The notes beneath the pieces were generated by a model, which saw nothing but the letters and a program-made list of their open reading frames with translations, was not told the DNA's origin and did no database searches. Of a stretch of 64,000 nucleotides of DNA, positions 1 through 64,000 are shown piece by piece. The stretch covers positions 1 to 64,000 of the forward strand of contig UCOA01000001.1 of NCBI GenBank assembly GCA_900474095.1, given 5' to 3'. Made by a program: the position numbers and the translations under genes. This DNA is from Hyphomicrobiales bacterium (lineage in GTDB: Bacteria > Pseudomonadota > Alphaproteobacteria > Rhizobiales > Rhizobiaceae). Every line of letters starts with the position of its first letter. The stretch's first letter is position 1.

Positions 1-1
1 C

Positions 2-133
2 GGGCATCCGCCCGCCCGCGCCGGCGTTCAGGCATCATTGATGGTCGATCGCTCGGTGGAGATCGATTGTATCGCCGACAAGGAAAAGACCGCGCAGGTC
101 AGACGGAAGAACCGGGATGCAGGGTGGACATAG
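2..133 (+). CDS. RidA-like (YjgF/UK114) protein, C-terminal fragment
   Basis: An open frame enters from the left edge and stops at TAG 131-133. Its roughly 43 residues include PPARAGVQASLMV followed by VEIDCIAD. This resembles the RidA C-terminus, where a conserved Arg precedes a V-x-V strand and a final VEI(E/D)xIA strand. RidA proteins hydrolyse reactive enamine/imine intermediates made by PLP enzymes. The gene runs in the same direction as the RpiR gene 92 bases on, so it may belong to the same locus. The tail after CIAD is charged and slightly longer than usual. The call rests on a short fragment. Confidence 0.55.
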   Translation, partial: GHPPARAGVQASLMVDRSVEIDCIADKEKTAQVRRKNRDAGWT

Positions 134-224
134 GGTGAGAAACGTGTGCCGGATCGCAGCTTTGCAGCGGGTGCAGAAAGCCTCCTCAAGGCGGGCTTGC
201 GATCACATGAAAGGTGCACTTTGA

Positions 225-1088
225 ATGGATATCTTCTCCACGCTTCAGGAAGAGAAAGGCAAGCTCTCGCAAGCCGAAAGCCGCATCGCGGAAATCCTGC
301 TCACTGATTTTGAATTTGCCGTGAACGCCTCGATCATCGAGCTCGCGGGCAAAGCGGATGTCTCGCCGCCGACGGTCACGCGCTTTTGCCGCCGCCTCGG
401 CTGCGAGAGCTTTTCCGATTTCAAGGTTCAGCTGGCGCGCACCGCCTATGTCGGCATGCGCTATCTCAAGCCGGAGCCGAAGAGCCGGGAGCCTGCCGAT
501 GTGGCCCAGGATATCGTCACCAAGGCCCAGAACGCGCTTTTCCTGCTGCATCGCAGTCTCGATCTTGCGGCGATCGAACAGGCCACCGGGCGGCTCGCTG
601 CGGCAGATATGATTTATGCGTTCGGCTCCGGCGGCAATTCCTCGATGATCGCGAGCGAAATGCAGAACCGCCTGTTTCGCCTGGGGCTGCGGGTGACGGC
701 GAGTTCCGATCACAGCATGCAATTGATGATGGCGGCCGCCGCCAGACCGACGGACGTGCTCATAGGTTCCTCGTTTTCCGGCCGCAACGCCGAACTCGTC
801 CGCTCTTTCTCTTTGGCGCGCGACCAGAAGGTAACGACCATCGCGCTGACGCAGAGCGGCAGTCCGGTTGCCCGCGCCGCCGACATCACCGTTTCCGTCG
901 ATCTGCCGGAGGGCAACAACATCTATCGGCCGACCTCGACCCGGATCGCCTACCTTGCGCTCGTCGATATCATCGCGAGCCTTGTCGCCTATCACATCCA
1001 GCCGCAGGCGACGGTGACGTTGCGCCGCATCAAGCAGCAGCTGGTCGCCCATCGTGATGGCGACGACCGCCAGCTTCTCGGGGACTAG
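225..1088 (+). CDS. MurR/RpiR family transcriptional regulator (HTH-SIS)
   Basis: A 287-residue protein with an N-terminal RpiR helix-turn-helix (about residues 1-75, including the typical 'SPPTVTRFCRRLGC' recognition region) and a C-terminal SIS sugar-isomerase fold (about 120-250, with 'AFGSGGNSSMIASEM' and 'GSSFSGRNAE'). Family members sense phosphorylated sugars such as MurNAc-6-P through the SIS domain. The gene heads a same-strand run with an SDR, a GH20 hexosaminidase, an M81 protein and a sugar MFS transporter, so an amino-sugar phosphate is a reasonable but unproven effector. The start at 225 has only a weak GAAAGG-type ribosome site about ten bases upstream. Confidence 0.9.
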   Translation: MDIFSTLQEEKGKLSQAESRIAEILLTDFEFAVNASIIELAGKADVSPPTVTRFCRRLGCESFSDFKVQLARTAYVGMRYLKPEPKSREPADVAQDIVTKAQNALFLLHRSLDLAAIEQATGRLAAADMIYAFGSGGNSSMIASEMQNRLFRLGLRVTASSDHSMQLMMAAAARPTDVLIGSSFSGRNAELVRSFSLARDQKVTTIALTQSGSPVARAADITVSVDLPEGNNIYRPTSTRIAYLALVDIIASLVAYHIQPQATVTLRRIKQQLVAHRDGDDRQLLGD

Positions 1089-1117
1089 CAAAAAGATATG
1101 GTCAGAAAGGAACCGGC

Positions 1118-1894
1118 ATGACTTCATCTGTCGCGATCGTAACAGGGGCCGCGGGTGACATCGGCCGGGCCATCGCCCGCCGACTGGGCGAAGACCATGA
1201 TATCGTGCTGATGCCGGATCTCGACGGTGCTGCGGTCGAGAGGACGGCGGCAAGCCTCGGCCTCCCCAGCCGGTTCGTCGCCCTTGCCTGTGATATCACC
1301 AATCCGGCAAATGTCACCGATATGGCCAAGCGCGCCGTGGCGCTGGGCGAGGTTCGAACCCTTGTCAACAATGCCGGCGGGGCCCGCGCGGTCAGCCTGC
1401 ACGATACGACGCCGGAAATCTGGCGCATGGACAGCGTGCTCAATCTGGAGGCTGCCTTCCTCTGTTTTCGCGCTTTCGAAGACGCGCTGAAGGTGACGAA
1501 GGGCTCGGTCGTCAACATCGCCTCTGTCAACGGCACCAACGTCTTCGGCCATCCGGCCTACAGCGCCGCAAAGGCCGGCCTGCTGCACCTGACGAAACTG
1601 ATCGCCGTCGAGTATGGCAAATTCGGCATCCGCGCCAATGCCGTATCGCCCGGAACGGTCCGCACCCAGGCCTGGGAGGACCGCGCCGCCGCCAATCCAA
1701 ACGTGTTCGAGGAGGCACGGCGCTGGTATCCGCTGCAACGGATCGCCAATCCGGAAGATGTCGCCAATGCCGTCGGCTTTCTTGCCAGCCCACTTGCCGC
1801 CGCCATCACCGGCGCCTGCCTGCCGGTCGATTGCGGCCTGACGGCCGGCCAGGCGGAACTCGCCCGCACCTTTTCCCAGTCGGATCACTATTAG
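1118..1894 (+). CDS. SDR family NAD(P)-dependent oxidoreductase
   Basis: A 258-residue classical short-chain dehydrogenase. The nucleotide-binding motif TGAAGDIG is near residue 9, NNAGG near 87, and the catalytic Ser and YSAAK lie in the middle, with the usual PG and DCG motifs near the end. AGAAAGGA lies a few bases before the ATG. It follows the RpiR gene by 29 bases and precedes the GH20 gene by 17, so it is probably cotranscribed. The substrate cannot be read from sequence; context suggests oxidation or reduction of a sugar or amino-sugar derivative. Confidence 0.85.
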   Translation: MTSSVAIVTGAAGDIGRAIARRLGEDHDIVLMPDLDGAAVERTAASLGLPSRFVALACDITNPANVTDMAKRAVALGEVRTLVNNAGGARAVSLHDTTPEIWRMDSVLNLEAAFLCFRAFEDALKVTKGSVVNIASVNGTNVFGHPAYSAAKAGLLHLTKLIAVEYGKFGIRANAVSPGTVRTQAWEDRAAANPNVFEEARRWYPLQRIANPEDVANAVGFLASPLAAAITGACLPVDCGLTAGQAELARTFSQSDHY

Positions 1895-1911
1895 AAATAA
1901 GAGGAACAGAC

Positions 1912-3831
1912 ATGCAATCGGCGTCCTATCGTCTCGAAAGCGCGTGGCAGCCGGATGGCGGCCCGCATGGCCGTTTCACTTTCAGCCTGTTCAATCTCTC
2001 CACCCGCCCGATTGAGGATTTCACGATCGCCTATACATCGCTGACGCGGGTCATAGACCCGAAGGCGTGCGAGAATGCGTCCTTCGTAAAGCGCGACGCC
2101 AACTACCACGAATTCGCCCCGCCGACCGGTTTCGTGCTGGCGCCGGGCGCATCCTGGACGTTTTCGGTCAGCGGCCTGCACCGCAAAGCGGTGCATTGTA
2201 CCGACGGTGCGAAATCCGCCTATCTGACGCTGGGCGATGGCAGCCATGTGACCGTTGCCGTGTCCGATCTGGTTCTCGAAGGCCGCGTCAGCGAGCCACC
2301 GCCGGTGCTTTTGCCGGAAGGAAAACTCGATCTGCCGTTTGCGCTTCAGCCCTGGCCACGCCGGATCGATGCGGAAGCCGGGGAGGGCTTTCCGGTCTGC
2401 CTCTATCCCGCCGCAGGTGCATCGCTGGAGGATCTCATAGCTGTCGACACAGTGCTTGCGCTCTTCAAGCGACTGTTTGAAGCGGATCACGTACCGTTCA
2501 GCCTGGCGCCAAACAGCCAGGGCAGGGCGCTGCATCTCGAACGGGACGCAGCACTTGCGCCTGACGGCTACGAGCTTTCCTTCGCGCCAAACGACGTCAG
2601 CCTGCGCTTCGGGGGTGCAGCCGGCCGTCAATACGGTCTGACGACCCTCGCACAGCTACTGAACGGCGCACGCCGGGAGCCCGCGAAATTCCGGTTTCCG
2701 ATTCGTGGCACCATATCCGATGCGCCACGCTACAGCTGGCGCGGCTGCCATCTCGACGTGTCGCGGCAGTTCTATCCGCTCACCGATCTCTCGCGGCTGA
2801 TCGATATCCTCGCTTGGCTGAAGCTCAACACCTTCCACTGGCACCTGACCGATGACGAGGCATGGCGGCTGGAGATCAAGGCCTATCCGCAGCTCACCAC
2901 GGTCGGGGTCCTGCGCGGCCCGGACGGACCGCTTCTGCCACAACTTGGCAACGGCGCCGAGCCTGTGGGAGGCTTCTACAGCCAGGACGAAGTCCGCAGG
3001 CTGGTTGGCCATGCGTCATCACTGAATGTCGAGATCCTGCCGGAGATCGATATCCCCGGCCACAATGCCGCGACGCTGGTGGCGCTGCGCGAGCTTTGCG
3101 ATGGGCAGGAGGCGCCGGAGAGCTATCACTCGGTCCAGGGCTACGCCAACAACGCGCTCAATCCGGCCGTGCCGTTCACCTACGAATTCCTGGAAAATGT
3201 CTTCGATGAAATGGTCGAGCTTTTCCCGTCCGCCTACATCCATGTCGGCGGCGACGAGGTGCCGGACGGGGCGTGGCTCGCCTCGCCGCTGGCCAGGACG
3301 TTGATGGAACGCGAGGGCATTTCCGGCACGTTCGGACTGCAGTCCTATTTCCTCACACAGGTAAAGGACATGCTGAGCAGGCGCGACAGGAAGCTCGCCG
3401 GCTGGAACGAAGTCGCCCATGGCGGCGGCGTCGAGGCGCAGGGTACGCTGCTGATGGCCTGGCAGACGCCGGACGTCGGCATCGAGCTTGCCCGCGAAGG
3501 CTATGACGTCGTGATGACGCCTGGCCAGGCCTATTATCTCGACATGGCACAGGCGGAGGCGTGGCAGGAGCCGGGCGCAAGCTGGGCCGGCACCGTGCCA
3601 CCAGTACACAGCTATGACTACGAGGCCGAGGGTGATTTCCCGGAGGAACTGAAACATCGCCTGAAGGGCGTGCAGGCCTGCATCTGGTCGGAGCATTTCC
3701 TCTCGCGCGGCTATTTCAATCGCCTCGTCTTTCCGCGCCTGCCGGCCATTGCCGAGGCGGCGTGGACGCCAAAGAGCGAGAAGAACTGGTTGCGCTTCGC
3801 GGCCATCGTCGGTCTCAGCCCGCAACTATGA
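1912..3831 (+). CDS. Glycoside hydrolase family 20, beta-N-acetylhexosaminidase
   Basis: A 639-residue protein. The start at 1912 is chosen because GAGGAA lies just upstream; longer starts would run into the SDR gene. The N-terminal ~270 residues are beta-rich and include a GH20b-like domain. The catalytic barrel follows, with HWHLTDDEAWRLEIK beginning at residue 309 and HVGGDEVP at 444-451, where Asp448-Glu449 is the GH20 catalytic pair for substrate-assisted hydrolysis of terminal GlcNAc or GalNAc. I see no signal peptide, so it probably acts on imported oligosaccharides in the cytoplasm. The M81 gene begins 22 bases downstream. Confidence 0.92.
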   Translation: MQSASYRLESAWQPDGGPHGRFTFSLFNLSTRPIEDFTIAYTSLTRVIDPKACENASFVKRDANYHEFAPPTGFVLAPGASWTFSVSGLHRKAVHCTDGAKSAYLTLGDGSHVTVAVSDLVLEGRVSEPPPVLLPEGKLDLPFALQPWPRRIDAEAGEGFPVCLYPAAGASLEDLIAVDTVLALFKRLFEADHVPFSLAPNSQGRALHLERDAALAPDGYELSFAPNDVSLRFGGAAGRQYGLTTLAQLLNGARREPAKFRFPIRGTISDAPRYSWRGCHLDVSRQFYPLTDLSRLIDILAWLKLNTFHWHLTDDEAWRLEIKAYPQLTTVGVLRGPDGPLLPQLGNGAEPVGGFYSQDEVRRLVGHASSLNVEILPEIDIPGHNAATLVALRELCDGQEAPESYHSVQGYANNALNPAVPFTYEFLENVFDEMVELFPSAYIHVGGDEVPDGAWLASPLARTLMEREGISGTFGLQSYFLTQVKDMLSRRDRKLAGWNEVAHGGGVEAQGTLLMAWQTPDVGIELAREGYDVVMTPGQAYYLDMAQAEAWQEPGASWAGTVPPVHSYDYEAEGDFPEELKHRLKGVQACIWSEHFLSRGYFNRLVFPRLPAIAEAAWTPKSEKNWLRFAAIVGLSPQL

Positions 3832-3853
3832 ACTCCGAACTGTGAGAAAAACC

Positions 3854-5308
3854 ATGCGCATAGCCGTCGGGGGCATCCATACCGAGTGCAGCACCTATTC
3901 GCCCGTCCTGATGACAGTCGAGGATTTTCGCGTCCTTCGCGACGCCGACCTGCTCGGTGCTGAATATTTCAATTTTCTCGATGCAGACGGCGTCGAGCAT
4001 GTGCCTCTCCTGCACGCCCGCGCGATACCTGGGGGACCAGTGTCGCAACAAGCCTACCAGACCTTCAAGGTCGAGTTCCTTGCACGGCTTGAGGCGGCCT
4101 TGCCGATCGACGGCCTCTACCTTGCGATGCATGGCGCGATGAACGTCGAGGGCATGGACGACGCAGAGGGTGACTGGATTTCTGCCGCGCGCGGGATCGT
4201 CGGACCCGATTGCCCGGTCGCCGCGAGTTATGACCTGCACGGCAACGTCAGCCAGAGGATCATCGATCAGCTTGATATCTTCGCCGCCTATCGCACTGCG
4301 CCCCATATCGATGTTCGCGAGACCATGATGCGCGCCTGGTCGATGTTGATCGATACGCTGCGCACCGGCCGGCGCCCGGGTGTCGCCTGGGCCAAGGTGC
4401 CTGTCCTGCTACCGGGCGAATGCACCTCGACGGAGGACGAGCCGGCCAAGTCAATCTATCTCGGGCTTTCAGCTTTCGACGCGAAACCGGGTGTCCTCGA
4501 TGCCAACCTGATGATTGGCTATGTCTGGGCCGATGAGCCAAGGGCAACGGCCTGTGCGGTGGTCACCGGCGTAGACAAGGCCAGTGTGCTGAACGCCGCC
4601 GAGGAGATTGCCCTCCGATACTGGAATGCACGAGAGCGTTTCGGCTTCGGGCCGCTGACCGGGCCACTGGAGGAGATGCTCGACATCGCCGAGAAGGCGA
4701 CCACATTCCCGGTCATTCTTGCCGATTCCGCCGACAATCCAACGGGCGGTGGTGTCGGCGACCGCGCTGATGTGTTGCGTGCGCTTCTTGCCCGCAGCTT
4801 TCAGGGCGCCCTCATCGCCGGCATCACCGATCGGTCGGCCGTCGAAGCCTGCTTTGCCGCCGGCGAGGGGGCCTCGATCGCGCTTCGTCTGGGCGGCAGT
4901 CTCGATCCGGCCAGCGTTCCAGCTGACGTCATGGCAACCGTCATTCGCCTCGACGACCAGGCGTCTGCGGCCGAGCGCCAGGCTCTGGTGCGTGTCGCTG
5001 ACATCGAGATCGTGCTTTCAGCGCGCCGCCGTCCCTACCACAATATTCAGGACTTCCAGCGGCTGGGGCTTGATCCGACGGCTGTGCGGCTCTTGGTGGT
5101 GAAGTCCGGCTATCTGTCGCCGGAACTGGCGCCGATCGCCAATCCGAACCTGATGGCGTTGACCGAGGGCGTCGTCAATCAGGACATTGCCAATCTCGCG
5201 AGCAACCGACGAGCAAGGCCGGTGTTTCCCTTCGACCGGAATTTCGAATTTACGCCGCAAGCCAGACTTTCGGCGCGTTGGGATGCTTTGGCAGTCTCGC
5301 CGGACTGA
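3854..5308 (+). CDS. M81 family metallopeptidase-like protein (MlrC/DUF1485)
   Basis: A 484-residue protein starting at 'MRIAVGGIHTECSTYSP', the conserved beginning of the M81 (microcystinase C-like) domain, which spans about residues 1-290. The MlrC C-terminal domain follows (about 300-470, with 'ILADSADNPTGGGVGD'). HTE, 'AMHGAM' and 'DLHGN' are likely metal-site residues. MlrC cleaves linear peptides from microcystin degradation, but most rhizobial homologues have no known substrate. Beside GH20, RidA-like and SDR genes, a role in processing a peptide or amide linked to an amino sugar is possible. The start lies 22 bases after the GH20 stop. Confidence 0.82.
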   Translation: MRIAVGGIHTECSTYSPVLMTVEDFRVLRDADLLGAEYFNFLDADGVEHVPLLHARAIPGGPVSQQAYQTFKVEFLARLEAALPIDGLYLAMHGAMNVEGMDDAEGDWISAARGIVGPDCPVAASYDLHGNVSQRIIDQLDIFAAYRTAPHIDVRETMMRAWSMLIDTLRTGRRPGVAWAKVPVLLPGECTSTEDEPAKSIYLGLSAFDAKPGVLDANLMIGYVWADEPRATACAVVTGVDKASVLNAAEEIALRYWNARERFGFGPLTGPLEEMLDIAEKATTFPVILADSADNPTGGGVGDRADVLRALLARSFQGALIAGITDRSAVEACFAAGEGASIALRLGGSLDPASVPADVMATVIRLDDQASAAERQALVRVADIEIVLSARRRPYHNIQDFQRLGLDPTAVRLLVVKSGYLSPELAPIANPNLMALTEGVVNQDIANLASNRRARPVFPFDRNFEFTPQARLSARWDALAVSPD

Positions 5309-5400
5309 GCCGAACGACAACCACGCAATCCGATATCCGCACAATCCGTCAATTCGTGCCCGTGAGGGTGACCATTGATCTCTCTCCTGGTGTCTGCGTC

Positions 5401-6612
5401 ATGACCTCCATGCTGTTGATCGCCTTCCGCCACCCTGTGGTCAGGTTGAGCATGATCGCGATCTTTTTATTCGGATTCACGGGTGCGGCGACGTCGCCCT
5501 ACCAGTCGGTCATCGGCATCACCGAGCTGGGGCTGAGCGACGGCTTCTACTCGATCCTGATTTTCGCCGCCGCTGCAGTCAATGTCGCCGCCAGCCTCTG
5601 GGTTGGCGTGCTCGCAGACAGGATCGGCAACTATCGGATCCTGCTCATGACCGTCATGATGTTCGGCGTTGTCGGCTACGGCCTGGTCTATGCCGTGCCG
5701 GTGGCAGTGAGCTTCGTCATCTGCACGCTGGTTATCTTGCCGGTTTACAACGCAATGAACTCGCTTTTGTTTGCCAATGTCTGCGCGGTCGCCAATGCCT
5801 CGGGCGGGCGCGACGCTGCCGCGATCAATTCGGGCGTTCGTGCGGCGATTTCGGTCGCCTGGGTGCTGGTGCCAGGTCTTGTCGCGCTCGTACTGGCAGG
5901 CAGCGGCAGCATGCTGCCTGCCTATCTGCTTGCCTGCCTCGGCTGTACCGCCAATCTTGCGCTGGTCTATTTCAAGCTGCCGGCTGGCGGTGCGCCGCCG
6001 CCGATCAGTCACCGCCATTCCTACCTTGCCTCCTTCACCGAAGTTCTCTCGCCAAAGGTGTTTGCGAGGTTGATGGCTGTCTCCCTGATCACCTCGACGC
6101 TGCATGTGAACGCGGCTGTCCAGCCGCTGATCATCACCGGTGCGGTGGGCGGCAAGGTCACCGATATCGGTGCCGTCGTCGGGATTGTCGCCTTTCTCGA
6201 AATCGTCTTCATCTTCGTCTGGGCACGCATCCAGCTTCACCTGCACCCGGTAACGGCGCTTGCGGCCGCCACGGTGTTCTATGTGGTCTATCTGGCATTG
6301 CTCGGCTTTTCGTCCGCGCCCTGGCAGATTTATGCCCTGACGCCGCTCAGCGCATTCGCAGCCGCGGCGCTGATCAGCATTCCGATAACCTATATCCAGG
6401 ACCTGATCGCCGACCGTCCGGGGCTTGGAAGCTCGCTTATTTCAGTCAACCTGTTCTTGAGCGGCGGGCTTAGCGCCGTCCTGTTCGCGCTTGGAACCCG
6501 GTTCAGCGACTATTCGGGAACGTCGCTGCTCGGTGCGCTTGCCGGCATGCTGGGCTTGGCGTTGCTCATCTATCTCGACGGCCGTCACCCGGCGCGGCCG
6601 TCGGCATGCTGA
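5401..6612 (+). CDS. MFS transporter, sugar efflux (SET) family-like
   Basis: A 403-residue membrane protein with about 12 hydrophobic segments. 'TSPYQSVIGITELGLSDGFYS' and 'GVLADRIGNYR' resemble the SetA/SotB sugar efflux group of the major facilitator superfamily. The start at 5401 is a choice: GTG 5368 is in frame, and neither has a strong ribosome site. It closes the RpiR-SDR-GH20-M81 run. Its last 28 bases overlap the convergent adenylation-acyltransferase gene. It could import as well as export sugars; direction is not evident from sequence. Confidence 0.8.
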   Translation: MTSMLLIAFRHPVVRLSMIAIFLFGFTGAATSPYQSVIGITELGLSDGFYSILIFAAAAVNVAASLWVGVLADRIGNYRILLMTVMMFGVVGYGLVYAVPVAVSFVICTLVILPVYNAMNSLLFANVCAVANASGGRDAAAINSGVRAAISVAWVLVPGLVALVLAGSGSMLPAYLLACLGCTANLALVYFKLPAGGAPPPISHRHSYLASFTEVLSPKVFARLMAVSLITSTLHVNAAVQPLIITGAVGGKVTDIGAVVGIVAFLEIVFIFVWARIQLHLHPVTALAAATVFYVVYLALLGFSSAPWQIYALTPLSAFAAAALISIPITYIQDLIADRPGLGSSLISVNLFLSGGLSAVLFALGTRFSDYSGTSLLGALAGMLGLALLIYLDGRHPARPSAC

Positions 6613-9233
6613 GCCGTTTGGCGAAAATCGACGGCGACCGGGTGGTCCCGGCGAAGTGCAGTGATTGTCATCCTGAATGGAAGATCGCGGTGTTTGGAGA
6701 GGAACGACAACGCCTGCTTCTGCGCCCACCATGCGATGACCCCCAAGGCCACGCCCCCGACAATGGCGAGCACGGAAAAAACCGGCAGCGGGATTTTCCC
6801 GGAGAGCGGAAGCAGAAGCAGTTCGGGCATGAAGCGATGGAGGAGGTAGATGTGAAAACTCGCGGCGGAAACGGGCAGGACCAGCGCTTTCACCGCTCGC
6901 GGCACCGATAGTCTCGGCACGAACAGGAGCAGCGCGAGTACAGGGATTTGCAGGAAATATTTGACCCGGGTGCCGATCCAGACGCTTTCGTAGAACGCAA
7001 AGAAGCTGAAGACGACCGTGCCCGCCGCCATCAGCAACAGCCGCTTTGCCGTGGTATCCGCAAATGCCGCCAGAAAACCGATGGCGGCGAGATAGAGAAT
7101 CCACGGCAACGTGAAAATCTGCCGGTTTCCAATCTGCCAGATGTCGGGGATGACCAGGCGGGCAAGCAGCGCGACACCCAATAATACCAGCCCCGCAGAG
7201 AACGGTGACGATGCGGCTATCTTTCGAATGGGGGCAAGCGCAAAGAAACCGGCAAACAGCAGAAGCGTTTGGCAGTAGGCTTCGACGAACCAATAGAGGT
7301 AGGGTAGCATGGTGTGTCGATCGGGATCGGCAAAGCCGAAATTACCGGCCATGACGACGGACGCCCACGGCACCTCACCCCAGGCGACCGTGTAGCCAGC
7401 GACGATAAGATAGTAGGGGATCACGATCGGAAGCGCGGAGCGGAACAGGCGGACGATATCGAGTTCGGTCACAGCGCGCCATTGAAAGCGGGCGAGTCCG
7501 AAGCCGACAAGCAGGACCATTGCGGCGGAGCCGCCTGGAATCGGCCAGAGCGTCTCGTGCTGGACCACGACGAAGAGGATGGCAAGCGCCCGGATGAGAA
7601 GGCTGGCCTCCAGTTTGGGCGCTGTTTCAGTGCGCTTGACCTTGCCGGCCAGTACGGAAACGGCAAGCTTTTCCCAATTCGGCGGCGCTTCACCGAGGAT
7701 GCGCTCCAGCGCGATCGAAAGCTGTACGAAGCGTAGCGAATCCCCACCCAGCGACAGAAAACTATCCTGCGGGCCGACCCGTGTTGGGTAGAATAGCTGA
7801 GCGAAGACGCTCTGGACGGTTTCTTGCCGGCTTTCGTTTTCCGTGCTCGTCACGGCAAATTGCTGCGTTAGGCGGCCGTAGTCGATCTTGCCCGAGGAAA
7901 GGCGCGGTAAATCCGCATGCGGCGTGGCCCCGACCTGAAGCAAGGTCAGACCGCTTGCCGCTGACAGAATGTGTTTGACACTGGTCTCGCTGGCAGAACC
8001 GGTGCAATAGGCGTGGATCGACCGGTCGTCACCAATGACGGCAGCGCTGATCCCATATTTCTCAAGCGTCGCCTCCATCGCATCATGGCTGATCCTCAGA
8101 CCTGCGATCTTGGAAATACGCTTCAGGCGCCCGCAGATGCGGAACAGTCCCTCATCGTCGATCTCGGCGAGGTCGCCCGTTTTCAGGCAGTCGAGTTCAT
8201 GGCCATGCGTCAGTTCGCGGCGCGAACTTGCATATCCCATCATGACATTGGGACCGCGATAGACGAGTTCGCCGGGCCGTGCCGGTGAGACGATCGTTCT
8301 TCCCGTTTCATCCTCGAGCGTCAGCGTCCCGCCGGGAACGGCGATGCCGATCCGGTCCTCGTTTCCCTCAAGTCGGTCCGGTGGCACATAGGCTAGCCGC
8401 GCGGTGCCTTCCGTCTGGCCATACATTATGAAAAAAGCGCCGCCGTTTTCGCGCATACAATGATTGTAGCTGCGGATGATATCTGGCGAGAGCCGGCCGC
8501 CGGCGACTGTCATGAAGCGCAGGGATGATGGGAGCCTGCTGCGGAGATCAATGCTCTCCAGAAGCTCGTAGGAATAGGGCACGCCGGAAAAATTCGTGCA
8601 TCCGGACTGTTCCAGCCGATGGTGGAATTGCGGATCCGATAGCGACATTTTCGGAAAATAGAGGCTAGCACCGACCGAAAGATGTGAATGCAGAACGGAC
8701 AATCCGTAGCAATAGTGCAGTGGCAGCGCCATGCAGCCGCGATCGGTTGCCGACAGGCCGAGATATTGGGCTATCGACGCCGCATTGGCGTCTAGGTTCC
8801 CGGCGGAGAGCCTCACGGCCTTGGCACGGCCCGTGCTTCCGGATGTCATCAGCAGCAGCGCCAGATCGGGATGTGGTGGAATGCCGTGATGGTCGCGGCT
8901 GCAAAGAGGCTTGATCGACCTCCAGCGCCCGTCGATCTGCCGGCAGGTGATGTCGGGCGCAAATGCTTCTTCGATGACGGTTCCCCGCGCCTTATCGGTC
9001 GGTGGGATCATGATTACGGCATGGCCGGACTGAAGGGCCGCGAGGTAGCCGATGATTGCATGCTCGGTATGCGACGCTTCCACGCCGACCAGCATCTTCT
9101 GCAGGCCGAACGCCGTGGATGTCTGACTGACACGATCAGCCAGTTCCTTGTATGTGATCGGGTCGCGGTCTGGAAAAAGCAGCGCAGGCGCATCGCCCCA
9201 ATTTGCCAGCGCGGACGTAAAGAGCGGTGCCAT
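6585..9233 (-). CDS. Adenylation domain - carrier protein - acyltransferase-3 membrane fusion
   Basis: An 882-residue three-part protein. Residues ~1-455 are an ANL adenylation enzyme: TSGSTGRAK at 130-138, YGQTEGT at 271-277, KTGD at 351-354 and the catalytic Lys449 in SSGK. Residues ~465-530 form a carrier domain whose LGGDSL (495-500) has Ser499 as the expected phosphopantetheine site. From ~545 there are about ten membrane segments beginning 'IRALAILFVVVQHE', the acyltransferase-3 signature with candidate catalytic His559, and ending near 'FHIYLLHRFMPE'. Known parts suggest that an acid is activated, loaded on the carrier, then transferred at the membrane. No condensation or thioesterase domain is visible. 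It is divergent from an iron transporter, so a siderophore, lipid or glycan tailoring role is possible. Substrate unknown. Confidence 0.85.
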   Translation of the reverse strand: MAPLFTSALANWGDAPALLFPDRDPITYKELADRVSQTSTAFGLQKMLVGVEASHTEHAIIGYLAALQSGHAVIMIPPTDKARGTVIEEAFAPDITCRQIDGRWRSIKPLCSRDHHGIPPHPDLALLLMTSGSTGRAKAVRLSAGNLDANAASIAQYLGLSATDRGCMALPLHYCYGLSVLHSHLSVGASLYFPKMSLSDPQFHHRLEQSGCTNFSGVPYSYELLESIDLRSRLPSSLRFMTVAGGRLSPDIIRSYNHCMRENGGAFFIMYGQTEGTARLAYVPPDRLEGNEDRIGIAVPGGTLTLEDETGRTIVSPARPGELVYRGPNVMMGYASSRRELTHGHELDCLKTGDLAEIDDEGLFRICGRLKRISKIAGLRISHDAMEATLEKYGISAAVIGDDRSIHAYCTGSASETSVKHILSAASGLTLLQVGATPHADLPRLSSGKIDYGRLTQQFAVTSTENESRQETVQSVFAQLFYPTRVGPQDSFLSLGGDSLRFVQLSIALERILGEAPPNWEKLAVSVLAGKVKRTETAPKLEASLLIRALAILFVVVQHETLWPIPGGSAAMVLLVGFGLARFQWRAVTELDIVRLFRSALPIVIPYYLIVAGYTVAWGEVPWASVVMAGNFGFADPDRHTMLPYLYWFVEAYCQTLLLFAGFFALAPIRKIAASSPFSAGLVLLGVALLARLVIPDIWQIGNRQIFTLPWILYLAAIGFLAAFADTTAKRLLLMAAGTVVFSFFAFYESVWIGTRVKYFLQIPVLALLLFVPRLSVPRAVKALVLPVSAASFHIYLLHRFMPELLLLPLSGKIPLPVFSVLAIVGGVALGVIAWWAQKQALSFLSKHRDLPFRMTITALRRDHPVAVDFRQTAQHADGRAG

Positions 9234-9290
9234 GGTGTGCGATCTTGACGGAATAGGAAGAGAAGTTGGATAGGCTCCCTATGAAATGCA

Positions 9291-9305
9291 TGATTGCTAT
9301 TGTCA
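9291..9305. promoter_or_regulatory. IRO-like iron-responsive box (TGA-N9-TCA)
   Basis: The palindromic core TGA-ttgctattg-TCA lies in the 145-base divergent region between the adenylation fusion and the iron ABC transporter. In rhizobia TGA-N9-TCA is the IRO motif bound by the iron regulator RirA. The six fixed bases can occur by chance, but the position beside an Fbp-type transporter supports the call. Confidence 0.45.
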
Positions 9306-9378
9306 AGTTATTGACGGGCGCTTAGGTGTTTTCGGAGAAACGACCCTTGGTGCGTGGAGCCGAAAGACGGAGGAGAGA

Positions 9379-10434
9379 TTGATCCCGGCAGCAAAAAATC
9401 CTGCGCTTGAACTCCGCCATGTAAGCCGCCGGTTTGGGGCAACCGTTGCACTCGACGACGTGTCGCTGGCGATCGGCTCCGGCGAGATCATCTGTCTCGT
9501 CGGCCGTTCCGGTTGCGGGAAATCGACATTGCTGAGAATGATCGCAGGCGTTGATACGATCGATGCTGGCCTTATCCTGCTGAGCGGAGACGAAGTTTCG
9601 GGGCCTTCAGCGTTCGTGGAGCCGGAGGACCGCAAGATCGGTTTTGTTTTCCAGGACTACGCTCTCTTTCCTCATCTGACTGTTGAGCAGAACATCCTGT
9701 TCGGTCTCAAGGGCCGGCCGAAAGAGACTGTCGCTGACAGGGTAGCCGAAATTCTTGATCATATCGGCATAGAGCATCTGAGAACGCGGTATCCGCACAT
9801 GCTGTCGGGCGGCGAACAGCAACGTGCTGCTCTGGCCCGCGCCTTGGCGCCCCGGCCGCATATCTTGTTGATGGACGAGCCGTTTTCCAACCTGGATCGC
9901 GGCCTGCGGGACAGGGTTCGCGACGAAACGCTTTCGCTTCTGAAAAATCTCGGCACGACGGTCGTCATGGTCACTCATGACCCGGAAGAAGCCCTTTCGG
10001 CGGGCGACAGGGTTGTCTTGATGAGGGCCGGCCGGATCGTCCAGACCGGGTCTGGCTATGACCTGCACGACCGGCCCGTGAACCCCTATGCCGCTGAGTT
10101 CTTCTGCGCCTTCAACAAGGTTCCCGGCGTCTACCGCCAAGGTTATGTCGAAACTGCGATTGGCCGGTTTGCGCACAGGCTGGATCTCAACGAAGACAGC
10201 CCCGCCACACTCTACATCCGCCCGCAGGGAATTTCGCTGTCGCGTGAGCCCGCCGATCTTTGCGGGCGCGTGCATAGCCGTGTGTTCCTAGGTGACGTGG
10301 AACAGCTCGCCGTCAAGGTGGAGGGTTTGGAACAGCCGCTTCTGGTTCGAACGATGCAGCGTCTGGCGGCCGGCACGGACACAGTCGGTTTGGTTATCTC
10401 GCCGGAGAGCTGCCTGGCATTCGCGGCTGAATGA
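9379..10434 (+). CDS. Fe(3+)-type ABC transporter ATP-binding protein (FbpC-like)
   Basis: A 351-residue ATPase. Walker A GRSGCGKST, signature LSGGEQQR, Walker B ILLMDEP and the switch VTHD are all present, with a C-terminal TOBE-like region typical of FbpC/PotA-type importers. TTG 9379 is chosen because GGAGG sits five bases upstream; an ATG at 9286 lies upstream of the IRO-like box and has no ribosome site. It is the first gene of ATPase, binding protein, permease. The ATPase powers uptake at the inner membrane. Iron as substrate is inferred from the binding protein. Confidence 0.88.
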   Translation: MIPAAKNPALELRHVSRRFGATVALDDVSLAIGSGEIICLVGRSGCGKSTLLRMIAGVDTIDAGLILLSGDEVSGPSAFVEPEDRKIGFVFQDYALFPHLTVEQNILFGLKGRPKETVADRVAEILDHIGIEHLRTRYPHMLSGGEQQRAALARALAPRPHILLMDEPFSNLDRGLRDRVRDETLSLLKNLGTTVVMVTHDPEEALSAGDRVVLMRAGRIVQTGSGYDLHDRPVNPYAAEFFCAFNKVPGVYRQGYVETAIGRFAHRLDLNEDSPATLYIRPQGISLSREPADLCGRVHSRVFLGDVEQLAVKVEGLEQPLLVRTMQRLAAGTDTVGLVISPESCLAFAAE

Positions 10435-10556
10435 GCAGGGACTGGCGGGCCGGCATCAGGCCCGAGCGATCATTTACGGTAAAGTCCTCTTGCTAAACTT
10501 GACCTTCCTACTCCAATAATGCTCGACAGCATGAAACAGTTCTTCTGGAGGATAAA

Positions 10557-11579
10557 GTGACCACGTTGACCATCGCAAAATCCGTACTGCTTTCTACCAC
10601 CTTGCTGCTCAGCACGGGTGCCGCGTCGGCCGCGGAGCTCAATATCTACACCACGCGCGAGCCTGGCCTGATCCAGCCGCTGCTGGACGCCTTCACCGCA
10701 GCAACTGGAACCAAAGTCAACACGGTCTTCCTCAAGGATGGCTTGGTCGAGCGTCTCGCGGCCGAGGGCGAAAGCTCGCCGGCCGATATCCTGATGACCG
10801 TGGATGCGGGAAATCTCGTCGATCTGGTCGAGAAGGGCGTCACCCAGCCGGTGGAATCCACTGTCCTGACGGAATCCATTCCGCAGCAGTTGCGCGATGC
10901 AAAAGGCAACTGGTTTTCACTCTCCATGCGCGCCCGCGTCGTCTATGCGGCGAAGGATCTCGATCTTCAAGCCCTCAACTACGAAGACTTGGCCGATCCG
11001 AAATGGAAGGGCAAGATCTGCATTCGCTCGGGCCAGCATCCGTATAACACCGCACTCTTTGCCGACTACATCGCCCATCATGGCGCGGAAGAGACAGAGA
11101 AATGGCTCTCCGGCGTCAAGGATAACCTGGCCCGCAAGGCAGCCGGCGGCGACCGCGACGGCGCCAAGGATATTGCCGGCGGCATTTGCGATATCGCCAT
11201 TGCCAATTCCTACTATGTCGGCCTGATGCGCTCGGGCAAGGGCGGCGAGGAACAGGCAGCCTGGGGCAACGCCATCAAGGTCATCCTGCCGACTTTCAAG
11301 GACGGCGGGACGCAGGTCAACGTCAGCGGTGCGGCCGTCGCAAAACATGCGCCGAACAAGGCGGAGGCCGTAAAGCTGCTGGAGTACCTCGTGTCGGACG
11401 AGGCCCAGAAGATCTATGCCGAAGCGAATTTCGAGTATCCGGTGAAGCCCGGTGCCGTAGCCGACCCTATCATTGCATCCTTCGGTGAACTGAAGATTGA
11501 TCCCAAACCTTTGACGGAAATCGTCAGCCATCGTAAGCAGGCAAGCGAACTGGTCGACAAGGTCGGCTTCGACAACTGA
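10557..11579 (+). CDS. Fe(3+) ABC transporter substrate-binding protein (FbpA/FutA-like)
   Basis: A 340-residue periplasmic protein with GTG start 10557 preceded by GGAGG. The N-terminus is a signal peptide ending at an Ala-rich site (ASAAE near residue 25). The mature protein starts ELNIYTTREP, the usual opening of class II iron-binding proteins, and contains NSYYVG, the paired tyrosines that bind ferric iron in FbpA/FutA. It sits 122 bases after the ATPase and 65 before the permease, with a hairpin on the permease side. Iron specificity is well supported by the Tyr pair but not proven. Confidence 0.9.
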   Translation: MTTLTIAKSVLLSTTLLLSTGAASAAELNIYTTREPGLIQPLLDAFTAATGTKVNTVFLKDGLVERLAAEGESSPADILMTVDAGNLVDLVEKGVTQPVESTVLTESIPQQLRDAKGNWFSLSMRARVVYAAKDLDLQALNYEDLADPKWKGKICIRSGQHPYNTALFADYIAHHGAEETEKWLSGVKDNLARKAAGGDRDGAKDIAGGICDIAIANSYYVGLMRSGKGGEEQAAWGNAIKVILPTFKDGGTQVNVSGAAVAKHAPNKAEAVKLLEYLVSDEAQKIYAEANFEYPVKPGAVADPIIASFGELKIDPKPLTEIVSHRKQASELVDKVGFDN

Positions 11580-11591
11580 AAACAGCAAGGG

Positions 11592-11610
11592 GCCCGCAGT
11601 GAATGCGGGC
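11592..11610 (+). terminator. Intercistronic stem-loop after the iron-binding protein gene
   Basis: GCCCGC-agtgaat-GCGGGC forms a 6-bp stem just after the binding-protein stop. No T-run follows, so it is more likely an attenuating or RNA-stabilising hairpin that keeps binding-protein mRNA above permease mRNA than a full terminator. Confidence 0.5.
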
Positions 11611-11644
11611 GCCTTCCTGTCGCCGACGAAATGGATTGTCCTTG

Positions 11645-13306
11645 ATGACCAGCGCCGCACGAAGCCGGCACCGGCGCTCCACTGGGTCCAGGTGGCTGGT
11701 CTGCGCGGGCACCATTGCCGGTTTCGTCCTGCTGCCGTTCCTGGCGCTGTTGCTGCAGGCGGTGCAGGGATCCGCGGGACTGTGGTCTCATCTCATCTCC
11801 ACCGTTCTGCCTGTTGCCTTGAGAGATACGGTTATCCTTCTCTCCGGTGTCGGCCTGATCGCTGCCGTTGTCGGAACGACGACGGCCTGGCTTGTCACCG
11901 CCTACACCTTTCCGGGGCGGCGGGCGCTCGAATGGGCGCTGCTGCTGCCTCTTGCGGTGCCGACCTATATCATCGCCTATGCCTATCTCGACATCCTGCA
12001 TCCGATAGGGCCCGTGCAGGGGGCAGTGCGATGGCTGCTTGGCTATTCCAGCCCAAGAGAATTTCGCCTGCCGGATTTGCGCTCGATGACGGGCTGCATC
12101 CTGCTTCTCGGTTTTGTGCTCTATCCTTATGTCTACATTCCGGTGCGGGCGATGTTTCTGACGCAGTCCGCCAATCTGATAGAAGCTGCAAGAACACTCG
12201 GCATTCCCCGGCGCGCGATCTTCTGGCGCGTTGCCCTGCCGCTGGCGCGGCCCGCGGTTGCTGTCGGCGTCAGTCTCGCGCTGATGGAAGCGCTCAACGA
12301 TATCGGCGCCTCCGAGTTTCTCGGCGTCAGGACCCTGACCGTGTCGATCTATACCACCTGGGTCACCCGGTCCGATCTGCCGGGGGCAGCACAGATCGCT
12401 TTGGCGTTGCTTGCGATCGTCGTCGTTCTGGTGGCGTCGGAACGATGGGCAAGAGGAAAGCAGCGCTACTCGTCAAGCGCGCAGCGCAATCGCGCCTTCG
12501 AACCCCGCCGCGTTTCTCCGGCAAAAGGGCTGCTCCTGTTTGCCACAGGGCTTTTGCCCATTCTTGTGGGCTTCGCAGCTCCGGCGGCCTATCTCGTCGT
12601 CGAAGCCTGGAAAAGAGTAGAGTTTGCAGGGCTTTCGCCGCGGTTCCTCATCGAAGCTGTCAACACGATCGGCCTGGCGTCCTTTGCGACAGTCATGACG
12701 ATCCTTTCCGGCCTGCTTGTCGCTTATGCCGGCCGTCTGCGTCCCGGTGCGGCATCGGCGTGGTTTCTCCGGCTCTCGACGCTCGGCTACGCCGCTCCCG
12801 GTACGGTCGTCGCGATCGGAATCCTCATCGTTCTTGGGACATTTGACCGCCTCATCGATCGCACGGCGACTTCCTGGTTCGGCATCTCAACCGGCTTGGT
12901 GGTGATGGGTTCGAGCGCAGCGCTGCTCTATGCCTACACGGTGCGCTTTCTTGCCATCTCGGCGGGCGGCATAGAGGCGGGGCTTTCACGCATTCCCCTC
13001 TCCTTCGATCATGCTGCCCGGACCTTGGGTCAGTCGAAGACAGGTACTTTCCGGTATATCCATCTGCCGCTGTCGAAGGCAGCGATCACGGCTGCCGGCT
13101 TGCTGGTATTCGTCGATTGCGTCAAGGAGCTTCCCGCCACACTTTTACTGCGCCCGCTGAACGTCGAGACCTTCGCCACGCATCTCTATGGCGAGGCGGC
13201 GAGGGGCACCTATGAGGAGGCGTCCATCGCTGCTCTCGCCATTGTCGCCATCGGCATCCTGCCCGTCATCCTGCTGGCAAGGCTTGGTCGCGTCTCAAGC
13301 CCTTGA
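11645..13306 (+). CDS. Fe(3+) ABC transporter permease, fused double permease (FbpB-like)
   Basis: A 553-residue inner-membrane protein made of two binding-protein-dependent permease halves, each with about six membrane segments and an EAA-type loop ('EAARTLGIPRRAIFWRVALPLARP' in the first half, 'DHAARTLGQSKTGTFRYIHLPL' in the second). This duplicated arrangement is standard for FbpB/AfuB/SfuB. The start at 11645 lacks a strong ribosome site; an in-frame ATG at 11603 lies inside the preceding stem-loop. It completes the iron transporter and is convergent with the glutaredoxin/MauE gene 13 bases away. Confidence 0.88.
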   Translation: MTSAARSRHRRSTGSRWLVCAGTIAGFVLLPFLALLLQAVQGSAGLWSHLISTVLPVALRDTVILLSGVGLIAAVVGTTTAWLVTAYTFPGRRALEWALLLPLAVPTYIIAYAYLDILHPIGPVQGAVRWLLGYSSPREFRLPDLRSMTGCILLLGFVLYPYVYIPVRAMFLTQSANLIEAARTLGIPRRAIFWRVALPLARPAVAVGVSLALMEALNDIGASEFLGVRTLTVSIYTTWVTRSDLPGAAQIALALLAIVVVLVASERWARGKQRYSSSAQRNRAFEPRRVSPAKGLLLFATGLLPILVGFAAPAAYLVVEAWKRVEFAGLSPRFLIEAVNTIGLASFATVMTILSGLLVAYAGRLRPGAASAWFLRLSTLGYAAPGTVVAIGILIVLGTFDRLIDRTATSWFGISTGLVVMGSSAALLYAYTVRFLAISAGGIEAGLSRIPLSFDHAARTLGQSKTGTFRYIHLPLSKAAITAAGLLVFVDCVKELPATLLLRPLNVETFATHLYGEAARGTYEEASIAALAIVAIGILPVILLARLGRVSSP

Positions 13307-13319
13307 CGCGCGCCCATGC

Positions 13320-14099
13320 CTACATGGCATGGTCGGCGCCGTTGCCAGACAGCATTGCCGCCAGCATCCAGAGCGCCATGGCGACCATCATCAGGTTCTC
13401 GGTCAAGGAAACAAAACCGAGCGGTACGTTGCTGTCACCACCGACACAGGCGCATTTGAGCTCGCGCTTGTCGATATAGACCGCCTTGAATACCGAGACG
13501 GCCCCGATCGCGCCGATGAACAGCGCGACAGGAATCGAAATCCAGTTGAGGACACCGGCAATCATCAGGATACCCGCGCCGGCTTCCGCGAAGGGATAGA
13601 CATAGCTGTAGCGGACAAAGCGCTTTGCCAGCAGGTCGTAGTTGAGGAACATCGTCGAGAAACCCTCGATATTCTGAAGCTTCAAAATGGCAAGCACCGC
13701 CATCGTGAACGCGATGAACCACTCGGCCGCACGCACCGTGAATACGTCGCCATAGGCGGCATAGCTTGCGGCGAGCGCCATCAGGGCCGTGACGGCAAAC
13801 ACGGCGATGACGGGGCGATAGGTGACGGCTTTCGGATCGCGAACCGGTTTTCCAAGATGCTGGCGCACGTTGTCATAGCCGCCGATGCGCACGCCATTGA
13901 TGAAGGTTTGAGGGGTGGTCTTGACATTGTGCTCGGCCTTGAATGCGTCGGTTTCCTCGCGCGTGGTCAGCCACCGGTCGTCAACGGTATAACCTTCGCG
14001 CTGCAAGAGATCCTTGGTCTTCAGGCCATAGGGGCAGGTGTGGTTGTCCATGACCATCCGGTAGAGGGTGGCTTTTCTGGATAAGTGGTCAAGCATCAT
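13320..14099 (-). CDS. Glutaredoxin-MauE/DoxX-like membrane fusion protein
   Basis: A 259-residue protein. Residues ~1-80 are a glutaredoxin fold with a single-cysteine CPYG motif ('HTCPYGLKTK') plus TTPQTFI and GGYDN, the glutathione-binding segments. Residues ~85-255 carry about four to five hydrophobic segments like the MauE/DoxX redox membrane family, with a CACVGG motif near 'KRELKCACVGGDSN'. ATG 14099 is preferred because GAGAG lies upstream on the minus strand; 14111 is also in frame. It is divergent from a MerR regulator and transcribed from a mer-like promoter, which suggests induction by a metal or thiol stress. It may relay reductant across the membrane; substrate unknown. Confidence 0.78.
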   Translation of the reverse strand: MMLDHLSRKATLYRMVMDNHTCPYGLKTKDLLQREGYTVDDRWLTTREETDAFKAEHNVKTTPQTFINGVRIGGYDNVRQHLGKPVRDPKAVTYRPVIAVFAVTALMALAASYAAYGDVFTVRAAEWFIAFTMAVLAILKLQNIEGFSTMFLNYDLLAKRFVRYSYVYPFAEAGAGILMIAGVLNWISIPVALFIGAIGAVSVFKAVYIDKRELKCACVGGDSNVPLGFVSLTENLMMVAMALWMLAAMLSGNGADHAM

Positions 14100-14137
14100 G
14101 CAATCTCTCATTTCGCTTGGTTGGATCGATTGCTGGT

Positions 14138-14169
14138 ACTATAACATCCGTACCATGGTACGGAGTCAA
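14138..14169 (-). promoter_or_regulatory. MerR-type promoter/operator for the glutaredoxin-MauE gene
   Basis: Read on the minus strand: TTGACT (14164-14169), a 20-base spacer, then TATAGT (14138-14143); reading TTATAG instead gives 19 bases. The spacer contains the perfect 16-base dyad CCGTACCATGGTACGG (14148-14163). Over-long spacers carrying a dyad are the hallmark of MerR-activated promoters, and this dyad closely resembles the classic mer operator. Confidence 0.85.
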
Positions 14170-14172
14170 GCG

Positions 14173-14580
14173 ATGAAGAACATGACGATCGCGGGGCTTG
14201 CCCGCGAAGGCGGTGTCGGCGTCGAAACGGTCCGCTATTACCAGCGGCGAGGGCTGATCGGCACACCGGAGCGGACCGGCGGCCCCGGTCTCGGCGGCGG
14301 TATTCGACACTATAGCGAAGAGGATATCCGCCGCCTGCGCTTTATCCGTTCGGCCCAGACTGCGGGTTTTACCCTCGAGCAGATCGGAGAATTGCTGGAA
14401 CTGGACGCAAGCGAGGACCGCGTACGCGCCCGCGCCCTTGCCGCGGAGCGCATCGCGGCGCTCGACGCGAAGATCGCCGAACTGCAGACAGCGCGAGACT
14501 CGCTTCGCCGGCTCGCCCATGCCTGCAGCGCCACCTCAAATGGTCCGTGCCCCATCATTTCGGCCTTCGATCGCGAGTGA
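14173..14580 (+). CDS. MerR family transcriptional regulator
   Basis: A 135-residue regulator with an N-terminal MerR winged helix ('TIAGLAREGGVGVETVRYYQ'), a dimerisation helix, and a C-terminal HACSATSNGPCP segment. In mercury MerR the ligands are three cysteines. Here the C-terminal pair is present (seven residues apart rather than eight), but the Cys82-equivalent region reads LLELDASEDR with no Cys. A different metal, or a thiol signal, is therefore possible. ATG 14173 is chosen because an upstream ATG lies inside the operator dyad and CGGAG precedes 14173. It is divergent from its presumed target. Confidence 0.85.
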   Translation: MKNMTIAGLAREGGVGVETVRYYQRRGLIGTPERTGGPGLGGGIRHYSEEDIRRLRFIRSAQTAGFTLEQIGELLELDASEDRVRARALAAERIAALDAKIAELQTARDSLRRLAHACSATSNGPCPIISAFDRE

Positions 14581-14614
14581 CGGTGATAGAGCCAGCTGTT
14601 CGAACGACAATCCG

Positions 14615-15412
14615 TCACAAACCTGCGATTGCCTTCAGATCGTCGATCGCACCCGGCGCGGCGGCGAGCACCGGTGCGCCCTTGGTCAGGTGCCCGTCCT
14701 CGATGGGGAAGGGGTGAACCCAGCCGCCGGCTTCCTTGACAAGGCAATAGCCGGCAAGGCAGTCCCAGGCGTGCATATACGGTTCATAATAGCCGACGAG
14801 ACGCCCGGCGGCGACATAGGCCAGCATCAGCGCGCCGGAGCCGTTGCGGATGAAGGTGCCGCCCCCCTCGAGCAGCTTTTCGACCGTTTTTGCGACGGAG
14901 GCGGGCGTCACGTAGGTGTTCGAGCCGAGACCGGTCACGGCGTTGCGGATGGTGCGGGAAGGGTCGAGCTTGAGCGCGTTGCCGTTCAGTGTTGCGCCTA
15001 TGCCGCTGGCGCCGGCATAGAGTTCGTCATGGCAGGGCGCGCAGATGACGCCGATAACCGGCTCGCCCTTGTGAAGTACCGCAATCGATACGCACCAGTT
15101 CGGCATGCCGTTGACAAAGGGGCTGGTGCCGTCGATCGGATCGACCACCCAGGTGTAACCGGAATCGCCTGCGGCAAGACCGTATTCCTCTCCGAGGAAG
15201 CCGTCACCGGCATGAGCCTCGGCGACGCGGGCCCGGATCAGATTTTCCACTTCGCGATCGGCAATCGACACGACGTCCTGCAGGTCTCGCTTGGTTTCGA
15301 CCACAAGCGTTTCGCGCTGTTTGAAATAGCCGAGCGCGACAGCGCCCGCTTCCGTTGCGATGGCCTGCGCCAGCGCAAAACGCGCATCCAGCCCGAATGC
15401 CTGCGATGTCAT
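14615..15412 (-). CDS. Inositol monophosphatase family protein
   Basis: A 265-residue phosphatase of the IMPase/FBPase superfamily. Metal-binding motifs are visible: GEE, then 'WVVDPIDGTSPFVNG', and 'AWDCLAGYCLVKEAGG' near the C-terminus. Family members dephosphorylate myo-inositol phosphate, histidinol phosphate or PAP; the form here does not fix the substrate. The start at 15412 is chosen because GGAAGG lies upstream; longer frames exist but extend into low-quality coding sequence. It is convergent with the MerR gene. The upstream 230 bases (15413-15642) show nothing clear. Confidence 0.85.
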   Translation of the reverse strand: MTSQAFGLDARFALAQAIATEAGAVALGYFKQRETLVVETKRDLQDVVSIADREVENLIRARVAEAHAGDGFLGEEYGLAAGDSGYTWVVDPIDGTSPFVNGMPNWCVSIAVLHKGEPVIGVICAPCHDELYAGASGIGATLNGNALKLDPSRTIRNAVTGLGSNTYVTPASVAKTVEKLLEGGGTFIRNGSGALMLAYVAAGRLVGYYEPYMHAWDCLAGYCLVKEAGGWVHPFPIEDGHLTKGAPVLAAAPGAIDDLKAIAGL

Positions 15413-15642
15413 CGATCTGGTCCTTCCGATCGCCGTCATGATGTCTACTCGGATTCGAGGTTGTCGCAGGAAAATCCCCGACGTCAATGCCGTCTCCGTA
15501 GCAGCGATCTGCAATTGCGTGCAATTTGCCTCTGAAACAGCCTGCTCAACAAGGCCAATCTTGATAAAACGATCACAAAGCGTGTGAAGCGGGTGCCCGC
15601 CACACGCGGATCTCGCTCCCGGCCTGACGGCACGTCGCCGGA

Positions 15643-16326
15643 CTATTTTGCCGCAATTTTGAGATCGCCCGCCGATTGTGACTGCGGCCAACGCATCAAC
15701 GCTTCAGCTCCGGCGGCCGTCAGACCATAGATGCCCCTGTCGATACGCTCGAACCAGCCGTAAACATTGCCGCGCAGGATGTTTGCTGCTGTGGGCACTG
15801 CCGTTTTCAGGTCCTGCGGACGCAGCGGGCCGTTTTGCAGGCTAGCCGCACAGGCGAGTGCCTGCTGGCGATAGGCTGTCATGATCGGTGCTCTGGTGCT
15901 GCCGCCAACTGCCGGGTCACCCTTTCGGCGTTTGTGTTCGTCAACGAGGCGCGATCGCTTGCGGAGATTCTTGCGCGGCATTGATGCTACCGGGCTGACG
16001 ATGACGTCCACGGTGCCATTGTCGGCAACACCGAGCATGCCGAAGCCAAGCCGACGGCAAAGGTCGCGATAGCGGCGGTCGCTTTCGCGTCCTTTTCCCC
16101 TGGCCGAAACCCGGGCGGCAATCCACACCTCGTCGCTGGCCGGTGCCCTGTCGACGGCCTGAAGAATGAGTTCGAGATTGAAGCTGAGCTTCAGTTCGCA
16201 AATGACGACGACCGGCGGTTCGTTGGCGCTCAAGCCGACGATATCGCAGCCGGTGATTTCGCCCTTGACGCTGTAGCCGGCATCCTCGAGAAAGCGCTTG
16301 ATCGGCAGATAGAGCGTGGTTTCCAA
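15643..16326 (-). CDS. DUF2161 family putative PD-(D/E)XK-type phosphodiesterase
   Basis: A 227-residue protein with a TTG start preceded by GAGG at a good distance. The N-terminal half ('LYLPIKRFLEDAGYSVKGEITGCDIVGL', then 'VVICELKLSFN') has the layout of a PD-(D/E)XK nuclease core: an Asp in the GCDIVG strand followed by an ExK strand (ELK). The C-terminal half is basic with a winged-helix look ('RIDRGIYGLTAAG'). This matches what is called DUF2161, of unknown function. It lies 121 bases downstream of exonuclease III on the same strand, so a DNA-repair role is possible but unproven. Confidence 0.7.
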   Translation of the reverse strand: METTLYLPIKRFLEDAGYSVKGEITGCDIVGLSANEPPVVVICELKLSFNLELILQAVDRAPASDEVWIAARVSARGKGRESDRRYRDLCRRLGFGMLGVADNGTVDVIVSPVASMPRKNLRKRSRLVDEHKRRKGDPAVGGSTRAPIMTAYRQQALACAASLQNGPLRPQDLKTAVPTAANILRGNVYGWFERIDRGIYGLTAAGAEALMRWPQSQSAGDLKIAAK

Positions 16327-16447
16327 ATCAAGTCCTCAGTTGTTTCACGCGACGGTCTTTGCGCGTTTTGCGAATGAGATCAACGAAAGTGCGGAATTAT
16401 GTAGCAATGAAGTCCTCTGTTCTCCGTGCCAGTGGTATTGATGCGCT

Positions 16448-17221
16448 TTAGTTCGCCAACGTGATCCACGTGGGCGCATGGTCGCTTGCACCCTCCAGCC
16501 CTCGGGCATCCCGGTCAACGCCCGCGCCGCCCAGTCGGCGCTTCAGTTTCCTGCTCAAGAGGATGTGATCGAGACGCAGGCCCGCGTCGCGCTCCCATCG
16601 GTTCCGGCGATAGTCCCAGAACGTATAGATTGCGCCTTCGGGATGGACTTTACGAAGCGCATCGAGCCAGCCCTGATCGAGAAGGCGCCGGAACGCGTCG
16701 CGGCTCCCTTGCTGGACGAGCGCGTTGTTGTCGTAAGACCGGGTGGGATAGATGTCCCGCGGTTCCGGAACGACGTTGTAATCCCCGGCAAGGACCACCG
16801 GCAGGCCCGTCGCAAACAGCTCCGCGGCATGAATTGCAAGGCGATCGTGCCAGGCAAGTTTGTAGTCGTATTTCGGGCCAGGCTGCGGATTCCCGTTGGG
16901 CGCATAGAGCGAGGCGATCAGGATGCCGTTGACCGCCGCCTCGATATAGCGGCCCTGCGTATCGGACGGATCGCCGGGTAGTTCGGCGCGGGTCATGATC
17001 GGTTCGCGATCCCGCGCCAAAATCGCAACCCCGTTCCAGCTCGACTGTCCACGCCAGACCGCGCCGTAGCCCGCGGCCTCTAGCGCCGTCTTGGGGAACT
17101 GCCCGTCGGTTGCCTTGAGCTCTTGGAGGCAGACGACATCGGGCCTGGATGCGTTCAACCAATCGAGCAGATTGTCGAGCCTTCGGTTGATGCCATTGAC
17201 GTTGAAGGTCGCGATCTTCAT
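16448..17221 (-). CDS. xthA: Exodeoxyribonuclease III (AP endonuclease)
   Basis: A 257-residue ExoIII-family enzyme. Catalytic motifs in order: MKIATFNVNGI at the start, LQELK, the GDYN motif in 'VVLAGDYNVVPEPRDIYPT', LDHIL and the terminal SDHAP. The enzyme incises abasic sites and removes 3' blocking groups with a divalent metal. The start follows the upstream hydrolase stop by six bases, so it is probably the last gene of the ligD-ku cluster. In that setting it may clean DNA ends before joining. Confidence 0.93.
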   Translation of the reverse strand: MKIATFNVNGINRRLDNLLDWLNASRPDVVCLQELKATDGQFPKTALEAAGYGAVWRGQSSWNGVAILARDREPIMTRAELPGDPSDTQGRYIEAAVNGILIASLYAPNGNPQPGPKYDYKLAWHDRLAIHAAELFATGLPVVLAGDYNVVPEPRDIYPTRSYDNNALVQQGSRDAFRRLLDQGWLDALRKVHPEGAIYTFWDYRRNRWERDAGLRLDHILLSRKLKRRLGGAGVDRDARGLEGASDHAPTWITLAN

Positions 17222-17227
17222 GCGGCG

Positions 17228-17869
17228 TCAGCGCGCTAGCCTGCCGGCCCACGCCGCCACCGCCTCGGCCATGGTCGTCAGGTGATCGGTGGCCGAGAAA
17301 CCGGAGACGCTCTTGCGAGGCTTGAGGTCATGGTCGCCGTCCTCTAGCCAGAGAATTTCGATTCTGTCCGACAGCGCATAGCCCGCAACTTCTTGCTTGG
17401 TGCCGAACTCGTCACGCGTCCCCTGGCAAATCAATGTCGGTGTCGTCAGCCCGACGAGATGCTTTGTACGGAGTTGTTCCGGCCTGCCGGGAGGGTGAAA
17501 TGGGTAGCCGAGGCAAAGAAGCCCGGTGATTTTCCCCGCCGTATGAAGATCGTCGGCAATCATGCTCGCAACCCGTCCGCCCATCGACTTGCCGCCGATA
17601 ATGAGCGGGCCGTCTGCGGCGAGTTCAGCGACGGCCGCCCTATACTCCGGATTAAGAGTTTCCGCGCGGGGCGGTGGCTTGCGGCCCTCCGTTGAGCGGC
17701 GGGCCGCCATGTAATTGAATTCGAAACGGGCGACGCGAAAACCGACCTCGGCAAGAGCCTTGGCGGCCGCGGTCATTGACGCGGAATCCATCGGCGCCCC
17801 GGCGCCATGGGCAAACAGGATCGTGATGGTGGCATCGATCGGCCCGTCGAACAGAAATCGCTCGCCCAT
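17228..17869 (-). CDS. Alpha/beta hydrolase of the KANL3/Tex30-like group
   Basis: A 213-residue small hydrolase. 'ITILFAHGAGAPMDS' is the oxyanion-side HGAG motif, GGKSMGGR the nucleophile elbow (Ser in GKSMG), with a C-terminal acid and 'DGDHDLKPRK' providing His. This pattern matches the dienelactone-hydrolase-like proteins grouped with human KANL3/TEX30, whose substrates are unknown. The start at 17869 follows the upstream stop as TGAGATG, indicating translational coupling with the BRCT/TPR gene. Its role in an end-joining operon is unclear. Confidence 0.8.
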   Translation of the reverse strand: MGERFLFDGPIDATITILFAHGAGAPMDSASMTAAAKALAEVGFRVARFEFNYMAARRSTEGRKPPPRAETLNPEYRAAVAELAADGPLIIGGKSMGGRVASMIADDLHTAGKITGLLCLGYPFHPPGRPEQLRTKHLVGLTTPTLICQGTRDEFGTKQEVAGYALSDRIEILWLEDGDHDLKPRKSVSGFSATDHLTTMAEAVAAWAGRLAR

Positions 17870-17870
17870 C

Positions 17871-18956
17871 TCAGCCAGCCGTTTTCGCGATGAACTGGAG
17901 GTCGACGAACTGCACGCCGCGGGCAGCTGTTCGTGCCCATTCGGAATCGTTGTCGAGTTCAAGATAGCGTGCCCACCGGCGTCGCGCCTCGCTGAGATTG
18001 CCGGCATCGAATTCAAGTTTCGCCAGATTGAAGATGGCATCCGCGTAGTCGCCGTCGAGTTCGATCGCCCTTTGCAGGTGCCGGCGAGCCGCATCGTTCC
18101 GCCCGCGATCGCCCATAAGCCCGGCAAGGTTGAACCACGCCTCGACGAACGTCGGGTCGAGCTTGATCGCGCGCGCATACTCATGCGCAGCCTCAAGCGG
18201 CCGGCCACCCGCCTTGAGGCAATTTGCGCGATTGAACGCAGCGACGGAATCGGTGGGGTCAATGGCAAGGCAACGTTGATAGAAGGCGGCAGCCTCGTCG
18301 TACAGACCGTCCTCCTCGGCGGCCTCGGCCCGAGAGAAGAGGTCTTCAAGCTCGGCGTCGTCGGGCACTTCCAGATCGAATAGCAATTGGCCGTCGAGTT
18401 CGCTCAAACCCTCGGCATCACGGACATAAATCGTATCCGAACCTTCGTGATGGAGCGACAGCGCCGTGAGCGAGGCCACCGAACGGGAGCGGCATACGGA
18501 CCTTGCGATCGCACACCAGGTAGCGCCGCTGGCAATCAGGCCAGCGTACTTCCTTGCAAGAATGAGATCTCGGAAGGAGTAGGGCTCCGCGGCGTGCTCG
18601 AAGGCATCGAACAGAGAAAGGAAATCAAAGATCCGCGCAGACAGCCGCGATTGGTCGATCAGGGCCTGCCGTGTCAGGGCGGATGCGGCGGGGGATGCCA
18701 TCAAACCCAGCAACCGAAGAAATCCGTTCTCGCTAAGGAAGCATCTGCCGTGGCCGGTCTCCCTATCGAACCGCGCTTCGATCTCGGCTTCACTTGCCTT
18801 CGTCAGCAAACCCCTGCCGAAGACCAGATGCGAGGTCCGGCGCGTTACACCGCGTCTCAAGTGTCCGTGCTGCCGTTCGACCTCCCGCGCCGCCAACCGT
18901 CGCGGGAATGCGGCCAGAGCGCCTACGATGCCGAATGTCTGGCCAGAAACCGTCAT
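17871..18956 (-). CDS. BRCT - MerR-like winged helix - TPR protein in the NHEJ cluster
   Basis: A 361-residue protein. Residues ~3-85 read like a BRCT domain: 'FGIVGALAAFPRRLAAREV', 'VTRRTSHLVFG' and the closing 'FLSENGFLRLLGL'. Residues ~125-195 ('YSFRDLILARKYAGLIASG' onward) resemble a MerR-type winged helix. From ~205 there are three to four TPR units ('AAAFYQRCLAIDP', 'AHEYARAIKLDPTFVEAWFNLA', 'ARRHLQRAIELDGDYADAIFNLA'). BRCT and TPR are protein-interaction modules. Its ATG overlaps the ku stop (TGATG), so it is made with Ku. I infer an adaptor for end joining; no function is known to me. Confidence 0.72.
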   Translation of the reverse strand: MTVSGQTFGIVGALAAFPRRLAAREVERQHGHLRRGVTRRTSHLVFGRGLLTKASEAEIEARFDRETGHGRCFLSENGFLRLLGLMASPAASALTRQALIDQSRLSARIFDFLSLFDAFEHAAEPYSFRDLILARKYAGLIASGATWCAIARSVCRSRSVASLTALSLHHEGSDTIYVRDAEGLSELDGQLLFDLEVPDDAELEDLFSRAEAAEEDGLYDEAAAFYQRCLAIDPTDSVAAFNRANCLKAGGRPLEAAHEYARAIKLDPTFVEAWFNLAGLMGDRGRNDAARRHLQRAIELDGDYADAIFNLAKLEFDAGNLSEARRRWARYLELDNDSEWARTAARGVQFVDLQFIAKTAG

Positions 18957-19831
18957 CAGATTTTCGTCTTGGCAGCGGGCTTGGCCGTTGCCGAAGCGAC
19001 GGCCTTCGCCGCTGGCTTGGCGGCGGGCTCCGCCTTGCTCTTGCTCTTGGCCGGCGGTTTCGATTGCGAAAGGCTCGCCTTCAAGGCGTCCATGAGGTTG
19101 ATGACATTGCCGCGCTCCGGAGCCGCCGCAATGATCGGCTTGTGCCCCTTGAGTTTCTCGCGGATCATCTGCATCAGCGCCGCCTCGTAGCGATCCTCGT
19201 AGTTCCTGGGATCGAAGGTGGTCAGCTTCTGCTGGATGAGCGCTTCGGCGAGTTGAAGCATCTCAGGATCGGGGTTTCCGACCGGGATATTACCGAAATA
19301 CTCCGCTGTGCCGCGCACCTCGCTGGGATTTCTCAGCGTGCAGACGAACATGCCGGTCTCGCGCGCGCCGATGGTGATCACCCGCTCGCGGCTGGACAGC
19401 ACAAGGCGCGCGATCGCCAACTTGCCGGATTTCCGAAGCGCCTCGCGCAGCACGACGAACGTCTCCTCGGCCATCGCTCCGTCCGGTGCCAGATAATAGG
19501 GAGCATCCAGGTAGATGACATCGACCGATCGTTCGTCGACGAACGCCTCAATGTTCATCGTGTGGTTGGATTCAATCCTGACGCTCTCAAGATCGGCGTC
19601 GTCGATGATGATGTATTTCTTGTCCTCGTACTCGTAGCCTTTTACCAGGTCGGACCGTTCGACAAGGCCGAGTTCCGGGTCGACCGGCTTCATGTTGATC
19701 CGGTTGTGGGTATCCTTGTGAAGCTGGTTGAAGCTGATGCGCTCGCTCGAACTGGTGGCGGGATAGAGCCGGACCGGGCAGCTCACGAGACTGAGTTTGA
19801 GGTAACCTTTCCAACTTGCCCTGGGCGCCAT
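18956..19831 (-). CDS. ku: Ku protein (bacterial NHEJ end-binding)
   Basis: A 291-residue bacterial Ku beginning 'MAPRASWKGYLKLSLVSCPVRL' with the conserved core 'FNQLHKDTHNRI' and 'EYEDKKYIIIDDADLE'. The homodimer threads onto DNA ends and recruits LigD. The last ~35 residues are a Lys/Ala/Pro-rich tail, the kind that aids DNA binding or LigD contact in other Ku proteins. AGGAG precedes the ATG by eight bases. It starts 25 bases after the ligD stop and its stop overlaps the next gene, forming a tight operon. Confidence 0.95.
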   Translation of the reverse strand: MAPRASWKGYLKLSLVSCPVRLYPATSSSERISFNQLHKDTHNRINMKPVDPELGLVERSDLVKGYEYEDKKYIIIDDADLESVRIESNHTMNIEAFVDERSVDVIYLDAPYYLAPDGAMAEETFVVLREALRKSGKLAIARLVLSSRERVITIGARETGMFVCTLRNPSEVRGTAEYFGNIPVGNPDPEMLQLAEALIQQKLTTFDPRNYEDRYEAALMQMIREKLKGHKPIIAAAPERGNVINLMDALKASLSQSKPPAKSKSKAEPAAKPAAKAVASATAKPAAKTKI

Positions 19832-19856
19832 GATCATCTCCTGCGCGGCGACGCGA

Positions 19857-22319
19857 TTACTTTCCAACCCGAGACAACAACGGCAAATCTCTGGCCAATT
19901 TGTCGATATCGGACCAGGGATCACCGGAAGTGGCCAAGAGGCCTGGCAAAGAAGAATAGTTCAAATCCTCCGGAGCGTCGATAGCTTCAAGATCGCTCCA
20001 GCTCACGGGGGTCGACGCAGGCAGGTTGGAGCGTGCGCGAAGCGAATAGGGAGCGGCAGACGTTTGCCCGCGAGCGTTGCGATGAAAGTCGATGAAAATG
20101 CGCCGTACCCGATTATCCTTGCCCATGGTTGTGGTGAACGTCTGCGGAGCAGTCTGGGCCAGGCGAGCGGCAATGGCGCTTGTCGCCGGATGCACTTTCT
20201 TCCAGGGAAGCTTTGGCGTGACAGGCACGACCACGTGGATACCCTTGCCGCCCGACGTCTTGACGAACGGGGCAAGACCAAGCGCCTCGAGTTCACTGCG
20301 GATATGGAGGGCCGCCTCGACGACGTCCTGCCAGCCAATGCCCTCGCCGGGATCGAGGTCGAAAACGATGCGGTCGGGCTTTTCCGGTTGCTTTCGAGTT
20401 GTCCCCCAGGTGTGGAATTCGACGACCCCGAATTGGGCCAGCGCGAGAAACCCTCTTGCGTCTTCCACCGAGAGGTAGGCTTTCGTTTCGCCGTCGGAAT
20501 TGGTGGTTGCGAATGTCGCCATAGAGGATGGCATGCCAGTGAAGGGATGGCGCTGGAAGAAGCAGTCCCGCGGTTTTCCCGTTGGGCAGCGGAACAGCGA
20601 GACCGGGCGGCCGAGAATATGCGGCAGCATGAAATCGCCGACCAGGGCATAGTAGACCGCAATATCGAGCTTCGTCGGGCCGGATTTTCCGAACAGTCGG
20701 CGCGTCGGGTTGGTAACGGAGATGCTTGCAAGATCGGCATCCGAGATCAATCGCTCGCGCCGGGCCGAAACCGGGGTGGATAGCTCGACATCGCGAAGCC
20801 CCTTGAAAACGGCGTGGCGAAGCGCATTGTCGGCCGTGCGGTTGGCATAGTGAATATGCGCCGAGAGCACCGGCCGGACCCAAGTGACGTCCTTTGGCCC
20901 ACCCTCGAGTTTGATTGCGCCAGCGCGCAGCGGCTCCAACCGCGCAAGCAATTGCTTGAGCATTACTGCGTCGAAGCCTGTTCCGACCTTGCCGCGATAC
21001 TCCAGTTCGCCATCCACCCATTCGCCGAGCGCCAGCGCGGCAAGACCTTTGGCAGCCTCGGAGAGGGTGTATCCGGCAATCACGAAGTCACCAGCTTCCA
21101 GAGCCTTGGTCTTGGTCCAGGTTTTCGACCGGCCACTGCGGTAGGGAGCCGATAGGCGCTTCGACACGATGCCCTCGAGCCCCATTTCCGAGGCCTGCTC
21201 GTAGAGTGCACGCCCATCGCCCACGACATGATCGCTGAGTTGAATGGCGGAGTGGCTGGATATGTGCCCCTCGAGCAGTTTTGCCAGCAGCATCTTCCGC
21301 TTTTCGAGCGGAACATTGGTAAGATTCCAACCGTCGAGGAAAAGGAGATCGAAGGCATAGAATACAAGCCTGTTGCCTGCGCCATTTGCGAGGGCGCCCT
21401 GCAGCAGCGCGAACCGGCTGATCCCTTCGTCATCCAACACAACGATTTCACCGTCGATGATGGCGTCGCGGATCGGCAGCTGCCGGAATGCTTCCGGAAG
21501 GTCACCATAGCGCTTGGTCCAGTCCAGGCCGCCGCGCGTAATCAAATGCACTGCACCGGCGGACACGTGCGCCATCGTCCGATAACCGTCGAACTTGATT
21601 TCGTGCAGCCAGATTTCGTGCCGGTCGGCACGGCCTGGCGGTATGGCTGTCTGTGTCGCAAGCTGTGGTGCGATGCGTGCCGGTGCCTCGCCTCTCACTG
21701 CGCCGGGAAGCGCCCCTGGCTGGAGCTTGGCCGGCTTTCTTGTCTTCTTGGGTTTTTCCACCAGTTCCTCGATCCGCCGGCCGGATTTAACGCTTTCCGG
21801 GCGCGCGGCGAGGATGTCGACTGAGTCGTTCGAAGCGAGATCATGCTCCTTGAACAGGAGCCAGTTGCCCTGGTCATCGTCCCCTGGCCTGGGCTTCAGT
21901 CGCGCCAGCATCCAGCCGCCACTGAGTTTTTCGCCGGCAAGCCGGAACTTGAAGGCGCCTGTCTTCAAGCTTTTCTCGACATCGTCCATCGGCGCCCAGA
22001 CGCCGGCATCCCAGACGATGACCGGGCCGGCGCCGTATTCGCCCTCGGGGATCACGCCCTCGAAGTCGATATATTCGAGCGGATGATCCTCGGTCTCGAC
22101 CGCCAGCCGCTTGTCCACTGGATTGAGCGATGGCCCCTTCGGGACGGCCCAACTCTTCAGCACGCCGCCGATCTGAAGCCTCAGATCGTAGTGATCGGCG
22201 GTGGCATGATGCTTGTGCACGACAAAACGGTTGCCGCCGCCGGCGAGACTTCCAACCGGTTCCTGCGTCTTCGAAAAGTCCCGCTTCTTTCGATAGGCCG
22301 TCAGTTTGGATGTCGCCAT
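19857..22319 (-). CDS. ligD: ATP-dependent DNA ligase D (phosphoesterase-ligase-polymerase)
   Basis: An 820-residue multidomain NHEJ enzyme in the order PE-Lig-Pol. Residues ~35-160 are the 3'-phosphoesterase ('HHATADHYDLRLQ'). The ligase domain has the nucleotidyl-acceptor Lys242 in EIKFDGYR. The polymerase/primase domain (~535-810) carries 'FDLDPGEG' with the metal-binding Asp pair and 'SGGKGIHVVVP'. It trims, fills and seals broken ends together with Ku. The length matches rhizobial and Pseudomonas LigD. It is the first gene of the minus-strand cluster that continues with ku. Confidence 0.95.
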   Translation of the reverse strand: MATSKLTAYRKKRDFSKTQEPVGSLAGGGNRFVVHKHHATADHYDLRLQIGGVLKSWAVPKGPSLNPVDKRLAVETEDHPLEYIDFEGVIPEGEYGAGPVIVWDAGVWAPMDDVEKSLKTGAFKFRLAGEKLSGGWMLARLKPRPGDDDQGNWLLFKEHDLASNDSVDILAARPESVKSGRRIEELVEKPKKTRKPAKLQPGALPGAVRGEAPARIAPQLATQTAIPPGRADRHEIWLHEIKFDGYRTMAHVSAGAVHLITRGGLDWTKRYGDLPEAFRQLPIRDAIIDGEIVVLDDEGISRFALLQGALANGAGNRLVFYAFDLLFLDGWNLTNVPLEKRKMLLAKLLEGHISSHSAIQLSDHVVGDGRALYEQASEMGLEGIVSKRLSAPYRSGRSKTWTKTKALEAGDFVIAGYTLSEAAKGLAALALGEWVDGELEYRGKVGTGFDAVMLKQLLARLEPLRAGAIKLEGGPKDVTWVRPVLSAHIHYANRTADNALRHAVFKGLRDVELSTPVSARRERLISDADLASISVTNPTRRLFGKSGPTKLDIAVYYALVGDFMLPHILGRPVSLFRCPTGKPRDCFFQRHPFTGMPSSMATFATTNSDGETKAYLSVEDARGFLALAQFGVVEFHTWGTTRKQPEKPDRIVFDLDPGEGIGWQDVVEAALHIRSELEALGLAPFVKTSGGKGIHVVVPVTPKLPWKKVHPATSAIAARLAQTAPQTFTTTMGKDNRVRRIFIDFHRNARGQTSAAPYSLRARSNLPASTPVSWSDLEAIDAPEDLNYSSLPGLLATSGDPWSDIDKLARDLPLLSRVGK

Positions 22320-22433
22320 GTCTCTACGCTATGGCTTGTCCGGCAAACCTGCAATATCGTCCGGCTGGACAAACTGCTTGTCGGAGAGCCAGGCTTCGAC
22401 CAACGCTGGGTGCAAGGACAACGGCTCAGCGCA

Positions 22434-22643
22434 TCAATCGTCGATCCGAAATCCGACCTTCATGACCACCTGATAGTGCGCGACCGCGCCGTCCTTAACA
22501 TGCCCGCGGATCTGATCCACTTCGAACCATTCAAGGTTTCTCATGGTTTTTGAGGCTCGCGAAATCGCTGTCTCGATCGCCTCGGTCAGCGAGACCTTTG
22601 AACTACCGATAAGTTCCACCTTTTTATAGACATGGTCGCTCAC
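22434..22643 (-). CDS. Dodecin family flavin-binding protein
   Basis: A 69-residue protein starting at GTG 22643, with GGAGG just upstream. 'VYKKVELIGSS' plus 'SLTEAIETAISRASKTMRNLEWFEV' and 'GHVKDGAVAHYQV' match dodecins, small dodecameric proteins that store or buffer riboflavin, FMN or CoA. The Trp in 'LEWFEV' is the residue that stacks on the flavin. It lies 114 bases upstream of ligD on the same strand; a functional link is not evident. Confidence 0.9.
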   Translation of the reverse strand: MSDHVYKKVELIGSSKVSLTEAIETAISRASKTMRNLEWFEVDQIRGHVKDGAVAHYQVVMKVGFRIDD

Positions 22644-23135
22644 GTTATCCTCCCGGCTGGCTTCAGAACTGGTCTTGGCTTCAAGGGCGCTCGACAAGAA
22701 CGCTCGAACGGGCATCGCTACGCAGACAACGCTGCGCCAAAAGCTGCTGGCATTTCACAGCTAACGCAAAAGATCCGGCAATAACGCGTTGTTGTCAAAC
22801 GATCTGAAAGAAGAAAGTCTTCGTGTGGCGAGATCCCAATGAAGGGGGACTGTTTTCCTGCAGCCTTTGCATGAGATGATTCGCTGGTCGTCTGCCTGAT
22901 TTCTTAAAGGTGGCGCGGACGCAAGCTTGTGTTGAGAAAAAGGGTTCCTGGAACTTCATGGGCGCTTTTTGCAGGACCCAGCCCGAACGAGCAATTCGCG
23001 GCCAGATCCAAGTCCTAGCCGATACGCTTGCTCGCATTTCTATATTGATTTCATTCCATCTCATGGGCTCGCAAGGAGCCGAAGAGGCAGGATAGGAACG
23101 TCATTTCGCCCCTTCAGGAGCGGGGTGCATCATCA
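22644..23135. other. Non-coding stretch with no recognised gene
   Basis: These 492 bases lie between the dodecin start and the stop of the SDR/SEC-C gene. Small open frames are present but none resembles a known protein or has a good ribosome site. A short CCCC/GGGG hairpin near 23108-23125 could end transcription, but without a T-run. Confidence 0.5.
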
Positions 23136-23987
23136 TCAGCGCGCTCCGCAGCATTTTTTGTATTGCTTGCCTGAACCACAAGGGCAGGGATCGCTGCTTC
23201 TTCGTTGCAATCGGCTAATCAATGGAAGCATGATTGCATTGGGTATCAACGCAGCGGCAAGCACGGCCAGCTTGGCCGATGCACCTGGCACGACAAGGCG
23301 ACGACGGGATTTGAACCCGCTCCACGCCCGTTTGGCCACGTATTCCGAATTCAGTTTGGGTAATATCTTAAACAGCGGCGCCCTGTTGGCGCCGGACCGT
23401 TCGAGGAATTCTGTTGCCACGGGTCCAGGAGCAACGCATGTGACGGTTACACCAGTGGCGCGCAATTCCTGATGGAGTGCCTCCGAAAAAGATCGCACGA
23501 AACTTTTGCTGGCGTAGTACACAGCCATATTGGGACCGGGTGTGAAGCTGGCTACCGAGGCAAGATTGAGCACGCCACCACGGCCACGTGCAACCATCGC
23601 CGGGAGGAAGTGCAGTGTCAGGTCGCTGAGGGCACGGATGTTGAGGTCGATGATGCCAAGCTGATCATCCAGAGGAAGTGTCGTGGCTGCTCCTCGCAAA
23701 CCATACCCGGCGCTGTTGACCAGGACATCGCAGGCTAAGCCGTTGCTGGTAAGGAAGTCTTGCAGGCGGGCGGTCGCATCGCGTGCCACAAGATCAAGCT
23801 CCAGCGGAAATGCATCGCCTCCTGCCTGTCGCACGTCGGTCGCCGCAGCGGCCAGCGCTTCAGACGAACGCGCGACGAGCACGACCGGAGTGCCCTCCCT
23901 GGCAGCAACTTTGGCGATTGCCCTGCCGATGCCCCGGGACGCGCCCACCACAACGACAGCCATGCGACCATCGCAGTCCAGGGTCAT
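23136..23987 (-). CDS. SDR family oxidoreductase with C-terminal SEC-C zinc motif
   Basis: A 283-residue short-chain dehydrogenase with VVGASRGIG near residue 14, NSAGYG, and catalytic YYASKSF. The C-terminus carries an extra 'DPCPCGSGKQYKKCCGAR', a SEC-C motif whose three Cys (plus a fourth Cys or His) bind zinc in SecA and other proteins. A SEC-C tail on an SDR is unusual. The start overlaps the upstream stop (ATGA at 23984-23987), so it is the last gene of a coupled four-gene operon. The reaction is unknown; a lipid or quinone-like substrate is possible given its membrane-protein neighbours. Confidence 0.8.
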   Translation of the reverse strand: MTLDCDGRMAVVVVGASRGIGRAIAKVAAREGTPVVLVARSSEALAAAATDVRQAGGDAFPLELDLVARDATARLQDFLTSNGLACDVLVNSAGYGLRGAATTLPLDDQLGIIDLNIRALSDLTLHFLPAMVARGRGGVLNLASVASFTPGPNMAVYYASKSFVRSFSEALHQELRATGVTVTCVAPGPVATEFLERSGANRAPLFKILPKLNSEYVAKRAWSGFKSRRRLVVPGASAKLAVLAAALIPNAIMLPLISRLQRRSSDPCPCGSGKQYKKCCGAR

Positions 23988-24763
23988 GACGCCGCGCCTG
24001 GGATCAGGGCATCGGGGAAGGCTCCAGTTTGAGCAAGTTCACTGGCGACTTCATTGTTCAAGATTTGCTCAAAACGCTCCAATGCCCGCGCGACATTCGC
24101 GCCATCCATCACTCGATGATCGTAGTGAATGCGGACGTTTACCGACCCGTCCTCGCTGATCGGACCGTAGTTGAGAAGGGTCGTCAAGGGCGTGAGGGGG
24201 TTGAGCGACTCCGCCCCGAGGCCCGAATAGACCGACAACTGGAAGGTGCCGAAATAATGCGCACGCTTGCGCGCCATATTCAGGCCGAACCACATGAGAA
24301 GCCATCGGACTGGCCCCGGCGCGTGGGCGATTTTCAACGCGCGCCGGAACTCCTTGATCTCTGGGATCGGCAGCGTTCGGGCCGCGTGGATCAAGGCTTC
24401 AAGTTCCGCGACGGACGAGCGCTCCGGACATTTGATGGTACTTAACAGCACGACGCGCTCACCGTCATATTCGCGCTCGTGGGCAATGGAGGCTACGCTG
24501 ACCGGGTACTCATAGAGTTGAGGTCTGGGGAATTTGACGTAAGCACGTCGAAGGTCTGGGGTCTCTCTGGCAAGGAGCGCGTATCCCTTCAAGAAAAGTA
24601 CCGTCCATGATGGTCTGCTTTGACCCGTCATGCGGGCCTTTTGAAGCGCGCCAAGGTTCATCTGGCGCTGCACCGTGACCCGGGGGATTCCCATCGAGAA
24701 CCGCATCAGATCTCCGACAAGGCGTCGTGGTGCGGAAAGCTTGAAGGCTCGGCCTCGCATCAT
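23984..24763 (-). CDS. Lipoyl-less E2-type (2-oxoacid dehydrogenase) acyltransferase domain protein
   Basis: A 259-residue protein that is only the catalytic fold of an E2 acyltransferase. The active-site motif 'HYDHRVMDGANVARAL' is near the C-terminus and 'YGPISEDGSVNVRI' precedes it. No lipoyl or E1/E3-binding domain is present, unlike true PDH E2 proteins. GAGG precedes the paired ATGs at 24763/24760. It starts seven bases after the ICMT-like gene and its stop overlaps the SDR start. I infer a CoA- or carrier-dependent acyl transfer unrelated to 2-oxoacid oxidation. Confidence 0.75.
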   Translation of the reverse strand: MMRGRAFKLSAPRRLVGDLMRFSMGIPRVTVQRQMNLGALQKARMTGQSRPSWTVLFLKGYALLARETPDLRRAYVKFPRPQLYEYPVSVASIAHEREYDGERVVLLSTIKCPERSSVAELEALIHAARTLPIPEIKEFRRALKIAHAPGPVRWLLMWFGLNMARKRAHYFGTFQLSVYSGLGAESLNPLTPLTTLLNYGPISEDGSVNVRIHYDHRVMDGANVARALERFEQILNNEVASELAQTGAFPDALIPGAAS

Positions 24764-24770
24764 GCCACCT

Positions 24771-25436
24771 CTAGTATAAATAAGGAATAATACGCTTGGT
24801 ATTGCCCATGTAGTCACGATAGCGTGCGCCGAAAATCTCCAGCATCATACGCTCCTCCTTGTCCACTCGAGCAAAAAAAAGCACCGCGAAGCCGACAATA
24901 CCTGCCGGCCCGGCTATCCAGTTCGAAAGCAGAAATGCCTGGCCAACTCCCATGAGTAGGAATGACGTGTACATGGGGTGGCGGACGAGGGCGTATGGTC
25001 CGCCACAAACCAGTTCGTGGCGGTCACGAATCTCCAGTGTCACAGACCAGTTCCTGCCGAGTTCCTTGTGGGTTCGCCGAAAAACCCACATTGCAAGAGC
25101 AAACAACAGTGCTCCGACAACGATGGCCCAGGAGCGCGCCGGATAATCGGCAGCCTTGGGTATTCCAGTCACAACATAAAACGCTGGCAAGATGGCAAGG
25201 CCGAGAAGGGCCGATACAAGCGCGACCCTTTCCAGGCCGGAACGGCGATGACTGACGATCCGCACACGCTTAGCGCGGCGTTCGAAAGGGTACCGAATGA
25301 CATACCAGGCGACGATGCCAATCATCCAGACGATCTCGCCGGCCGCTGCTACCGATATGTTCAATTTGGGCCACCGGCCTTTCTGTGATTTGCCATCGAC
25401 GTGGCGCACGGATGTGTCAGCAGGGGCCGCACTCAC
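24771..25436 (-). CDS. Isoprenylcysteine carboxylmethyltransferase (ICMT)-like membrane methyltransferase
   Basis: A 221-residue integral membrane protein with about five hydrophobic segments. The conserved C-terminal catalytic region is clear: 'GPYALVRHPMYTSFLLMGVG' (RHPxY, SAM binding) and 'KEERMMLEIFGARYRDYMG'. Bacterial members methylate isoprenoid or lipid carboxyl groups, or small amines. It overlaps the lipoprotein stop by four bases (ATGA), so it is translationally coupled. The methyl acceptor here is unknown. Confidence 0.82.
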   Translation of the reverse strand: MSAAPADTSVRHVDGKSQKGRWPKLNISVAAAGEIVWMIGIVAWYVIRYPFERRAKRVRIVSHRRSGLERVALVSALLGLAILPAFYVVTGIPKAADYPARSWAIVVGALLFALAMWVFRRTHKELGRNWSVTLEIRDRHELVCGGPYALVRHPMYTSFLLMGVGQAFLLSNWIAGPAGIVGFAVLFFARVDKEERMMLEIFGARYRDYMGNTKRIIPYLY

Positions 25437-26005
25437 GCCGCATTCATCTCTCGAAGCTGCGTAATGAATTGTTGCGGCCTGAGCCAGATATTTGGGGCCT
25501 TATACCCCATGGAGCGTGCGATGTCCGCGACAAAAGCATTGCAATTGTAGATCGACGCCTGCCAGAATTTGGATTTGGCCTTTAGCTGCCGTATGTGGGC
25601 AACGGTTTTCCTGTATTGAGCTTCGGTCAGCATAACGCGCCAGCTCGCCGACCGGTACTCCTCTTCCAAATCGCCATCGCTTGCTCCCGTTTCGGCCGGA
25701 ACTGGCAAGAAATGGCCCAGGACATAGGGGGCCGTACTAGCGGTCGCTGGGGCAAGGCCCGCGACCTCGGGGTCAATCATCTCCCCAGCCTGACCCGCGC
25801 GCCCGAAGATCACATAGGAATGACCATAGCTGAGGGCATAGCGGGAACGGAATTCGATGAAATACCGGCTTTCCTTGCTTTCAAGGGCAGGGCGGGCATC
25901 CGAAACGAAACGCGGTTCAGGTTTATTGTCTTTCGACTGGCAGGCTGCGGCCGATAGTGCCAGCACGACCGTAATTGCTATTCGTGTTGTGAGCGCCATT
26001 GCCAC
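25433..26005 (-). CDS. Putative lipoprotein with NlpC/LRAT-like His and Cys motifs
   Basis: A 190-residue protein with a signal peptide ending in a lipobox (LSAAAC, Cys about residue 22), so probably anchored in a membrane. The mature part has 'YALSYGHSYVIFGR' and, later, 'IYNCNAFVADIARSMGY'. A His before a conserved NCN-x-F segment is the order of a permuted papain-like (LRAT/NlpC) fold, but I cannot prove it. GTG 26005 is chosen because AGGAGA lies upstream; ATG 25999 is also in frame. It is the first gene of the coupled operon reaching 23136. Confidence 0.6.
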   Translation of the reverse strand: MAMALTTRIAITVVLALSAAACQSKDNKPEPRFVSDARPALESKESRYFIEFRSRYALSYGHSYVIFGRAGQAGEMIDPEVAGLAPATASTAPYVLGHFLPVPAETGASDGDLEEEYRSASWRVMLTEAQYRKTVAHIRQLKAKSKFWQASIYNCNAFVADIARSMGYKAPNIWLRPQQFITQLREMNAA

Positions 26006-26105
26006 GCTCTATCTCCTGAACCCTGCCGAACGTTGACGCAGCAAGCTTTGTCCGATCTGAGTGGCAGTGCCATAAGCGGTGGTGCCCGTCCGGCCATTGC
26101 AAAAT

Positions 26106-26131
26106 GGGGGAGGAACAGATGCTCCTCCCCC
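26106..26131 (-). terminator. Rho-independent terminator of the small lipoprotein gene
   Basis: A perfect 9-bp stem GGGGGAGGA / TCCTCCCCC with an 8-base loop. On the minus strand it is followed by ATTTTG, 18 bases after the small lipoprotein stop. It also separates that gene from the operon starting at 26005. Confidence 0.85.
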
Positions 26132-26148
26132 AAGGATCACAGTTGCGG

Positions 26149-26286
26149 TCACTTATAGACTGGTGCCGGTTCCACAGTATCGACGGCCGGCGGCGGGGCC
26201 TTACCCTTGCCTTTGCCAATTGCCCCGCAGGCACTCAGACTGGCGACGGAAAACAAGGCAACAATCACGATCAGAACTCTGCTCAT
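26149..26286 (-). CDS. Small lipoprotein (45 aa)
   Basis: A 45-residue frame with GAGGAG upstream of its ATG. It has a signal peptide and lipobox (SLSACG, Cys at about 20), then a short 'GAIGKGKGKAPPPAV' basic, Pro-rich tail. It resembles the tiny rhizobial lipoproteins annotated as entericidin-like or hypothetical. It has its own promoter candidate and a strong terminator, which supports a real, independently expressed gene. Function unknown. Confidence 0.75.
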   Translation of the reverse strand: MSRVLIVIVALFSVASLSACGAIGKGKGKAPPPAVDTVEPAPVYK

Positions 26287-26419
26287 AAAGTACTCCTCTC
26301 CTCAGCACGGAATCAGGTTATCGAAGGCAACGCTTACAGTAATACGGATGAACTACACCGGCGCTAGTGCAAAAATATCACAGTTGGCACCGGTTTGCCC
26401 TCGCCGAGCTGTTCCATGA

Positions 26420-26447
26420 CAATTAGGACACATTGCGTCGCTGTCAA
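26420..26447 (-). promoter_or_regulatory. Candidate sigma-70 promoter for the small lipoprotein gene
   Basis: On the minus strand TTGACA (26442-26447) is followed after 16 bases by TAATTG (26420-26425). It lies about 135 bases upstream of the lipoprotein start. The -10 match is imperfect, so this is tentative. Confidence 0.4.
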
Positions 26448-26472
26448 TACTGAATAGACACCCGAAAACTTA

Positions 26473-27063
26473 TCAAATCACTAATACCGTCGTTCCCACA
26501 GGGGTGCGCTGGTAAAGGTCGACAATGTCTTCATTTGTCAGACGAATACATCCGCTTGATACCGCCTGGCCTATCGTCCACGGCTGGTTTGTTCCGTGCA
26601 GCCGGAACATGGTGTCCTGCCCGCCGCGGTAGAGGTATAGCGCGGAGGCACCCAGCGGATTGTGCGGACCGCCGGCGACACCGGACGCATATTGCTGCAA
26701 ATGCGGCTTACGCCGTATCATACTGGCCGTGGGCGTCCACGACGGCCACTCAGCCTTGCGTCCGATGGTTGCCTTACCCTTCAAGGTGAGCCCCTCTTCT
26801 CCGACGCCAATACCATAGCGCATGGCCCAGCCGCCTTCCTCAACCGCATAGAGATAGCGCTGCGATGTATCGACAACGATGGTCCCGGCGGGTTCGTTTC
26901 CCTGATAGCGTACATGTCTGCGACGGTAACGACGATCCGGCGCGGCTGCGAATGCGTTCGAAATCGGCTCCCCAAGTCGCCGTATCGTGGAAGTACATCC
27001 CGTGGCCATCAAGGCGAGACTGCCGAGCACGAACCCTCGGCGGGCAATGTCGTCACTGTCCAT
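26473..27063 (-). CDS. L,D-transpeptidase (YkuD domain), lipoprotein
   Basis: A 196-residue protein with an N-terminal 'RRGFVLGSLALMATGC' segment: a twin-arginine-like pair and a lipobox Cys near residue 23. The YkuD catalytic motif is present as 'HGTNQPWTIGQAVSSGCIRL', with the active Cys in SSGCIRL. Such enzymes make 3-3 cross-links in peptidoglycan or attach proteins to it, in the periplasm. AGGTAG precedes the ATG. It lies upstream of, and in the same direction as, the small lipoprotein, but 186 bases separate them. Confidence 0.9.
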   Translation of the reverse strand: MDSDDIARRGFVLGSLALMATGCTSTIRRLGEPISNAFAAAPDRRYRRRHVRYQGNEPAGTIVVDTSQRYLYAVEEGGWAMRYGIGVGEEGLTLKGKATIGRKAEWPSWTPTASMIRRKPHLQQYASGVAGGPHNPLGASALYLYRGGQDTMFRLHGTNQPWTIGQAVSSGCIRLTNEDIVDLYQRTPVGTTVLVI

Positions 27064-27338
27064 TTCTACCTGCTCAGCTATTGGTCATCGCGATCGTCTT
27101 TAGCATTCCATCGCCGATGAACCAAGTGTTTCGCTTCGCAGGATGCTAGCACTGGTAGTCTTCGGGGAAAACGCTTCAAACGCCTGTGGCACGGGCACAT
27201 GGGGACGCGACTACCGGCCCGGGGGCTGCCGTGGTTCTTCAAAAGGTGGGAAAGCCTGCCCGCACTTTGCTGAAACTTCTTGCAGCGATCACCTGTGTCT
27301 GCTCGACTGGAGCAAAACAAGCAGGAAGGGCGGAAACA

Positions 27339-28094
27339 ATGAAACTTGGCTTCGAGGGGAAAGTGGCACTTGTAACCGGCGCAGGATCCGGCATAGGCGC
27401 GGCTGTTTCGAGACAGCTCGCAGAAGAAGGGGCCGAAGTCGTCGTTGCCGATCTCAACGCAGAGGCTGCGCAGACCGTCGCTGCCGAGATACGATCACTT
27501 GGAGGCAGAGCGCAACACCATGTCGTCGATGTTGCCGACGCCGACGCCGTCGAACGGCTGATCAAGTTTGTTGTGGATAAATGCGGCGGGCTGCATTTGG
27601 CAGTCAACAATGCGGGCACCGATGGCGTCCGAAAAGCGACGGCAGATTATCCGCTTGACGAATGGCACAGGTTGCTGAACGTCAATCTCAACGGCGTTTT
27701 TTATTGCATGAAGTATGAGATCGCCGCCATGGTGGAACGCGGCGGAGGCGCTATTGTCAACATGTCTTCCATCCTCGGTTCTGTTGGATTACCGACAGCG
27801 CCGGCGTACACCGCCGCCAAACATGGTGTCGTGGGTCTGACCAAAGTTGCCGCAATAGAATATGCCAGAATGGGTGTTCGTATCAATGCTGTGGGTCCTG
27901 GCTGGATCGAAACGCCACTTTTATCGGAGCATATGGACATATCGAACAGCCGTCGCATGCTCGCCCTTCAGCCGATGGGCAGACGCGGCACTCCTCAGGA
28001 AGTCGCCGCTTTAGTGTGCTTCCTGTTGTCCGAACAGGCTAGTTTCATCTCTGGAAGCTACCACCTTGTGGATGGCGCCTATACTGCGCATTAG
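27339..28094 (+). CDS. SDR family oxidoreductase
   Basis: A 251-residue classical SDR: TGAGSGIG near residue 12, NNAG near 88, Ser in 'VNMSSILGSVG' and catalytic YTAAKHG, with the 'GWIETPL' and final 'LVDGAYTAH' segments. The start at 27339 is chosen because GGAAGGG lies upstream; an upstream in-frame start at 27186 gives an unlikely extension. It stands alone, with the 275 bases before it showing no gene, and is followed by the IS200/IS605 element. Substrate unknown. Confidence 0.85.
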   Translation: MKLGFEGKVALVTGAGSGIGAAVSRQLAEEGAEVVVADLNAEAAQTVAAEIRSLGGRAQHHVVDVADADAVERLIKFVVDKCGGLHLAVNNAGTDGVRKATADYPLDEWHRLLNVNLNGVFYCMKYEIAAMVERGGGAIVNMSSILGSVGLPTAPAYTAAKHGVVGLTKVAAIEYARMGVRINAVGPGWIETPLLSEHMDISNSRRMLALQPMGRRGTPQEVAALVCFLLSEQASFISGSYHLVDGAYTAH

Positions 28095-28206
28095 TTCGGT
28101 TGTTTTCGTTGTTGCCGGCATCTCGGAAGGCACCTGAATTCACGACGACGCCGCTTCGCGATAAATCCTCGAGGGTCGCCTGCCGTTGTCGTTAAGTTAA
28201 CATCTT

Positions 28207-28226
28207 CCCCGGCCTGAAGGACGGGG
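28207..28226. repeat. Right-end subterminal hairpin of the IS element
   Basis: CCCCG-G-CCT-ga-AGG-A-CGGGG folds into an imperfect hairpin 16 bases past the tnpB stop. It matches the other end at 19 of 20 bases. Such hairpins are recognised by TnpA, and in TnpB systems this end also contains the 3' scaffold of the guide RNA. Confidence 0.8.
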
Positions 28227-28241
28227 ATTTTCAGGGGCGGC

Positions 28242-29435
28242 TTACGCCGCCCTTTCGAGTACTCGGCTCCCGCCGGATCGCTCCGACGCCGCCGACGGCC
28301 GTGTTCCGGCCAGTAGAATGTTCACCGCCGCATTGACGTCGGCGTGGTCTGCGTGTCCGCACGAGAGGCAGAGGAACTTCGCTTGGTTTTCGCGGTTTCC
28401 CTTGTCCCTCGACCCGCATTCGGAGCAGGTAACGGAGGTGTATCTCGGATCGACCTTCACGACGGTTCCGCCGAGGAAGTCCAGCTTGTAGGTGAGGAGC
28501 GTTTCGAACCTGAACCACGCCGCGGCGAGGATGGAGCGGTTCAGCCCCGCCTTCTGGGCGACGTCCCTGCCGGGGTCCTCGGCCGTCCCACGGGCGGAGG
28601 CCGACATGTTCCTGATCTTCAGGTCTTCGAGCACGGCGGTGCCGAAGCGCCGCGCGAAGCGCGTCGTCGTCACGTGCTGCCAGTGCAGCCGCTTGCGGGC
28701 GGCCCGGGCGGCGATCCGCGCGGCGTGGCGTTTCGCCTTGGCCTGGCGCTTCGAGCGTGATTTCCGTCTGGATGCGACCCTCTGCCATTGCTTGTGCAAC
28801 TCGTCGAGGTCAGACGTCGGCATCGAGGACATCTCGCCGGTCGAGAGCGCGACGTTGTTGACGATGCCGCGGTCGATGCCGACCGACGGATTGTCGTTGG
28901 CCGGCGTCTCGTGTTCGAACTCGTACGAAAAGATGATGTGCCAGCCGTTGGCCTCGCGGACGACGGTGATGTTGCCGACCTTGCCCCTGATCGGGCGGGT
29001 ATAACGGAACTTGACGTCGCCGATTTTCGGAAGCCGCACCCGCGCCCATTTGCCGTTCAGGACTTCGATCGGGCCGATGCGGCTGGACGGGATGCGGAAT
29101 GCGTCGTTGACGAACTTGCGGCGCGGTTTGGGATATCCGGCCCGTCCGGCGAAGAAGTTGCCGAACGCCTGGTTGAGGTCCCGCAACGCCTGCTGCTGCG
29201 CGTCGATCGGACACTCGGCGATCCACGGCACTTCCGCCCGGATCGCCGTCAACTCCCGCGCTTGGGACGGATAGGAGATGTTCCTGCCCTCGGCGCGCTT
29301 GAACTGCCGCCAGAACGAGGACCTTTGTTCCAGCGCGATGTTGTAGACGAGGCGTACGACGCCGCAGCAGCGGGCGAAGAAGTCCACCGTCTGCTGGTCT
29401 GCGTAGATTCTGTACTTGTGGGCCCGGTTCCGCAT
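28242..29435 (-). CDS. tnpB: TnpB, RNA-guided endonuclease of IS200/IS605
   Basis: A 397-residue TnpB. RuvC catalytic residues are all present: Asp188 in VGIDRG, Glu270 in VLEDLKIRNM and Asp366 in HADVNAA. A zinc ribbon uses Cys337, Cys340, Cys356 and Cys359. A basic helical stretch (~220-250) is typical. ATG 29435 is preferred; an in-frame TTG at 29459 would add eight residues and overlap tnpA. TnpB nucleases use an omega RNA from the 3' end of the gene plus flanking DNA to cut matching sites, which helps retain the element. It appears intact while tnpA is not. Confidence 0.92.
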   Translation of the reverse strand: MRNRAHKYRIYADQQTVDFFARCCGVVRLVYNIALEQRSSFWRQFKRAEGRNISYPSQARELTAIRAEVPWIAECPIDAQQQALRDLNQAFGNFFAGRAGYPKPRRKFVNDAFRIPSSRIGPIEVLNGKWARVRLPKIGDVKFRYTRPIRGKVGNITVVREANGWHIIFSYEFEHETPANDNPSVGIDRGIVNNVALSTGEMSSMPTSDLDELHKQWQRVASRRKSRSKRQAKAKRHAARIAARAARKRLHWQHVTTTRFARRFGTAVLEDLKIRNMSASARGTAEDPGRDVAQKAGLNRSILAAAWFRFETLLTYKLDFLGGTVVKVDPRYTSVTCSECGSRDKGNRENQAKFLCLSCGHADHADVNAAVNILLAGTRPSAASERSGGSRVLERAA

Positions 29436-29451
29436 GCTATGGTTGTAGCAG

Positions 29452-29858
29452 TTGGCCAATGGTGAATCAATTGGAGATTGCGTTTTCGGACTGCACGTTC
29501 ATTTGGTCTTCGTGACCAAATACAGGCGTGACGTGCTGTCGGAGCTGGCCATCGCCGACCTGTCGCGCATCTTCGCTAAAGTCTGCGCGGACTTCGCCGC
29601 CGAACTCGTCTCTTGTGACGGCGAGGACGATCACGTCCATCTGCTCGTGAACTACCCGCCGACGGTGCAGTTGACAACAGCCTCAAGGGCGTGTCGAGCC
29701 GCTTGCTGCGGGAAGCGAGACCCGAAGTGTCCGGCCGCTACCACAAGGGTGTCTTGTGGTCGCCGTCGTACTTCGCTGCGTCGTGTGGCGAAGCGCCGCT
29801 GGAGATCGTCAAGCAATATGTCGAAACACAGCGGTCGCGCGCTTCCTCCCCGCCCTGA
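29452..29858 (+). pseudogene. tnpA: Frameshifted IS200-type transposase
   Basis: The first half is a good Y1 transposase: 'LHVHLVFVTKYRRDVL' and the HUH motif in 'DDHVHLLVNYPP'. After ttg 29671-29673 the frame goes wrong. The rest of TnpA continues in another frame from 29676 ('NSLKGVSSRLLREARPE', 'GVLWSPSYFAASCGEAP', 'IVKQYVETQ', which holds the catalytic Tyr) to TGA 29856-29858. Two bases stand where four codons are usual, so a loss of about ten bases is likely. The start is probably TTG 29452. The protein would be inactive unless the shift is a sequencing error. Confidence 0.85.
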
Positions 29859-29867
29859 AGGACGGGG
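29848..29867. repeat. Left-end subterminal hairpin of the IS element
   Basis: CCCCG-C-CCT-ga-AGG-A-CGGGG, nearly identical to the hairpin at 28207-28226. It overlaps the end of the shifted tnpA frame, as expected for a compact element. Confidence 0.8.
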
Positions 29868-30008
29868 TTTCCGCGCGCGGTAACGATGAGATGTTCCTAA
29901 CATCTGGAAGTCGGGAGGCTCCGTGACGCACTTTTTTCGCATTGCGACCAGTCAGTGGTAGAAAAAACAATGCCTATTGCCAGTTTCGTCGGTTCTGTGA
30001 CCGACCGT

Positions 30009-30038
30009 CGCTGTAGCGCGCTGTTACAGCGAGTTTTT
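30009..30038 (+). terminator. Orphan terminator-like hairpin
   Basis: CGCTGTA and TACAGCG (30009-30015, 30025-30031) form a 7-bp stem followed by AGTTTTT. No plus-strand gene ends just upstream apart from the decayed tnpA. It might close a small RNA transcribed from about 29900-29960, or be a remnant. Confidence 0.45.
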
Positions 30039-30154
30039 ACTCGACGTCGTGGCAGTTTCCTTGGGCCAGGGGAGAAAAACAATGGTTTCGAGCCTGACAA
30101 CGACCGCCCCTCCGTCGAGAGAAATTCACATCCGGGATCCCGATTGAAGCGGTT

Positions 30155-31927
30155 CTACTGCGCTGCGAGGTCGTTTGCCGCTGGAAGGCCACCGCCCGCT
30201 CCCGCCTTTGCAAGCCCTTCGCGGAGATGCTCCACGTCGGATTGTTGAGTGTAGTGCAACGTTGCGAGGAAGGATTCGACGCCGAATTCAGGCAGAAGCG
30301 TTAGAACCTTCTTCATATGCGCTGCGGCAGCGATCTCATCCCCAAGCCAGCCGTAGCAAGCAGCGACGAATGTGTGCTGTACGGAATCCATGACGGACAG
30401 GTGCATGAATGCTTCGATCGCCTCGCCATACTGATGCGCAGCGAAGTGTGCTTTTCCAAGGTGGCTCCAAAATCTTTCAGGGTGATGGGGATTCAGCCGC
30501 ATTGCCTTGCGGATCCATTCGATTCCCTCTTCGGGCCTTCCCAGCCATGTCAACAGTTCCCCTTGCTGAACCACCACAAGGTCGTAGTTGGGATTGAGGG
30601 AAAGGGCACGCTCCTGATGATAGCGCGCTGTGGTCAGCGCGTTATTGTTCACATTCACCGCGGCTAGAATGCGATGCACGTCGGCATCGTTGTCGTCCAG
30701 CGCCAACGCCCGATCCAGCGCAGCAACAATCTCGCTCCAGACCGCATCCTTGTCTTCGCACCAGCCGTTGACCCAGGCCTGGCCGAGAATGCAGGCCCGC
30801 CAGGCGTGGGCGTGGGCATAATCCGGGTCGAGCGCGACGGCCCGGTCTATCAGGGACTGCGCCTGCTCATTGTCTGCAACAGTGCCTCTGTGATGCAGCA
30901 CCTTTGCGGCCAGCGCGCACTCGTAGGCGGCCATGTTCGCAGGCTTCGTCCGCGAAAGATGGTCGCGCTGTGCTGCCTCGACGCGCCCGGGCAAGGTTGC
31001 TGCTATCGCCGCTGTGATTTCATCCTGGATCGCAAATATGTCGTCCAACCTGCGGTCGTATTTGTCTGCCCAAATGTGGTTATCAGTGGCTGCGTCGATG
31101 AGCTGGACCGTTACGCGCACCCTATCGCCGATCTTGCGGACGCTACCCTCCACCAGGTATTGAGCACCGAGTTTTTCGGCGACTTCGCGTACGTTTACGG
31201 CCCGGTTCTTGTAGACGAAACTTGAGTTGCGCGAGATGACGAACAACTCGTGGCGGCGAGACAATTCGGTGAGAATGTCCTCGGTCAGACCATCCGCGAA
31301 AAATTCCTGATCAGGATCGCCGCTCATGTTGTTGAAGGGCAGAACCACGATCGATGGTTTGGACACTGATCGCTTCGCATCGAAATCAGCAGGCTGATTG
31401 GGCGAAGCGGAGCGCTCAAGCCCGATACGAAACAGACGAACGGGGCGGCTTATGTTCTTGAGCGTCTTCTCGCCCAGATCCTCGATGGCGACTTGAAGAT
31501 GATCGGCGATTTGCGTTGCGACAGCGGCGGTGACACAGATACCACCGACGTCGGCCAGCTGCTCAATACGAGAAGCGATATTCACACCATCGCCGAAAAT
31601 GTCCCCGTCTTCGAAAATGATGTCGCCAAGATTGATGCCGATCCTGAATTCGATCCGCCGATCCTGGGGCACGTCCGAATTTCGCCGCTGCATGCGCTGC
31701 TGGATCTCCACGGCACACCTGACTGCATCAGTCACACTGTGGAACTCCACGAGCATGCCGTCGCCCGTCGTCTTGATGATCCGGCCCTTGTTCTTTGTGA
31801 TGGCGGGATCGATCAATTCTATCCGGTGCGTCTTGAGGCGGGCGAGCGTGCCTGCTTCGTCGGCCTCCATCAGCCGGCTATAACCTGCCATATCGGCAGC
31901 CAGGACTGCAGCTAATCTCTGTTCCAT
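30155..31927 (-). CDS. Class III adenylate/guanylate cyclase with TolB-like and TPR domains
   Basis: A 590-residue signalling protein. Residues ~1-170 are the class III cyclase domain ('LAAVLAADMAGYSRLMEADE', 'IKTTGDGMLVEFHSVTDAV', 'RIGINLGDIIFEDGDIFGDGVNIASRIE'). Residues ~190-310 resemble the TolB N-terminal domain ('IVVLPFNNMSGDPDQEFFADGLTEDI'). The rest holds TPR units to the C-terminus. No membrane segment is evident. This design is expanded in rhizobia, and the cAMP role of individual copies is mostly unknown. A paralogue lies at 41171-42913 on the same strand. Confidence 0.9.
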   Translation of the reverse strand: MEQRLAAVLAADMAGYSRLMEADEAGTLARLKTHRIELIDPAITKNKGRIIKTTGDGMLVEFHSVTDAVRCAVEIQQRMQRRNSDVPQDRRIEFRIGINLGDIIFEDGDIFGDGVNIASRIEQLADVGGICVTAAVATQIADHLQVAIEDLGEKTLKNISRPVRLFRIGLERSASPNQPADFDAKRSVSKPSIVVLPFNNMSGDPDQEFFADGLTEDILTELSRRHELFVISRNSSFVYKNRAVNVREVAEKLGAQYLVEGSVRKIGDRVRVTVQLIDAATDNHIWADKYDRRLDDIFAIQDEITAAIAATLPGRVEAAQRDHLSRTKPANMAAYECALAAKVLHHRGTVADNEQAQSLIDRAVALDPDYAHAHAWRACILGQAWVNGWCEDKDAVWSEIVAALDRALALDDNDADVHRILAAVNVNNNALTTARYHQERALSLNPNYDLVVVQQGELLTWLGRPEEGIEWIRKAMRLNPHHPERFWSHLGKAHFAAHQYGEAIEAFMHLSVMDSVQHTFVAACYGWLGDEIAAAAHMKKVLTLLPEFGVESFLATLHYTQQSDVEHLREGLAKAGAGGGLPAANDLAAQ

Positions 31928-32193
31928 CGATCTGCCAACATAACGATAAAAGGATGCGCCTTTTCCGGGACCAAAAGCGGGCCCGAGACGATTTTACCGC
32001 ACCCCGACAAAATCGCCTATCTAATGTTGAGGCAGAGTGCGACGCCAGCGTCGGCCCGGAAGCAGTTGGTCACGTCTTCCTGTGACAGGGGTTGCGTTAC
32101 AAGCAATCAGAACGAGCTTCGAGCGCAGTGCAGTCCGTGTGCGAAGGTAGGATTTATGATCAACCCATGCTGCGCGAATGGATTGATGAAGAA

Positions 32194-32227
32194 CTCGGGC
32201 GCAGCGGTAAGCCCAGCTGCGCCCGAG
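32194..32227 (-). terminator. katG terminator hairpin
   Basis: A perfect 12-bp inverted repeat CTCGGGCGCAGC / GCTGCGCCCGAG with a 10-base loop, 15 bases past the katG stop on the minus strand and followed by TTCTTC. The rest of 31928-32242 holds no recognisable gene. Confidence 0.75.
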
Positions 32228-32242
32228 CGATTTAAGTCCGGA

Positions 32243-34630
<2,388 letters not shown>

Positions 34631-34674
34631 TTAATTTAAGTTGGATTTTCTGATTGCGGCGATAAGGTGCAATT

Positions 34675-35607
34675 ATGACAAATTTGACTCTCAAGCAGCT
34701 TCGCTATTTCGAGGCGTTGGCACGGCAGGGCCATTTCGGACGCGCGGCTGATGTCTGTTCGATTTCCCAGCCCGCTTTGTCGATGCAGATCAAGGAACTG
34801 GAAGAATCGCTTGGTACCGAGCTCTTCGAAAGAGGCGCGCGACAGGTTCGGCTGACCAATTTCGGCGAAGCGTTCGCACTGCGTGTGCGCGACATTCTGC
34901 GCTCTGTCGATGAACTGGGAGACCTGGCACGCGCCTCGCAGGACCGTCTGGTCGGGAGGCTGCGGATCGGCATCATCCCGACGGTCGCGCCTTACCTGCT
35001 GCCTGCGATCATCGGTAACCTTGCCCGCATGCACGAAGGGCTCGAAATCCACGTGCGCGAGACGCTGACGTCGAAGCTGGTTCAGGAGCTGGCAGAAGGT
35101 CGGCTTGATACGGCAATCGTTGCGTTACCGGTATCGGAGCCTTCGTTGAACGAGGTGGCGTTGTTCTCGGAGAATTTCGTACTGGTCCGCCCGGGCGAGG
35201 ATGAGGGCAAGCCGGTGCCCAATCGCGAAGCGCTCCGTGAAATGAGGCTGCTTCTACTGGAAGAGGGGCACTGTTTTCGCGATCAGGCTTTATCGTTCTG
35301 CAATATGCATTCAGCGCTACCGCGAGAGTTGCTGGATGGTAGCTCTCTGTCCACCCTGGTCCAGATGGTCAGCGCTGGAATTGGTGTCACTTTGATCCCG
35401 GAAATGGCCGTCGGAGTAGAGACGCGCTCGGCGTCAGTGTCTGTCTCTCGCTTCCAGAGTGCCGAGCCCTCACGAACAATTGGGATGATCTGGCGTAAGA
35501 CAAACCCCTTGGCCAAACAGTTCCTGCAGATTTCTGAAGTCGTTCGCCAGTCGGCCGATGCCATGCGCGAGAAATTCAGCACCTTGGACGGGAGAGCCCG
35601 GACCTAA
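34675..35607 (+). CDS. oxyR: Hydrogen peroxide-inducible regulator OxyR (LysR family)
   Basis: A 310-residue LysR regulator: N-terminal HTH ('LTLKQLRYFEALARQGHFGRAADV'), then a substrate-binding-like domain. Two cysteines at 200 and 209 in GHCFRDQALSFC match the C-x8-C pair of OxyR that forms the peroxide-sensing disulphide. With divergent katG 233 bases away, it almost certainly controls katG. A precise binding site is not evident by eye in the shared intergenic region. Confidence 0.93.
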   Translation: MTNLTLKQLRYFEALARQGHFGRAADVCSISQPALSMQIKELEESLGTELFERGARQVRLTNFGEAFALRVRDILRSVDELGDLARASQDRLVGRLRIGIIPTVAPYLLPAIIGNLARMHEGLEIHVRETLTSKLVQELAEGRLDTAIVALPVSEPSLNEVALFSENFVLVRPGEDEGKPVPNREALREMRLLLLEEGHCFRDQALSFCNMHSALPRELLDGSSLSTLVQMVSAGIGVTLIPEMAVGVETRSASVSVSRFQSAEPSRTIGMIWRKTNPLAKQFLQISEVVRQSADAMREKFSTLDGRART

Positions 35608-36078
35608 CGGGAGGCGATCTCGGTCTCCTCGAGCCAGCGAATTGTCGCTTCGAAGCCGGGCTTTCGCAATCCCAATTTCCTTCCAGCCAACCTTGGCGGC
35701 GTTCTGCGGCGGTCTCGCACGTCGCGGGACGAAGCCAAGCCCGTAACTGCGGAGATTTTGATGATCGTGGCTCGAAAGCGCGCAGGCGAGACATGGCATT
35801 CACAACTCGAATTAGCTTGCTCGGCCGGTGTCAGGGCACGACCACTTTGAATTCAAACAATTGCGCTACGTCCAACATTCGGCCCGCCTCACGAACCTTT
35901 CAAATTGATGCTGTTCGCCTGCGGTGGCATTGCGTGGCCGAAAAGACGGTCAGCCAGAAGCTTTCAAGACCGCTTTCGGCAGGCTGGCAGCGCGAACAGG
36001 AAATCAGCATTTAACCCACTGTGATGGGTTGAATATTTCAAAATTATACGTTAATTGATCCATTGAAAGGGTCAGTTA
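35608..36078. other. Gene-poor stretch; possible minus-strand remnant
   Basis: 471 bases between oxyR and hipA. A minus-strand frame ending at TAG 35604-35606 encodes about 25 protein-like residues ('GLRKPGFEATIRWLEE'), which may be the end of a decayed gene whose start is lost. Otherwise only the hipA operator candidates near the right end are seen. Confidence 0.35.
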
Positions 36079-36079
36079 A
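36013..36079. promoter_or_regulatory. Candidate hip operators (two inverted repeats)
   Basis: AACCCA-ctgtga-TGGGTT (36013-36030) is a perfect dyad. A second, TTAATTGATCC (36051-36061) facing GGGTCAGTTAA (36069-36079), matches at 9 of 11 positions and reaches the hipA start. HipB-type antitoxins bind such repeats and repress their operon. The local AT-richness fits a promoter. Confidence 0.5.
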
Positions 36080-37401
36080 TGCGATTTACGCTCCAAGCTC
36101 ATTTTGATCGCACTTGGCATCACGCCGCTACGCTGGAAATCAACGATGACGCAGCCGGCTATCAGGGCGCATCGATAGTCGATTACGATCTCGACTACTT
36201 CGTGGCAGTGGCATCGGCGGAATTCGCGGCGGGGAAGACCGTTCGCGACCACCGCGCTTTGTCCGTCCGTTATCCGGTTGACCTCGAAAATCGATATAGT
36301 CGCAGCTGGCCGCCGTTCCTTTTGGACCTGATGCCACAAGGACATGCGAGGCGAAAGCTTGCCGAACACCTGCGGCTTGCGGAAGCCTCACGCGCATCTG
36401 ATCTTCCTTTGCTTCTCCGATCGGCGACGGGCGGAATAGGCAATATCCGCATCAAGGAAGCCGCCGAAGCCGAAATAGAACGCCTGCGCGGGGTACAGCG
36501 CCAGGGCGTGACAGAAACGGAAATCCTTGAACGGACGGATCGTTTCATGGAAGTTGCCGATCGCTTCGGAATGCTCGCCTCCGGCTCCAGCGGCTTGCAA
36601 GGCGAATGGCCGAAGGTCTCGATGACCCAAGCGATTGACGGGCTCTACTATCCCGACAGCTTCGTATCCGATGATGAGGCCGTGCGCCATGTCATCGTCA
36701 AGCTGGTACGCAGCAATGAACCTGTGGACCGGCTAATTCTCAAAGGCGAAGCCCTCTATTCGCGGATCGCTCAAGAGATCGGTCTGAACGTCAGCGAACC
36801 GTCGACCTATGCCGAAGGCGTTCTGATTATTCCCCGTTTCGACCGGAAGAAAAAAGAAGGCGGCGGAACCGTCCGGCTGGGCCAGGAAAGCCTCGTGTCA
36901 GCGATCGGCGTTGCCGATTTCGGGCATGTCGGCACGCACGAGGCCTATATCGACGTTCTGCGCCAATACTCGGCTGATTCCTTCGCGGACATTGTCGAAT
37001 ACCTGAAGCGCGACATAGCCGACCTGGCTCTCGGCAATCCTGACAATCACGGACGGAATTCGGCTCTCAGCAAACATGAGGACGGCACGATCCGTCTATC
37101 TCCGCTATTCGATTTCGCGCCTATGCGGCTCGCCAAAGAGGGAATCGTTCGCTCCACCCGATGGGCTTTGATGCGCGACGGCGGCCGCGATCATCTTCCC
37201 GACTGGAAGCACATTTGCGTCGAACTGGTGCCTGATCCAGATGAGCAGAAAGTTCTCGCGGCGGCACTTTACACATTCGCTGAGCATTTGAGCCAAGTAC
37301 CGGATTTTGCGAAAGACATGGGGGCGTCCTCGGAAGTTCTGGAGCGCGCGATGGGACGCTGCATTGAAATCACAGACAGTGTTCTGACGGCGTGTGCATG
37401 A
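36079..37401 (+). CDS. hipA: HipA family serine/threonine kinase toxin
   Basis: A 440-residue HipA-like protein. A Gly-rich loop 'ASGSSGLQGEWPKV' (168-181), the ATP-site Lys in IVKL (208), the catalytic GNPDNHGRN (319-327) and the metal-binding FDF (344-346) are all present. HipA kinases phosphorylate targets such as glutamyl-tRNA synthetase and stop growth. It comes before its HTH partner, the reverse of E. coli hipBA, and the two are 19 bases apart. The length and motifs suggest an active kinase. Confidence 0.85.
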   Translation: MRFTLQAHFDRTWHHAATLEINDDAAGYQGASIVDYDLDYFVAVASAEFAAGKTVRDHRALSVRYPVDLENRYSRSWPPFLLDLMPQGHARRKLAEHLRLAEASRASDLPLLLRSATGGIGNIRIKEAAEAEIERLRGVQRQGVTETEILERTDRFMEVADRFGMLASGSSGLQGEWPKVSMTQAIDGLYYPDSFVSDDEAVRHVIVKLVRSNEPVDRLILKGEALYSRIAQEIGLNVSEPSTYAEGVLIIPRFDRKKKEGGGTVRLGQESLVSAIGVADFGHVGTHEAYIDVLRQYSADSFADIVEYLKRDIADLALGNPDNHGRNSALSKHEDGTIRLSPLFDFAPMRLAKEGIVRSTRWALMRDGGRDHLPDWKHICVELVPDPDEQKVLAAALYTFAEHLSQVPDFAKDMGASSEVLERAMGRCIEITDSVLTACA

Positions 37402-37420
37402 CGCGGGATGGGAGCTGACA

Positions 37421-37717
37421 ATGGCCCGCTGGAAAAAGCCCACGAAGGAGCAAATCCTGGAGAACCGCCGAACACTGGCAGTGCGTGCGCGAAACGGCGA
37501 CTTGCGTTTACCTCAAGCCGTGGCGGATATCCGAAAAGGCTTCGGCATGAGCCAGGAGGAATTTGCAAGCTCGTTGAGACTCACCAGGCGCCAGGTTGCC
37601 GAGATTGAAGCTGGCGTCGCAAATCCCACGCTTGAGACGTTGGTCAAGATTGGTCGGCTGTTCGGGTTCTCGGTTGGCTTCATCCCCAAGACTTCGCTGG
37701 ACGACAGAGAGCGTTGA
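37421..37717 (+). CDS. HipB-like XRE antitoxin/regulator
   Basis: A 98-residue protein with a helix-turn-helix in its middle ('AVADIRKGFGMSQEEFASSL', 'RLTRRQVAEIEAGVANPTLETL') and a short C-terminal segment ('FGFSVGFIPK') like HipB. ATG 37421 is chosen because GGGAG precedes it. It lies 19 bases after hipA, so the two are cotranscribed. It should neutralise HipA and repress the operon through the upstream repeats. The N-terminal extension of about 30 residues is longer than in E. coli HipB. Confidence 0.82.
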   Translation: MARWKKPTKEQILENRRTLAVRARNGDLRLPQAVADIRKGFGMSQEEFASSLRLTRRQVAEIEAGVANPTLETLVKIGRLFGFSVGFIPKTSLDDRER

Positions 37718-37738
37718 GGCCGATTTTCACTCGACAGC

Positions 37739-38012
37739 ATGAAAGGGCGACAAATGTTGGTGGTCGCGGACCGATTGCACGGGTTCGGGTTCGGCGGTGC
37801 GCTGCGCGAAATCGGTCTCCCTCAGAAGGATGTCCCGCGCTTCTCACTTTTAACCTCGCCGTCGAGGGAGGGCAGCTTATATTCATTGCCGTTGCTCTCT
37901 TGGCGATGGCGTGCATGTCTTCGAATACTCACGCCTGCGGTTCTGGCTTGCCAATCTGATCGGAACGCTCTCGGCCTTCTGGTTCGTTCAGCGCATCGTC
38001 GGGTTCGGCTAA
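37739..38012 (+). pseudogene. Decayed HupE/UreJ-type membrane protein, C-terminal remnant
   Basis: Three frames together give a HupE/UreJ_2-like C-terminus: 'LHGFGFGGALREIGLPQKDVP', then 'FNLAVEGGQLIFIAVALLAMA' in a second frame, then 'EYSRLRFWLANLIGTLSAFW' to 'FVQRIVGFG' and TAA 38010-38012 in a third. At least two frameshifts and loss of the N-terminal half make it non-functional. Intact HupE proteins are nickel/cobalt permease-like. Confidence 0.65.
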
Positions 38013-38117
38013 TTTTGGAGCAGGCGGCGAACTCCATAAGGGTCAACGGTCAGAGACACCCCTTTAGTTTCCAAGATCGACCAAGTACAGGATGTTACTG
38101 CTAGCGTGCACGTCCGT

Positions 38118-38852
38118 TCAATTTCTTGAGTGGAAAAGAGGGGCAACGTTCAGGCTTATCTCCGTCACTAGTTTCCGGCGCAGAGCTGCTGCGTAGTCGT
38201 TTGTGTCCGTCGTCGTCATGACGAAGGCTCCGGGACCGCCAATGACGTTTTCTGAAAAATAGGATGCCAGCCGATAGCGAGGGTTCTCGTTCTCTGCTGG
38301 AATGGCGATTGCGTTGATCGTGTATCCCTTGGAAGCTGCCACCAGCCTGCTCCGCTGAACAGGAAGCCCATCGTTGTTCTCGCCGTTGGCAGATATATCG
38401 ATGATTTTTTTGGCCGCCTGTCCTCTGAACTGGTCAAGGAGCAGGCATCCTACGTCGATGGCCGAGGAAACCGATGTCCCGCGTCGACCCCTACGGCTAA
38501 GGCCGGTATCGCCTTTCTCACTGATCACCACGGCAGCAGCTTCGGCATCTTCCAGTCCGCAAATGCTTGTCCACGGGAGCACGACACGCGAGTTCCCAGG
38601 ACTCGACCATTCAAAATAGGCTATGCTAATGCAACCGAGATAATTGTTGGTAATGGCCGCAATTACGTCGGGCGAAGTGAGCGCTACCGCATGTCCGTTA
38701 CGCTGTAGGTCGGCAACCTCGGGATCGATAGAGGACGAGAAGTCGACCGCGAACACGACCGCGACATCAACTTCGGCGGCATGTGCCTGCAGCCCCCAAA
38801 GCACGGAAGTGGCAGCGGTCCCCGCTAGGCGCAAGAATGAGTTTAGTCCCAT
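38118..38852 (-). CDS. DUF1194/VWA domain secreted protein
   Basis: A 244-residue protein with a signal peptide ('AGTAATSVLWGLQAHA' then AEVDVAVVF). The mature part is a von Willebrand A domain with a MIDAS-like DFSSS (DxSxS) and the DUF1194 layout ('RNGHAVALTSPDVIAAI', 'YFEWSS'). Such proteins bind ligands through a divalent metal; function is unknown. The start at 38852 is chosen because AGGAGG lies upstream; the frame stays open to 39029. No linked gene is evident. Confidence 0.75.
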   Translation of the reverse strand: MGLNSFLRLAGTAATSVLWGLQAHAAEVDVAVVFAVDFSSSIDPEVADLQRNGHAVALTSPDVIAAITNNYLGCISIAYFEWSSPGNSRVVLPWTSICGLEDAEAAAVVISEKGDTGLSRRGRRGTSVSSAIDVGCLLLDQFRGQAAKKIIDISANGENNDGLPVQRSRLVAASKGYTINAIAIPAENENPRYRLASYFSENVIGGPGAFVMTTTDTNDYAAALRRKLVTEISLNVAPLFHSRN

Positions 38853-39631
38853 TGCTGGGCCCTCCTGCTGGTCATTCCGTAACATGGTGGAAAGATCGTA
38901 TGCTGCTTGCGAAAAACTCTTCGTATCAGAGGCGCGCAGATGCGGCCTCTTGGAGAAATTGATAGTGGGTGAGCGATCGGAGTATTTTGACCAGAAAGAT
39001 CTCACAGACGGGCGGCTCTGCATAATCACGTTTTGCTAATATTCCAGAGCCGACCCGCGAAGCTGGCTTGAGCCGTGCTTCTACTTGATGGGCTTAGGCG
39101 GAGAGGATGCCGACCAGCCAATGGCAGGGAAAGTAAAGCCGATTGGCCTCGATTGGCCTCGACAAGCAGAAGCTATGGACGTTCTCGAAAGTCATTCGCG
39201 AAGCGACGAGCGAGGATTTCTTCGATCGCGGCCAGTCCGGTGGCTGAACTTGGAAATGTCTGTCAAGAACAACGGGCCCATTCAGGTCGGGAGCGGCCGA
39301 ACAACAAGACCGTCGAGGCGGAAGCGGAATGCCGTCTCATTCCGCTCGGCGTAGCCCAGTCCCGGGTAGGTCCAGTGATAGCCGAGCATCTTGATTTGCT
39401 CGCTCGCCGCGCGGTCCAGAAGCAGTGGCGGCTACCCGTGGTGCAAGCCGGACGAGGCCGTGAAAAACATGCCTGGCGTAGAGGGGCTTGCACCCATCGA
39501 GCGCTACTTGAGAGAGGTTCGGTCGGTCCCATCGGAGTGCTAAAACTCGAACACGGCGTTCCAAAGAGGGGCCATCCCTTTCACAATGGTCCTGTAACAG
39601 CGCTGACTATGCAGATGTAAACCAATCGGAA
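38853..39631. other. Gene-poor stretch with weak open frames
   Basis: About 780 bases with no recognised gene. A minus-strand frame at 39282-39389 reads 'MLGYHWTYPGLGYAERNETA' and continues to a stop; it looks protein-like but I cannot place it. Plus-strand frames such as 39075-39620 show no motif. It may hold gene remnants. Confidence 0.4.
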
Positions 39632-40864
39632 TTAACTGGCCGATCTCCCGACGAGATGGTTCACCAGGCGCGCTGCTTCCTCAGCAATCCCCGGTATCGT
39701 TCCGGACTTCCGTGTCGATGCAAAGTCGAGGCCTGAAAAATACAAACCGGTCACGAAACCGATTCCGTTCTGGTGAATAGGCTGGCCGTCGTCGTCGATG
39801 GCATCCGCGATTTTGATCCACCGGAAATCGCCTCTGAAGCCTGTGCACCAGATCACCGAGCTTATGCCGCTCGTCGCCAACTCGATTGAGCGGATCGGTG
39901 GACTGGGCAGGCGTGGGGCGACCACCTCGGCTGGGTCGTCCTCGGCTGGCGGCGCGTTCAGCCCGACGCGCCGGATGTAATCGTCGATGAAGCGCTTGAC
40001 GTCGGCTGAACTTTCGTCGGCAAAGCGCATGTGATCGTCCAGGTCGTCTCCAAACACCAGCCTGCCGTTCTCTAGTCCCACGAAGCGTCCGAGTAGCACG
40101 ACGCCCTGGGCGCTCAACGATTGCAGGCTGATGGTATGGGTGGCACCAAGCAGGGCTCGCGGAGGCAGCTTCCCGGAAGGAAGGACGAATTCGCTGCGCG
40201 GCACGTCGAGAAAGCCGGACAGGGTCATCCAATTGAAGATGTCGCCGCCGCGGTAATGGCGGACCAGGCGGCCTGCTCGGCTCGTCGCCAGGAAGACCGA
40301 GCGCCCAGCGAGCGCCAGGTCCTCGGCGATCTGGCCGCCCGATTGACCGTTGCCGATCACCAAAACCGCACCTTGCTCTAGTTCGGCGGCATTGCGATAG
40401 GCCGAGGAATCGAGTTGGCGGAGCGTTGTCGGCAGTTCCACCGACGCATGCGGTCGCTTTGGACAGTTCAGGCTACCGCTGGCTATCACGACGTTGCGGG
40501 TCCGAAGTACACCGCCCGGCGTCGCCACGAGAAAGAGGCCGTCATCTCTGGACAACACCTCTACCGGAGCCTCGGTTGTCACCGGCAACCGATGCCGTTC
40601 GACATAGCTCTCGAGGTAGGAGACGAATTGATGCTGCGTGCTGGCGCCCCATGGATCAGACAGGTCAGGGGAATCACCGGGCAGCAACGAGCGGATGTTC
40701 GGCGAGTTCAGACGGAAGGAGTCCCACCGTTGGGTCCGCCAAGTTTCTCCGATGCAGCCGCGTTCAAGCACCAGATGGCCGTAGCCGTGCCGCTTGAGGA
40801 AATAGCTGACCCCAAGTCCAGCCGAGCCTGCGCCGATGACAATGGCATCAAGAATCCCTGTCAT
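39632..40864 (-). CDS. FAD/NAD(P)-binding flavin-containing monooxygenase
   Basis: A 410-residue class B flavoprotein. 'DAIVIGAGSAGLGVSYFLKR' is the FAD-binding Rossmann motif (GxGxxG), and 'AVLVIGNGQSGGQIAEDLA' the NAD(P)H-binding one. 'VIWCTGFRGDFRWI' resembles the ATGY-like motif near the C-terminus. Similar proteins (CzcO/YUC-like) oxidise small nucleophilic compounds or perform Baeyer-Villiger reactions. GGAGGAGGG lies upstream of the ATG. The adjacent genes give no clue to the substrate. Confidence 0.85.
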   Translation of the reverse strand: MTGILDAIVIGAGSAGLGVSYFLKRHGYGHLVLERGCIGETWRTQRWDSFRLNSPNIRSLLPGDSPDLSDPWGASTQHQFVSYLESYVERHRLPVTTEAPVEVLSRDDGLFLVATPGGVLRTRNVVIASGSLNCPKRPHASVELPTTLRQLDSSAYRNAAELEQGAVLVIGNGQSGGQIAEDLALAGRSVFLATSRAGRLVRHYRGGDIFNWMTLSGFLDVPRSEFVLPSGKLPPRALLGATHTISLQSLSAQGVVLLGRFVGLENGRLVFGDDLDDHMRFADESSADVKRFIDDYIRRVGLNAPPAEDDPAEVVAPRLPSPPIRSIELATSGISSVIWCTGFRGDFRWIKIADAIDDDGQPIHQNGIGFVTGLYFSGLDFASTRKSGTIPGIAEEAARLVNHLVGRSAS

Positions 40865-41170
40865 TACGTTTCCCTCCTCCCAAAGACCGGGGCGTAAAGA
40901 CGAACCAACCAGGCCCTGGTTGGCCGCAAGTCCTCAGTTCGGTAGCGTCCGAGCGGGCATCGAGATCGCCACGCCATCCATCCTTGCGGCTTTGCCATGG
41001 CTGTTCCACGAAAGACCGAAGATTGCCTTCAATTGATGTTCGGTTGCACCTGCTTCGGCAAACCAAGCACATCCGAGGTGTGGTGCGGTTTTGGGTATTC
41101 ACGACATAAACCACTCCGGGAGACCACCCCACGGCAATGAGCATGCTGCGCAACAGGTTTGCCTCCGGCT
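40865..41170. other. Intergenic stretch, nothing recognised
   Basis: 306 bases between the monooxygenase start and the stop of the second cyclase gene. No credible gene, repeat or hairpin was seen. Confidence 0.5.
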
Positions 41171-42913
41171 TTACTCTGGCAACCCTGCCAGGCGATAACC
41201 CTCGATGAAGTGGCGCCGCATGTTTTCATCGCGGAACGGTTGCGAAGCGGCCCAATGCCGAATTGTGAAATGCGGATTGCTGATCATAAACAACTCTGCC
41301 TCCCGGCGCGCCTCCTCGACGCGCCCGAGTTGCGCCAGGCTCGCTGCGAGAATGCGGCGCGATGTCGTGCGGTAGGTGTCGGGCCGGAGCAATGTCTGGA
41401 CAGCGGATTTGTAATCGTGAAGCGCATATTGCGCCTGCCCCAACATCCAATGGTACCAACCAGGTGGATGCGGATTGAGTCGAAGGGCCTTGCGTACGTG
41501 TTCGACGGCATCGGCTGGTCGGCCGTTCAACGTAATCAAATCCGAGCGCATCGCCCATGCGTCGGCATAATTTGGATCCAGTTTTAGGGCCGCATCGAAT
41601 TCGGCGTCCGATTCCGCCCAGCGGCGTTCATGTCCCAGGATGGTGCCCAATACCCACCGGTTCCCCGCGTCGTTGGGGTCGAGCGCGACAGCCCGTTGCG
41701 CTTCTGCCTCTGCCCGTGCCCGACTGGGCTCCATCGCCTCGTCCCAAAACTCCCAGCCACACCACAGATTGAGCGCCAGCCAGCGATGGGCCTCGGCATA
41801 CTCCGGATCGAGCCCGATTGCCTGCTCCAGCAAGAAAATCGCCTCCCGCGCGATCTGTGCCGTTTGAAGACCAAGACTCCGCGCGCGTACACAGAGTTCA
41901 TAGGCTTCCAAGTTCGCTGGTTTGTTGCGCGCTGGTTGAGCTGTCAATCGGCCAACCAAGGCCTCGACAATCCTGCTTGTCACCTCATCCTGGACAGCGA
42001 AAATATCCTCCAAGCCCCGATCAAACCGTTCGGCCCAAAGGTGGTCACCTCCGATAGCATCGATTAACTGAACATTGATCCGTACGCGTCCAGCGGCCCG
42101 CCGCGCGCTGCCCTCTAGGAGATAGCGCACGCCGAGGTCGTGAGCAATTCGGCGCGCGTCCACCGATCTACCCTTGTAGGCAAAGGTCGAGTTGCGGGCG
42201 ATGACGAACAATCCACTGGTCCTCGACAGGTCCGTGATCAGGTCTTCGGTGAGCCCGTCGACAAATATCTCTTGCTCCGGATCGTTGCTGAGGTTTGTGA
42301 ACGGAAGAATCGCGATCGAAGGCTTCAGAGGCAACGGCAGCGGCGCCTTCTCGACATGCCCGCAATAGTCCTGCGTTGTCGATGATGGCGACCATACCCG
42401 ATAGACGAGCACCGGTTCGGCGATGTTCTTCATCGTTTGCGGGCCAAGTTCGTCAAAGCCGAAGTCAAGCTTTCGCTTGACCTGCTCGTAGACGCTGCCG
42501 GAGACGCAGATGTCTTCTGGCGCTGCAAAAGATTGTAGCCGGGCAGCCACGTTAACGCCGTTACCATAGAGATCGCCTCCATCGACGATCACATCGCCCA
42601 AATTGATCCCGACGCGCAAAACGATCTTTTGATCCGCCGGCAGGCCGATATTGGCCTCTGCCATCCGGTTCTGCAGCGCGACCGCGCAGGTGACCGCGTT
42701 AACGGCGCTTGCGAACTCGACCAGCACGCCGTCACCCATCACTTTGACAATGCGCCCGTGGTGCTGCGCTACCAAGGGCACCAGAATGGCTCTTCGCCGC
42801 TCCTTCAGTACTGCGAGTGTGTTCGCCTCGTTCAGTTCGATGAGGCGGCTATAGCCAACCACATCGGCGGCCAATATAGCGGCAAGGCGGCGTTGGGCGC
42901 GTTCTTCGGCCAT
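41171..42913 (-). CDS. Class III adenylate/guanylate cyclase with TolB-like and TPR domains (second copy)
   Basis: A 580-residue paralogue of the protein at 30155-31927. The cyclase domain (~1-170) has 'LAAILAADVVGYSRLIELNE', 'VKVMGDGVLVEFASAVNAV' and 'VGINLGDVIVDGGDLYGNGVNVAAR'. The TolB-like part reads 'IAILPFTNLSNDPEQEIFVDGLTEDL'. TPR units follow ('WALNLWCGWEFWD' region onward). It differs clearly in sequence from the other copy, so this is an old duplication or separate acquisition rather than a recent repeat. It may make cAMP or act as a sensor. Confidence 0.9.
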   Translation of the reverse strand: MAEERAQRRLAAILAADVVGYSRLIELNEANTLAVLKERRRAILVPLVAQHHGRIVKVMGDGVLVEFASAVNAVTCAVALQNRMAEANIGLPADQKIVLRVGINLGDVIVDGGDLYGNGVNVAARLQSFAAPEDICVSGSVYEQVKRKLDFGFDELGPQTMKNIAEPVLVYRVWSPSSTTQDYCGHVEKAPLPLPLKPSIAILPFTNLSNDPEQEIFVDGLTEDLITDLSRTSGLFVIARNSTFAYKGRSVDARRIAHDLGVRYLLEGSARRAAGRVRINVQLIDAIGGDHLWAERFDRGLEDIFAVQDEVTSRIVEALVGRLTAQPARNKPANLEAYELCVRARSLGLQTAQIAREAIFLLEQAIGLDPEYAEAHRWLALNLWCGWEFWDEAMEPSRARAEAEAQRAVALDPNDAGNRWVLGTILGHERRWAESDAEFDAALKLDPNYADAWAMRSDLITLNGRPADAVEHVRKALRLNPHPPGWYHWMLGQAQYALHDYKSAVQTLLRPDTYRTTSRRILAASLAQLGRVEEARREAELFMISNPHFTIRHWAASQPFRDENMRRHFIEGYRLAGLPE

Positions 42914-43567
42914 TTTGCATGACTCCTTTCACAGAACGCTGTGCACTTGATTGTATAATGCCCCTTTCAAATGTCTATCGTAGGCAATGAACCGAGATCG
43001 CGTCCCGGCGCTTCTCTTGCTGTCGATGGGCTCCTTTCTCGACGCTGATGCAGCGCGTACCGCAAGAAGGCATCTCGGCAAACGGGCTTGGGTCGGCGTT
43101 GTCGACTCTGATCAGGCAGCGCTCGTTGGTCCTACACATGGCGTGAAGGTCATGGCAAGCTTGCGGGCCACGACGACCTTCGCCTTCTTGAGGCCGGCGC
43201 CCTTCGCGATAGCAACAATTTCGCGAACCACTCTGCGGGGCCCCAAAGCCAGGTTGGGGATGTCGAGGCCGGATCGACCGAACTGACGCCGTCCACCGAA
43301 AAAGATGATCGACCTATTGTGGGGGACTGCCGCGAGCGGCCCTCGAGGCTGCCGCCAATTGTCTTCAAATTCGTGGTGTCGTTGATCGCGGCAGCGTTGT
43401 CACGAGTTAGGCGAAATTGGCGACCATTATCGGCTATCGATTATCCGTTCGGTTCGACCGGGCAGATCGGAAAAATCACCGATAGGCGGCGGGGACTGTA
43501 ACGCTGCGGTGGCGATTTTCTTTGGCGGTTCAGGTGATGGCCTCCAACCCAGCAAAGGAGAGCTCCA
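42914..43567. other. Gene-poor stretch with no recognised gene
   Basis: 654 bases. Open frames at 42987-43286 and around 43220-43501 (+) lack motifs and good ribosome sites. The segment may hold decayed genes. The right end includes the ribosome site of the secreted-protein gene. Confidence 0.45.
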
Positions 43568-44077
43568 GTGAAGACATCATGGATCGCTGCCGTGGCCATG
43601 TCCTTGACCGCGCTGACCCACCCGGCCTTGGCCGACGAAGCCGGGTTTTTGAAGTCGCTTCGTGGTACGTGGTCAGGCAAGGGCACGATCATAACGAGGA
43701 TCGGGTCCTCCCCGTTTAATGTACTTTGTGATTTTAATACCAAGGCCGCCGGTGTGTCTCTCGCAATGACGGGTTCGTGCCGTGGCCTGGTGGTTGTGCG
43801 CCGAACAGTCTCCGCAGACATTAAAGCCAACGGCGTAAGATATAGCGGAACTTATCTCGGGCCATCGGGAGTCCCGTCTACGTTGTCGGGGACACGCACA
43901 GGCAATTCAATAGACCTTGCGGTACGCTGGGGCCGTGAAACGAACGGGGACCGCGTGGCCCGGATGACGATCGAAAAGGTCGGTGGCAATCGCCTCAGAT
44001 TGCGAACCATCGACAAGGATCTCAAAACGGGAACGGCCGTGGTGACGAGCGACATTCGCTTGACCCGGTACCGGTAG
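43568..44077 (+). CDS. Secreted hypothetical protein
   Basis: A 169-residue protein with GTG start 43568 and AGGAG upstream. A signal peptide ('WIAAVAMSLTALTHPALA') is followed by 'DEAGFLKSLRGTWSGKGTI', then a repeating beta-strand pattern rich in Gly, Thr and Arg ('RYSGTYLGPSGVPSTLSGTR'). It looks like a periplasmic lipocalin- or barrel-like fold. I do not recognise a named family; similar short proteins are common hypotheticals in rhizobia. No operon partner is evident. Confidence 0.7.
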   Translation: MKTSWIAAVAMSLTALTHPALADEAGFLKSLRGTWSGKGTIITRIGSSPFNVLCDFNTKAAGVSLAMTGSCRGLVVVRRTVSADIKANGVRYSGTYLGPSGVPSTLSGTRTGNSIDLAVRWGRETNGDRVARMTIEKVGGNRLRLRTIDKDLKTGTAVVTSDIRLTRYR

Positions 44078-44204
44078 GCGAAGAACGAAAACGCCGGCTG
44101 CGCCGATGCCGGTCACCGGCATAGAATTTTGACTATCGAGGAAGTCGTTCACTGCCGTATAGCGCGGCGGCAACGACTACCGTCGGACATTCGGCTTTGC
44201 CTTG

Positions 44205-45095
44205 TCATAGATATCGCCGAAAGAAATCGAGCACCGCGTCGCGCATTTTCTGCGTTTCACGGTGTCCGATGCCGTGTTCCTTGAGGAGGGTCAGCACCTT
44301 GCTTGCCCCGGCGGCTTCATAGGCGGTGGTGGTTGCGGTGAAGGCGCGTTGGATGGCTGCCGCCGGCGTCAGTGGATCGTCAAGGCCGGTGCAGATGAGT
44401 TGGGGACGGGGGGCGATGAGGCCGGCGATTTCGCCGGTCGAGGTTTCCGACAGCAGCCCGGGAACGGTCAGATAGTGACCGTGCAGGTCGTGGGCGCCGG
44501 TCTCAATGAGCGCGTCGAAATCGGCATAGCTGCAAAGATGCGCGACGGCCTTGAGGCGCGGATCGATGGCGGCGAGGAAATAGGAGAGGGTGGCGCCCAT
44601 GGAAATGCCGGTCATGCCGATGCGGCGGGCATCGACGTCGCCGCGGGATGCTAGCCAGGCCAGTGCGGCGGCCTGCTCGCCGAGCATCTGACCAAACAAC
44701 GTTTGTCCATGCCAAAGGGCCGCCTTTGCGGCGGCATTTTCGCTCACTCCCGCCCGCTCGCCGAAGGTCGGCATATCGATGCAAAGAGTGACATAGCCTT
44801 CCTTGGCCAGAACAGGTCCAGGCGCATTCAGGAGCACCGGCCGCCCTTCGAGAAGCTCGCTCGCACCGATGTCATATTGGTGGCCATGCGCATGGGCGTA
44901 GAGGATGGCCGGCCCCGGCCCGCGGCTTGCCACTGGTCTCGTCAGGAAACCGCGGATTTCCGGTCCATCGGATAGGCGGAAACGCAGGTGCTCGACGATG
45001 TGGTCCCCGCGGTCCTCGGCAACGGATTCGACCAGAACCAGCGACGCAGTCGCCACGTGCAGAAGATCTCTCAGCCGCTCCACGGAAATTGCCAT
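44205..45095 (-). CDS. Dienelactone hydrolase-like alpha/beta hydrolase
   Basis: A 296-residue hydrolase. 'AILYAHAHGHQYDIG' is the oxyanion region, GISMGA holds the nucleophile Ser, and 'GIGHRETQKMRDAVLDFF' supplies the C-terminal His. An N-terminal strand-rich part ('VEHLRFRLSDGPEIRGFLTRP') resembles acetyl-xylan-esterase-type proteins. No signal peptide is evident, so it is probably cytoplasmic. It is the last gene of the rhamnogalacturonate operon, 12 bases after kduD, so removing acetyl or methyl esters from imported oligogalacturonides is plausible. Not proven. Confidence 0.75.
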   Translation of the reverse strand: MAISVERLRDLLHVATASLVLVESVAEDRGDHIVEHLRFRLSDGPEIRGFLTRPVASRGPGPAILYAHAHGHQYDIGASELLEGRPVLLNAPGPVLAKEGYVTLCIDMPTFGERAGVSENAAAKAALWHGQTLFGQMLGEQAAALAWLASRGDVDARRIGMTGISMGATLSYFLAAIDPRLKAVAHLCSYADFDALIETGAHDLHGHYLTVPGLLSETSTGEIAGLIAPRPQLICTGLDDPLTPAAAIQRAFTATTTAYEAAGASKVLTLLKEHGIGHRETQKMRDAVLDFFRRYL

Positions 45096-45107
45096 TGGGG
45101 ACCCGTT

Positions 45108-45860
45108 CTATCGAACCAGCCAGCCGCCATCGACGGGCAGAACGGTTCCCGTCACATAGCTCGAGGCCGGTGCGGCGAAAAACAGGACCGCTGTGGCGAG
45201 ATCGTCCGGTGTGCCCCAGCGCCCCATCGGGATGCGTGCGGAAATTTGCTGATTGCGGTCGGGGTCGCTTCGCAACGCCTCGGTATTGTCGGTTGCCATG
45301 TAGCCCGGGGCGATGGCGTTGACCGTGATGCCATGCGGCGCAAGCTCATTGGCCATCGCCTTCGTCAGCCCGGCAATGCCGTGCTTGGACGCCGAATAGG
45401 CGGGCACGCGGATGCCGCCCTGGAAGGTAAGCATCGAGGCGATGTTGACGATCCGCCCAGCCCGTTTCGTCTCGACCATCTGGCGGGCAACGGCCTGAGA
45501 CAGGAGGAAGGCCGCCTTCAGGTTGACATCGATGACATCGTCCCAATCGTTCTCGGAGTATTCGAGCAGGTCGGCGCGGCGGATGATGCCCGCATTGTTG
45601 ACAAGAATGTCGATGCCGCCAAAGGCTGCTGCGGCTTCAGCGACAACCGCGTTCGCATCGAATGCCTTGGAGAGATCGACCACGATCGCGTGAAAGCGGC
45701 GGCCAGTCTGCCCGACGCGTTCGGCGGTGTCCGGCATGGGAGAAGAGCCGAGCGCGACGATGTCGGCTCCGGCTCGCGCGAGCGCCAATGCCATTCCTTG
45801 GCCAAGGCCCGTCCTTGCTCCGGTGACCAGGGCAACTTTTCCAGAAAGGTCAAACAGCAT
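45108..45860 (-). CDS. kduD: KduD-like 2-dehydro-3-deoxy-D-gluconate 5-dehydrogenase (SDR)
   Basis: A 250-residue SDR closely fitting Kdu[26 protein letters not shown], '[18 protein letters not shown]' (catalytic Ser/Tyr/Lys region) and '[18 protein letters not shown]'. KduD reduces 2,5-diketo-3-deoxygluconate to KDG in pectin catabolism. It follows KduI in function and shares an operon with it. ATG 45860 overlaps the ATPase stop (45850); TTG 45866 is also possible. The product KDG would feed the Entner-Doudoroff route. Confidence 0.88.
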
Positions 45861-46935
45861 GGTCAAGACGCAGGCCCCTTTCGTTAAACAGATGGAGCGG
45901 TGCGGCCGCGAGCGACAGGCGAAGCTCAGTCCCGGGGGTCAGATTGTGCTGGCCAGGTGCGACCACCAGGATCTTCTGGCCGGAGACATCAGCGTGGATG
46001 ACGGTTTCGGAGCCGAGCGCTTCGACAAGCTTGATACTGGCCGGAATGCCGGCCGCGTCGCTTCCGACTGTAATATGCTGGGGGCGGACTCCAACCGTGA
46101 TCCGCGCGCCCTTGCCAATATTGGCACCGTTGACCGCAATCTCGATCCGCTGTCCGCCGGGCAAAGCAGCGATCGCCTTGCCGGATTGCACGGCTTCAAC
46201 CGTTCCCTCGAGGAAGTTCATGTGCGGCGAGCCGATGAAGCCGGCGACGAAGCGGTTTGCCGGCGAATTATAGAGCTCCAGCGGCGTGCCGATCTGCTCG
46301 ATCCGGCCGGCGCGCAGCACGACGATCCGGTCTGCCAGCGTCATCGCCTCGACCTGGTCATGGGTGACATAGATCATCGTTGCCGAAAGCCGGGCATGAA
46401 GGGCCGCAAGCTCGGCGCGCGTCGAGCCGCGCAGCTCTGCGTCGAGGTTGGAGAGCGGCTCGTCGAGCAGGAAGGCGACCGGCCGGCGCACGATGGCGCG
46501 GCCGATAGCGACACGCTGGCGCTGGCCGCCCGAAAGCTGGCCCGGCCGCCGGTCGAGATAGGGCTCGATCTCCAGCATGCGAGCTGCCTCGGTGATGCGC
46601 TCGGTGATCTCGGCCTTCGGCATTTTGGTGTTTTCGAGGCCGAAAGCGAGGTTCTGGCGCACGCTCATATGCGGGTAGAGCGCGTAGGACTGAAACACCA
46701 TGGCAAGGCCGCGGTCGGCCGCTGGGGTGTCGTTGACCACCTTGCCGTCGATCGCAAGTTCGCCGCCCGTCGGCTTCTCTAGGCCGGCGATGATGCGAAG
46801 CAGTGTCGACTTGCCGCAACCGGAAGGGCCGACGAAGACGACGAGTTCGCCATTGGCAATCTCCAGGTTGATGCCGTGAATGACGTCCACCGCCCCGAAG
46901 GATTTTGTCACATTGGTAAGCTTGATATGACCCAT
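45850..46935 (-). CDS. Carbohydrate ABC transporter ATP-binding protein (MalK/UgpC type)
   Basis: A 361-residue ATPase with Walker [10 protein letters not shown], signature LSGGQRQR, Walker B '[13 protein letters not shown]' and switch VTHDQ, plus a C-terminal MalK-type regulatory TOBE region ('[10 protein letters not shown]'). It powers the importer formed by the two upstream permeases and the binding protein. It lies 11 bases after the MalG-type permease gene and overlaps kduD. The frame stays open upstream past 46935, but the true start is at 'MGHIKLTNV'. Confidence 0.93.
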
Positions 46936-46946
46936 GACGGCCTCCT

Positions 46947-47999
46947 CTATTTCAATCCGGTGCCGGCGATGCCGGTGGTGATGAAGCGCTGCAGGAAGAT
47001 GAAGACGAGGACGACGGGGATCATCGTCACGACCGTCATCGCAAGAATGAAATGCCACTGCACGTTCAGCTCGCCGGAATAGATGCTCAGGCCCACTTGC
47101 AGAGTGTAGAGCTCCTTGCGCGAGAGCACGATCAGCGGCCAGAGGAAGTCGTTCCAGCGCCAGACGACGGAGAAGATTGCCAGCACCGCAAGTGCGGGTG
47201 CGGTAAGCGGCAGGATGATGCGCCAATAGATCTGCCATTCCGACGCCTTGTCCATGCGGGCCGCGTCGATCAACTCGTCTGGAATGGTCAGCATGTACTG
47301 GCGCAGGATGAACACGCCGGTCGGCGTCGCGACCGTCGGCAATATGACGCCCCAGAGATTGTTGAACAGCCCAAGCGCCGAGATAATCGAGTAGAGCGGC
47401 ACCATGATCACCGATAGCGGCACCATCAGCGTCGCAAGGATCAGCAGCATGGCGAATGTCCGGCCTCGGAATTCGTACTTGCTGAGCGCGAAGGCGGCCA
47501 TTGAATTGACGACGAGCGTGATCAGCGTCGCCGTCACCGTCACGAAGACGGAGTTCCAGAGATAGCGGACGAAATCGAACTGGGTGAAGGGTTCGGTGTA
47601 GTTTCCGGTGGCGAAGGACATCTGCCGCACGGGCGTGCGCTCGGCGATATTGACCTTGATGATCTCGCCCGGTTTTTGCGGATCGACCATCTGACTGATG
47701 ATGCCGATGCGCCGGACTTCGGCGAGGGTCGCCTTGCTTCCGTCGGGCAAAGTGACGTCGTAGAGGTCGAGCGGCTTGTCGTAGCCCTCGACCGTCGCCT
47801 TCTGGGTGACGTAGGGCAGGATGCTCGGCGGAAATTCCGCCAGTGCCGCTGGCGACTTGAACGACGAACCGACGAGCCAGACGGCCGGGCCGAACATGAT
47901 GAACAGGCCGCCGACGAGCCAGACCCAGGTGACGATGTCCGTCCAGTGCCAGCCCTTGCCGCCCTTGCGACGGAGGAGGAATTCCGCGACCCGGCTCAT
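46947..47999 (-). CDS. Carbohydrate ABC transporter permease (MalG type)
   Basis: A 350-residue inner-membrane permease with six predicted membrane segments and a long periplasmic insertion after the first (about residues 45-120). The EAA motif region is '[20 protein letters not shown]'. Its ATG overlaps the stop of the MalF-type permease (47996-47999), so the two are coupled. With its partner, binding protein and ATPase it should import rhamnogalacturonate or oligogalacturonide fragments. Confidence 0.92.
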
Positions 48000-49024
48000 T
48001 TGCGGGCTCCCTTCTTTTCGCTGGACCGGCTGAGGCCAAGCTGCAGCAGCGTCAGGACGACGAGTACAACGCCCATGAGGATCGAGGCGGCCGCGGCAAG
48101 CCCCGGGTTGCGCAACTGGGCGGCAAAGCCGGTCTCATAGATGTATTGGGTGAGGTAGAGCGTGCTGGTGCCCGGTCCGCCGCCCGTCAGCACGTAGACT
48201 TCGTCGAAGATCTGCACCGCCTTGATCAGGACGAGGACGACGACGACGAGCAGGTTGGGTGCAAGCAGCGGCATGGTGATGCGCCAAAAAGCGCGCGCCG
48301 GCCGCGTTCCGTCCATTTCGGCGGCTTCATAGAGGTCTTTCGGGATCGCCTGCAGGCCGGCGAGCAGGATCAGCGTGTAGAAGCCCATATGCGCCCAGAT
48401 CGACACGCCAACGGTGGCGGCAAAGGCCCAGTTGCGGTCGTTCAGCCATGTGTAGGGTTCAAAGCCGAAGCCATAGAGGCTGAAGTTCAGAAGGCCCTGG
48501 CGCTGCAGGATCCACTTCCAGATGAGGCCGACGACAACCGGCGAGAGCAGCACGGGGAAGAAGAACACCGCGCGCCAGAAACTGCGGGCCGCCAGCTCGC
48601 GGTTGAGGATTAAGGCCGTGACGAGCGAGACGACAATCATCAGGGTGACCTGGATGATGACGAACCAGCCGGTATTGGCAACGGCTGTCCAGAACGTGTC
48701 TTCGGCGCAGGTATTCGGGTCGAGATAGTTGCGGCAGTCGAAGAGCCGGGCGTATTGCTCCGAGCCGACGAAGGTGCGGTCCGACAGGAACAGTGCCGTG
48801 CTGCCGGTCATGGAGTAGGCGAAATTGATGAAGAACGGCAAAAGGATAAAAATGCCGAATATCAGCATATTGGGCATGAGGAAAAAAGCCGCCATGCCGC
48901 TGATCCCGGCGACCCTTTGAAGCCACCGCAGCGGCGCGTCAATCAGCCCCATTGCGAGGCGCACTGGAACCAGGGCGACCTCGCCAATGCCTAAGCCGGT
49001 TTTTCCAGGAACATCTGCCTTCAT
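47996..49024 (-). CDS. Carbohydrate ABC transporter permease (MalF type)
   Basis: A 342-residue permease with six to seven membrane segments. The EAA loop is '[20 protein letters not shown]'. Several membrane segments precede it, as in MalF/UgpA-type proteins. A periplasmic loop contains two cysteines ('[14 protein letters not shown]'), which might form a disulphide. GGAGG precedes the start. A hairpin-containing gap of 140 bases separates it from the binding-protein gene. Confidence 0.92.
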
Positions 49025-49120
49025 AGCCCACCTCCCTGCGGCAGACGGAAAACTCTCGTTCCCGCTGCTCTCGCAGTTTTTGCAAATTGCCTCTCAAGAC
49101 TTGCAGTTTGCAAGCGCTCG

Positions 49121-49151
49121 CGGCGGCTTCAGGTTCGTCCCGTCGCCGCCG
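49121..49151 (-). terminator. Stem-loop downstream of the binding-protein gene
   Basis: CGGCGGC (49121-49127) and GCCGCCG (49145-49151) pair across a 17-base loop, just past the binding-protein stop. No T-run follows. It probably protects or partly ends the binding-protein message so that more of it is made than of the permeases. Confidence 0.5.
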
Positions 49152-49164
49152 CCCGCCTGTCTGG

Positions 49165-50433
49165 TTAGCGGCCAGAATCCTTGACCTTGGCCGCGATGTC
49201 CGTGTCGATACGGGCAAAGGCTTCGTCGAGCTTCATTTCGCCTGCCGCTGCCTGCCCCACGCGGGAGACCAGCGCTGCATAGACCGTATCGGACCAAAAC
49301 CAGCCAGGCATCTTCTTGGCGATATCGGACGAGGTCGTCGTCGCCTTCACGAAGATATCAAGGGCTGCCTTGGCCTGGGCATCGTCCGTCTTGAAGTCCA
49401 GCCCTTTCTCGATCACGCCCTTGTGGGCGGGCAGGAACAAGGACCGCTCGGCAAACTCTTTCGCAATGTCTTCGCGCGCGAGATAGTCCATGACCTTCGC
49501 GACGTCCTTGGGGTTCTTCGTGTACTTGATCGCCACAAGACCAGCGCCGCCGGGCATGCCGGTGCACGCCGCCGGGCCGCAGGGGGAGCCGGTGGCGACC
49601 CAGTCGAAGTTCGTGCCGATCTTGGTCGACAACTGCGGCACCTGCCACGAGCCGGAGTAGTAAAACGGAACCTGACCGTTGACGAAGTCTTCGATGCCGG
49701 CGCGGTAGGTCGAACCACCGGCAGACACCCAGACGTCCTTGCTCATCGTGCCGTCTTCAACCCAACCGACGAACTTGGTGAGGAACGTCTTGGCGCCCTC
49801 GTCGAGCGGTGCCGGTTTACCGTCCGCGCCCATGAAGTTTGCGCCATAGGAGATGCTCGGGCCGGCGATACGATGGCCGGAGCGGTCGATCACCATCGGG
49901 AACGGCACCTGCTGGCTTGCCGCTACTTCCTTAGAAGCCTTGGCCCAATCGTCCCAGGTTGCGTTCGGTCCGGGAATGGCGATGCCAGCCTGGTCAAACA
50001 GCGTCTTGTTGGCGAAACCACCGGTGAGGGTGATCTGCGTCATGAAACCCGAGATCTGGTTCGAGCCGTCAGGGCGCATCCAATCGGCCTGTTCGCCGAA
50101 ATTTGTGTCCCAATAGGCGGCATCGGCGACCAGCGGGCGAAGATCGAGCCAGTGGTTGCTCAGCGCCTTCAGGCCTGTGACGCGTGCGATATCCGGGCCT
50201 TCGCCGGCTTCGAGCTGCACCGGCAGTTGGTCGCGCACGACGGCATAAGCAACGTTGTCGAGAATGACGTTGATGCCGGGATTTTCCTTCATGAAGCGGT
50301 CGAGCAGGTCCTTCATGACCTCGCCCTCGACGCCGTCGGAATACCACATCACGCGGACATCGCCGGCGAGTGCTGCCGTCGATGTCAAAAGCCCGACGGC
50401 AAGTGCCGCAAGCAATGTTCTGGTCTTTCGCAT
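49165..50433 (-). CDS. ABC transporter extracellular solute-binding protein (family 1)
   Basis: A 422-residue periplasmic protein with a clear signal peptide ('TLLAALAVGLLTSTAALA', then GDVRVMWYSDG). Motifs such as 'MKDLLDRFMKENPGI' and 'GLVAIKYTKNPKDVAKVMDYL' are typical of family-1 sugar binders. It delivers ligand to the two permeases. The neighbours (KduI, GH105) point to unsaturated rhamnogalacturonan disaccharides or similar. Hairpins lie on both sides of the gene, consistent with raised levels of this subunit. Confidence 0.9.
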   Translation of the reverse strand: MRKTRTLLAALAVGLLTSTAALAGDVRVMWYSDGVEGEVMKDLLDRFMKENPGINVILDNVAYAVVRDQLPVQLEAGEGPDIARVTGLKALSNHWLDLRPLVADAAYWDTNFGEQADWMRPDGSNQISGFMTQITLTGGFANKTLFDQAGIAIPGPNATWDDWAKASKEVAASQQVPFPMVIDRSGHRIAGPSISYGANFMGADGKPAPLDEGAKTFLTKFVGWVEDGTMSKDVWVSAGGSTYRAGIEDFVNGQVPFYYSGSWQVPQLSTKIGTNFDWVATGSPCGPAACTGMPGGAGLVAIKYTKNPKDVAKVMDYLAREDIAKEFAERSLFLPAHKGVIEKGLDFKTDDAQAKAALDIFVKATTTSSDIAKKMPGWFWSDTVYAALVSRVGQAAAGEMKLDEAFARIDTDIAAKVKDSGR

Positions 50434-50481
50434 AATCTTCCTCCTCTTGTATGCGAGCCCTCCAGCCCGCAGGTAAACGTC

Positions 50482-50506
50482 GCGCCGGCTTTCTCCTAGC
50501 CGGCGC
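50482..50506 (-). terminator. Hairpin between the 827-residue gene and the binding-protein gene
   Basis: A perfect 9-bp stem GCGCCGGCT / AGCCGGCGC with a 7-base loop lies eight bases past the stop of the upstream gene. There is no T-run. It may attenuate, or serve as an RNA-processing site shielding the 5' end of the binding-protein message. Confidence 0.6.
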
Positions 50507-50513
50507 TTCGTCG

Positions 50514-52997
50514 TTAGTTGGCGGCCAGCATGGTGACCTCGCCGGCAACCGTGAAGTCCTTCGGTGAAACAGTGCGGCCCTCGGCCTCAGTCGATCCGTC
50601 CGGGCGAAACGTCACCGTGCCGTAGTCCGGATCTACGACGACGAGCGAGCCGTCTTCCTTTTCCTCGACCGCAAGCGCCCCGAAACGGGCTTCAACCGCT
50701 GCAACGTCCAGGGCCTCGCAGACCCGCACGATCCAGCGTGTCTTACGGCCATATTGGCGCAGTTCCGCATTGGCGGACGGGCCGTCCTTGACCATGACAA
50801 AATCGGTGCTGCCACGCAGCATCATCCCGCCATGTCCGCTGCGTGCCAGCGCAAGATTGCCCACGACGCTCACTTCGTCGAATTCGGCAACCGGGAACCA
50901 GGCATGGGTGAAATCCGGCTGTTCGTCAAAGGTGGAAAAATCGAGTACGGCCAGCCCGCGATACTGGTGGGCGCGAGGGAGGGTGCCGCAGCCGCCCCAG
51001 AAGGAGGGCCGGCCGTACCCGAACTGAATAGTCTCGCCAGGATGATTGATCCAGACGGTGGCTTCCGGTCGCTCGCCGAGCCGCAGATGCAGCACCGTCT
51101 CCTGGTAGCCCCATTCATTCCAGCGGTAATGAGCGGCGGAACCCATGGCGAAGTCGCGGCTCTTGTAGTGATAGAGTGCTGCAAACCTGTTCTCGCCCTG
51201 AGAAAACCGCCATTCCTGATGCTCGTCCGCCTGATGGCAGGCAACGGAGACAAGGCTTTCCGGCACGGTGAGGCCATGATCGCGCAGGCAGACGGCAAGC
51301 TGCGGCAGGGCGTGAGCGCGGCGGCCGTACCAGCCGGCGCCCCAAAGAAGGCGGGCAACACCTGAAAGCTCGAGTGAGCGGCCGGCGCAGAGCGTGTGTT
51401 CATAGGAACGGCCTTGCGCTGCAGTCACCATGCCGTGGTGTGCCGAGCGTGCGATCACTTCGCAGAGCCGGACGATACCCTTCTTTGCCCGGTCGGCGAT
51501 ATCGACATCGGGAGACAGGGCAGCGAGCGCGGTCAGCCCCTTGAGGTCAATCGGGAAATAGGGCGCGGAATTGAATTCCGCCATTTCCCAGGCCTCGAAA
51601 TGATCGAGCCAGGCCCGCACCCGGGCGGCGCCGATGGCGCTTTGCTGGGCGCCCGTTCGGCCGGAGCGGACAAATGTCATGTCGGCCAGAAGATGCCCCG
51701 CGAGATAGGCTGAGGTATGAAACAGCAGTGCGTGGTTCTCGGAAAAATACCACTGTACGTCGTTACCGGGCTCGTCCATCCAGTAGCGAAAGCCAAGGAT
51801 CGCCTGGTCGATGCGGTTGCGCGTCGGTTCGCCGATGTCGTTTCCCCAGACGGTGCGCGACCAGATGAGGGGGACAAGCGAGAAATCGGCGCAATCGTGG
51901 CAGTCTTCGATCGAAGGCAGGATTTCCTCGATCATCGCATCCGTATCGCGGCCGCCGCGACCGCTTGCCAGCCGTGCGAATGCGCGCACCGTATCGCGTT
52001 CGGAAAATTCGGAGATTTCGTCGAGCGTCTCGGCGATCCGGTCGACGAGCGCCACGGGCGCGGTTCCCTGGCGGTCGGCGTGGCAGATCTCTATGCCCAG
52101 CGACCGCGAGGCGACGAAGTCGCCTGCCTTCAGCGTGATGCGGAAATGGCGGAAATCGGCTGGGGCGTTTTCAGACGGGCCGATCACCAAACGCGTGTCG
52201 CCCGCCTTGAGGACGAAGTCGTAGTCGAAGCGCTCGGTCGACATGAAGTCGCCCTCGACCGCCACATTGACCTCGACATCGACCGGCAGGGGTTCTGCGA
52301 GAAGAAGTGTAATGTCGCCGTCGAAATAGGCCGTCCTGTCGAAATGCATGCCTTCGAGCGCCGCCTCGATCGTTTCGGCGACCTTGCCTTCGATCGGCAC
52401 CGGCACGGCGACGCTTGCCACCGGGCCGTCCAGGTAATCGAGCTGGAAGAAATAGCGCGCATCACGCTCGGCAAGATCATCGAAGAAGATGGTGATCTCG
52501 TTCAGCCCGGCTTGCAGCTGCAGGTCGAATTCGGCCTTTGCCTCCAGGTTGCGACTGTAGGGCGACATCCAGCCGATCTCGGTGCCATCGTGCAGGAGAA
52601 CCGCACCGCCGCAGGTGCCGAGGCGAACCTTTGCCATGCCGGCCGTTTCGGCGGTGATGAATGTACGCGCCCAGGTGGCGAGCCGCGTCGGGCGAAACCA
52701 GAAGCCGGACAGATCGAGCCGCGGCGAGCCGAAAGGCAGCCACCAGCGGGTGGCGTCGAAGGCACCGCGCATGTCCGGCCGTTTGCCGCGGTAGCGCTCG
52801 GCGAAGATCGTCCGGCATGGATATTCGTGCGGGATGAAGTTCTTGTGCTTGGTCAGGAAGAAGAACGGGTCCATCTCGCCCTTCATCGGGGCGTCGGGAA
52901 CGTCAAAACGCTCCTGTGCAATCGCTCCGAGCTGCCAGTAGCGGATGGCTTCGCCCGGCTTCAGGGCGCGGTTCATAAGAGATCTCATATCGTTCAT
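50514..52997 (-). CDS. Unclassified 827-residue protein of the rhamnogalacturonate operon
   Basis: A large protein with no signal peptide. The N-terminal ~350 residues look beta-rich ('AKVRLGTCGGAVLLHDG', 'INEI/EITIFFDD'-type strands). The middle ~360-640 is helical with aromatic motifs ('DVQWYFSENHALLFHT', 'EFNSAPYFPIDLKG'), suggesting an alpha/alpha toroid. The end is beta-rich again. This layout resembles some polysaccharide lyases and glycoside hydrolases, but I cannot place it in a family. Its start overlaps the kduI stop, so it is tightly coupled to pectin catabolism. I infer a cytoplasmic enzyme acting on imported rhamnogalacturonan oligomers. Confidence 0.65.
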   Translation of the reverse strand: MNDMRSLMNRALKPGEAIRYWQLGAIAQERFDVPDAPMKGEMDPFFFLTKHKNFIPHEYPCRTIFAERYRGKRPDMRGAFDATRWWLPFGSPRLDLSGFWFRPTRLATWARTFITAETAGMAKVRLGTCGGAVLLHDGTEIGWMSPYSRNLEAKAEFDLQLQAGLNEITIFFDDLAERDARYFFQLDYLDGPVASVAVPVPIEGKVAETIEAALEGMHFDRTAYFDGDITLLLAEPLPVDVEVNVAVEGDFMSTERFDYDFVLKAGDTRLVIGPSENAPADFRHFRITLKAGDFVASRSLGIEICHADRQGTAPVALVDRIAETLDEISEFSERDTVRAFARLASGRGGRDTDAMIEEILPSIEDCHDCADFSLVPLIWSRTVWGNDIGEPTRNRIDQAILGFRYWMDEPGNDVQWYFSENHALLFHTSAYLAGHLLADMTFVRSGRTGAQQSAIGAARVRAWLDHFEAWEMAEFNSAPYFPIDLKGLTALAALSPDVDIADRAKKGIVRLCEVIARSAHHGMVTAAQGRSYEHTLCAGRSLELSGVARLLWGAGWYGRRAHALPQLAVCLRDHGLTVPESLVSVACHQADEHQEWRFSQGENRFAALYHYKSRDFAMGSAAHYRWNEWGYQETVLHLRLGERPEATVWINHPGETIQFGYGRPSFWGGCGTLPRAHQYRGLAVLDFSTFDEQPDFTHAWFPVAEFDEVSVVGNLALARSGHGGMMLRGSTDFVMVKDGPSANAELRQYGRKTRWIVRVCEALDVAAVEARFGALAVEEKEDGSLVVVDPDYGTVTFRPDGSTEAEGRTVSPKDFTVAGEVTMLAAN

Positions 52998-53830
52998 TTC
53001 AGCTCTGCCAGGGCCACCGGGGCCACGTCGTTATATTCCTGGTTTTCTCCTGTCATGCCCCAGACGAAGGCATAGGGGCCGGTGCCGGCGCCCATATGGA
53101 TAGACCAGGCGGGTGACAAGACGGCGTCGCCATCGGCGACGATAAGATGGCGGGTCTCTTCCGGGCGGCCCATCAGGTGAACGATGCGATCTTCCGCCGC
53201 CATGTCGAAATAGCAATAGGCCTCCATGCGTCGCTCGTGCAGATGCGGTGGCATGGTGTTCCAGACGCTGCCTTCAGCCAGGTCGGTGATGCCCATCAGG
53301 AGAAGGCAGGACGGCGTCACCTCCGGGTGAATGTACATGGCGAGGCGTCGCTTGTTCGATCGGCGGCCGTCACCCAGATCGATGGCCTTTGATTCCGCCT
53401 TTTTGATCAGCCGGTGGGAAATGTCGGCGCCGGCCGGCACCGAGTTCATGTAGAACCGGGCAGGCGTCTTTCCCGAAAGGCTCGCCATCGTAATCTCGCG
53501 CGCGCCGCGGCCGACGTAGAGCACGTCACGGTTATCGAGCGTGAACGATCGACCATCGACCGTCACCGTTCCGGTGCCGCCGAGATTGGCAATGCCCATT
53601 TCACGCGCAGACAAAAGATACGACGTGCCGATCTCGGCGCCGGAACCGAAGGTCACGCTCTTGGAAACCGGCATCGCGCCGCCGAGAAGCAGGCGGTCGA
53701 CATGGGTATAGGTAAAATTGGCGGCGTCGGGCACGAACAGGTCGGTCATCAGGAAGGCGCTGCGGAGCTTTTCCGTGTCGTAGCCCTTGATGTCTTCCGG
53801 CGCCGCTCCATACAATATCTTCATCGTCAT
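52994..53830 (-). CDS. kduI: 5-dehydro-4-deoxy-D-glucuronate isomerase (KduI)
   Basis: A 278-residue cupin isomerase, the same length as E. coli KduI. The zinc site is visible as 'PPHLHERRMEAYCYFDM' (two His and a Glu) with a second His in 'PAWSIHMGAGTG'. KduI converts 5-keto-4-deoxyuronate, formed from unsaturated galacturonate, to 2,5-diketo-3-deoxygluconate, the substrate of KduD. ATG 53830 overlaps the GH105 stop (53827); ATG 53824 is a second choice. It overlaps the 827-residue gene at its other end. Confidence 0.95.
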   Translation of the reverse strand: MTMKILYGAAPEDIKGYDTEKLRSAFLMTDLFVPDAANFTYTHVDRLLLGGAMPVSKSVTFGSGAEIGTSYLLSAREMGIANLGGTGTVTVDGRSFTLDNRDVLYVGRGAREITMASLSGKTPARFYMNSVPAGADISHRLIKKAESKAIDLGDGRRSNKRRLAMYIHPEVTPSCLLLMGITDLAEGSVWNTMPPHLHERRMEAYCYFDMAAEDRIVHLMGRPEETRHLIVADGDAVLSPAWSIHMGAGTGPYAFVWGMTGENQEYNDVAPVALAELK

Positions 53831-54927
53831 GCTGCTTGTCCTTCTGTCCCGACGTGCTCCAGAGCCTCGGACAGGCACAGGATGGCCAAAGCCTGGCCGT
53901 AGCCCGTCGGCTGAATAGGAATGTCCTTGTAGAACTGGAGGTCATGGCCCATGCGGGTGCCGTAGGAAACGTTGAGCACGGTACCGGTTTCGTCGATGTT
54001 GTCCATCACCACCTTGACGGCCTTCAGTCCCGCCGCACGCCAAGAAGCCGTGCCGAGCCCGAGGCGGTAGCCCTTGAGCAGGCCGTAGCCGATGCCGGCG
54101 GTAGCCGAAATCTCCTCATAGGAAGTGGGGTCGTCGAGCAATGTGCGCCAGGCGCCGGAGGGAGCCTGAAGCGCAAGCAGTGCATCGACCTGCGCCACGA
54201 GAACACCTTGCAGGAAGTCCTTTACCGGCTTTGCAATGTCAGCGAGGTCGAAGAGATCGAGCAGACCTGCGGTGATCCAGGCATTGCCGCGCGCCCAGCG
54301 GGCTCTGGCGAAATTGTGCCTGCCGTCAAAGCTCCAGCCGTGGAACCAAAGACCGGTATGCGTGTCGGCGAGGTAGCGGGTGTGCACGAGAAATTGTCGT
54401 GAGGCTTCGTCGACCAGCTCGCGCCGACCGCTCGCCTGACCGTAGGATGCAAGAAACAGGGCGACCATATAAAGGGTGTCGTCCCAGAGCTCGTTGTCGT
54501 TGACCTTGTCGGAGACGTGATGCTCGAAGCCGCCTTCCGTCGTGCGCCCCATGTCCGACACCACGCGGTTTGCCCAGTCGTCGAGGATCGGTTGCCAGCG
54601 GGGATCGCGCGTTTGCGCCCAGAGTACCGACAGGCCGAGCATTGGTGCGGTGGTGTTGACGTTGAGCTTTGGCAGGCCCGCCTCGATGCGCGCCTGGTAC
54701 CAACCTTCGATGAGCTGGCGCAGATCGTCGCGGCCGGTGAAAAGCCAGAGCTTGATCAGACCATAGAGACCGACGCCCTGCGGCCATTCCCAGCTGTCGA
54801 AGCTGATGTAGTCGCCCTCGGTTCCGTCGAGATTTGGTTCATGGAAACGGCCGTCGTGCTTCAGGCCGGTCGTTCCGGCGACAAGGCGATCGAGACCATC
54901 GCGAATATCGCGGCCATTCAGGGCCAT
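53827..54927 (-). CDS. GH105-type unsaturated rhamnogalacturonyl hydrolase (YteR/RhiN-like)
   Basis: A 366-residue enzyme with the alpha/alpha-barrel pattern of GH88/GH105. 'SWEWPQGVGLYGL' is the conserved aromatic entrance and the catalytic Asp lies in 'ELWDDTLYMVALFLA' (Asp149/150). 'RWARGNAWITAGLL' is also conserved. GH105 enzymes hydrate the unsaturated uronate of lyase-generated rhamnogalacturonan disaccharides, releasing rhamnose and 5-keto-4-deoxyuronate. No signal peptide, so cytoplasmic. It is the first gene of the operon, divergent from the LacI regulator. Confidence 0.9.
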   Translation of the reverse strand: MALNGRDIRDGLDRLVAGTTGLKHDGRFHEPNLDGTEGDYISFDSWEWPQGVGLYGLIKLWLFTGRDDLRQLIEGWYQARIEAGLPKLNVNTTAPMLGLSVLWAQTRDPRWQPILDDWANRVVSDMGRTTEGGFEHHVSDKVNDNELWDDTLYMVALFLASYGQASGRRELVDEASRQFLVHTRYLADTHTGLWFHGWSFDGRHNFARARWARGNAWITAGLLDLFDLADIAKPVKDFLQGVLVAQVDALLALQAPSGAWRTLLDDPTSYEEISATAGIGYGLLKGYRLGLGTASWRAAGLKAVKVVMDNIDETGTVLNVSYGTRMGHDLQFYKDIPIQPTGYGQALAILCLSEALEHVGTEGQAA

Positions 54928-55044
54928 GGCATTCCTCCCAACTCGTCCGCTCTCTGGCGGTTTGCATGCTCAAAATATAGCCACGAGATTTTTTCTTGCG
55001 CAATCTGAAAATTTTTCTCATGATTGCGGCAGGGAGGAAGCGAC
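54928..55044. promoter_or_regulatory. Divergent promoter region of the rhamnogalacturonate operon and LacI gene
   Basis: 117 AT-rich bases. Candidate LacI-type operators are the palindrome TTGCGCAA (54996-55003), extended by AGATT (54986-54990) facing AATCT (55002-55006). A second near-palindrome GAAAATTTTTC lies beside it. Any could be the binding site; none is proven. Confidence 0.45.
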
Positions 55045-56103
55045 ATGACTCTAAAACCGTTACCGGGAAAACGCGGAAAAAAGAGCAAGCGTGTGCGCCT
55101 GGAAGACATTGCCGAGGCCTGCGGGGTTTCGCTGAGCACCGCCTCGCGCGCGCTTGCTGGTGAAAAAGGCGTTCGGCCGGAAATCCGGCAGCGGGTTCTC
55201 GAAGCAGCAAAGATCGCCAACTATGTGATCCCCACTGCTATCGCGGGGCAGAAGGTCATTCTGGCGGCATCGAGTGCCGCCATGATCGACTATGTGCGCA
55301 ACCAGTTTACCCTCTATGTCCTTGAAGGGTTGAAGGAGCGGGCGCAGGCGCTCGGACTTGAAATCGTCACGCGCCCGATCGCCGACAGGGAGGAGGAACT
55401 TGCCGTTCTGAAGGAGGCGCTCGACGATCCTGAAGTTGCCGGCCTGCTCTTTCTCACCGTTGACGACGAGGGCATGCTTGCCGCTACGCGCGGCTTTAAC
55501 AAGCCGGTCGTTCTGCTCAACAGCGACGATCCGTTCATGCGGCTTTCGAGTGTTACGCCCTGCAATCGATCGAGCGCGCGGCTCGCTGCCGATCATCTGA
55601 TCAATCTCGGCCACGAGCGTATCCTGTTCCTGATGCGGCCCGGCCGGCGCACGATCGAGCGGCGCTACGAGGGCTGGAAGGATGCGCTGCTGCATCGCGG
55701 GCTGCCTTTCGAAGAAAATTTGATGGTGCCAGTCGAAGACTGGTTGCCGGAGCTTGCCGCCCAGGCTGTTGCGGCCCGGATTGCCGCCCGCGGTCTTGAT
55801 TTCACGGCCGTTCTTGCCGCTGGCGACAGCCTTGCCGTTGGCGCCATGATGGGCGTCCAGCAGTCGGGATTTTCCGTGCCCGGCGATGTTTCGGTGATGG
55901 GCATGGATGATCTCCCGCAGGCGGCCTTCCTCAACCCACCCTTAACCACCATGCACATCCCCATGCGCGAGATCGGCTCGGTAGCGCTCGATCTGTTGCG
56001 CGACAACCTCTCCAGCCTTCCCATGCCGCCACGCCGGGTGGAACTCGCCTGCCATCTCGTCGAGCGCTCATCGACCGGGCCGGTCCGGAAGGTACCGTCG
56101 TAG
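55045..56103 (+). CDS. LacI family transcriptional regulator
   Basis: A 352-residue LacI regulator. The HTH is 'VRLEDIAEACGVSLSTASRALAG', preceded by a Lys/Arg-rich arm of about 15 residues, and followed by a periplasmic-binding-like effector domain ('GLLFLTVDD', 'AVLAAGDSLAVGAMMGVQ', 'VSVMGMDDLPQA'). AGGGAGGAAG precedes ATG 55045. Being divergent from GH105, it probably represses the operon until a pectin-derived sugar binds. Confidence 0.92.
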   Translation: MTLKPLPGKRGKKSKRVRLEDIAEACGVSLSTASRALAGEKGVRPEIRQRVLEAAKIANYVIPTAIAGQKVILAASSAAMIDYVRNQFTLYVLEGLKERAQALGLEIVTRPIADREEELAVLKEALDDPEVAGLLFLTVDDEGMLAATRGFNKPVVLLNSDDPFMRLSSVTPCNRSSARLAADHLINLGHERILFLMRPGRRTIERRYEGWKDALLHRGLPFEENLMVPVEDWLPELAAQAVAARIAARGLDFTAVLAAGDSLAVGAMMGVQQSGFSVPGDVSVMGMDDLPQAAFLNPPLTTMHIPMREIGSVALDLLRDNLSSLPMPPRRVELACHLVERSSTGPVRKVPS

Positions 56104-56121
56104 CGTGGGGCGGCGGCGTTC

Positions 56122-56487
56122 TTACTGGGCGCCGGCGAAGAACGCCATTCGCGTGAAGAGCGTGTAGCTCGATTCAGAAGCCATCATGGCAACGAAAACG
56201 AGTACCAGGAGTGGTGGCAGCAGGATGGCATAGACGAGCGCCAGACGCTCCCAGGCCATATGCATGAACACAGCGACGATCAGCCCCGCTTTCAGGATCA
56301 TGAACAGGAGAATGAGAAACCAGCGCAGATAGCCCTGCAGGCCGGCATAGTCGACGAAATAGGAGCCGGCGCTGAGGATGAAGAGAAAGCCCCAGACGAC
56401 GAGATAAAGCCGGATCGGATGCTGCTGGTGCTGCTCCGGCGCTCGCACTTGATCCTGTTTGTGGGCATGCGTAGCAACTTGCGCCAT
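56122..56487 (-). CDS. Cytochrome oxidase subunit IV-like membrane protein
   Basis: A 121-residue protein with three hydrophobic segments ('LYLVVWGFLFILSAGSYF', 'WFLILLFMILKAGLIVAVF', 'YAILLPPLLVLVFVAMM'). It fits the prokaryotic COX4/CyoD-like family ('LKAGLIVAVFMHMAWE' is the typical Lys...His/Glu stretch). It is the last gene of the oxidase operon, nine bases after a subunit III gene, and probably aids assembly of the complex. Confidence 0.85.
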   Translation of the reverse strand: MAQVATHAHKQDQVRAPEQHQQHPIRLYLVVWGFLFILSAGSYFVDYAGLQGYLRWFLILLFMILKAGLIVAVFMHMAWERLALVYAILLPPLLVLVFVAMMASESSYTLFTRMAFFAGAQ

Positions 56488-56496
56488 CAGATCACC

Positions 56497-57228
56497 TCAC
56501 CACAGATAGAAGAAAGCGAAGATGAAAACCCAGACCAGATCGACGAAGTGCCAGTAGAGGCCCATGATCTCGACGATCTCGTAATTGCCCTTTCGGCTCG
56601 TGAAAAAGCCGCGCCTTTCCGTCTCGAAATCGCCGCGCCAGACCTTGCGCGCGATAATGAGAAGAAAGAGGACGCCAAACGTGACATGGGTGCCGTGAAA
56701 GCCCGTGATCATGAAGAAGGATGACCCGAATTGGGCAGCACCCCACGGGTTTTCCCAGGGGCGAACGCCTTCTGCGATCAGTTTCGACCATTCGAACGCC
56801 TGCATTCCGACGAAGGATGCGCCGAGCACCGCAGTCAGCAGCATCAGGGCGGCGGTCTTGCGGCGATCCCGGCTGTATCCGAAATTGACGGCCATTGCCA
56901 TCGTGCCGCTGCTGGAGATCAGGATGAAGGTCATGATGGCGATGAGGATCAGCGGAATTTCCTGTCCGCCGATGGTCAGCGCGAAGACCTCGCTGGGGTT
57001 CGGCCAGGGGACTGTCGTCGACATGCGCGCGGTCATATAGGCGAGCAGGAAGCAGCCGAAGACGAAGGTGTCGCTCAGGAGGAAGATCCACATCATGGCC
57101 TTGCCCCAGGAGACGTTCTTGAACGCGCGCTGGTCGGACGACAGATCGGCTGCGACGCCGCGCAGGCCCGGGGGGCGCTCAAGCGCGTCGCCGGTATGCG
57201 TTTGTACGGATTGCGCCATCGTGACCAC
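56497..57228 (-). CDS. Cytochrome c oxidase subunit III family protein (copy 1)
   Basis: A 243-residue membrane protein with about five to six helices. 'MMWIFLLSDTFVFGCFLLAY' and 'TGFHGTHVTFGVLFLLI' (with the conserved His region) and terminal 'YWHFVDLVWVFIFAFFYLW' are subunit III signatures. Three bases separate it from a second subunit III-like gene upstream. Paired subunit III genes of this kind occur in some alphaproteobacterial aa3-type operons. It stabilises the proton-pumping core. Confidence 0.9.
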   Translation of the reverse strand: MVTMAQSVQTHTGDALERPPGLRGVAADLSSDQRAFKNVSWGKAMMWIFLLSDTFVFGCFLLAYMTARMSTTVPWPNPSEVFALTIGGQEIPLILIAIMTFILISSSGTMAMAVNFGYSRDRRKTAALMLLTAVLGASFVGMQAFEWSKLIAEGVRPWENPWGAAQFGSSFFMITGFHGTHVTFGVLFLLIIARKVWRGDFETERRGFFTSRKGNYEIVEIMGLYWHFVDLVWVFIFAFFYLW

Positions 57229-57231
57229 TCC

Positions 57232-57936
57232 CTAGGTGAGCAATTGCCGGCAAAGATCGGCGAAATCATTTGCCCAGCCGGCGAAGAGTGCAAAGAGGAT
57301 CAGCCAGACGGCGAGCATGAAGTGCCAGTAGAGGGCACAGAGGTCCACGCTCAGGCGCAGGCTGTTGGTTATCGGGCCGCTCCAGGCCTTCGTCATCGTC
57401 CGGCCCAGCGCCACGAGCCCGCCGACAATGTGGAGACCATGCATTCCGGTGATCACGTAGAAGAAGCTGTTGGCGGGATTGTCGGCGAGCACATAGCCCG
57501 CCTCGGTCAGTTCCCGCCAGGCAAAGATTTGTCCGGTCAGAAAGAGGATCGCGGTCGCAAGGGCGGCCAGGAGCGCGGTCCGCATGGTGTCGCCGCGGCC
57601 GCGCTGCGCTTCAGTCTTTGCCCAGTGCATCGTCGCGCTGCTGACGATCAGGGTGGCGGTGTTCAGCCAGAGCAGGCGGGGAAGGGGCGTCGACCACCAG
57701 TCGGGCGTTCCGACGCGCATCAGATAAGCGCTGATGAAGAGGCTGAACAGAGCGCCGACGACGGCCAGAAACACGTAGAGGCCGATCTTCGCAGGCGGAA
57801 TCTGCGACTGTTCACCGCCTCCTGGCTGCCCAACATGCCCCACTTCCAGCCATGGCCTGGATGTCAGCCGCTGCTGGGCCATCCACCAGATGATGATAGC
57901 CGCGATGCCGGCGAGAAAGACCAGCATGACGCTCAT
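57232..57936 (-). CDS. Cytochrome c oxidase subunit III family protein (copy 2)
   Basis: A 234-residue protein, a second divergent subunit III. Signatures: 'TGMHGLHIVGGLVALGRTM' and 'LYWHFMLAVWLILFALF'. The first helix ('LVFLAGIAAIIIWWMAQQ') is extra compared with copy 1. The start overlaps the ctaD stop by four bases (ATGA). It may replace or complement copy 1; the two share only the family motifs. Confidence 0.88.
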   Translation of the reverse strand: MSVMLVFLAGIAAIIIWWMAQQRLTSRPWLEVGHVGQPGGGEQSQIPPAKIGLYVFLAVVGALFSLFISAYLMRVGTPDWWSTPLPRLLWLNTATLIVSSATMHWAKTEAQRGRGDTMRTALLAALATAILFLTGQIFAWRELTEAGYVLADNPANSFFYVITGMHGLHIVGGLVALGRTMTKAWSGPITNSLRLSVDLCALYWHFMLAVWLILFALFAGWANDFADLCRQLLT

Positions 57937-59711
57937 GATCCGGTCTCCCGCGTCGGCACACCGAGGCCGGGATGGTTCTGCGGAATGAAGTCCTCGGCCG
58001 CGCCCGGCACGCTGTAATCATAGGCCCAGCGGTAGACCACCGGCAGTTCCTTGCCCCAGTTGCCGTGGGCGGGCGGGGTCTGCGGCGTCTGCCATTCGAG
58101 GGTCGTCGCCCGCCAGGGATTGCCGCCCGCGTCTCTGCCCTTCCAGATGCTCCAGACGAGATTGAACAGGAAGAGGAGTTGGGCGGCGCCGACGGTGAGC
58201 GCCATGACGGAAATAAACGCATTCAGTGTGTGGGCCGAATCCGGCACGAAGGTCGCGTCACCCAGGTCATGGTAGCGCCTCGGGATGCCGAGCAGGCCGA
58301 GATAGTGCATGGGGAAGAAGATTGCATAGGCGCCGAGAAAGGTGACCCAGAAATGGATCTGACCCATCGCCTCGTTCAGCATGCGCCCGGTGACTTTCGG
58401 ATACCAGTGATAGATCGCGCCGAAAATGACGAGGATCGGCGCCACACCCATGACCATATGGAAATGCGCGACGACGAACATCGTGTCGGACAGGGGAACG
58501 TCGACGACGACATTGCCGAGGAAGAGGCCGGTCAGCCCGCCATTGACGAAAGTGACGATGAAGGCGAGCGCAAACAGCATCGGCAGCGACAGGTGAATGT
58601 CTCCGCGCCACAGCGTCAGCACCCAGTTGTAGACCTTGATCGCCGTCGGGACGGCGATGATCAAGGTCGTGGTGGCAAAGAAGAAACCGAACTGCGGGTT
58701 CATGCCGCTGACATACATGTGGTGCGCCCAGACGATGAAGCTGAGAGCGGCGATGATCACGATCGCCCACACCATCATGCGGTAGCCGAAGATGTTCTTT
58801 CTCGCATGGGTGCTGATCAGGTCGGAGACGATACCGAAGGCCGGCAGCGCGACGATGTAAACCTCCGGATGGCCGAAGAACCAGAACAGGTGCTGGAAGA
58901 GGATCGGGCTGCCGCCGCCCTGTTTCAATTGCTCGCCCATTTCGACAATGGCTGGCATGAAGAAGCTGGTGCCAAGGAGCCTGTCGAACAGCATCATGAC
59001 GGCGGCAACGAAGAGTGCCGGGAAGGCAAGCAGCGCCATGATGGTTGCTGTGAAGATGCCCCATATCGTCAGCGGCATACGCATCAAGGTCATGCCGCGG
59101 GCGCGGCCCTGCAGCACGGTGACGACATAGTTCAGCCCGCCCATGGTAAAGCCGATGATGAACAGGATGAGCGAGGACAACATCAGGAGGATGCCCCAGT
59201 CCTTGCCGCCCGGCGTGCCGGAAAGGATGGACTGCGGCGGATAGAGCGTCCAGCCGGCGCCGGTCGGCCCGCCGGGCACGAAGAAACCGGCTACGAGAAC
59301 GAGCACCGCGAGAAGGTAGATCCAGTAGCTCAGCATGTTGGCATAGGGAAAGACCATATCCCGGGCGCCGACCATCAGGGGGATAAGATAGTTGCCGAAG
59401 CCGCCGAGAAACAACGCGGTCAGAAGATAGATCACCATGATCATGCCGTGCATGGTGATGAACTGGTAATAGTGGTCGGCGTCGATGAAATCGAAATAGC
59501 CGGGAAAGCCGAGTTGCAGGCGCATCAGCCAGGAGAGCACCAGCGCCACCATGCCGATGGCGATTGCCGTCGTCGAGTACTGGATGGCGATGATCTTGGC
59601 ATCCTGGCTGAAGACATATTTCGTCCACCAGCTTTTCGGATGATAGAGCTCGACATCCTCCACTTCCGCCAGTGGGATGGTTTCGCCTGCGCCGGACCTG
59701 ATATCGACCAT
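57933..59711 (-). CDS. ctaD: Cytochrome c oxidase subunit I
   Basis: A 592-residue haem-copper oxidase core with about 12 helices. Haem a and haem a3/CuB ligands are visible: His in 'QFITMHGMIMVIYLL', 'WFFGHPEVYIVALP' (CuB His cross-linked to Tyr, plus the D-channel Glu), 'WAHHMY', and 'VVAHFHMVMG'. This is an A-type oxygen reductase reducing O2 to water while pumping protons. ATG 59711 has GGGAGGG upstream. It follows the subunit II gene by 34 bases. Confidence 0.95.
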   Translation of the reverse strand: MVDIRSGAGETIPLAEVEDVELYHPKSWWTKYVFSQDAKIIAIQYSTTAIAIGMVALVLSWLMRLQLGFPGYFDFIDADHYYQFITMHGMIMVIYLLTALFLGGFGNYLIPLMVGARDMVFPYANMLSYWIYLLAVLVLVAGFFVPGGPTGAGWTLYPPQSILSGTPGGKDWGILLMLSSLILFIIGFTMGGLNYVVTVLQGRARGMTLMRMPLTIWGIFTATIMALLAFPALFVAAVMMLFDRLLGTSFFMPAIVEMGEQLKQGGGSPILFQHLFWFFGHPEVYIVALPAFGIVSDLISTHARKNIFGYRMMVWAIVIIAALSFIVWAHHMYVSGMNPQFGFFFATTTLIIAVPTAIKVYNWVLTLWRGDIHLSLPMLFALAFIVTFVNGGLTGLFLGNVVVDVPLSDTMFVVAHFHMVMGVAPILVIFGAIYHWYPKVTGRMLNEAMGQIHFWVTFLGAYAIFFPMHYLGLLGIPRRYHDLGDATFVPDSAHTLNAFISVMALTVGAAQLLFLFNLVWSIWKGRDAGGNPWRATTLEWQTPQTPPAHGNWGKELPVVYRWAYDYSVPGAAEDFIPQNHPGLGVPTRETGS

Positions 59712-59745
59712 TCTTTCCCTCCCGGTTCGTCTTTTTGAACGCCCT

Positions 59746-60585
59746 CTATTTCGAGGAGGACGTGCTGGATGCGATCTTCGTCTGGTCTTCGCTCGCCGCG
59801 AGGAGTTGTGTGAAGGTCTGCTGTTGCTCCAGCCATGCCTGGTAATCGGCCTCCTCATCGACCACGACCGTGCCGCGCATTTGCGGATGGCCGGTGCCGC
59901 AGAGTTCGGCACAGAGGATTTCGAACGTGCCCGTTCGCGTCGGCGTGAACCAGAAATAGGTCACCATGCCCGGCACCATGTCCATCTTCGCCCGAAATTC
60001 CGGCACGTAGAAATCGTGCAGCACGTCTACCGAGCGCAGCAGCATCTTGACGGGTTTGCCGAGGGGCAGGTGAAGTTCGCCGCCTTCGATGATGAGGTCG
60101 TCGAGACCGTTCGGGTCATTAGGATTGACGCCCAGCGCGTTGCCGTCGCCGATGGCGCGGATCTCGGATGTGCCAAGCTTGGCATTGGCGCCGGGCAGCC
60201 GGAAGCTCCAGAGCCACTGTTGCCCGACGACCTCGACCTCGGTCGTTCCGGGGGGCACGGTGACGAACTGGTGCCAGACGAAAAGCCCGGGGGTCAGCAT
60301 GGCGGCGACGCCGATGCTTGTCACCGAGGCGAGCCAGACTTCGAGTTTTTTGTTTTCCGGTTCATAGGCGGCGCGATTTCCCGGGCGATGCCGGAAGCGA
60401 AAAACGCAGTAAGCGACGAACAGCACCACGGCGACGAAGACGAAGCCGGTGATCCAGAACGTGATGATGATGGTATTGTCGATGTAGTTCCAGTTAGACG
60501 CAATTGGCGTCCACCACCATGGGCTGAACAGATGGAACACCACGGATCCAACTGCCAGAATGACGAGAATAAGCACTACAGCCAT
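59746..60585 (-). CDS. ctaC: Cytochrome c oxidase subunit II
   Basis: A 279-residue subunit with two N-terminal membrane helices (from 'VVLILVILAVGSVVF' and 'IIITFWITGFVFVAVVLF') and a periplasmic cupredoxin domain. The CuA site is clear: 'DVLHDFYVPEF' (His) and 'CAELCGTGHPQM' (two Cys, Glu, His, Met). It takes electrons from cytochrome c. The Trp in 'QQWLWSF' is the entry residue. The gene precedes ctaD and follows the cytochrome c gene by 143 bases. Confidence 0.95.
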   Translation of the reverse strand: MAVVLILVILAVGSVVFHLFSPWWWTPIASNWNYIDNTIIITFWITGFVFVAVVLFVAYCVFRFRHRPGNRAAYEPENKKLEVWLASVTSIGVAAMLTPGLFVWHQFVTVPPGTTEVEVVGQQWLWSFRLPGANAKLGTSEIRAIGDGNALGVNPNDPNGLDDLIIEGGELHLPLGKPVKMLLRSVDVLHDFYVPEFRAKMDMVPGMVTYFWFTPTRTGTFEILCAELCGTGHPQMRGTVVVDEEADYQAWLEQQQTFTQLLAASEDQTKIASSTSSSK

Positions 60586-60728
60586 TTCCTGTCCCCTCCC
60601 TGCCTCGGACGGCTGTGGACATGAATGCGTAACCTGTAGAAATATTGCCGGGTCAGTATCGCACGAACAACAAATTCAGGCAATTAGCAGCGTGCAGAAG
60701 CCTGTCGAGTGCGCACAGATGTTTTTTA

Positions 60729-61112
60729 TCAGGGATATTGTTTGAGATAGGCGATCAGGTTGGTTATCTCGTCGTCCTTCTTCACGCCGGCAAAGGCCAT
60801 TTTGGTGCCTTTCACCTTCGCCTTTGGATTGTGGAGATAGTCGCGCAGCGTTGTCTCGTCCCAGACGAGCCCGCCTTCGCCAGCCTCCTTCATCGCAGAC
60901 GAATATTTGTAATCCGGGTGCGTTCCGGCCGTCCTGCCGAACAGGCCCTTCAACGACGGGCCGACCTTGTTCTTGTCGCTGTCAACGACATGGCAGGTGG
61001 CGCATTTCTTGAAGATGGCGGCGCCCGCCTCCGCGTCGCCTTCCTGGGCGAGGGCGCCGATCGGACAGAGTACGGCGGCGGATAGGCCGATCATCAGAAT
61101 GTGGTTTCGCAT
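60729..61112 (-). CDS. Class I cytochrome c, periplasmic
   Basis: A 127-residue haem protein: signal peptide ('MIGLSAAVLCPIGALAQ'), haem-binding CATCH, and axial Met in 'GTKMAFAGVKKDDE'. 'NKVGPSLKGLFGRTAG' is the conserved loop of cytochrome c2-type proteins. ATG 61112 is chosen because GGAGGAGG lies upstream. As first gene of the oxidase operon it is the likely electron donor to the CuA site of subunit II. Confidence 0.92.
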   Translation of the reverse strand: MRNHILMIGLSAAVLCPIGALAQEGDAEAGAAIFKKCATCHVVDSDKNKVGPSLKGLFGRTAGTHPDYKYSSAMKEAGEGGLVWDETTLRDYLHNPKAKVKGTKMAFAGVKKDDEITNLIAYLKQYP

Positions 61113-61311
61113 TGCAATCCTCCTCCAGGTTGCCCGAAACACCGGCCCGCGCATCGTTTTGCTGCAGCCTGTTCCGGATCGTCCCGCTCGCCGGAATGGC
61201 GGGCTATGAGCGGTGCGATCAGGAAAAAGGTATTCTTCGATCGGAATAAGTCAATTGGTGCGAAAGGGGGTGCCGCACGTTGGCGATCATGCGCCGGGTG
61301 CAGCCATTCTG

Positions 61312-62037
61312 TCAGGGCTTTGCTTGACCGGCCGACACCAGCAGGCTCTCGGCGATGCGTGCCGCCTCCATGATATGGGCGCGGCAGGCGGCGGTTGCCG
61401 CCTCCGGATCGTTGCGCTCTATAGCGTTGAAGATCTCGCGCATCCTCGCCGGGCCGGATACGGTGCGGTTGGTCGTCGACAGCGTCATCACCCTGAGGCG
61501 GGAAATGCGGCTGTTCAGCCGCTTGACGATATCCCAGGCGATCTCGTGGCCGCCGGACAGGAAGATCGTTTCATAGAATTCCGTCGTCGCGGCAAGAATC
61601 GTCAGGGCATCGTTCTTGCGGGAATTGCGGTCGAGGTCCTGCAGCACCGTCTTCAGCTTGTTTTTCGTCGCGGTATCGGCGTTACGGGCGCAGTCCGCGA
61701 CGGCCGTCGTTTCGAGTGCGATGCGGACATCATAGATCTGGCGGGCCTGATGCCAATCGATGAGGGCGACGATCGGTCCCTGCTTGGGGGCCGTCTCGAC
61801 CAGACCTTCCGTCTCCAGGTGGCGCAGCACTTCGCGGATGACGGAGCGCGATACGCCGAGCTGGTCGCACAAGGTGCGCTCGACGAGACGCTGTCCAGGG
61901 CTGAAAAGGCCAGCAATGATGGCGTTGCGCAGGCGTTCCAGCGCCATTTCCCTCAAGGTTACCGGCGGGGTGTCGATCCGCAGCGATTCCAGATTCCGGG
62001 CGATTTCGGCAGTCGGAGCAAAAAGCTTCTGGTTCAT
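61312..62037 (-). CDS. GntR family transcriptional regulator (FCD type)
   Basis: A 241-residue regulator. A winged HTH ('LREMALERLRNAIIAGLFSPG', 'QLGVSRSVIREVLRHLETEGLV') is followed by an all-helical FCD effector domain with metal-binding Asp/His candidates ('YDVRIALETTAV', 'AACRAHIMEAARI'). It is divergent from the catabolic operon at 62135, and the palindrome ATGGTATACCAT lies between them, so it probably represses both. The start at 62037 is preferred over 62082, which would overlap the promoter. Confidence 0.9.
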   Translation of the reverse strand: MNQKLFAPTAEIARNLESLRIDTPPVTLREMALERLRNAIIAGLFSPGQRLVERTLCDQLGVSRSVIREVLRHLETEGLVETAPKQGPIVALIDWHQARQIYDVRIALETTAVADCARNADTATKNKLKTVLQDLDRNSRKNDALTILAATTEFYETIFLSGGHEIAWDIVKRLNSRISRLRVMTLSTTNRTVSGPARMREIFNAIERNDPEAATAACRAHIMEAARIAESLLVSAGQAKP

Positions 62038-62090
62038 GGCTCTCTCATAAACAAAGAAATGATTCCAAACAAGGCTTGACACGTGATATT

Positions 62091-62102
62091 ATGGTATACC
62101 AT
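62091..62102. promoter_or_regulatory. GntR/FCD operator candidate
   Basis: A perfect 12-base palindrome ATGGTATACCAT whose TGGTATACCA core fits the TnGTnnnACnA pattern of FadR/FCD-type regulators. TTGACA at 62076-62081 is a possible -35 box for the plus-strand operon, so binding here would block it. Confidence 0.7.
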
Positions 62103-62134
62103 CATACGGAATATCGACATAGAAGGAAACGGCC

Positions 62135-62737
62135 TTGGCTATCGAAATCCGCAAGACACTTCTTCAGGTAGAAACCATTCTTGTTGAAGGAGGTAAGGCA
62201 GCCCCGGTACCGCTGAAGCTCTACGCCGCAATGGCTGTGGTGAAGAATCCCTGGGCCGGGCAAGGTTTTGTGGAAAATCTGAAGCCGGAGATCCACGCAG
62301 CGGCGCCGGTGCTCGGCGAATTGCTGACCCGCATGATCATCGACGCCGTCGGGTCCGGCGAACAGGTCGAGGCCTATGGCAAGGCGGCGGTCGTCGGGCT
62401 GGACGGCGAGATCGAGCATGCGTCGGCGCTGATCCATACGCTGCGCTTCGGCAATCACTACCGCACGGCTGTCGGTGCCAAATCCTATCTCGCCTTCTGC
62501 AATACACGCGGTCCGGCCAATGCGCCCGTGATGATCCCGTTGATGGACAAGAACGATGAAGGGCGCCGCTCGCACTATCTCACCATCCAGACGTCGATCG
62601 CCGACGCGCCGGCGGCGGGCGAGATCGTCATCGCGCTCGGCGCGTCGGTCGGCGGCCGTCCGCATCATCGCATCGGCGATCGCTACCAGGACCTCAAGGA
62701 TCTTGGCAACGACGTGAACAACCCGGCGGCGGTCTGA
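62135..62737 (+). CDS. Amino acid synthesis family protein (DUF1185)
   Basis: A 200-residue protein starting at TTG 62135, with AAGGAA upstream. 'IEIRKTLLQVETILVEGG' and 'AAMAVVKNPWAGQGFVENL' are hallmarks of the DUF1185 'amino acid synthesis' family, and 'GSGEQVEAYGKAAVVGLDGEIEHASALIHTL' is also conserved. Despite the name, members sit in catabolic clusters for amides and heterocycles; no reaction is firmly known to me. It heads an operon with an alpha/beta hydrolase and a flavin reductase. Confidence 0.85.
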   Translation: MAIEIRKTLLQVETILVEGGKAAPVPLKLYAAMAVVKNPWAGQGFVENLKPEIHAAAPVLGELLTRMIIDAVGSGEQVEAYGKAAVVGLDGEIEHASALIHTLRFGNHYRTAVGAKSYLAFCNTRGPANAPVMIPLMDKNDEGRRSHYLTIQTSIADAPAAGEIVIALGASVGGRPHHRIGDRYQDLKDLGNDVNNPAAV

Positions 62738-62744
62738 GGCCGAG

Positions 62745-63542
62745 ATGGAAACGGTCCGGCGGTCACACACCAAAAGCGGCACGGCCTACGCGGAGCAGGG
62801 CGCAGGCGAACCGCTGGTGCTCGTCCACGGTGTTGGCATGCGGCTGGAGGCTTGGGCGCCGCAAATGGCGGCGCTCGGCATTCATCATCGCGTGATCGCC
62901 GTCGATATGCCGGGACATGGCGAGAGCCGGTCCTTGGCGGGCGACGCGGGGCTTGAAGCCTTTGTTGCGTGGCTTGGCCTTTTCCTCGATGATCTGGGCC
63001 TTGAGCGCGTCAATGTGGCCGGTCACTCCATGGGTGCGCTGATTGCCGGCGGCGCGGTCGCCACGTTCGGCGCACGAATTGCCCGGGTAGCGCTGTTGAA
63101 CGGCGTCTATCGCCGCGATGCGGGTGCAAGTGCTGCTGTCGTCGGCAGGGCACGGGAAATCCGCGCCGGGCAGGTCGATGTCGATGGCCCGCTGCTGCGC
63201 TGGTTCGGCGAGAACAGCAAGGACAGTGACGCCTACCGCCTGACCCACCGCTGGCTGTCTTCGGTCGATCGTGCCGGCTATGCCACGGCCTATGCCGCCT
63301 TTGCCGGCGGTGACAGCACCTATGCCGATTGCTGGCCGAGCGTCGGATGTCCGGCCCTGTTTCTCACCGGAACCGACGATCCCAACTCGACCCCGGCCAT
63401 GGCGCGCGCAATGGCGGAGGCGGCCCCTGCCGGTTATGCGGTGCTGATCGACGGCCACCGGCATATGGTCAATCTGACGGCCCCCGAGGAGGTCAATGCG
63501 ATCCTCCTTGAATGGCTCAAGAAACCGGAGGAGATGAAATGA
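62745..63542 (+). CDS. Alpha/beta hydrolase
   Basis: A 265-residue hydrolase. 'LVLVHGVGMRLEAW' is the oxyanion loop, GHSMGA holds the nucleophile Ser near residue 95, Asp lies in GTDDPN and His in 'DGHRHMVNL'. It is seven bases after the DUF1185 gene and overlaps the flavin reductase start by four bases. By analogy with the Rut pathway an aminoacrylate-type hydrolysis is possible, but the substrate is unknown. Confidence 0.85.
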   Translation: METVRRSHTKSGTAYAEQGAGEPLVLVHGVGMRLEAWAPQMAALGIHHRVIAVDMPGHGESRSLAGDAGLEAFVAWLGLFLDDLGLERVNVAGHSMGALIAGGAVATFGARIARVALLNGVYRRDAGASAAVVGRAREIRAGQVDVDGPLLRWFGENSKDSDAYRLTHRWLSSVDRAGYATAYAAFAGGDSTYADCWPSVGCPALFLTGTDDPNSTPAMARAMAEAAPAGYAVLIDGHRHMVNLTAPEEVNAILLEWLKKPEEMK

Positions 63543-64000
63543 GCCAAGCGAGTTTCGATGCGCGCGCCCTGCGCGATGCGTTCGGCGCTTTCCCGACCGG
63601 CGTGACGGTAGTGACGGCTCATGATCCGTCCGGCCAGCCGATCGGTTTTACTGCCAATTCGTTCACCTCGGTGTCGCTCGATCCGCCGTTGCTGCTGATC
63701 TGTCTGGCAAAAAGCTCTCGGAATTTTGCGGCCATCACCGGTTCGGCGGGCTTTGCGGTGAATATCCTCTCCGAAATGCAGAAGGATGTCTCGAACACCT
63801 TCGCGCGCCCGGTCGAGGACCGTTTCGCTGCCGTCGAATGGAAGAAGGGACCGCAAGGTTCGCCAATCTTTGCCGATGTCGCGGCCTGGTTCGACTGCGC
63901 AACCGAACAGGTGGTGGACGCGGGCGACCACGTCATCATGACCGGCCGGGTCAAGGCATTCGCCAATAGCGGTCTGAATGGTCTGGGTTATGCCAGGGGC
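63539..64000 (+). CDS. Flavin reductase family protein (RutF/DIM6-like), truncated by window end
   Basis: The first 154 residues of a flavin reductase. 'LRDAFGAFPTGVTVVTAHD' opens the domain, with 'IGFTANSFTSVSLDPPLLLICLAKSS' binding flavin, and 'DAGDHVIMTGRV' near the edge. Such proteins supply reduced FMN to a partner monooxygenase, which is probably encoded beyond the window. The start overlaps the hydrolase stop (ATGA). It is incomplete only because the sequence ends. Confidence 0.9.
   Translation, partial: MSQASFDARALRDAFGAFPTGVTVVTAHDPSGQPIGFTANSFTSVSLDPPLLLICLAKSSRNFAAITGSAGFAVNILSEMQKDVSNTFARPVEDRFAAVEWKKGPQGSPIFADVAAWFDCATEQVVDAGDHVIMTGRVKAFANSGLNGLGYARG

Follow-up and report, generated by a model that had tools for sequence, protein, structure and literature searches.

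In the DltABCD system, an adenylation enzyme, a carrier and a membrane acyltransferase take an activated acid out of the cytoplasm and pass it to an acceptor outside the cell. Fbp-type ferric ABC importers, in which the Tyr-Tyr of the FbpA-type binding protein supplies iron ligands, are widespread, and their ferric supply outside host-transferrin settings is often unclear; we know of no acyl-activating enzyme that is part of an FbpABC-type importer. Known AT3 proteins are thought, according to published passages, to use acyl-CoA (PMC9558356), and the AT3 fusions named in such passages are those with SGNH, alanine racemase and eukaryotic NRF, adenylation-carrier fusions not being among them. 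In the present study, a 64,000-nucleotide stretch of DNA from a Hyphomicrobiales bacterium (hereafter, the window) was analyzed, in which a protein combining elements of these systems is encoded beside a ferric importer.

A three-part protein

The gene occupies 6585..9233 on the minus strand, with an ATG start at 9233 and the end of the reading frame at 6585, and encodes 882 aa (ORF list, Pfam and relatives). A sequence-only reading had described an ANL adenylation domain, a carrier domain with Ser499 and a membrane acyltransferase domain with candidate His559 in this one protein, and both the architecture and the residue numbers were confirmed. Neither condensation nor thioesterase domains were found in the 882-aa protein, the Pfam scan returning AMP-binding and PP-binding only, which separates it from NRPS siderophore synthetases. 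Ser499, His559, K449 and D354 are all invariant in an alignment of 58 relatives (A1, which leaves out L092, L110, L111, L112 and L114).

First, the adenylation domain (residues ~1-455; 7869..9233, minus strand) was assigned from PF00501 (AMP-binding, E 7.2e-43), a structural model and PDB matches, and belongs to the ANL enzymes, with the TSGSTG motif, D354 and the catalytic A10 lysine K449 (codon 7887-7889, minus strand) invariant or nearly so in the 58 relatives. The top PDB sequence match by score, also for the A5 region, is VinN (3wvn), and by fold the model is about equally near many ANL enzymes (Z 37.6-39.6); the DltA structure 3e7w is one of the fold matches. In VinN, according to published passages, Asp230 binds the substrate amino group and Arg331 the second carboxylate. 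The position of Asp230 is Cys175 in the window protein and Cys or Ser in the 42 alignment rows shown, and no Asp was found at the GrsA-235 position in these rows, which separates the domain from NRPS amino-acid adenylation domains. R279 (codon 8397-8399, minus strand), invariant in the 58 relatives, aligns with Arg331. These pocket residues suggest that the loaded acid may be something other than an amino acid and might carry a second carboxylate. D-alanylation was considered and set aside, D-alanine being an unlikely substrate because Asp is absent from the amino-binding position. In R. leguminosarum, a stand-alone protein related to the adenylation domain at 39% identity is encoded close to genes for siderophore transport.

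Second, the PP-binding carrier domain (residues ~465-530; 7644..7841, minus strand) matches PF00550 above the cut-off (5.6e-05, 23.7 bits versus 20.8). Ser499 (codon 7737-7739, minus strand), in a (D/N)S(L) context and invariant in the 58 relatives, is the predicted site of the phosphopantetheine arm, consistent with a phosphopantetheine carrier.

Third, the AT3/TmAT domain (residues ~535-850; 6684..7631, minus strand) was assigned from the alignment, PF01757 matches in relatives and a fold model. The AT3 hallmark R-x10-H of TMH1, as defined in published passages (PMC9833829), corresponds to R548 (at least 90%) and H559 (codon 7557-7559, minus strand; invariant) in the 58 relatives, and R595xxR598 and H799 are further marked residues. 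The whole 882-aa chain gave no PF01757 (Acyl_transf_3) match, and the C-terminal part alone scored 15.1 bits (E 0.013), below the cut-off of 31. The assignment is nevertheless supported, since 42 of the 47 homologous C-terminal parts, among them that of the window, reach E<=1 with PF01757 (best, 6e-15). Modeled alone, the C-terminal part reached a mean pLDDT of 89 and a pTM of 0.87. In a second-look structure aligner, in which unrelated helical bundles can reach Z ~13, the model matched HGSNAT (Z 14.0, rmsd 4.9, 278 aligned) and GWT1 (Z 10.2, rmsd 5.0, 255 aligned), the next row having Z 6.1, and Foldseek with the membrane part alone found no match below E 0.001. The model thus supports a core TmAT fold for the C-terminal part. 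AT3 structures are absent from the list of the aligner, which says nothing either way.

Three-part relatives were observed in Rhizobiales, Rhodobacterales, some Gammaproteobacteria and many Actinobacteria. The match spans most of the 882-aa chain in 36 of the 41 matching genomes of the same family (two of the 36 with one internal stop), and at least 80 loci of relatives were found in GTDB genomes; the three-part protein is therefore not a product of chance. In a sister group (L092/L112), this adenylation-carrier part is instead combined with an SGNH domain and the gene has an MBOAT-type neighbor, the same logic with another acyltransferase. For the tree, proteins shorter than 750 aa and rows at least 85% identical were removed (145 to 116 rows), and L092, L111, L112 and L114, which have other C-terminal thirds, were kept. 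One might suppose that an ordinary acyl-CoA ligase has been joined by accident to a membrane protein of unrelated function, the chemistries of the two being unconnected, as the sub-cut-off PF01757 score of the window protein would allow. This is extremely improbable given that the three-domain order is kept at full length across two phyla, that S499 and H559 are invariant in the 58 relatives and that the sister group joins the same adenylation-carrier part to other acyl-transfer components. The architecture was not described in the literature searched, where subscription journals are largely missing, in agreement with the earlier statement that no named pathway is known for it.

The adjacent ferric importer

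A divergent Fbp-type importer had been reported beside the gene and is real, comprising an ATPase, a binding protein and a fused permease at ~9379-13306 on the plus strand. The ATPase (9379..10434, plus strand) was assigned by profile scan and orthologue start; its reading frame opens at 9286, and the likely start is a TTG at 9379 behind a GGAGG-like site judged by eye. The FbpA-type ferric-binding protein (10557..11579, plus strand) matches 1y9u with 472 bits and FbpA 1q35 with 302 bits, the Tyr-Tyr motif being conserved in both alignments. The fused permease (11603..13306, plus strand) shows two PF00528 stretches, and its orthologue is annotated as an iron ABC transporter permease. The MFS gene at 5278-6612 was rejected as a part of the system, scoring far under its NCBIfam cut-off and adjoining the enzyme gene only in L035, L036 and L115.

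An Fbp-type importer adjoins the gene in 46 of the 116 non-redundant rows, as tandem upstream (24), tandem downstream (10), convergent (7) or divergent (5) arrangements, and a quick tree of the 116 rows requires at least 24 changes between arrangements. A binding protein and permease within 6.5 kb were observed in 55 of 154 loci in a redundant set, which, like the 101-locus set below, includes the same loci fetched twice by different tools, some of them short-flanked. In the remaining 70 of the 116 rows, some of which are truncated by a contig end, no importer lies within 6.5 kb; copies of Sinorhizobium, R. etli and Leisingera are among them. Different importer lineages pair with the enzyme, the binding proteins of the window and M. 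crocinum being 28% identical. On plasmids of Mycolicibacterium and Rhodococcus, the enzyme and importer form a four-gene unit, ordered SBP-permease-ATPase-enzyme or enzyme-SBP-permease-ATPase. The M. crocinum-type binding protein occurs in 31 of 52 carriers of the gene versus 36 of 199 non-carriers (p ~1e-8, uncorrected for kinship). Of the 52 carriers, which come from one family, the other 21 are without this binding-protein subfamily, and five of these (G813, G836, G852, G977 and G986) have another Fbp-type importer adjoining the gene.

In the neighbor analysis, from which the window itself (L001), a near-duplicate (L006), an over-long locus (L008) and the fragments L062, L066, L067 and L073 were left out beforehand, the importer permease and binding protein were the most frequent and close neighbors among the 40 largest clusters (median 1.1 and 2.6 kb). 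Other clusters, mostly judged by eye, reflect group-specific synteny (the Sinorhizobium chromosome, Mycolicibacterium and a seven-locus actinobacterial set) or generic families, including SDR-like (27 loci, median 7.2 kb away) and LysR-like (10 loci) genes. No substrate-supply gene was recognized among the 40-45 largest clusters, most of them named by eye.

These neighbors bear on the possibility that a siderophore from another locus is acylated by the enzyme during or after export. The window genome holds an IucA/IucC-type siderophore locus with two IucA/IucC-type genes, so the enzyme is unlikely to be its sole iron system, and the R. leguminosarum relative near siderophore transport genes would also fit siderophore tailoring. 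On the other hand, no siderophore biosynthesis gene was recognized by eye in the 40 largest neighbor clusters, and the partner importer is of the Fbp-type ferric rather than the siderophore type, leaving this explanation distinctly unlikely.

Predicted iron-regulator sites and the proposed function

A predicted RirA-type operator, TGATTGCTATTGTCA, was identified by motif match in the divergent intergenic region (9291..9305), 58-72 nt before the start codon of the enzyme gene and overlapping a TTGACA-like hexamer. The motif (TGA-N9-TCA, as defined in published passages) occurs in 11 of the 19 non-redundant Rhizobiales upstream regions, the window included, versus 6.5% of random windows, and is lacking from the other eight. 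The genome itself encodes RirA (NF008886 equivalog, 293.8 bits versus a cut-off of 193), and together with the operator this suggests that the gene belongs to the RirA regulon. In Actinobacteria, an IdeR/DtxR-type box (at least 14 of 19 positions of what we take to be the 19-bp consensus) lies near the start of the enzyme or binding-protein gene in 67 of the 101 redundant loci, including 38 of 51 with and 29 of 50 without an importer; the remaining 34 have none. Boxes numbered 85 near versus 2 elsewhere in 1.9 Mb, compared with a total of 23 near and 91 far for 20 permuted palindromes. In G405 and G820, the enzyme genes are unlinked to an importer, and the importer operon elsewhere has its own box. 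The actinobacterial relatives are thus predicted members of the IdeR/DtxR regulon. No convincing Fur-like box was found upstream of 20 non-Rhizobiales proteobacterial copies; the matches in L058 (4/200 shuffles as good) and L090 (2/200), the only ones to stand out, are unconvincing because 20 tests were made. In a published S. meliloti array, in which a fadD mutant was compared between swarming, agar and broth growth rather than between iron levels, the expression of SMc00592, the presumed orthologue by gene order, tracks the hmu/fhu/exb genes. The co-induced iron-binding protein SMb21432 (PMC2848241) was considered as an S. meliloti partner and dropped, since a plasmid search with the M. crocinum-type binding protein returned 33 records, none from S. 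meliloti pSymB.

The earlier proposal of "iron or envelope tailoring" has therefore been strengthened in its iron part, previously drawn from one neighbor and now backed by importer linkage in four arrangements, iron-regulator-type boxes in two phyla, co-occurrence and one published transcriptome through an inferred orthologue. Envelope tailoring stays as a rival, in which a glycan or lipid would be acylated to alter surface charge or permeability, with iron control setting the timing only. Characterized AT3 proteins mostly acylate extracytoplasmic carbohydrates, according to published passages (PMC9558356), the 70 rows without a nearby importer are consistent with such a role, and iron regulation alone fits envelope remodeling without an uptake function. 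We consider it rather unlikely, as no other genes in the 40 largest neighbor clusters recur so often and so near as those of the importer, and the enzyme is built into a four-gene importer unit on the Mycolicibacterium and Rhodococcus plasmids.

Herein, we propose that the gene encodes a one-polypeptide transmembrane acylation enzyme, induced by iron starvation and serving ferric uptake (probability about 0.6). Sequence comparison shows that the domains are present with their catalytic residues intact, that the gene is often linked to an importer and that boxes of the iron-regulator type occur. First, the adenylation domain would activate a small carboxylic acid that is no ordinary amino acid. 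The acid would then be held as a thioester by the phosphopantetheine arm of the carrier, within the same polypeptide, and the AT3/TmAT pore would receive the acyl group from this carrier in place of acyl-CoA. The acyl group would pass to a hydroxyl or amine of an extracytoplasmic acceptor (a glycan, a lipid or a small exported molecule), and the product would aid ferric iron in reaching the FbpA-type binding protein and importer, which are often co-encoded. Activation of an acid and transfer at the membrane, claimed before, are supported because the catalytic residues of the domains are invariant in the 58 relatives; we infer the carrier-to-AT3 transfer, its direction, the kind of acid and the role in uptake. 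In two distant bacterial groups, the gene frequently has predicted iron-starvation control and frequently adjoins an iron importer, which suggests that it belongs to an auxiliary iron-uptake system not described before.

A possible, still doubtful reading is a minimal and self-contained iron-scavenging siderophore system of four genes that has no classical synthetase, in which a tethered or exported ferric chelator feeds the FbpA-type importer. A hydroxy-di- or tricarboxylic acid such as malate or citrate would be loaded, with Arg279 gripping the second carboxylate and Ser or Cys in place of the amine-binding Asp, and would be attached across the membrane to a glycan or lipid of the surface or to a small polyol. 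If the proposed ferric-uptake function is true, the missing piece of ferric supply might be one iron-regulated enzyme traveling with Fbp-type importers, a pairing seen across rhizobia, mycolicibacteria, rhodococci and nocardioids, and the enzyme might provide a direct handle on TmAT pores that take donors other than acyl-CoA.

Comparison with known systems

The window protein resembles DltABCD in its logic of adenylation, carrier and membrane acyltransferase, but is one chain, uses AT3/TmAT instead of the MBOAT protein DltB, is without DltD and is linked to iron. No MBOAT was found in the protein or in eight scanned neighbors, which separates the locus from DltABCD. VinN-type beta-amino-acid adenylation enzymes share the Arg for a second carboxylate and not the amino-binding Asp; VinN is a stand-alone enzyme of antibiotic synthesis, whereas the window adenylation domain is fused. 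The window importer is like FbpABC-type ferric importers in its FbpA-type binding protein, fused permease and ATPase. With the AT3/TmAT proteins OafB, OatA, HGSNAT and GWT1, the window protein shares R-x10-H and a many-helix membrane fold, and the RxxR and predicted transmembrane acyl transfer are further likenesses. In contrast to known AT3 proteins, its probable donor is a covalently attached acyl-carrier, and, to our knowledge, acid-activating and carrier domains would here be present in an AT3 enzyme for the first time.

Domain architecture and distribution of the enzyme

Several features of the enzyme have been clarified in the present study. First, the open reading frame (minus strand, 9233 down to 6585; 882 aa) carries AMP-binding (7.2e-43, PF00501-type) and PP-binding (5.6e-05, above the cut-off) matches, the only ones passing threshold when the whole chain was searched with Pfam; neither a condensation nor a thioesterase domain was found in that search. 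The sequence-only reading, which had described adenylation and carrier domains in one chain lacking those two domains, is borne out on both points. Across 58 aligned relatives, K449, D354, S499 and H559 are conserved without exception, and R548 almost so. Second, the same reading had assigned the membrane domain, the C-terminal ~350 residues, to acyltransferase-3 (AT3) with His559 as a candidate residue, and this is supported by the fold and the motif, the enzyme's own Pfam match being below the cut-off. PF01757 (Acyl_transf_3) did not match the whole chain, and the membrane part alone stayed sub-threshold (15.1 bits, E 0.013), whereas 42 of 47 homologous C-terminal parts matched at E<=1 (top E 6e-15). 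The AlphaFold2 model had a mean pLDDT of 87 for the whole chain, and the membrane part modelled alone (pLDDT 89, pTM 0.87) resembled human HGSNAT (Z 14.0, rmsd 4.9, 278 residues) as well as GWT1 (Z 10.2, rmsd 5.0, 255 residues), the following row reaching only Z 6.1. The aligner advises caution with helical proteins scoring under about Z 13, which concerns GWT1 and not the top HGSNAT rows. HGSNAT, GWT1 and AT3 have been united in the TmAT superfamily (PMC12423673). The AT3 hallmark R-x10-H, as defined in PMC9833829, is present as R548-H559. The second AT3 motif is matched in this protein by R595xxR598 but is not uniformly kept among relatives.

Matches to the enzyme at E<=1e-100 were observed in 10 of 26 same-genus genomes, and at E<=1e-60 in 41 of 394 same-family genomes. 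In 36 of the 41, the match extends over most of the chain; a single internal stop interrupts two of the 36. The best 80 GTDB loci include Proteobacteria (Rhizobiales, Rhodobacterales, sphingomonads, Marinobacterium and Methylococcaceae) and Actinobacteria (Mycolicibacterium, Nocardioides, Microbacterium, Agromyces and Parafrankia), and in four of them (L092, L111, L112 and L114) the C-terminal third differs. The enzyme was matched at E<=1e-100 in 16/396 genomes of an actinobacterial phylum sample and in 52/251 genomes sampled from the family of Mycolicibacterium stellerae. Plasmid records also matched (112 at E<=1e-30, with a single place covering at least 80% of the query in 80), Rhizobium being the commonest name (56/112). 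Tandem paralogues of the three-domain enzyme, with a further copy elsewhere in the genome, were seen in G793 (locus L162, 7461-10061 and 10131-12728) and on contig C138 of G820. In R. leguminosarum Gr 12/7 (L196, 8626-10008), a stand-alone adenylation-domain relative (39% identity) shares a cluster with genes for an acyl ligase and an acyl-CoA reductase; FhuB and a TonB-dependent siderophore receptor are encoded nearby.

Linkage with ferric importers

The importer divergent from the enzyme gene (~9379-13306, plus strand) is Fbp-type. Its binding protein aligns with the iron-binding protein 1y9u at 472 bits and with FbpA 1q35 at 302 bits, the Tyr-Tyr motif being retained in both alignments. For the importer subunits, the closest NCBIfam entries carry mainly phosphonate or polyamine transporter names, all below cut-off. 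The divergent order recurs in Pararhizobium sp. A13. Annotated plasmid records hold four-gene units, ordered binding protein-permease-ATPase-enzyme in Mycolicibacterium crocinum and M. chubuense NBB4 and enzyme-binding protein-permease-ATPase in Rhodococcus opacus B4, R. gordoniae and R. fascians D188, and Pseudarthrobacter, Arthrobacter and Leisingera records carry the enzyme gene without an importer. Binding protein and permease both lie within 6.5 kb at 55/154 loci of the redundant set. In the non-redundant tree, 46 of 116 rows are importer-linked, in four arrangements (tandem upstream 24, tandem downstream 10, convergent 7, divergent 5) requiring at least 24 changes on this quick tree, which contains long branches; the importer has therefore been kept beside the enzyme gene despite repeated reordering, or re-acquired. 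The paired importers are not of a single lineage: the window and M. crocinum binding proteins are 28% identical.

The M. crocinum-type binding protein occurs once per genome in eight actinobacterial genomes checked, and in two or three copies in 2 of the 67 genomes having it in a larger sample. Among the 251 genomes, it was found (E<=1e-60) in 31/52 enzyme carriers versus 36/199 non-carriers (Fisher p ~1e-8, kinship ignored). In the phylum sample, the figures were 6/16 carriers versus 0/380 others at E<=1e-100, and 6/16 versus 27/380 (p 9e-4) at the laxer E<=1e-60.

The window's own genome holds a second Fbp-type importer (contigs C205/C235; L203, L204), which shares 53-72% identity with its M. 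crocinum and R. opacus counterparts. The binding-protein gene of this second importer is divided between the ends of two contigs, and a TGA-N9-TCA site lies at L204 373. The M. chubuense NBB4 (L121) and R. fascians D188 (L124) units adjoin P-type ATPase, cadmium transporter and ArsR-type genes. In the window, a glutaredoxin-MauE fusion adjoins a MerR regulator (13320-14580), and ORFs at 18956-22319 (minus strand) resemble, by eye, Ku protein and a LigD-type ligase of end joining; the A13 locus has an annotated Ku protein at its corresponding end.

Predicted iron-regulator boxes and published expression

The actinobacterial scan used the 19-position consensus of the IdeR/DtxR box, with near zones reaching from 350 nt ahead of the match start of the enzyme or binding-protein gene to 60 nt beyond it. 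Predicted boxes (at least 14/19) were present in the near zones of 67/101 loci, repeats included (38/51 with a linked importer, 29/50 without). In 1.9 Mb, 85 of 87 matches fell inside near zones, an estimated ~3% of the DNA, while 20 permuted palindromes together produced 23 near matches and 91 far ones, none of the 20 exceeding eight near matches. In G405 and G820, genomes whose enzyme genes are unlinked to it, the importer operon, located elsewhere, has its own predicted box (17/19 and 14/19). The RirA operator TGA-N9-TCA (PMC8822346, PMC6386902) was predicted in 11/19 non-redundant Rhizobiales upstreams, starting 39-88 nt ahead of the called start codon, compared with 587/9000 random windows of the same loci (6.5%) and 4.0% of shuffled upstreams; the redundant list, including one Rhodobacterales locus, gave 45/60. 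One such site lies between the window's divergent genes (9291-9305), and RirA is encoded in the same genome. No Fur-like box stood out upstream of 20 other, non-Rhizobiales proteobacterial copies. The iron link, previously guessed from one neighbour, is now strengthened by importer linkage, iron-regulator-type boxes and co-occurrence.

In strain Ak57, ndk comes three genes after the enzyme gene; since ndk corresponds to SMc00595 (PMC2912261), SMc00592 is presumably the S. meliloti orthologue. Annotated 'Hypothetical, transmembrane protein' in Table 2 of PMC2848241, its one mention in that main text, SMc00592 has M values (-0.44, 1.47, 1.30, -0.23) resembling those of hmuV (-0.06, 1.48, 1.53, -0.12) and exbB (-0.54, 1.82, 1.55, -0.01). 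That array compared a fadD mutant on swarm agar with broth or hard agar, iron levels not being the variable, and its authors report that many iron genes respond.

Substrate, proposed mechanism and comparison with known systems

Judging from the pocket, an alpha-amino acid substrate is unlikely, because the Asp of NRPS domains is replaced by Cys or Ser at position 175 in 42 aligned rows. The fold gives no pointer to the substrate, since many ANL enzymes are about equally near (Z 37.6-39.6 among the 50 entries listed). The top PDB sequence match, also for the A5 region alone, is VinN, in which Asp230 binds the amino group of 3-methylaspartate and Ser299/Arg331 its second carboxylate (PMC7756342, PMC12186527, PMC11253843). 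Arg331 aligns with Arg279, invariant in the 58 relatives, and Asp230 with Cys175. An amine-free acid bearing a second carboxylate, for example malate or citrate, might fit, although this is the weakest step. The acid would likely be converted with ATP to acyl-AMP by the adenylation domain, loaded onto the carrier within the same chain, passed to the AT3 domain, and probably transferred from there to an acceptor outside the cell.

As fusion partners of AT3, PMC9833829, PMC12423673 and PMC9558356 name SGNH, alanine racemase and NRF. Among the papers listed by the literature searches, where subscription journals were sparsely covered, no description of the adenylation-carrier-AT3 architecture was found, alone or with iron, which agrees with the earlier statement that no named pathway is known; nor did a single-chain version combining iron control with an importer partner turn up there. 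The underlying scheme, in which an activated acid passes by way of a carrier to a membrane acyltransferase, is already known. A sister group from Photobacterium and Massilia joins the same adenylation-carrier part to one transmembrane-like segment plus an SGNH hydrolase in a single protein; the gene that follows is of MBOAT type in Photobacterium (L092, 10001-14074; assigned by eye) and an MBOAT gene in Massilia (L112, 9923-14075; PF03062, 9.3e-23). The enzyme family has thus swapped its membrane acyltransferase, while activation and carrier stayed in one chain. The sister group represents a fused Dlt-like arrangement from the same adenylation family, and lends support to the order of activation, carrier and membrane acyltransferase proposed herein.
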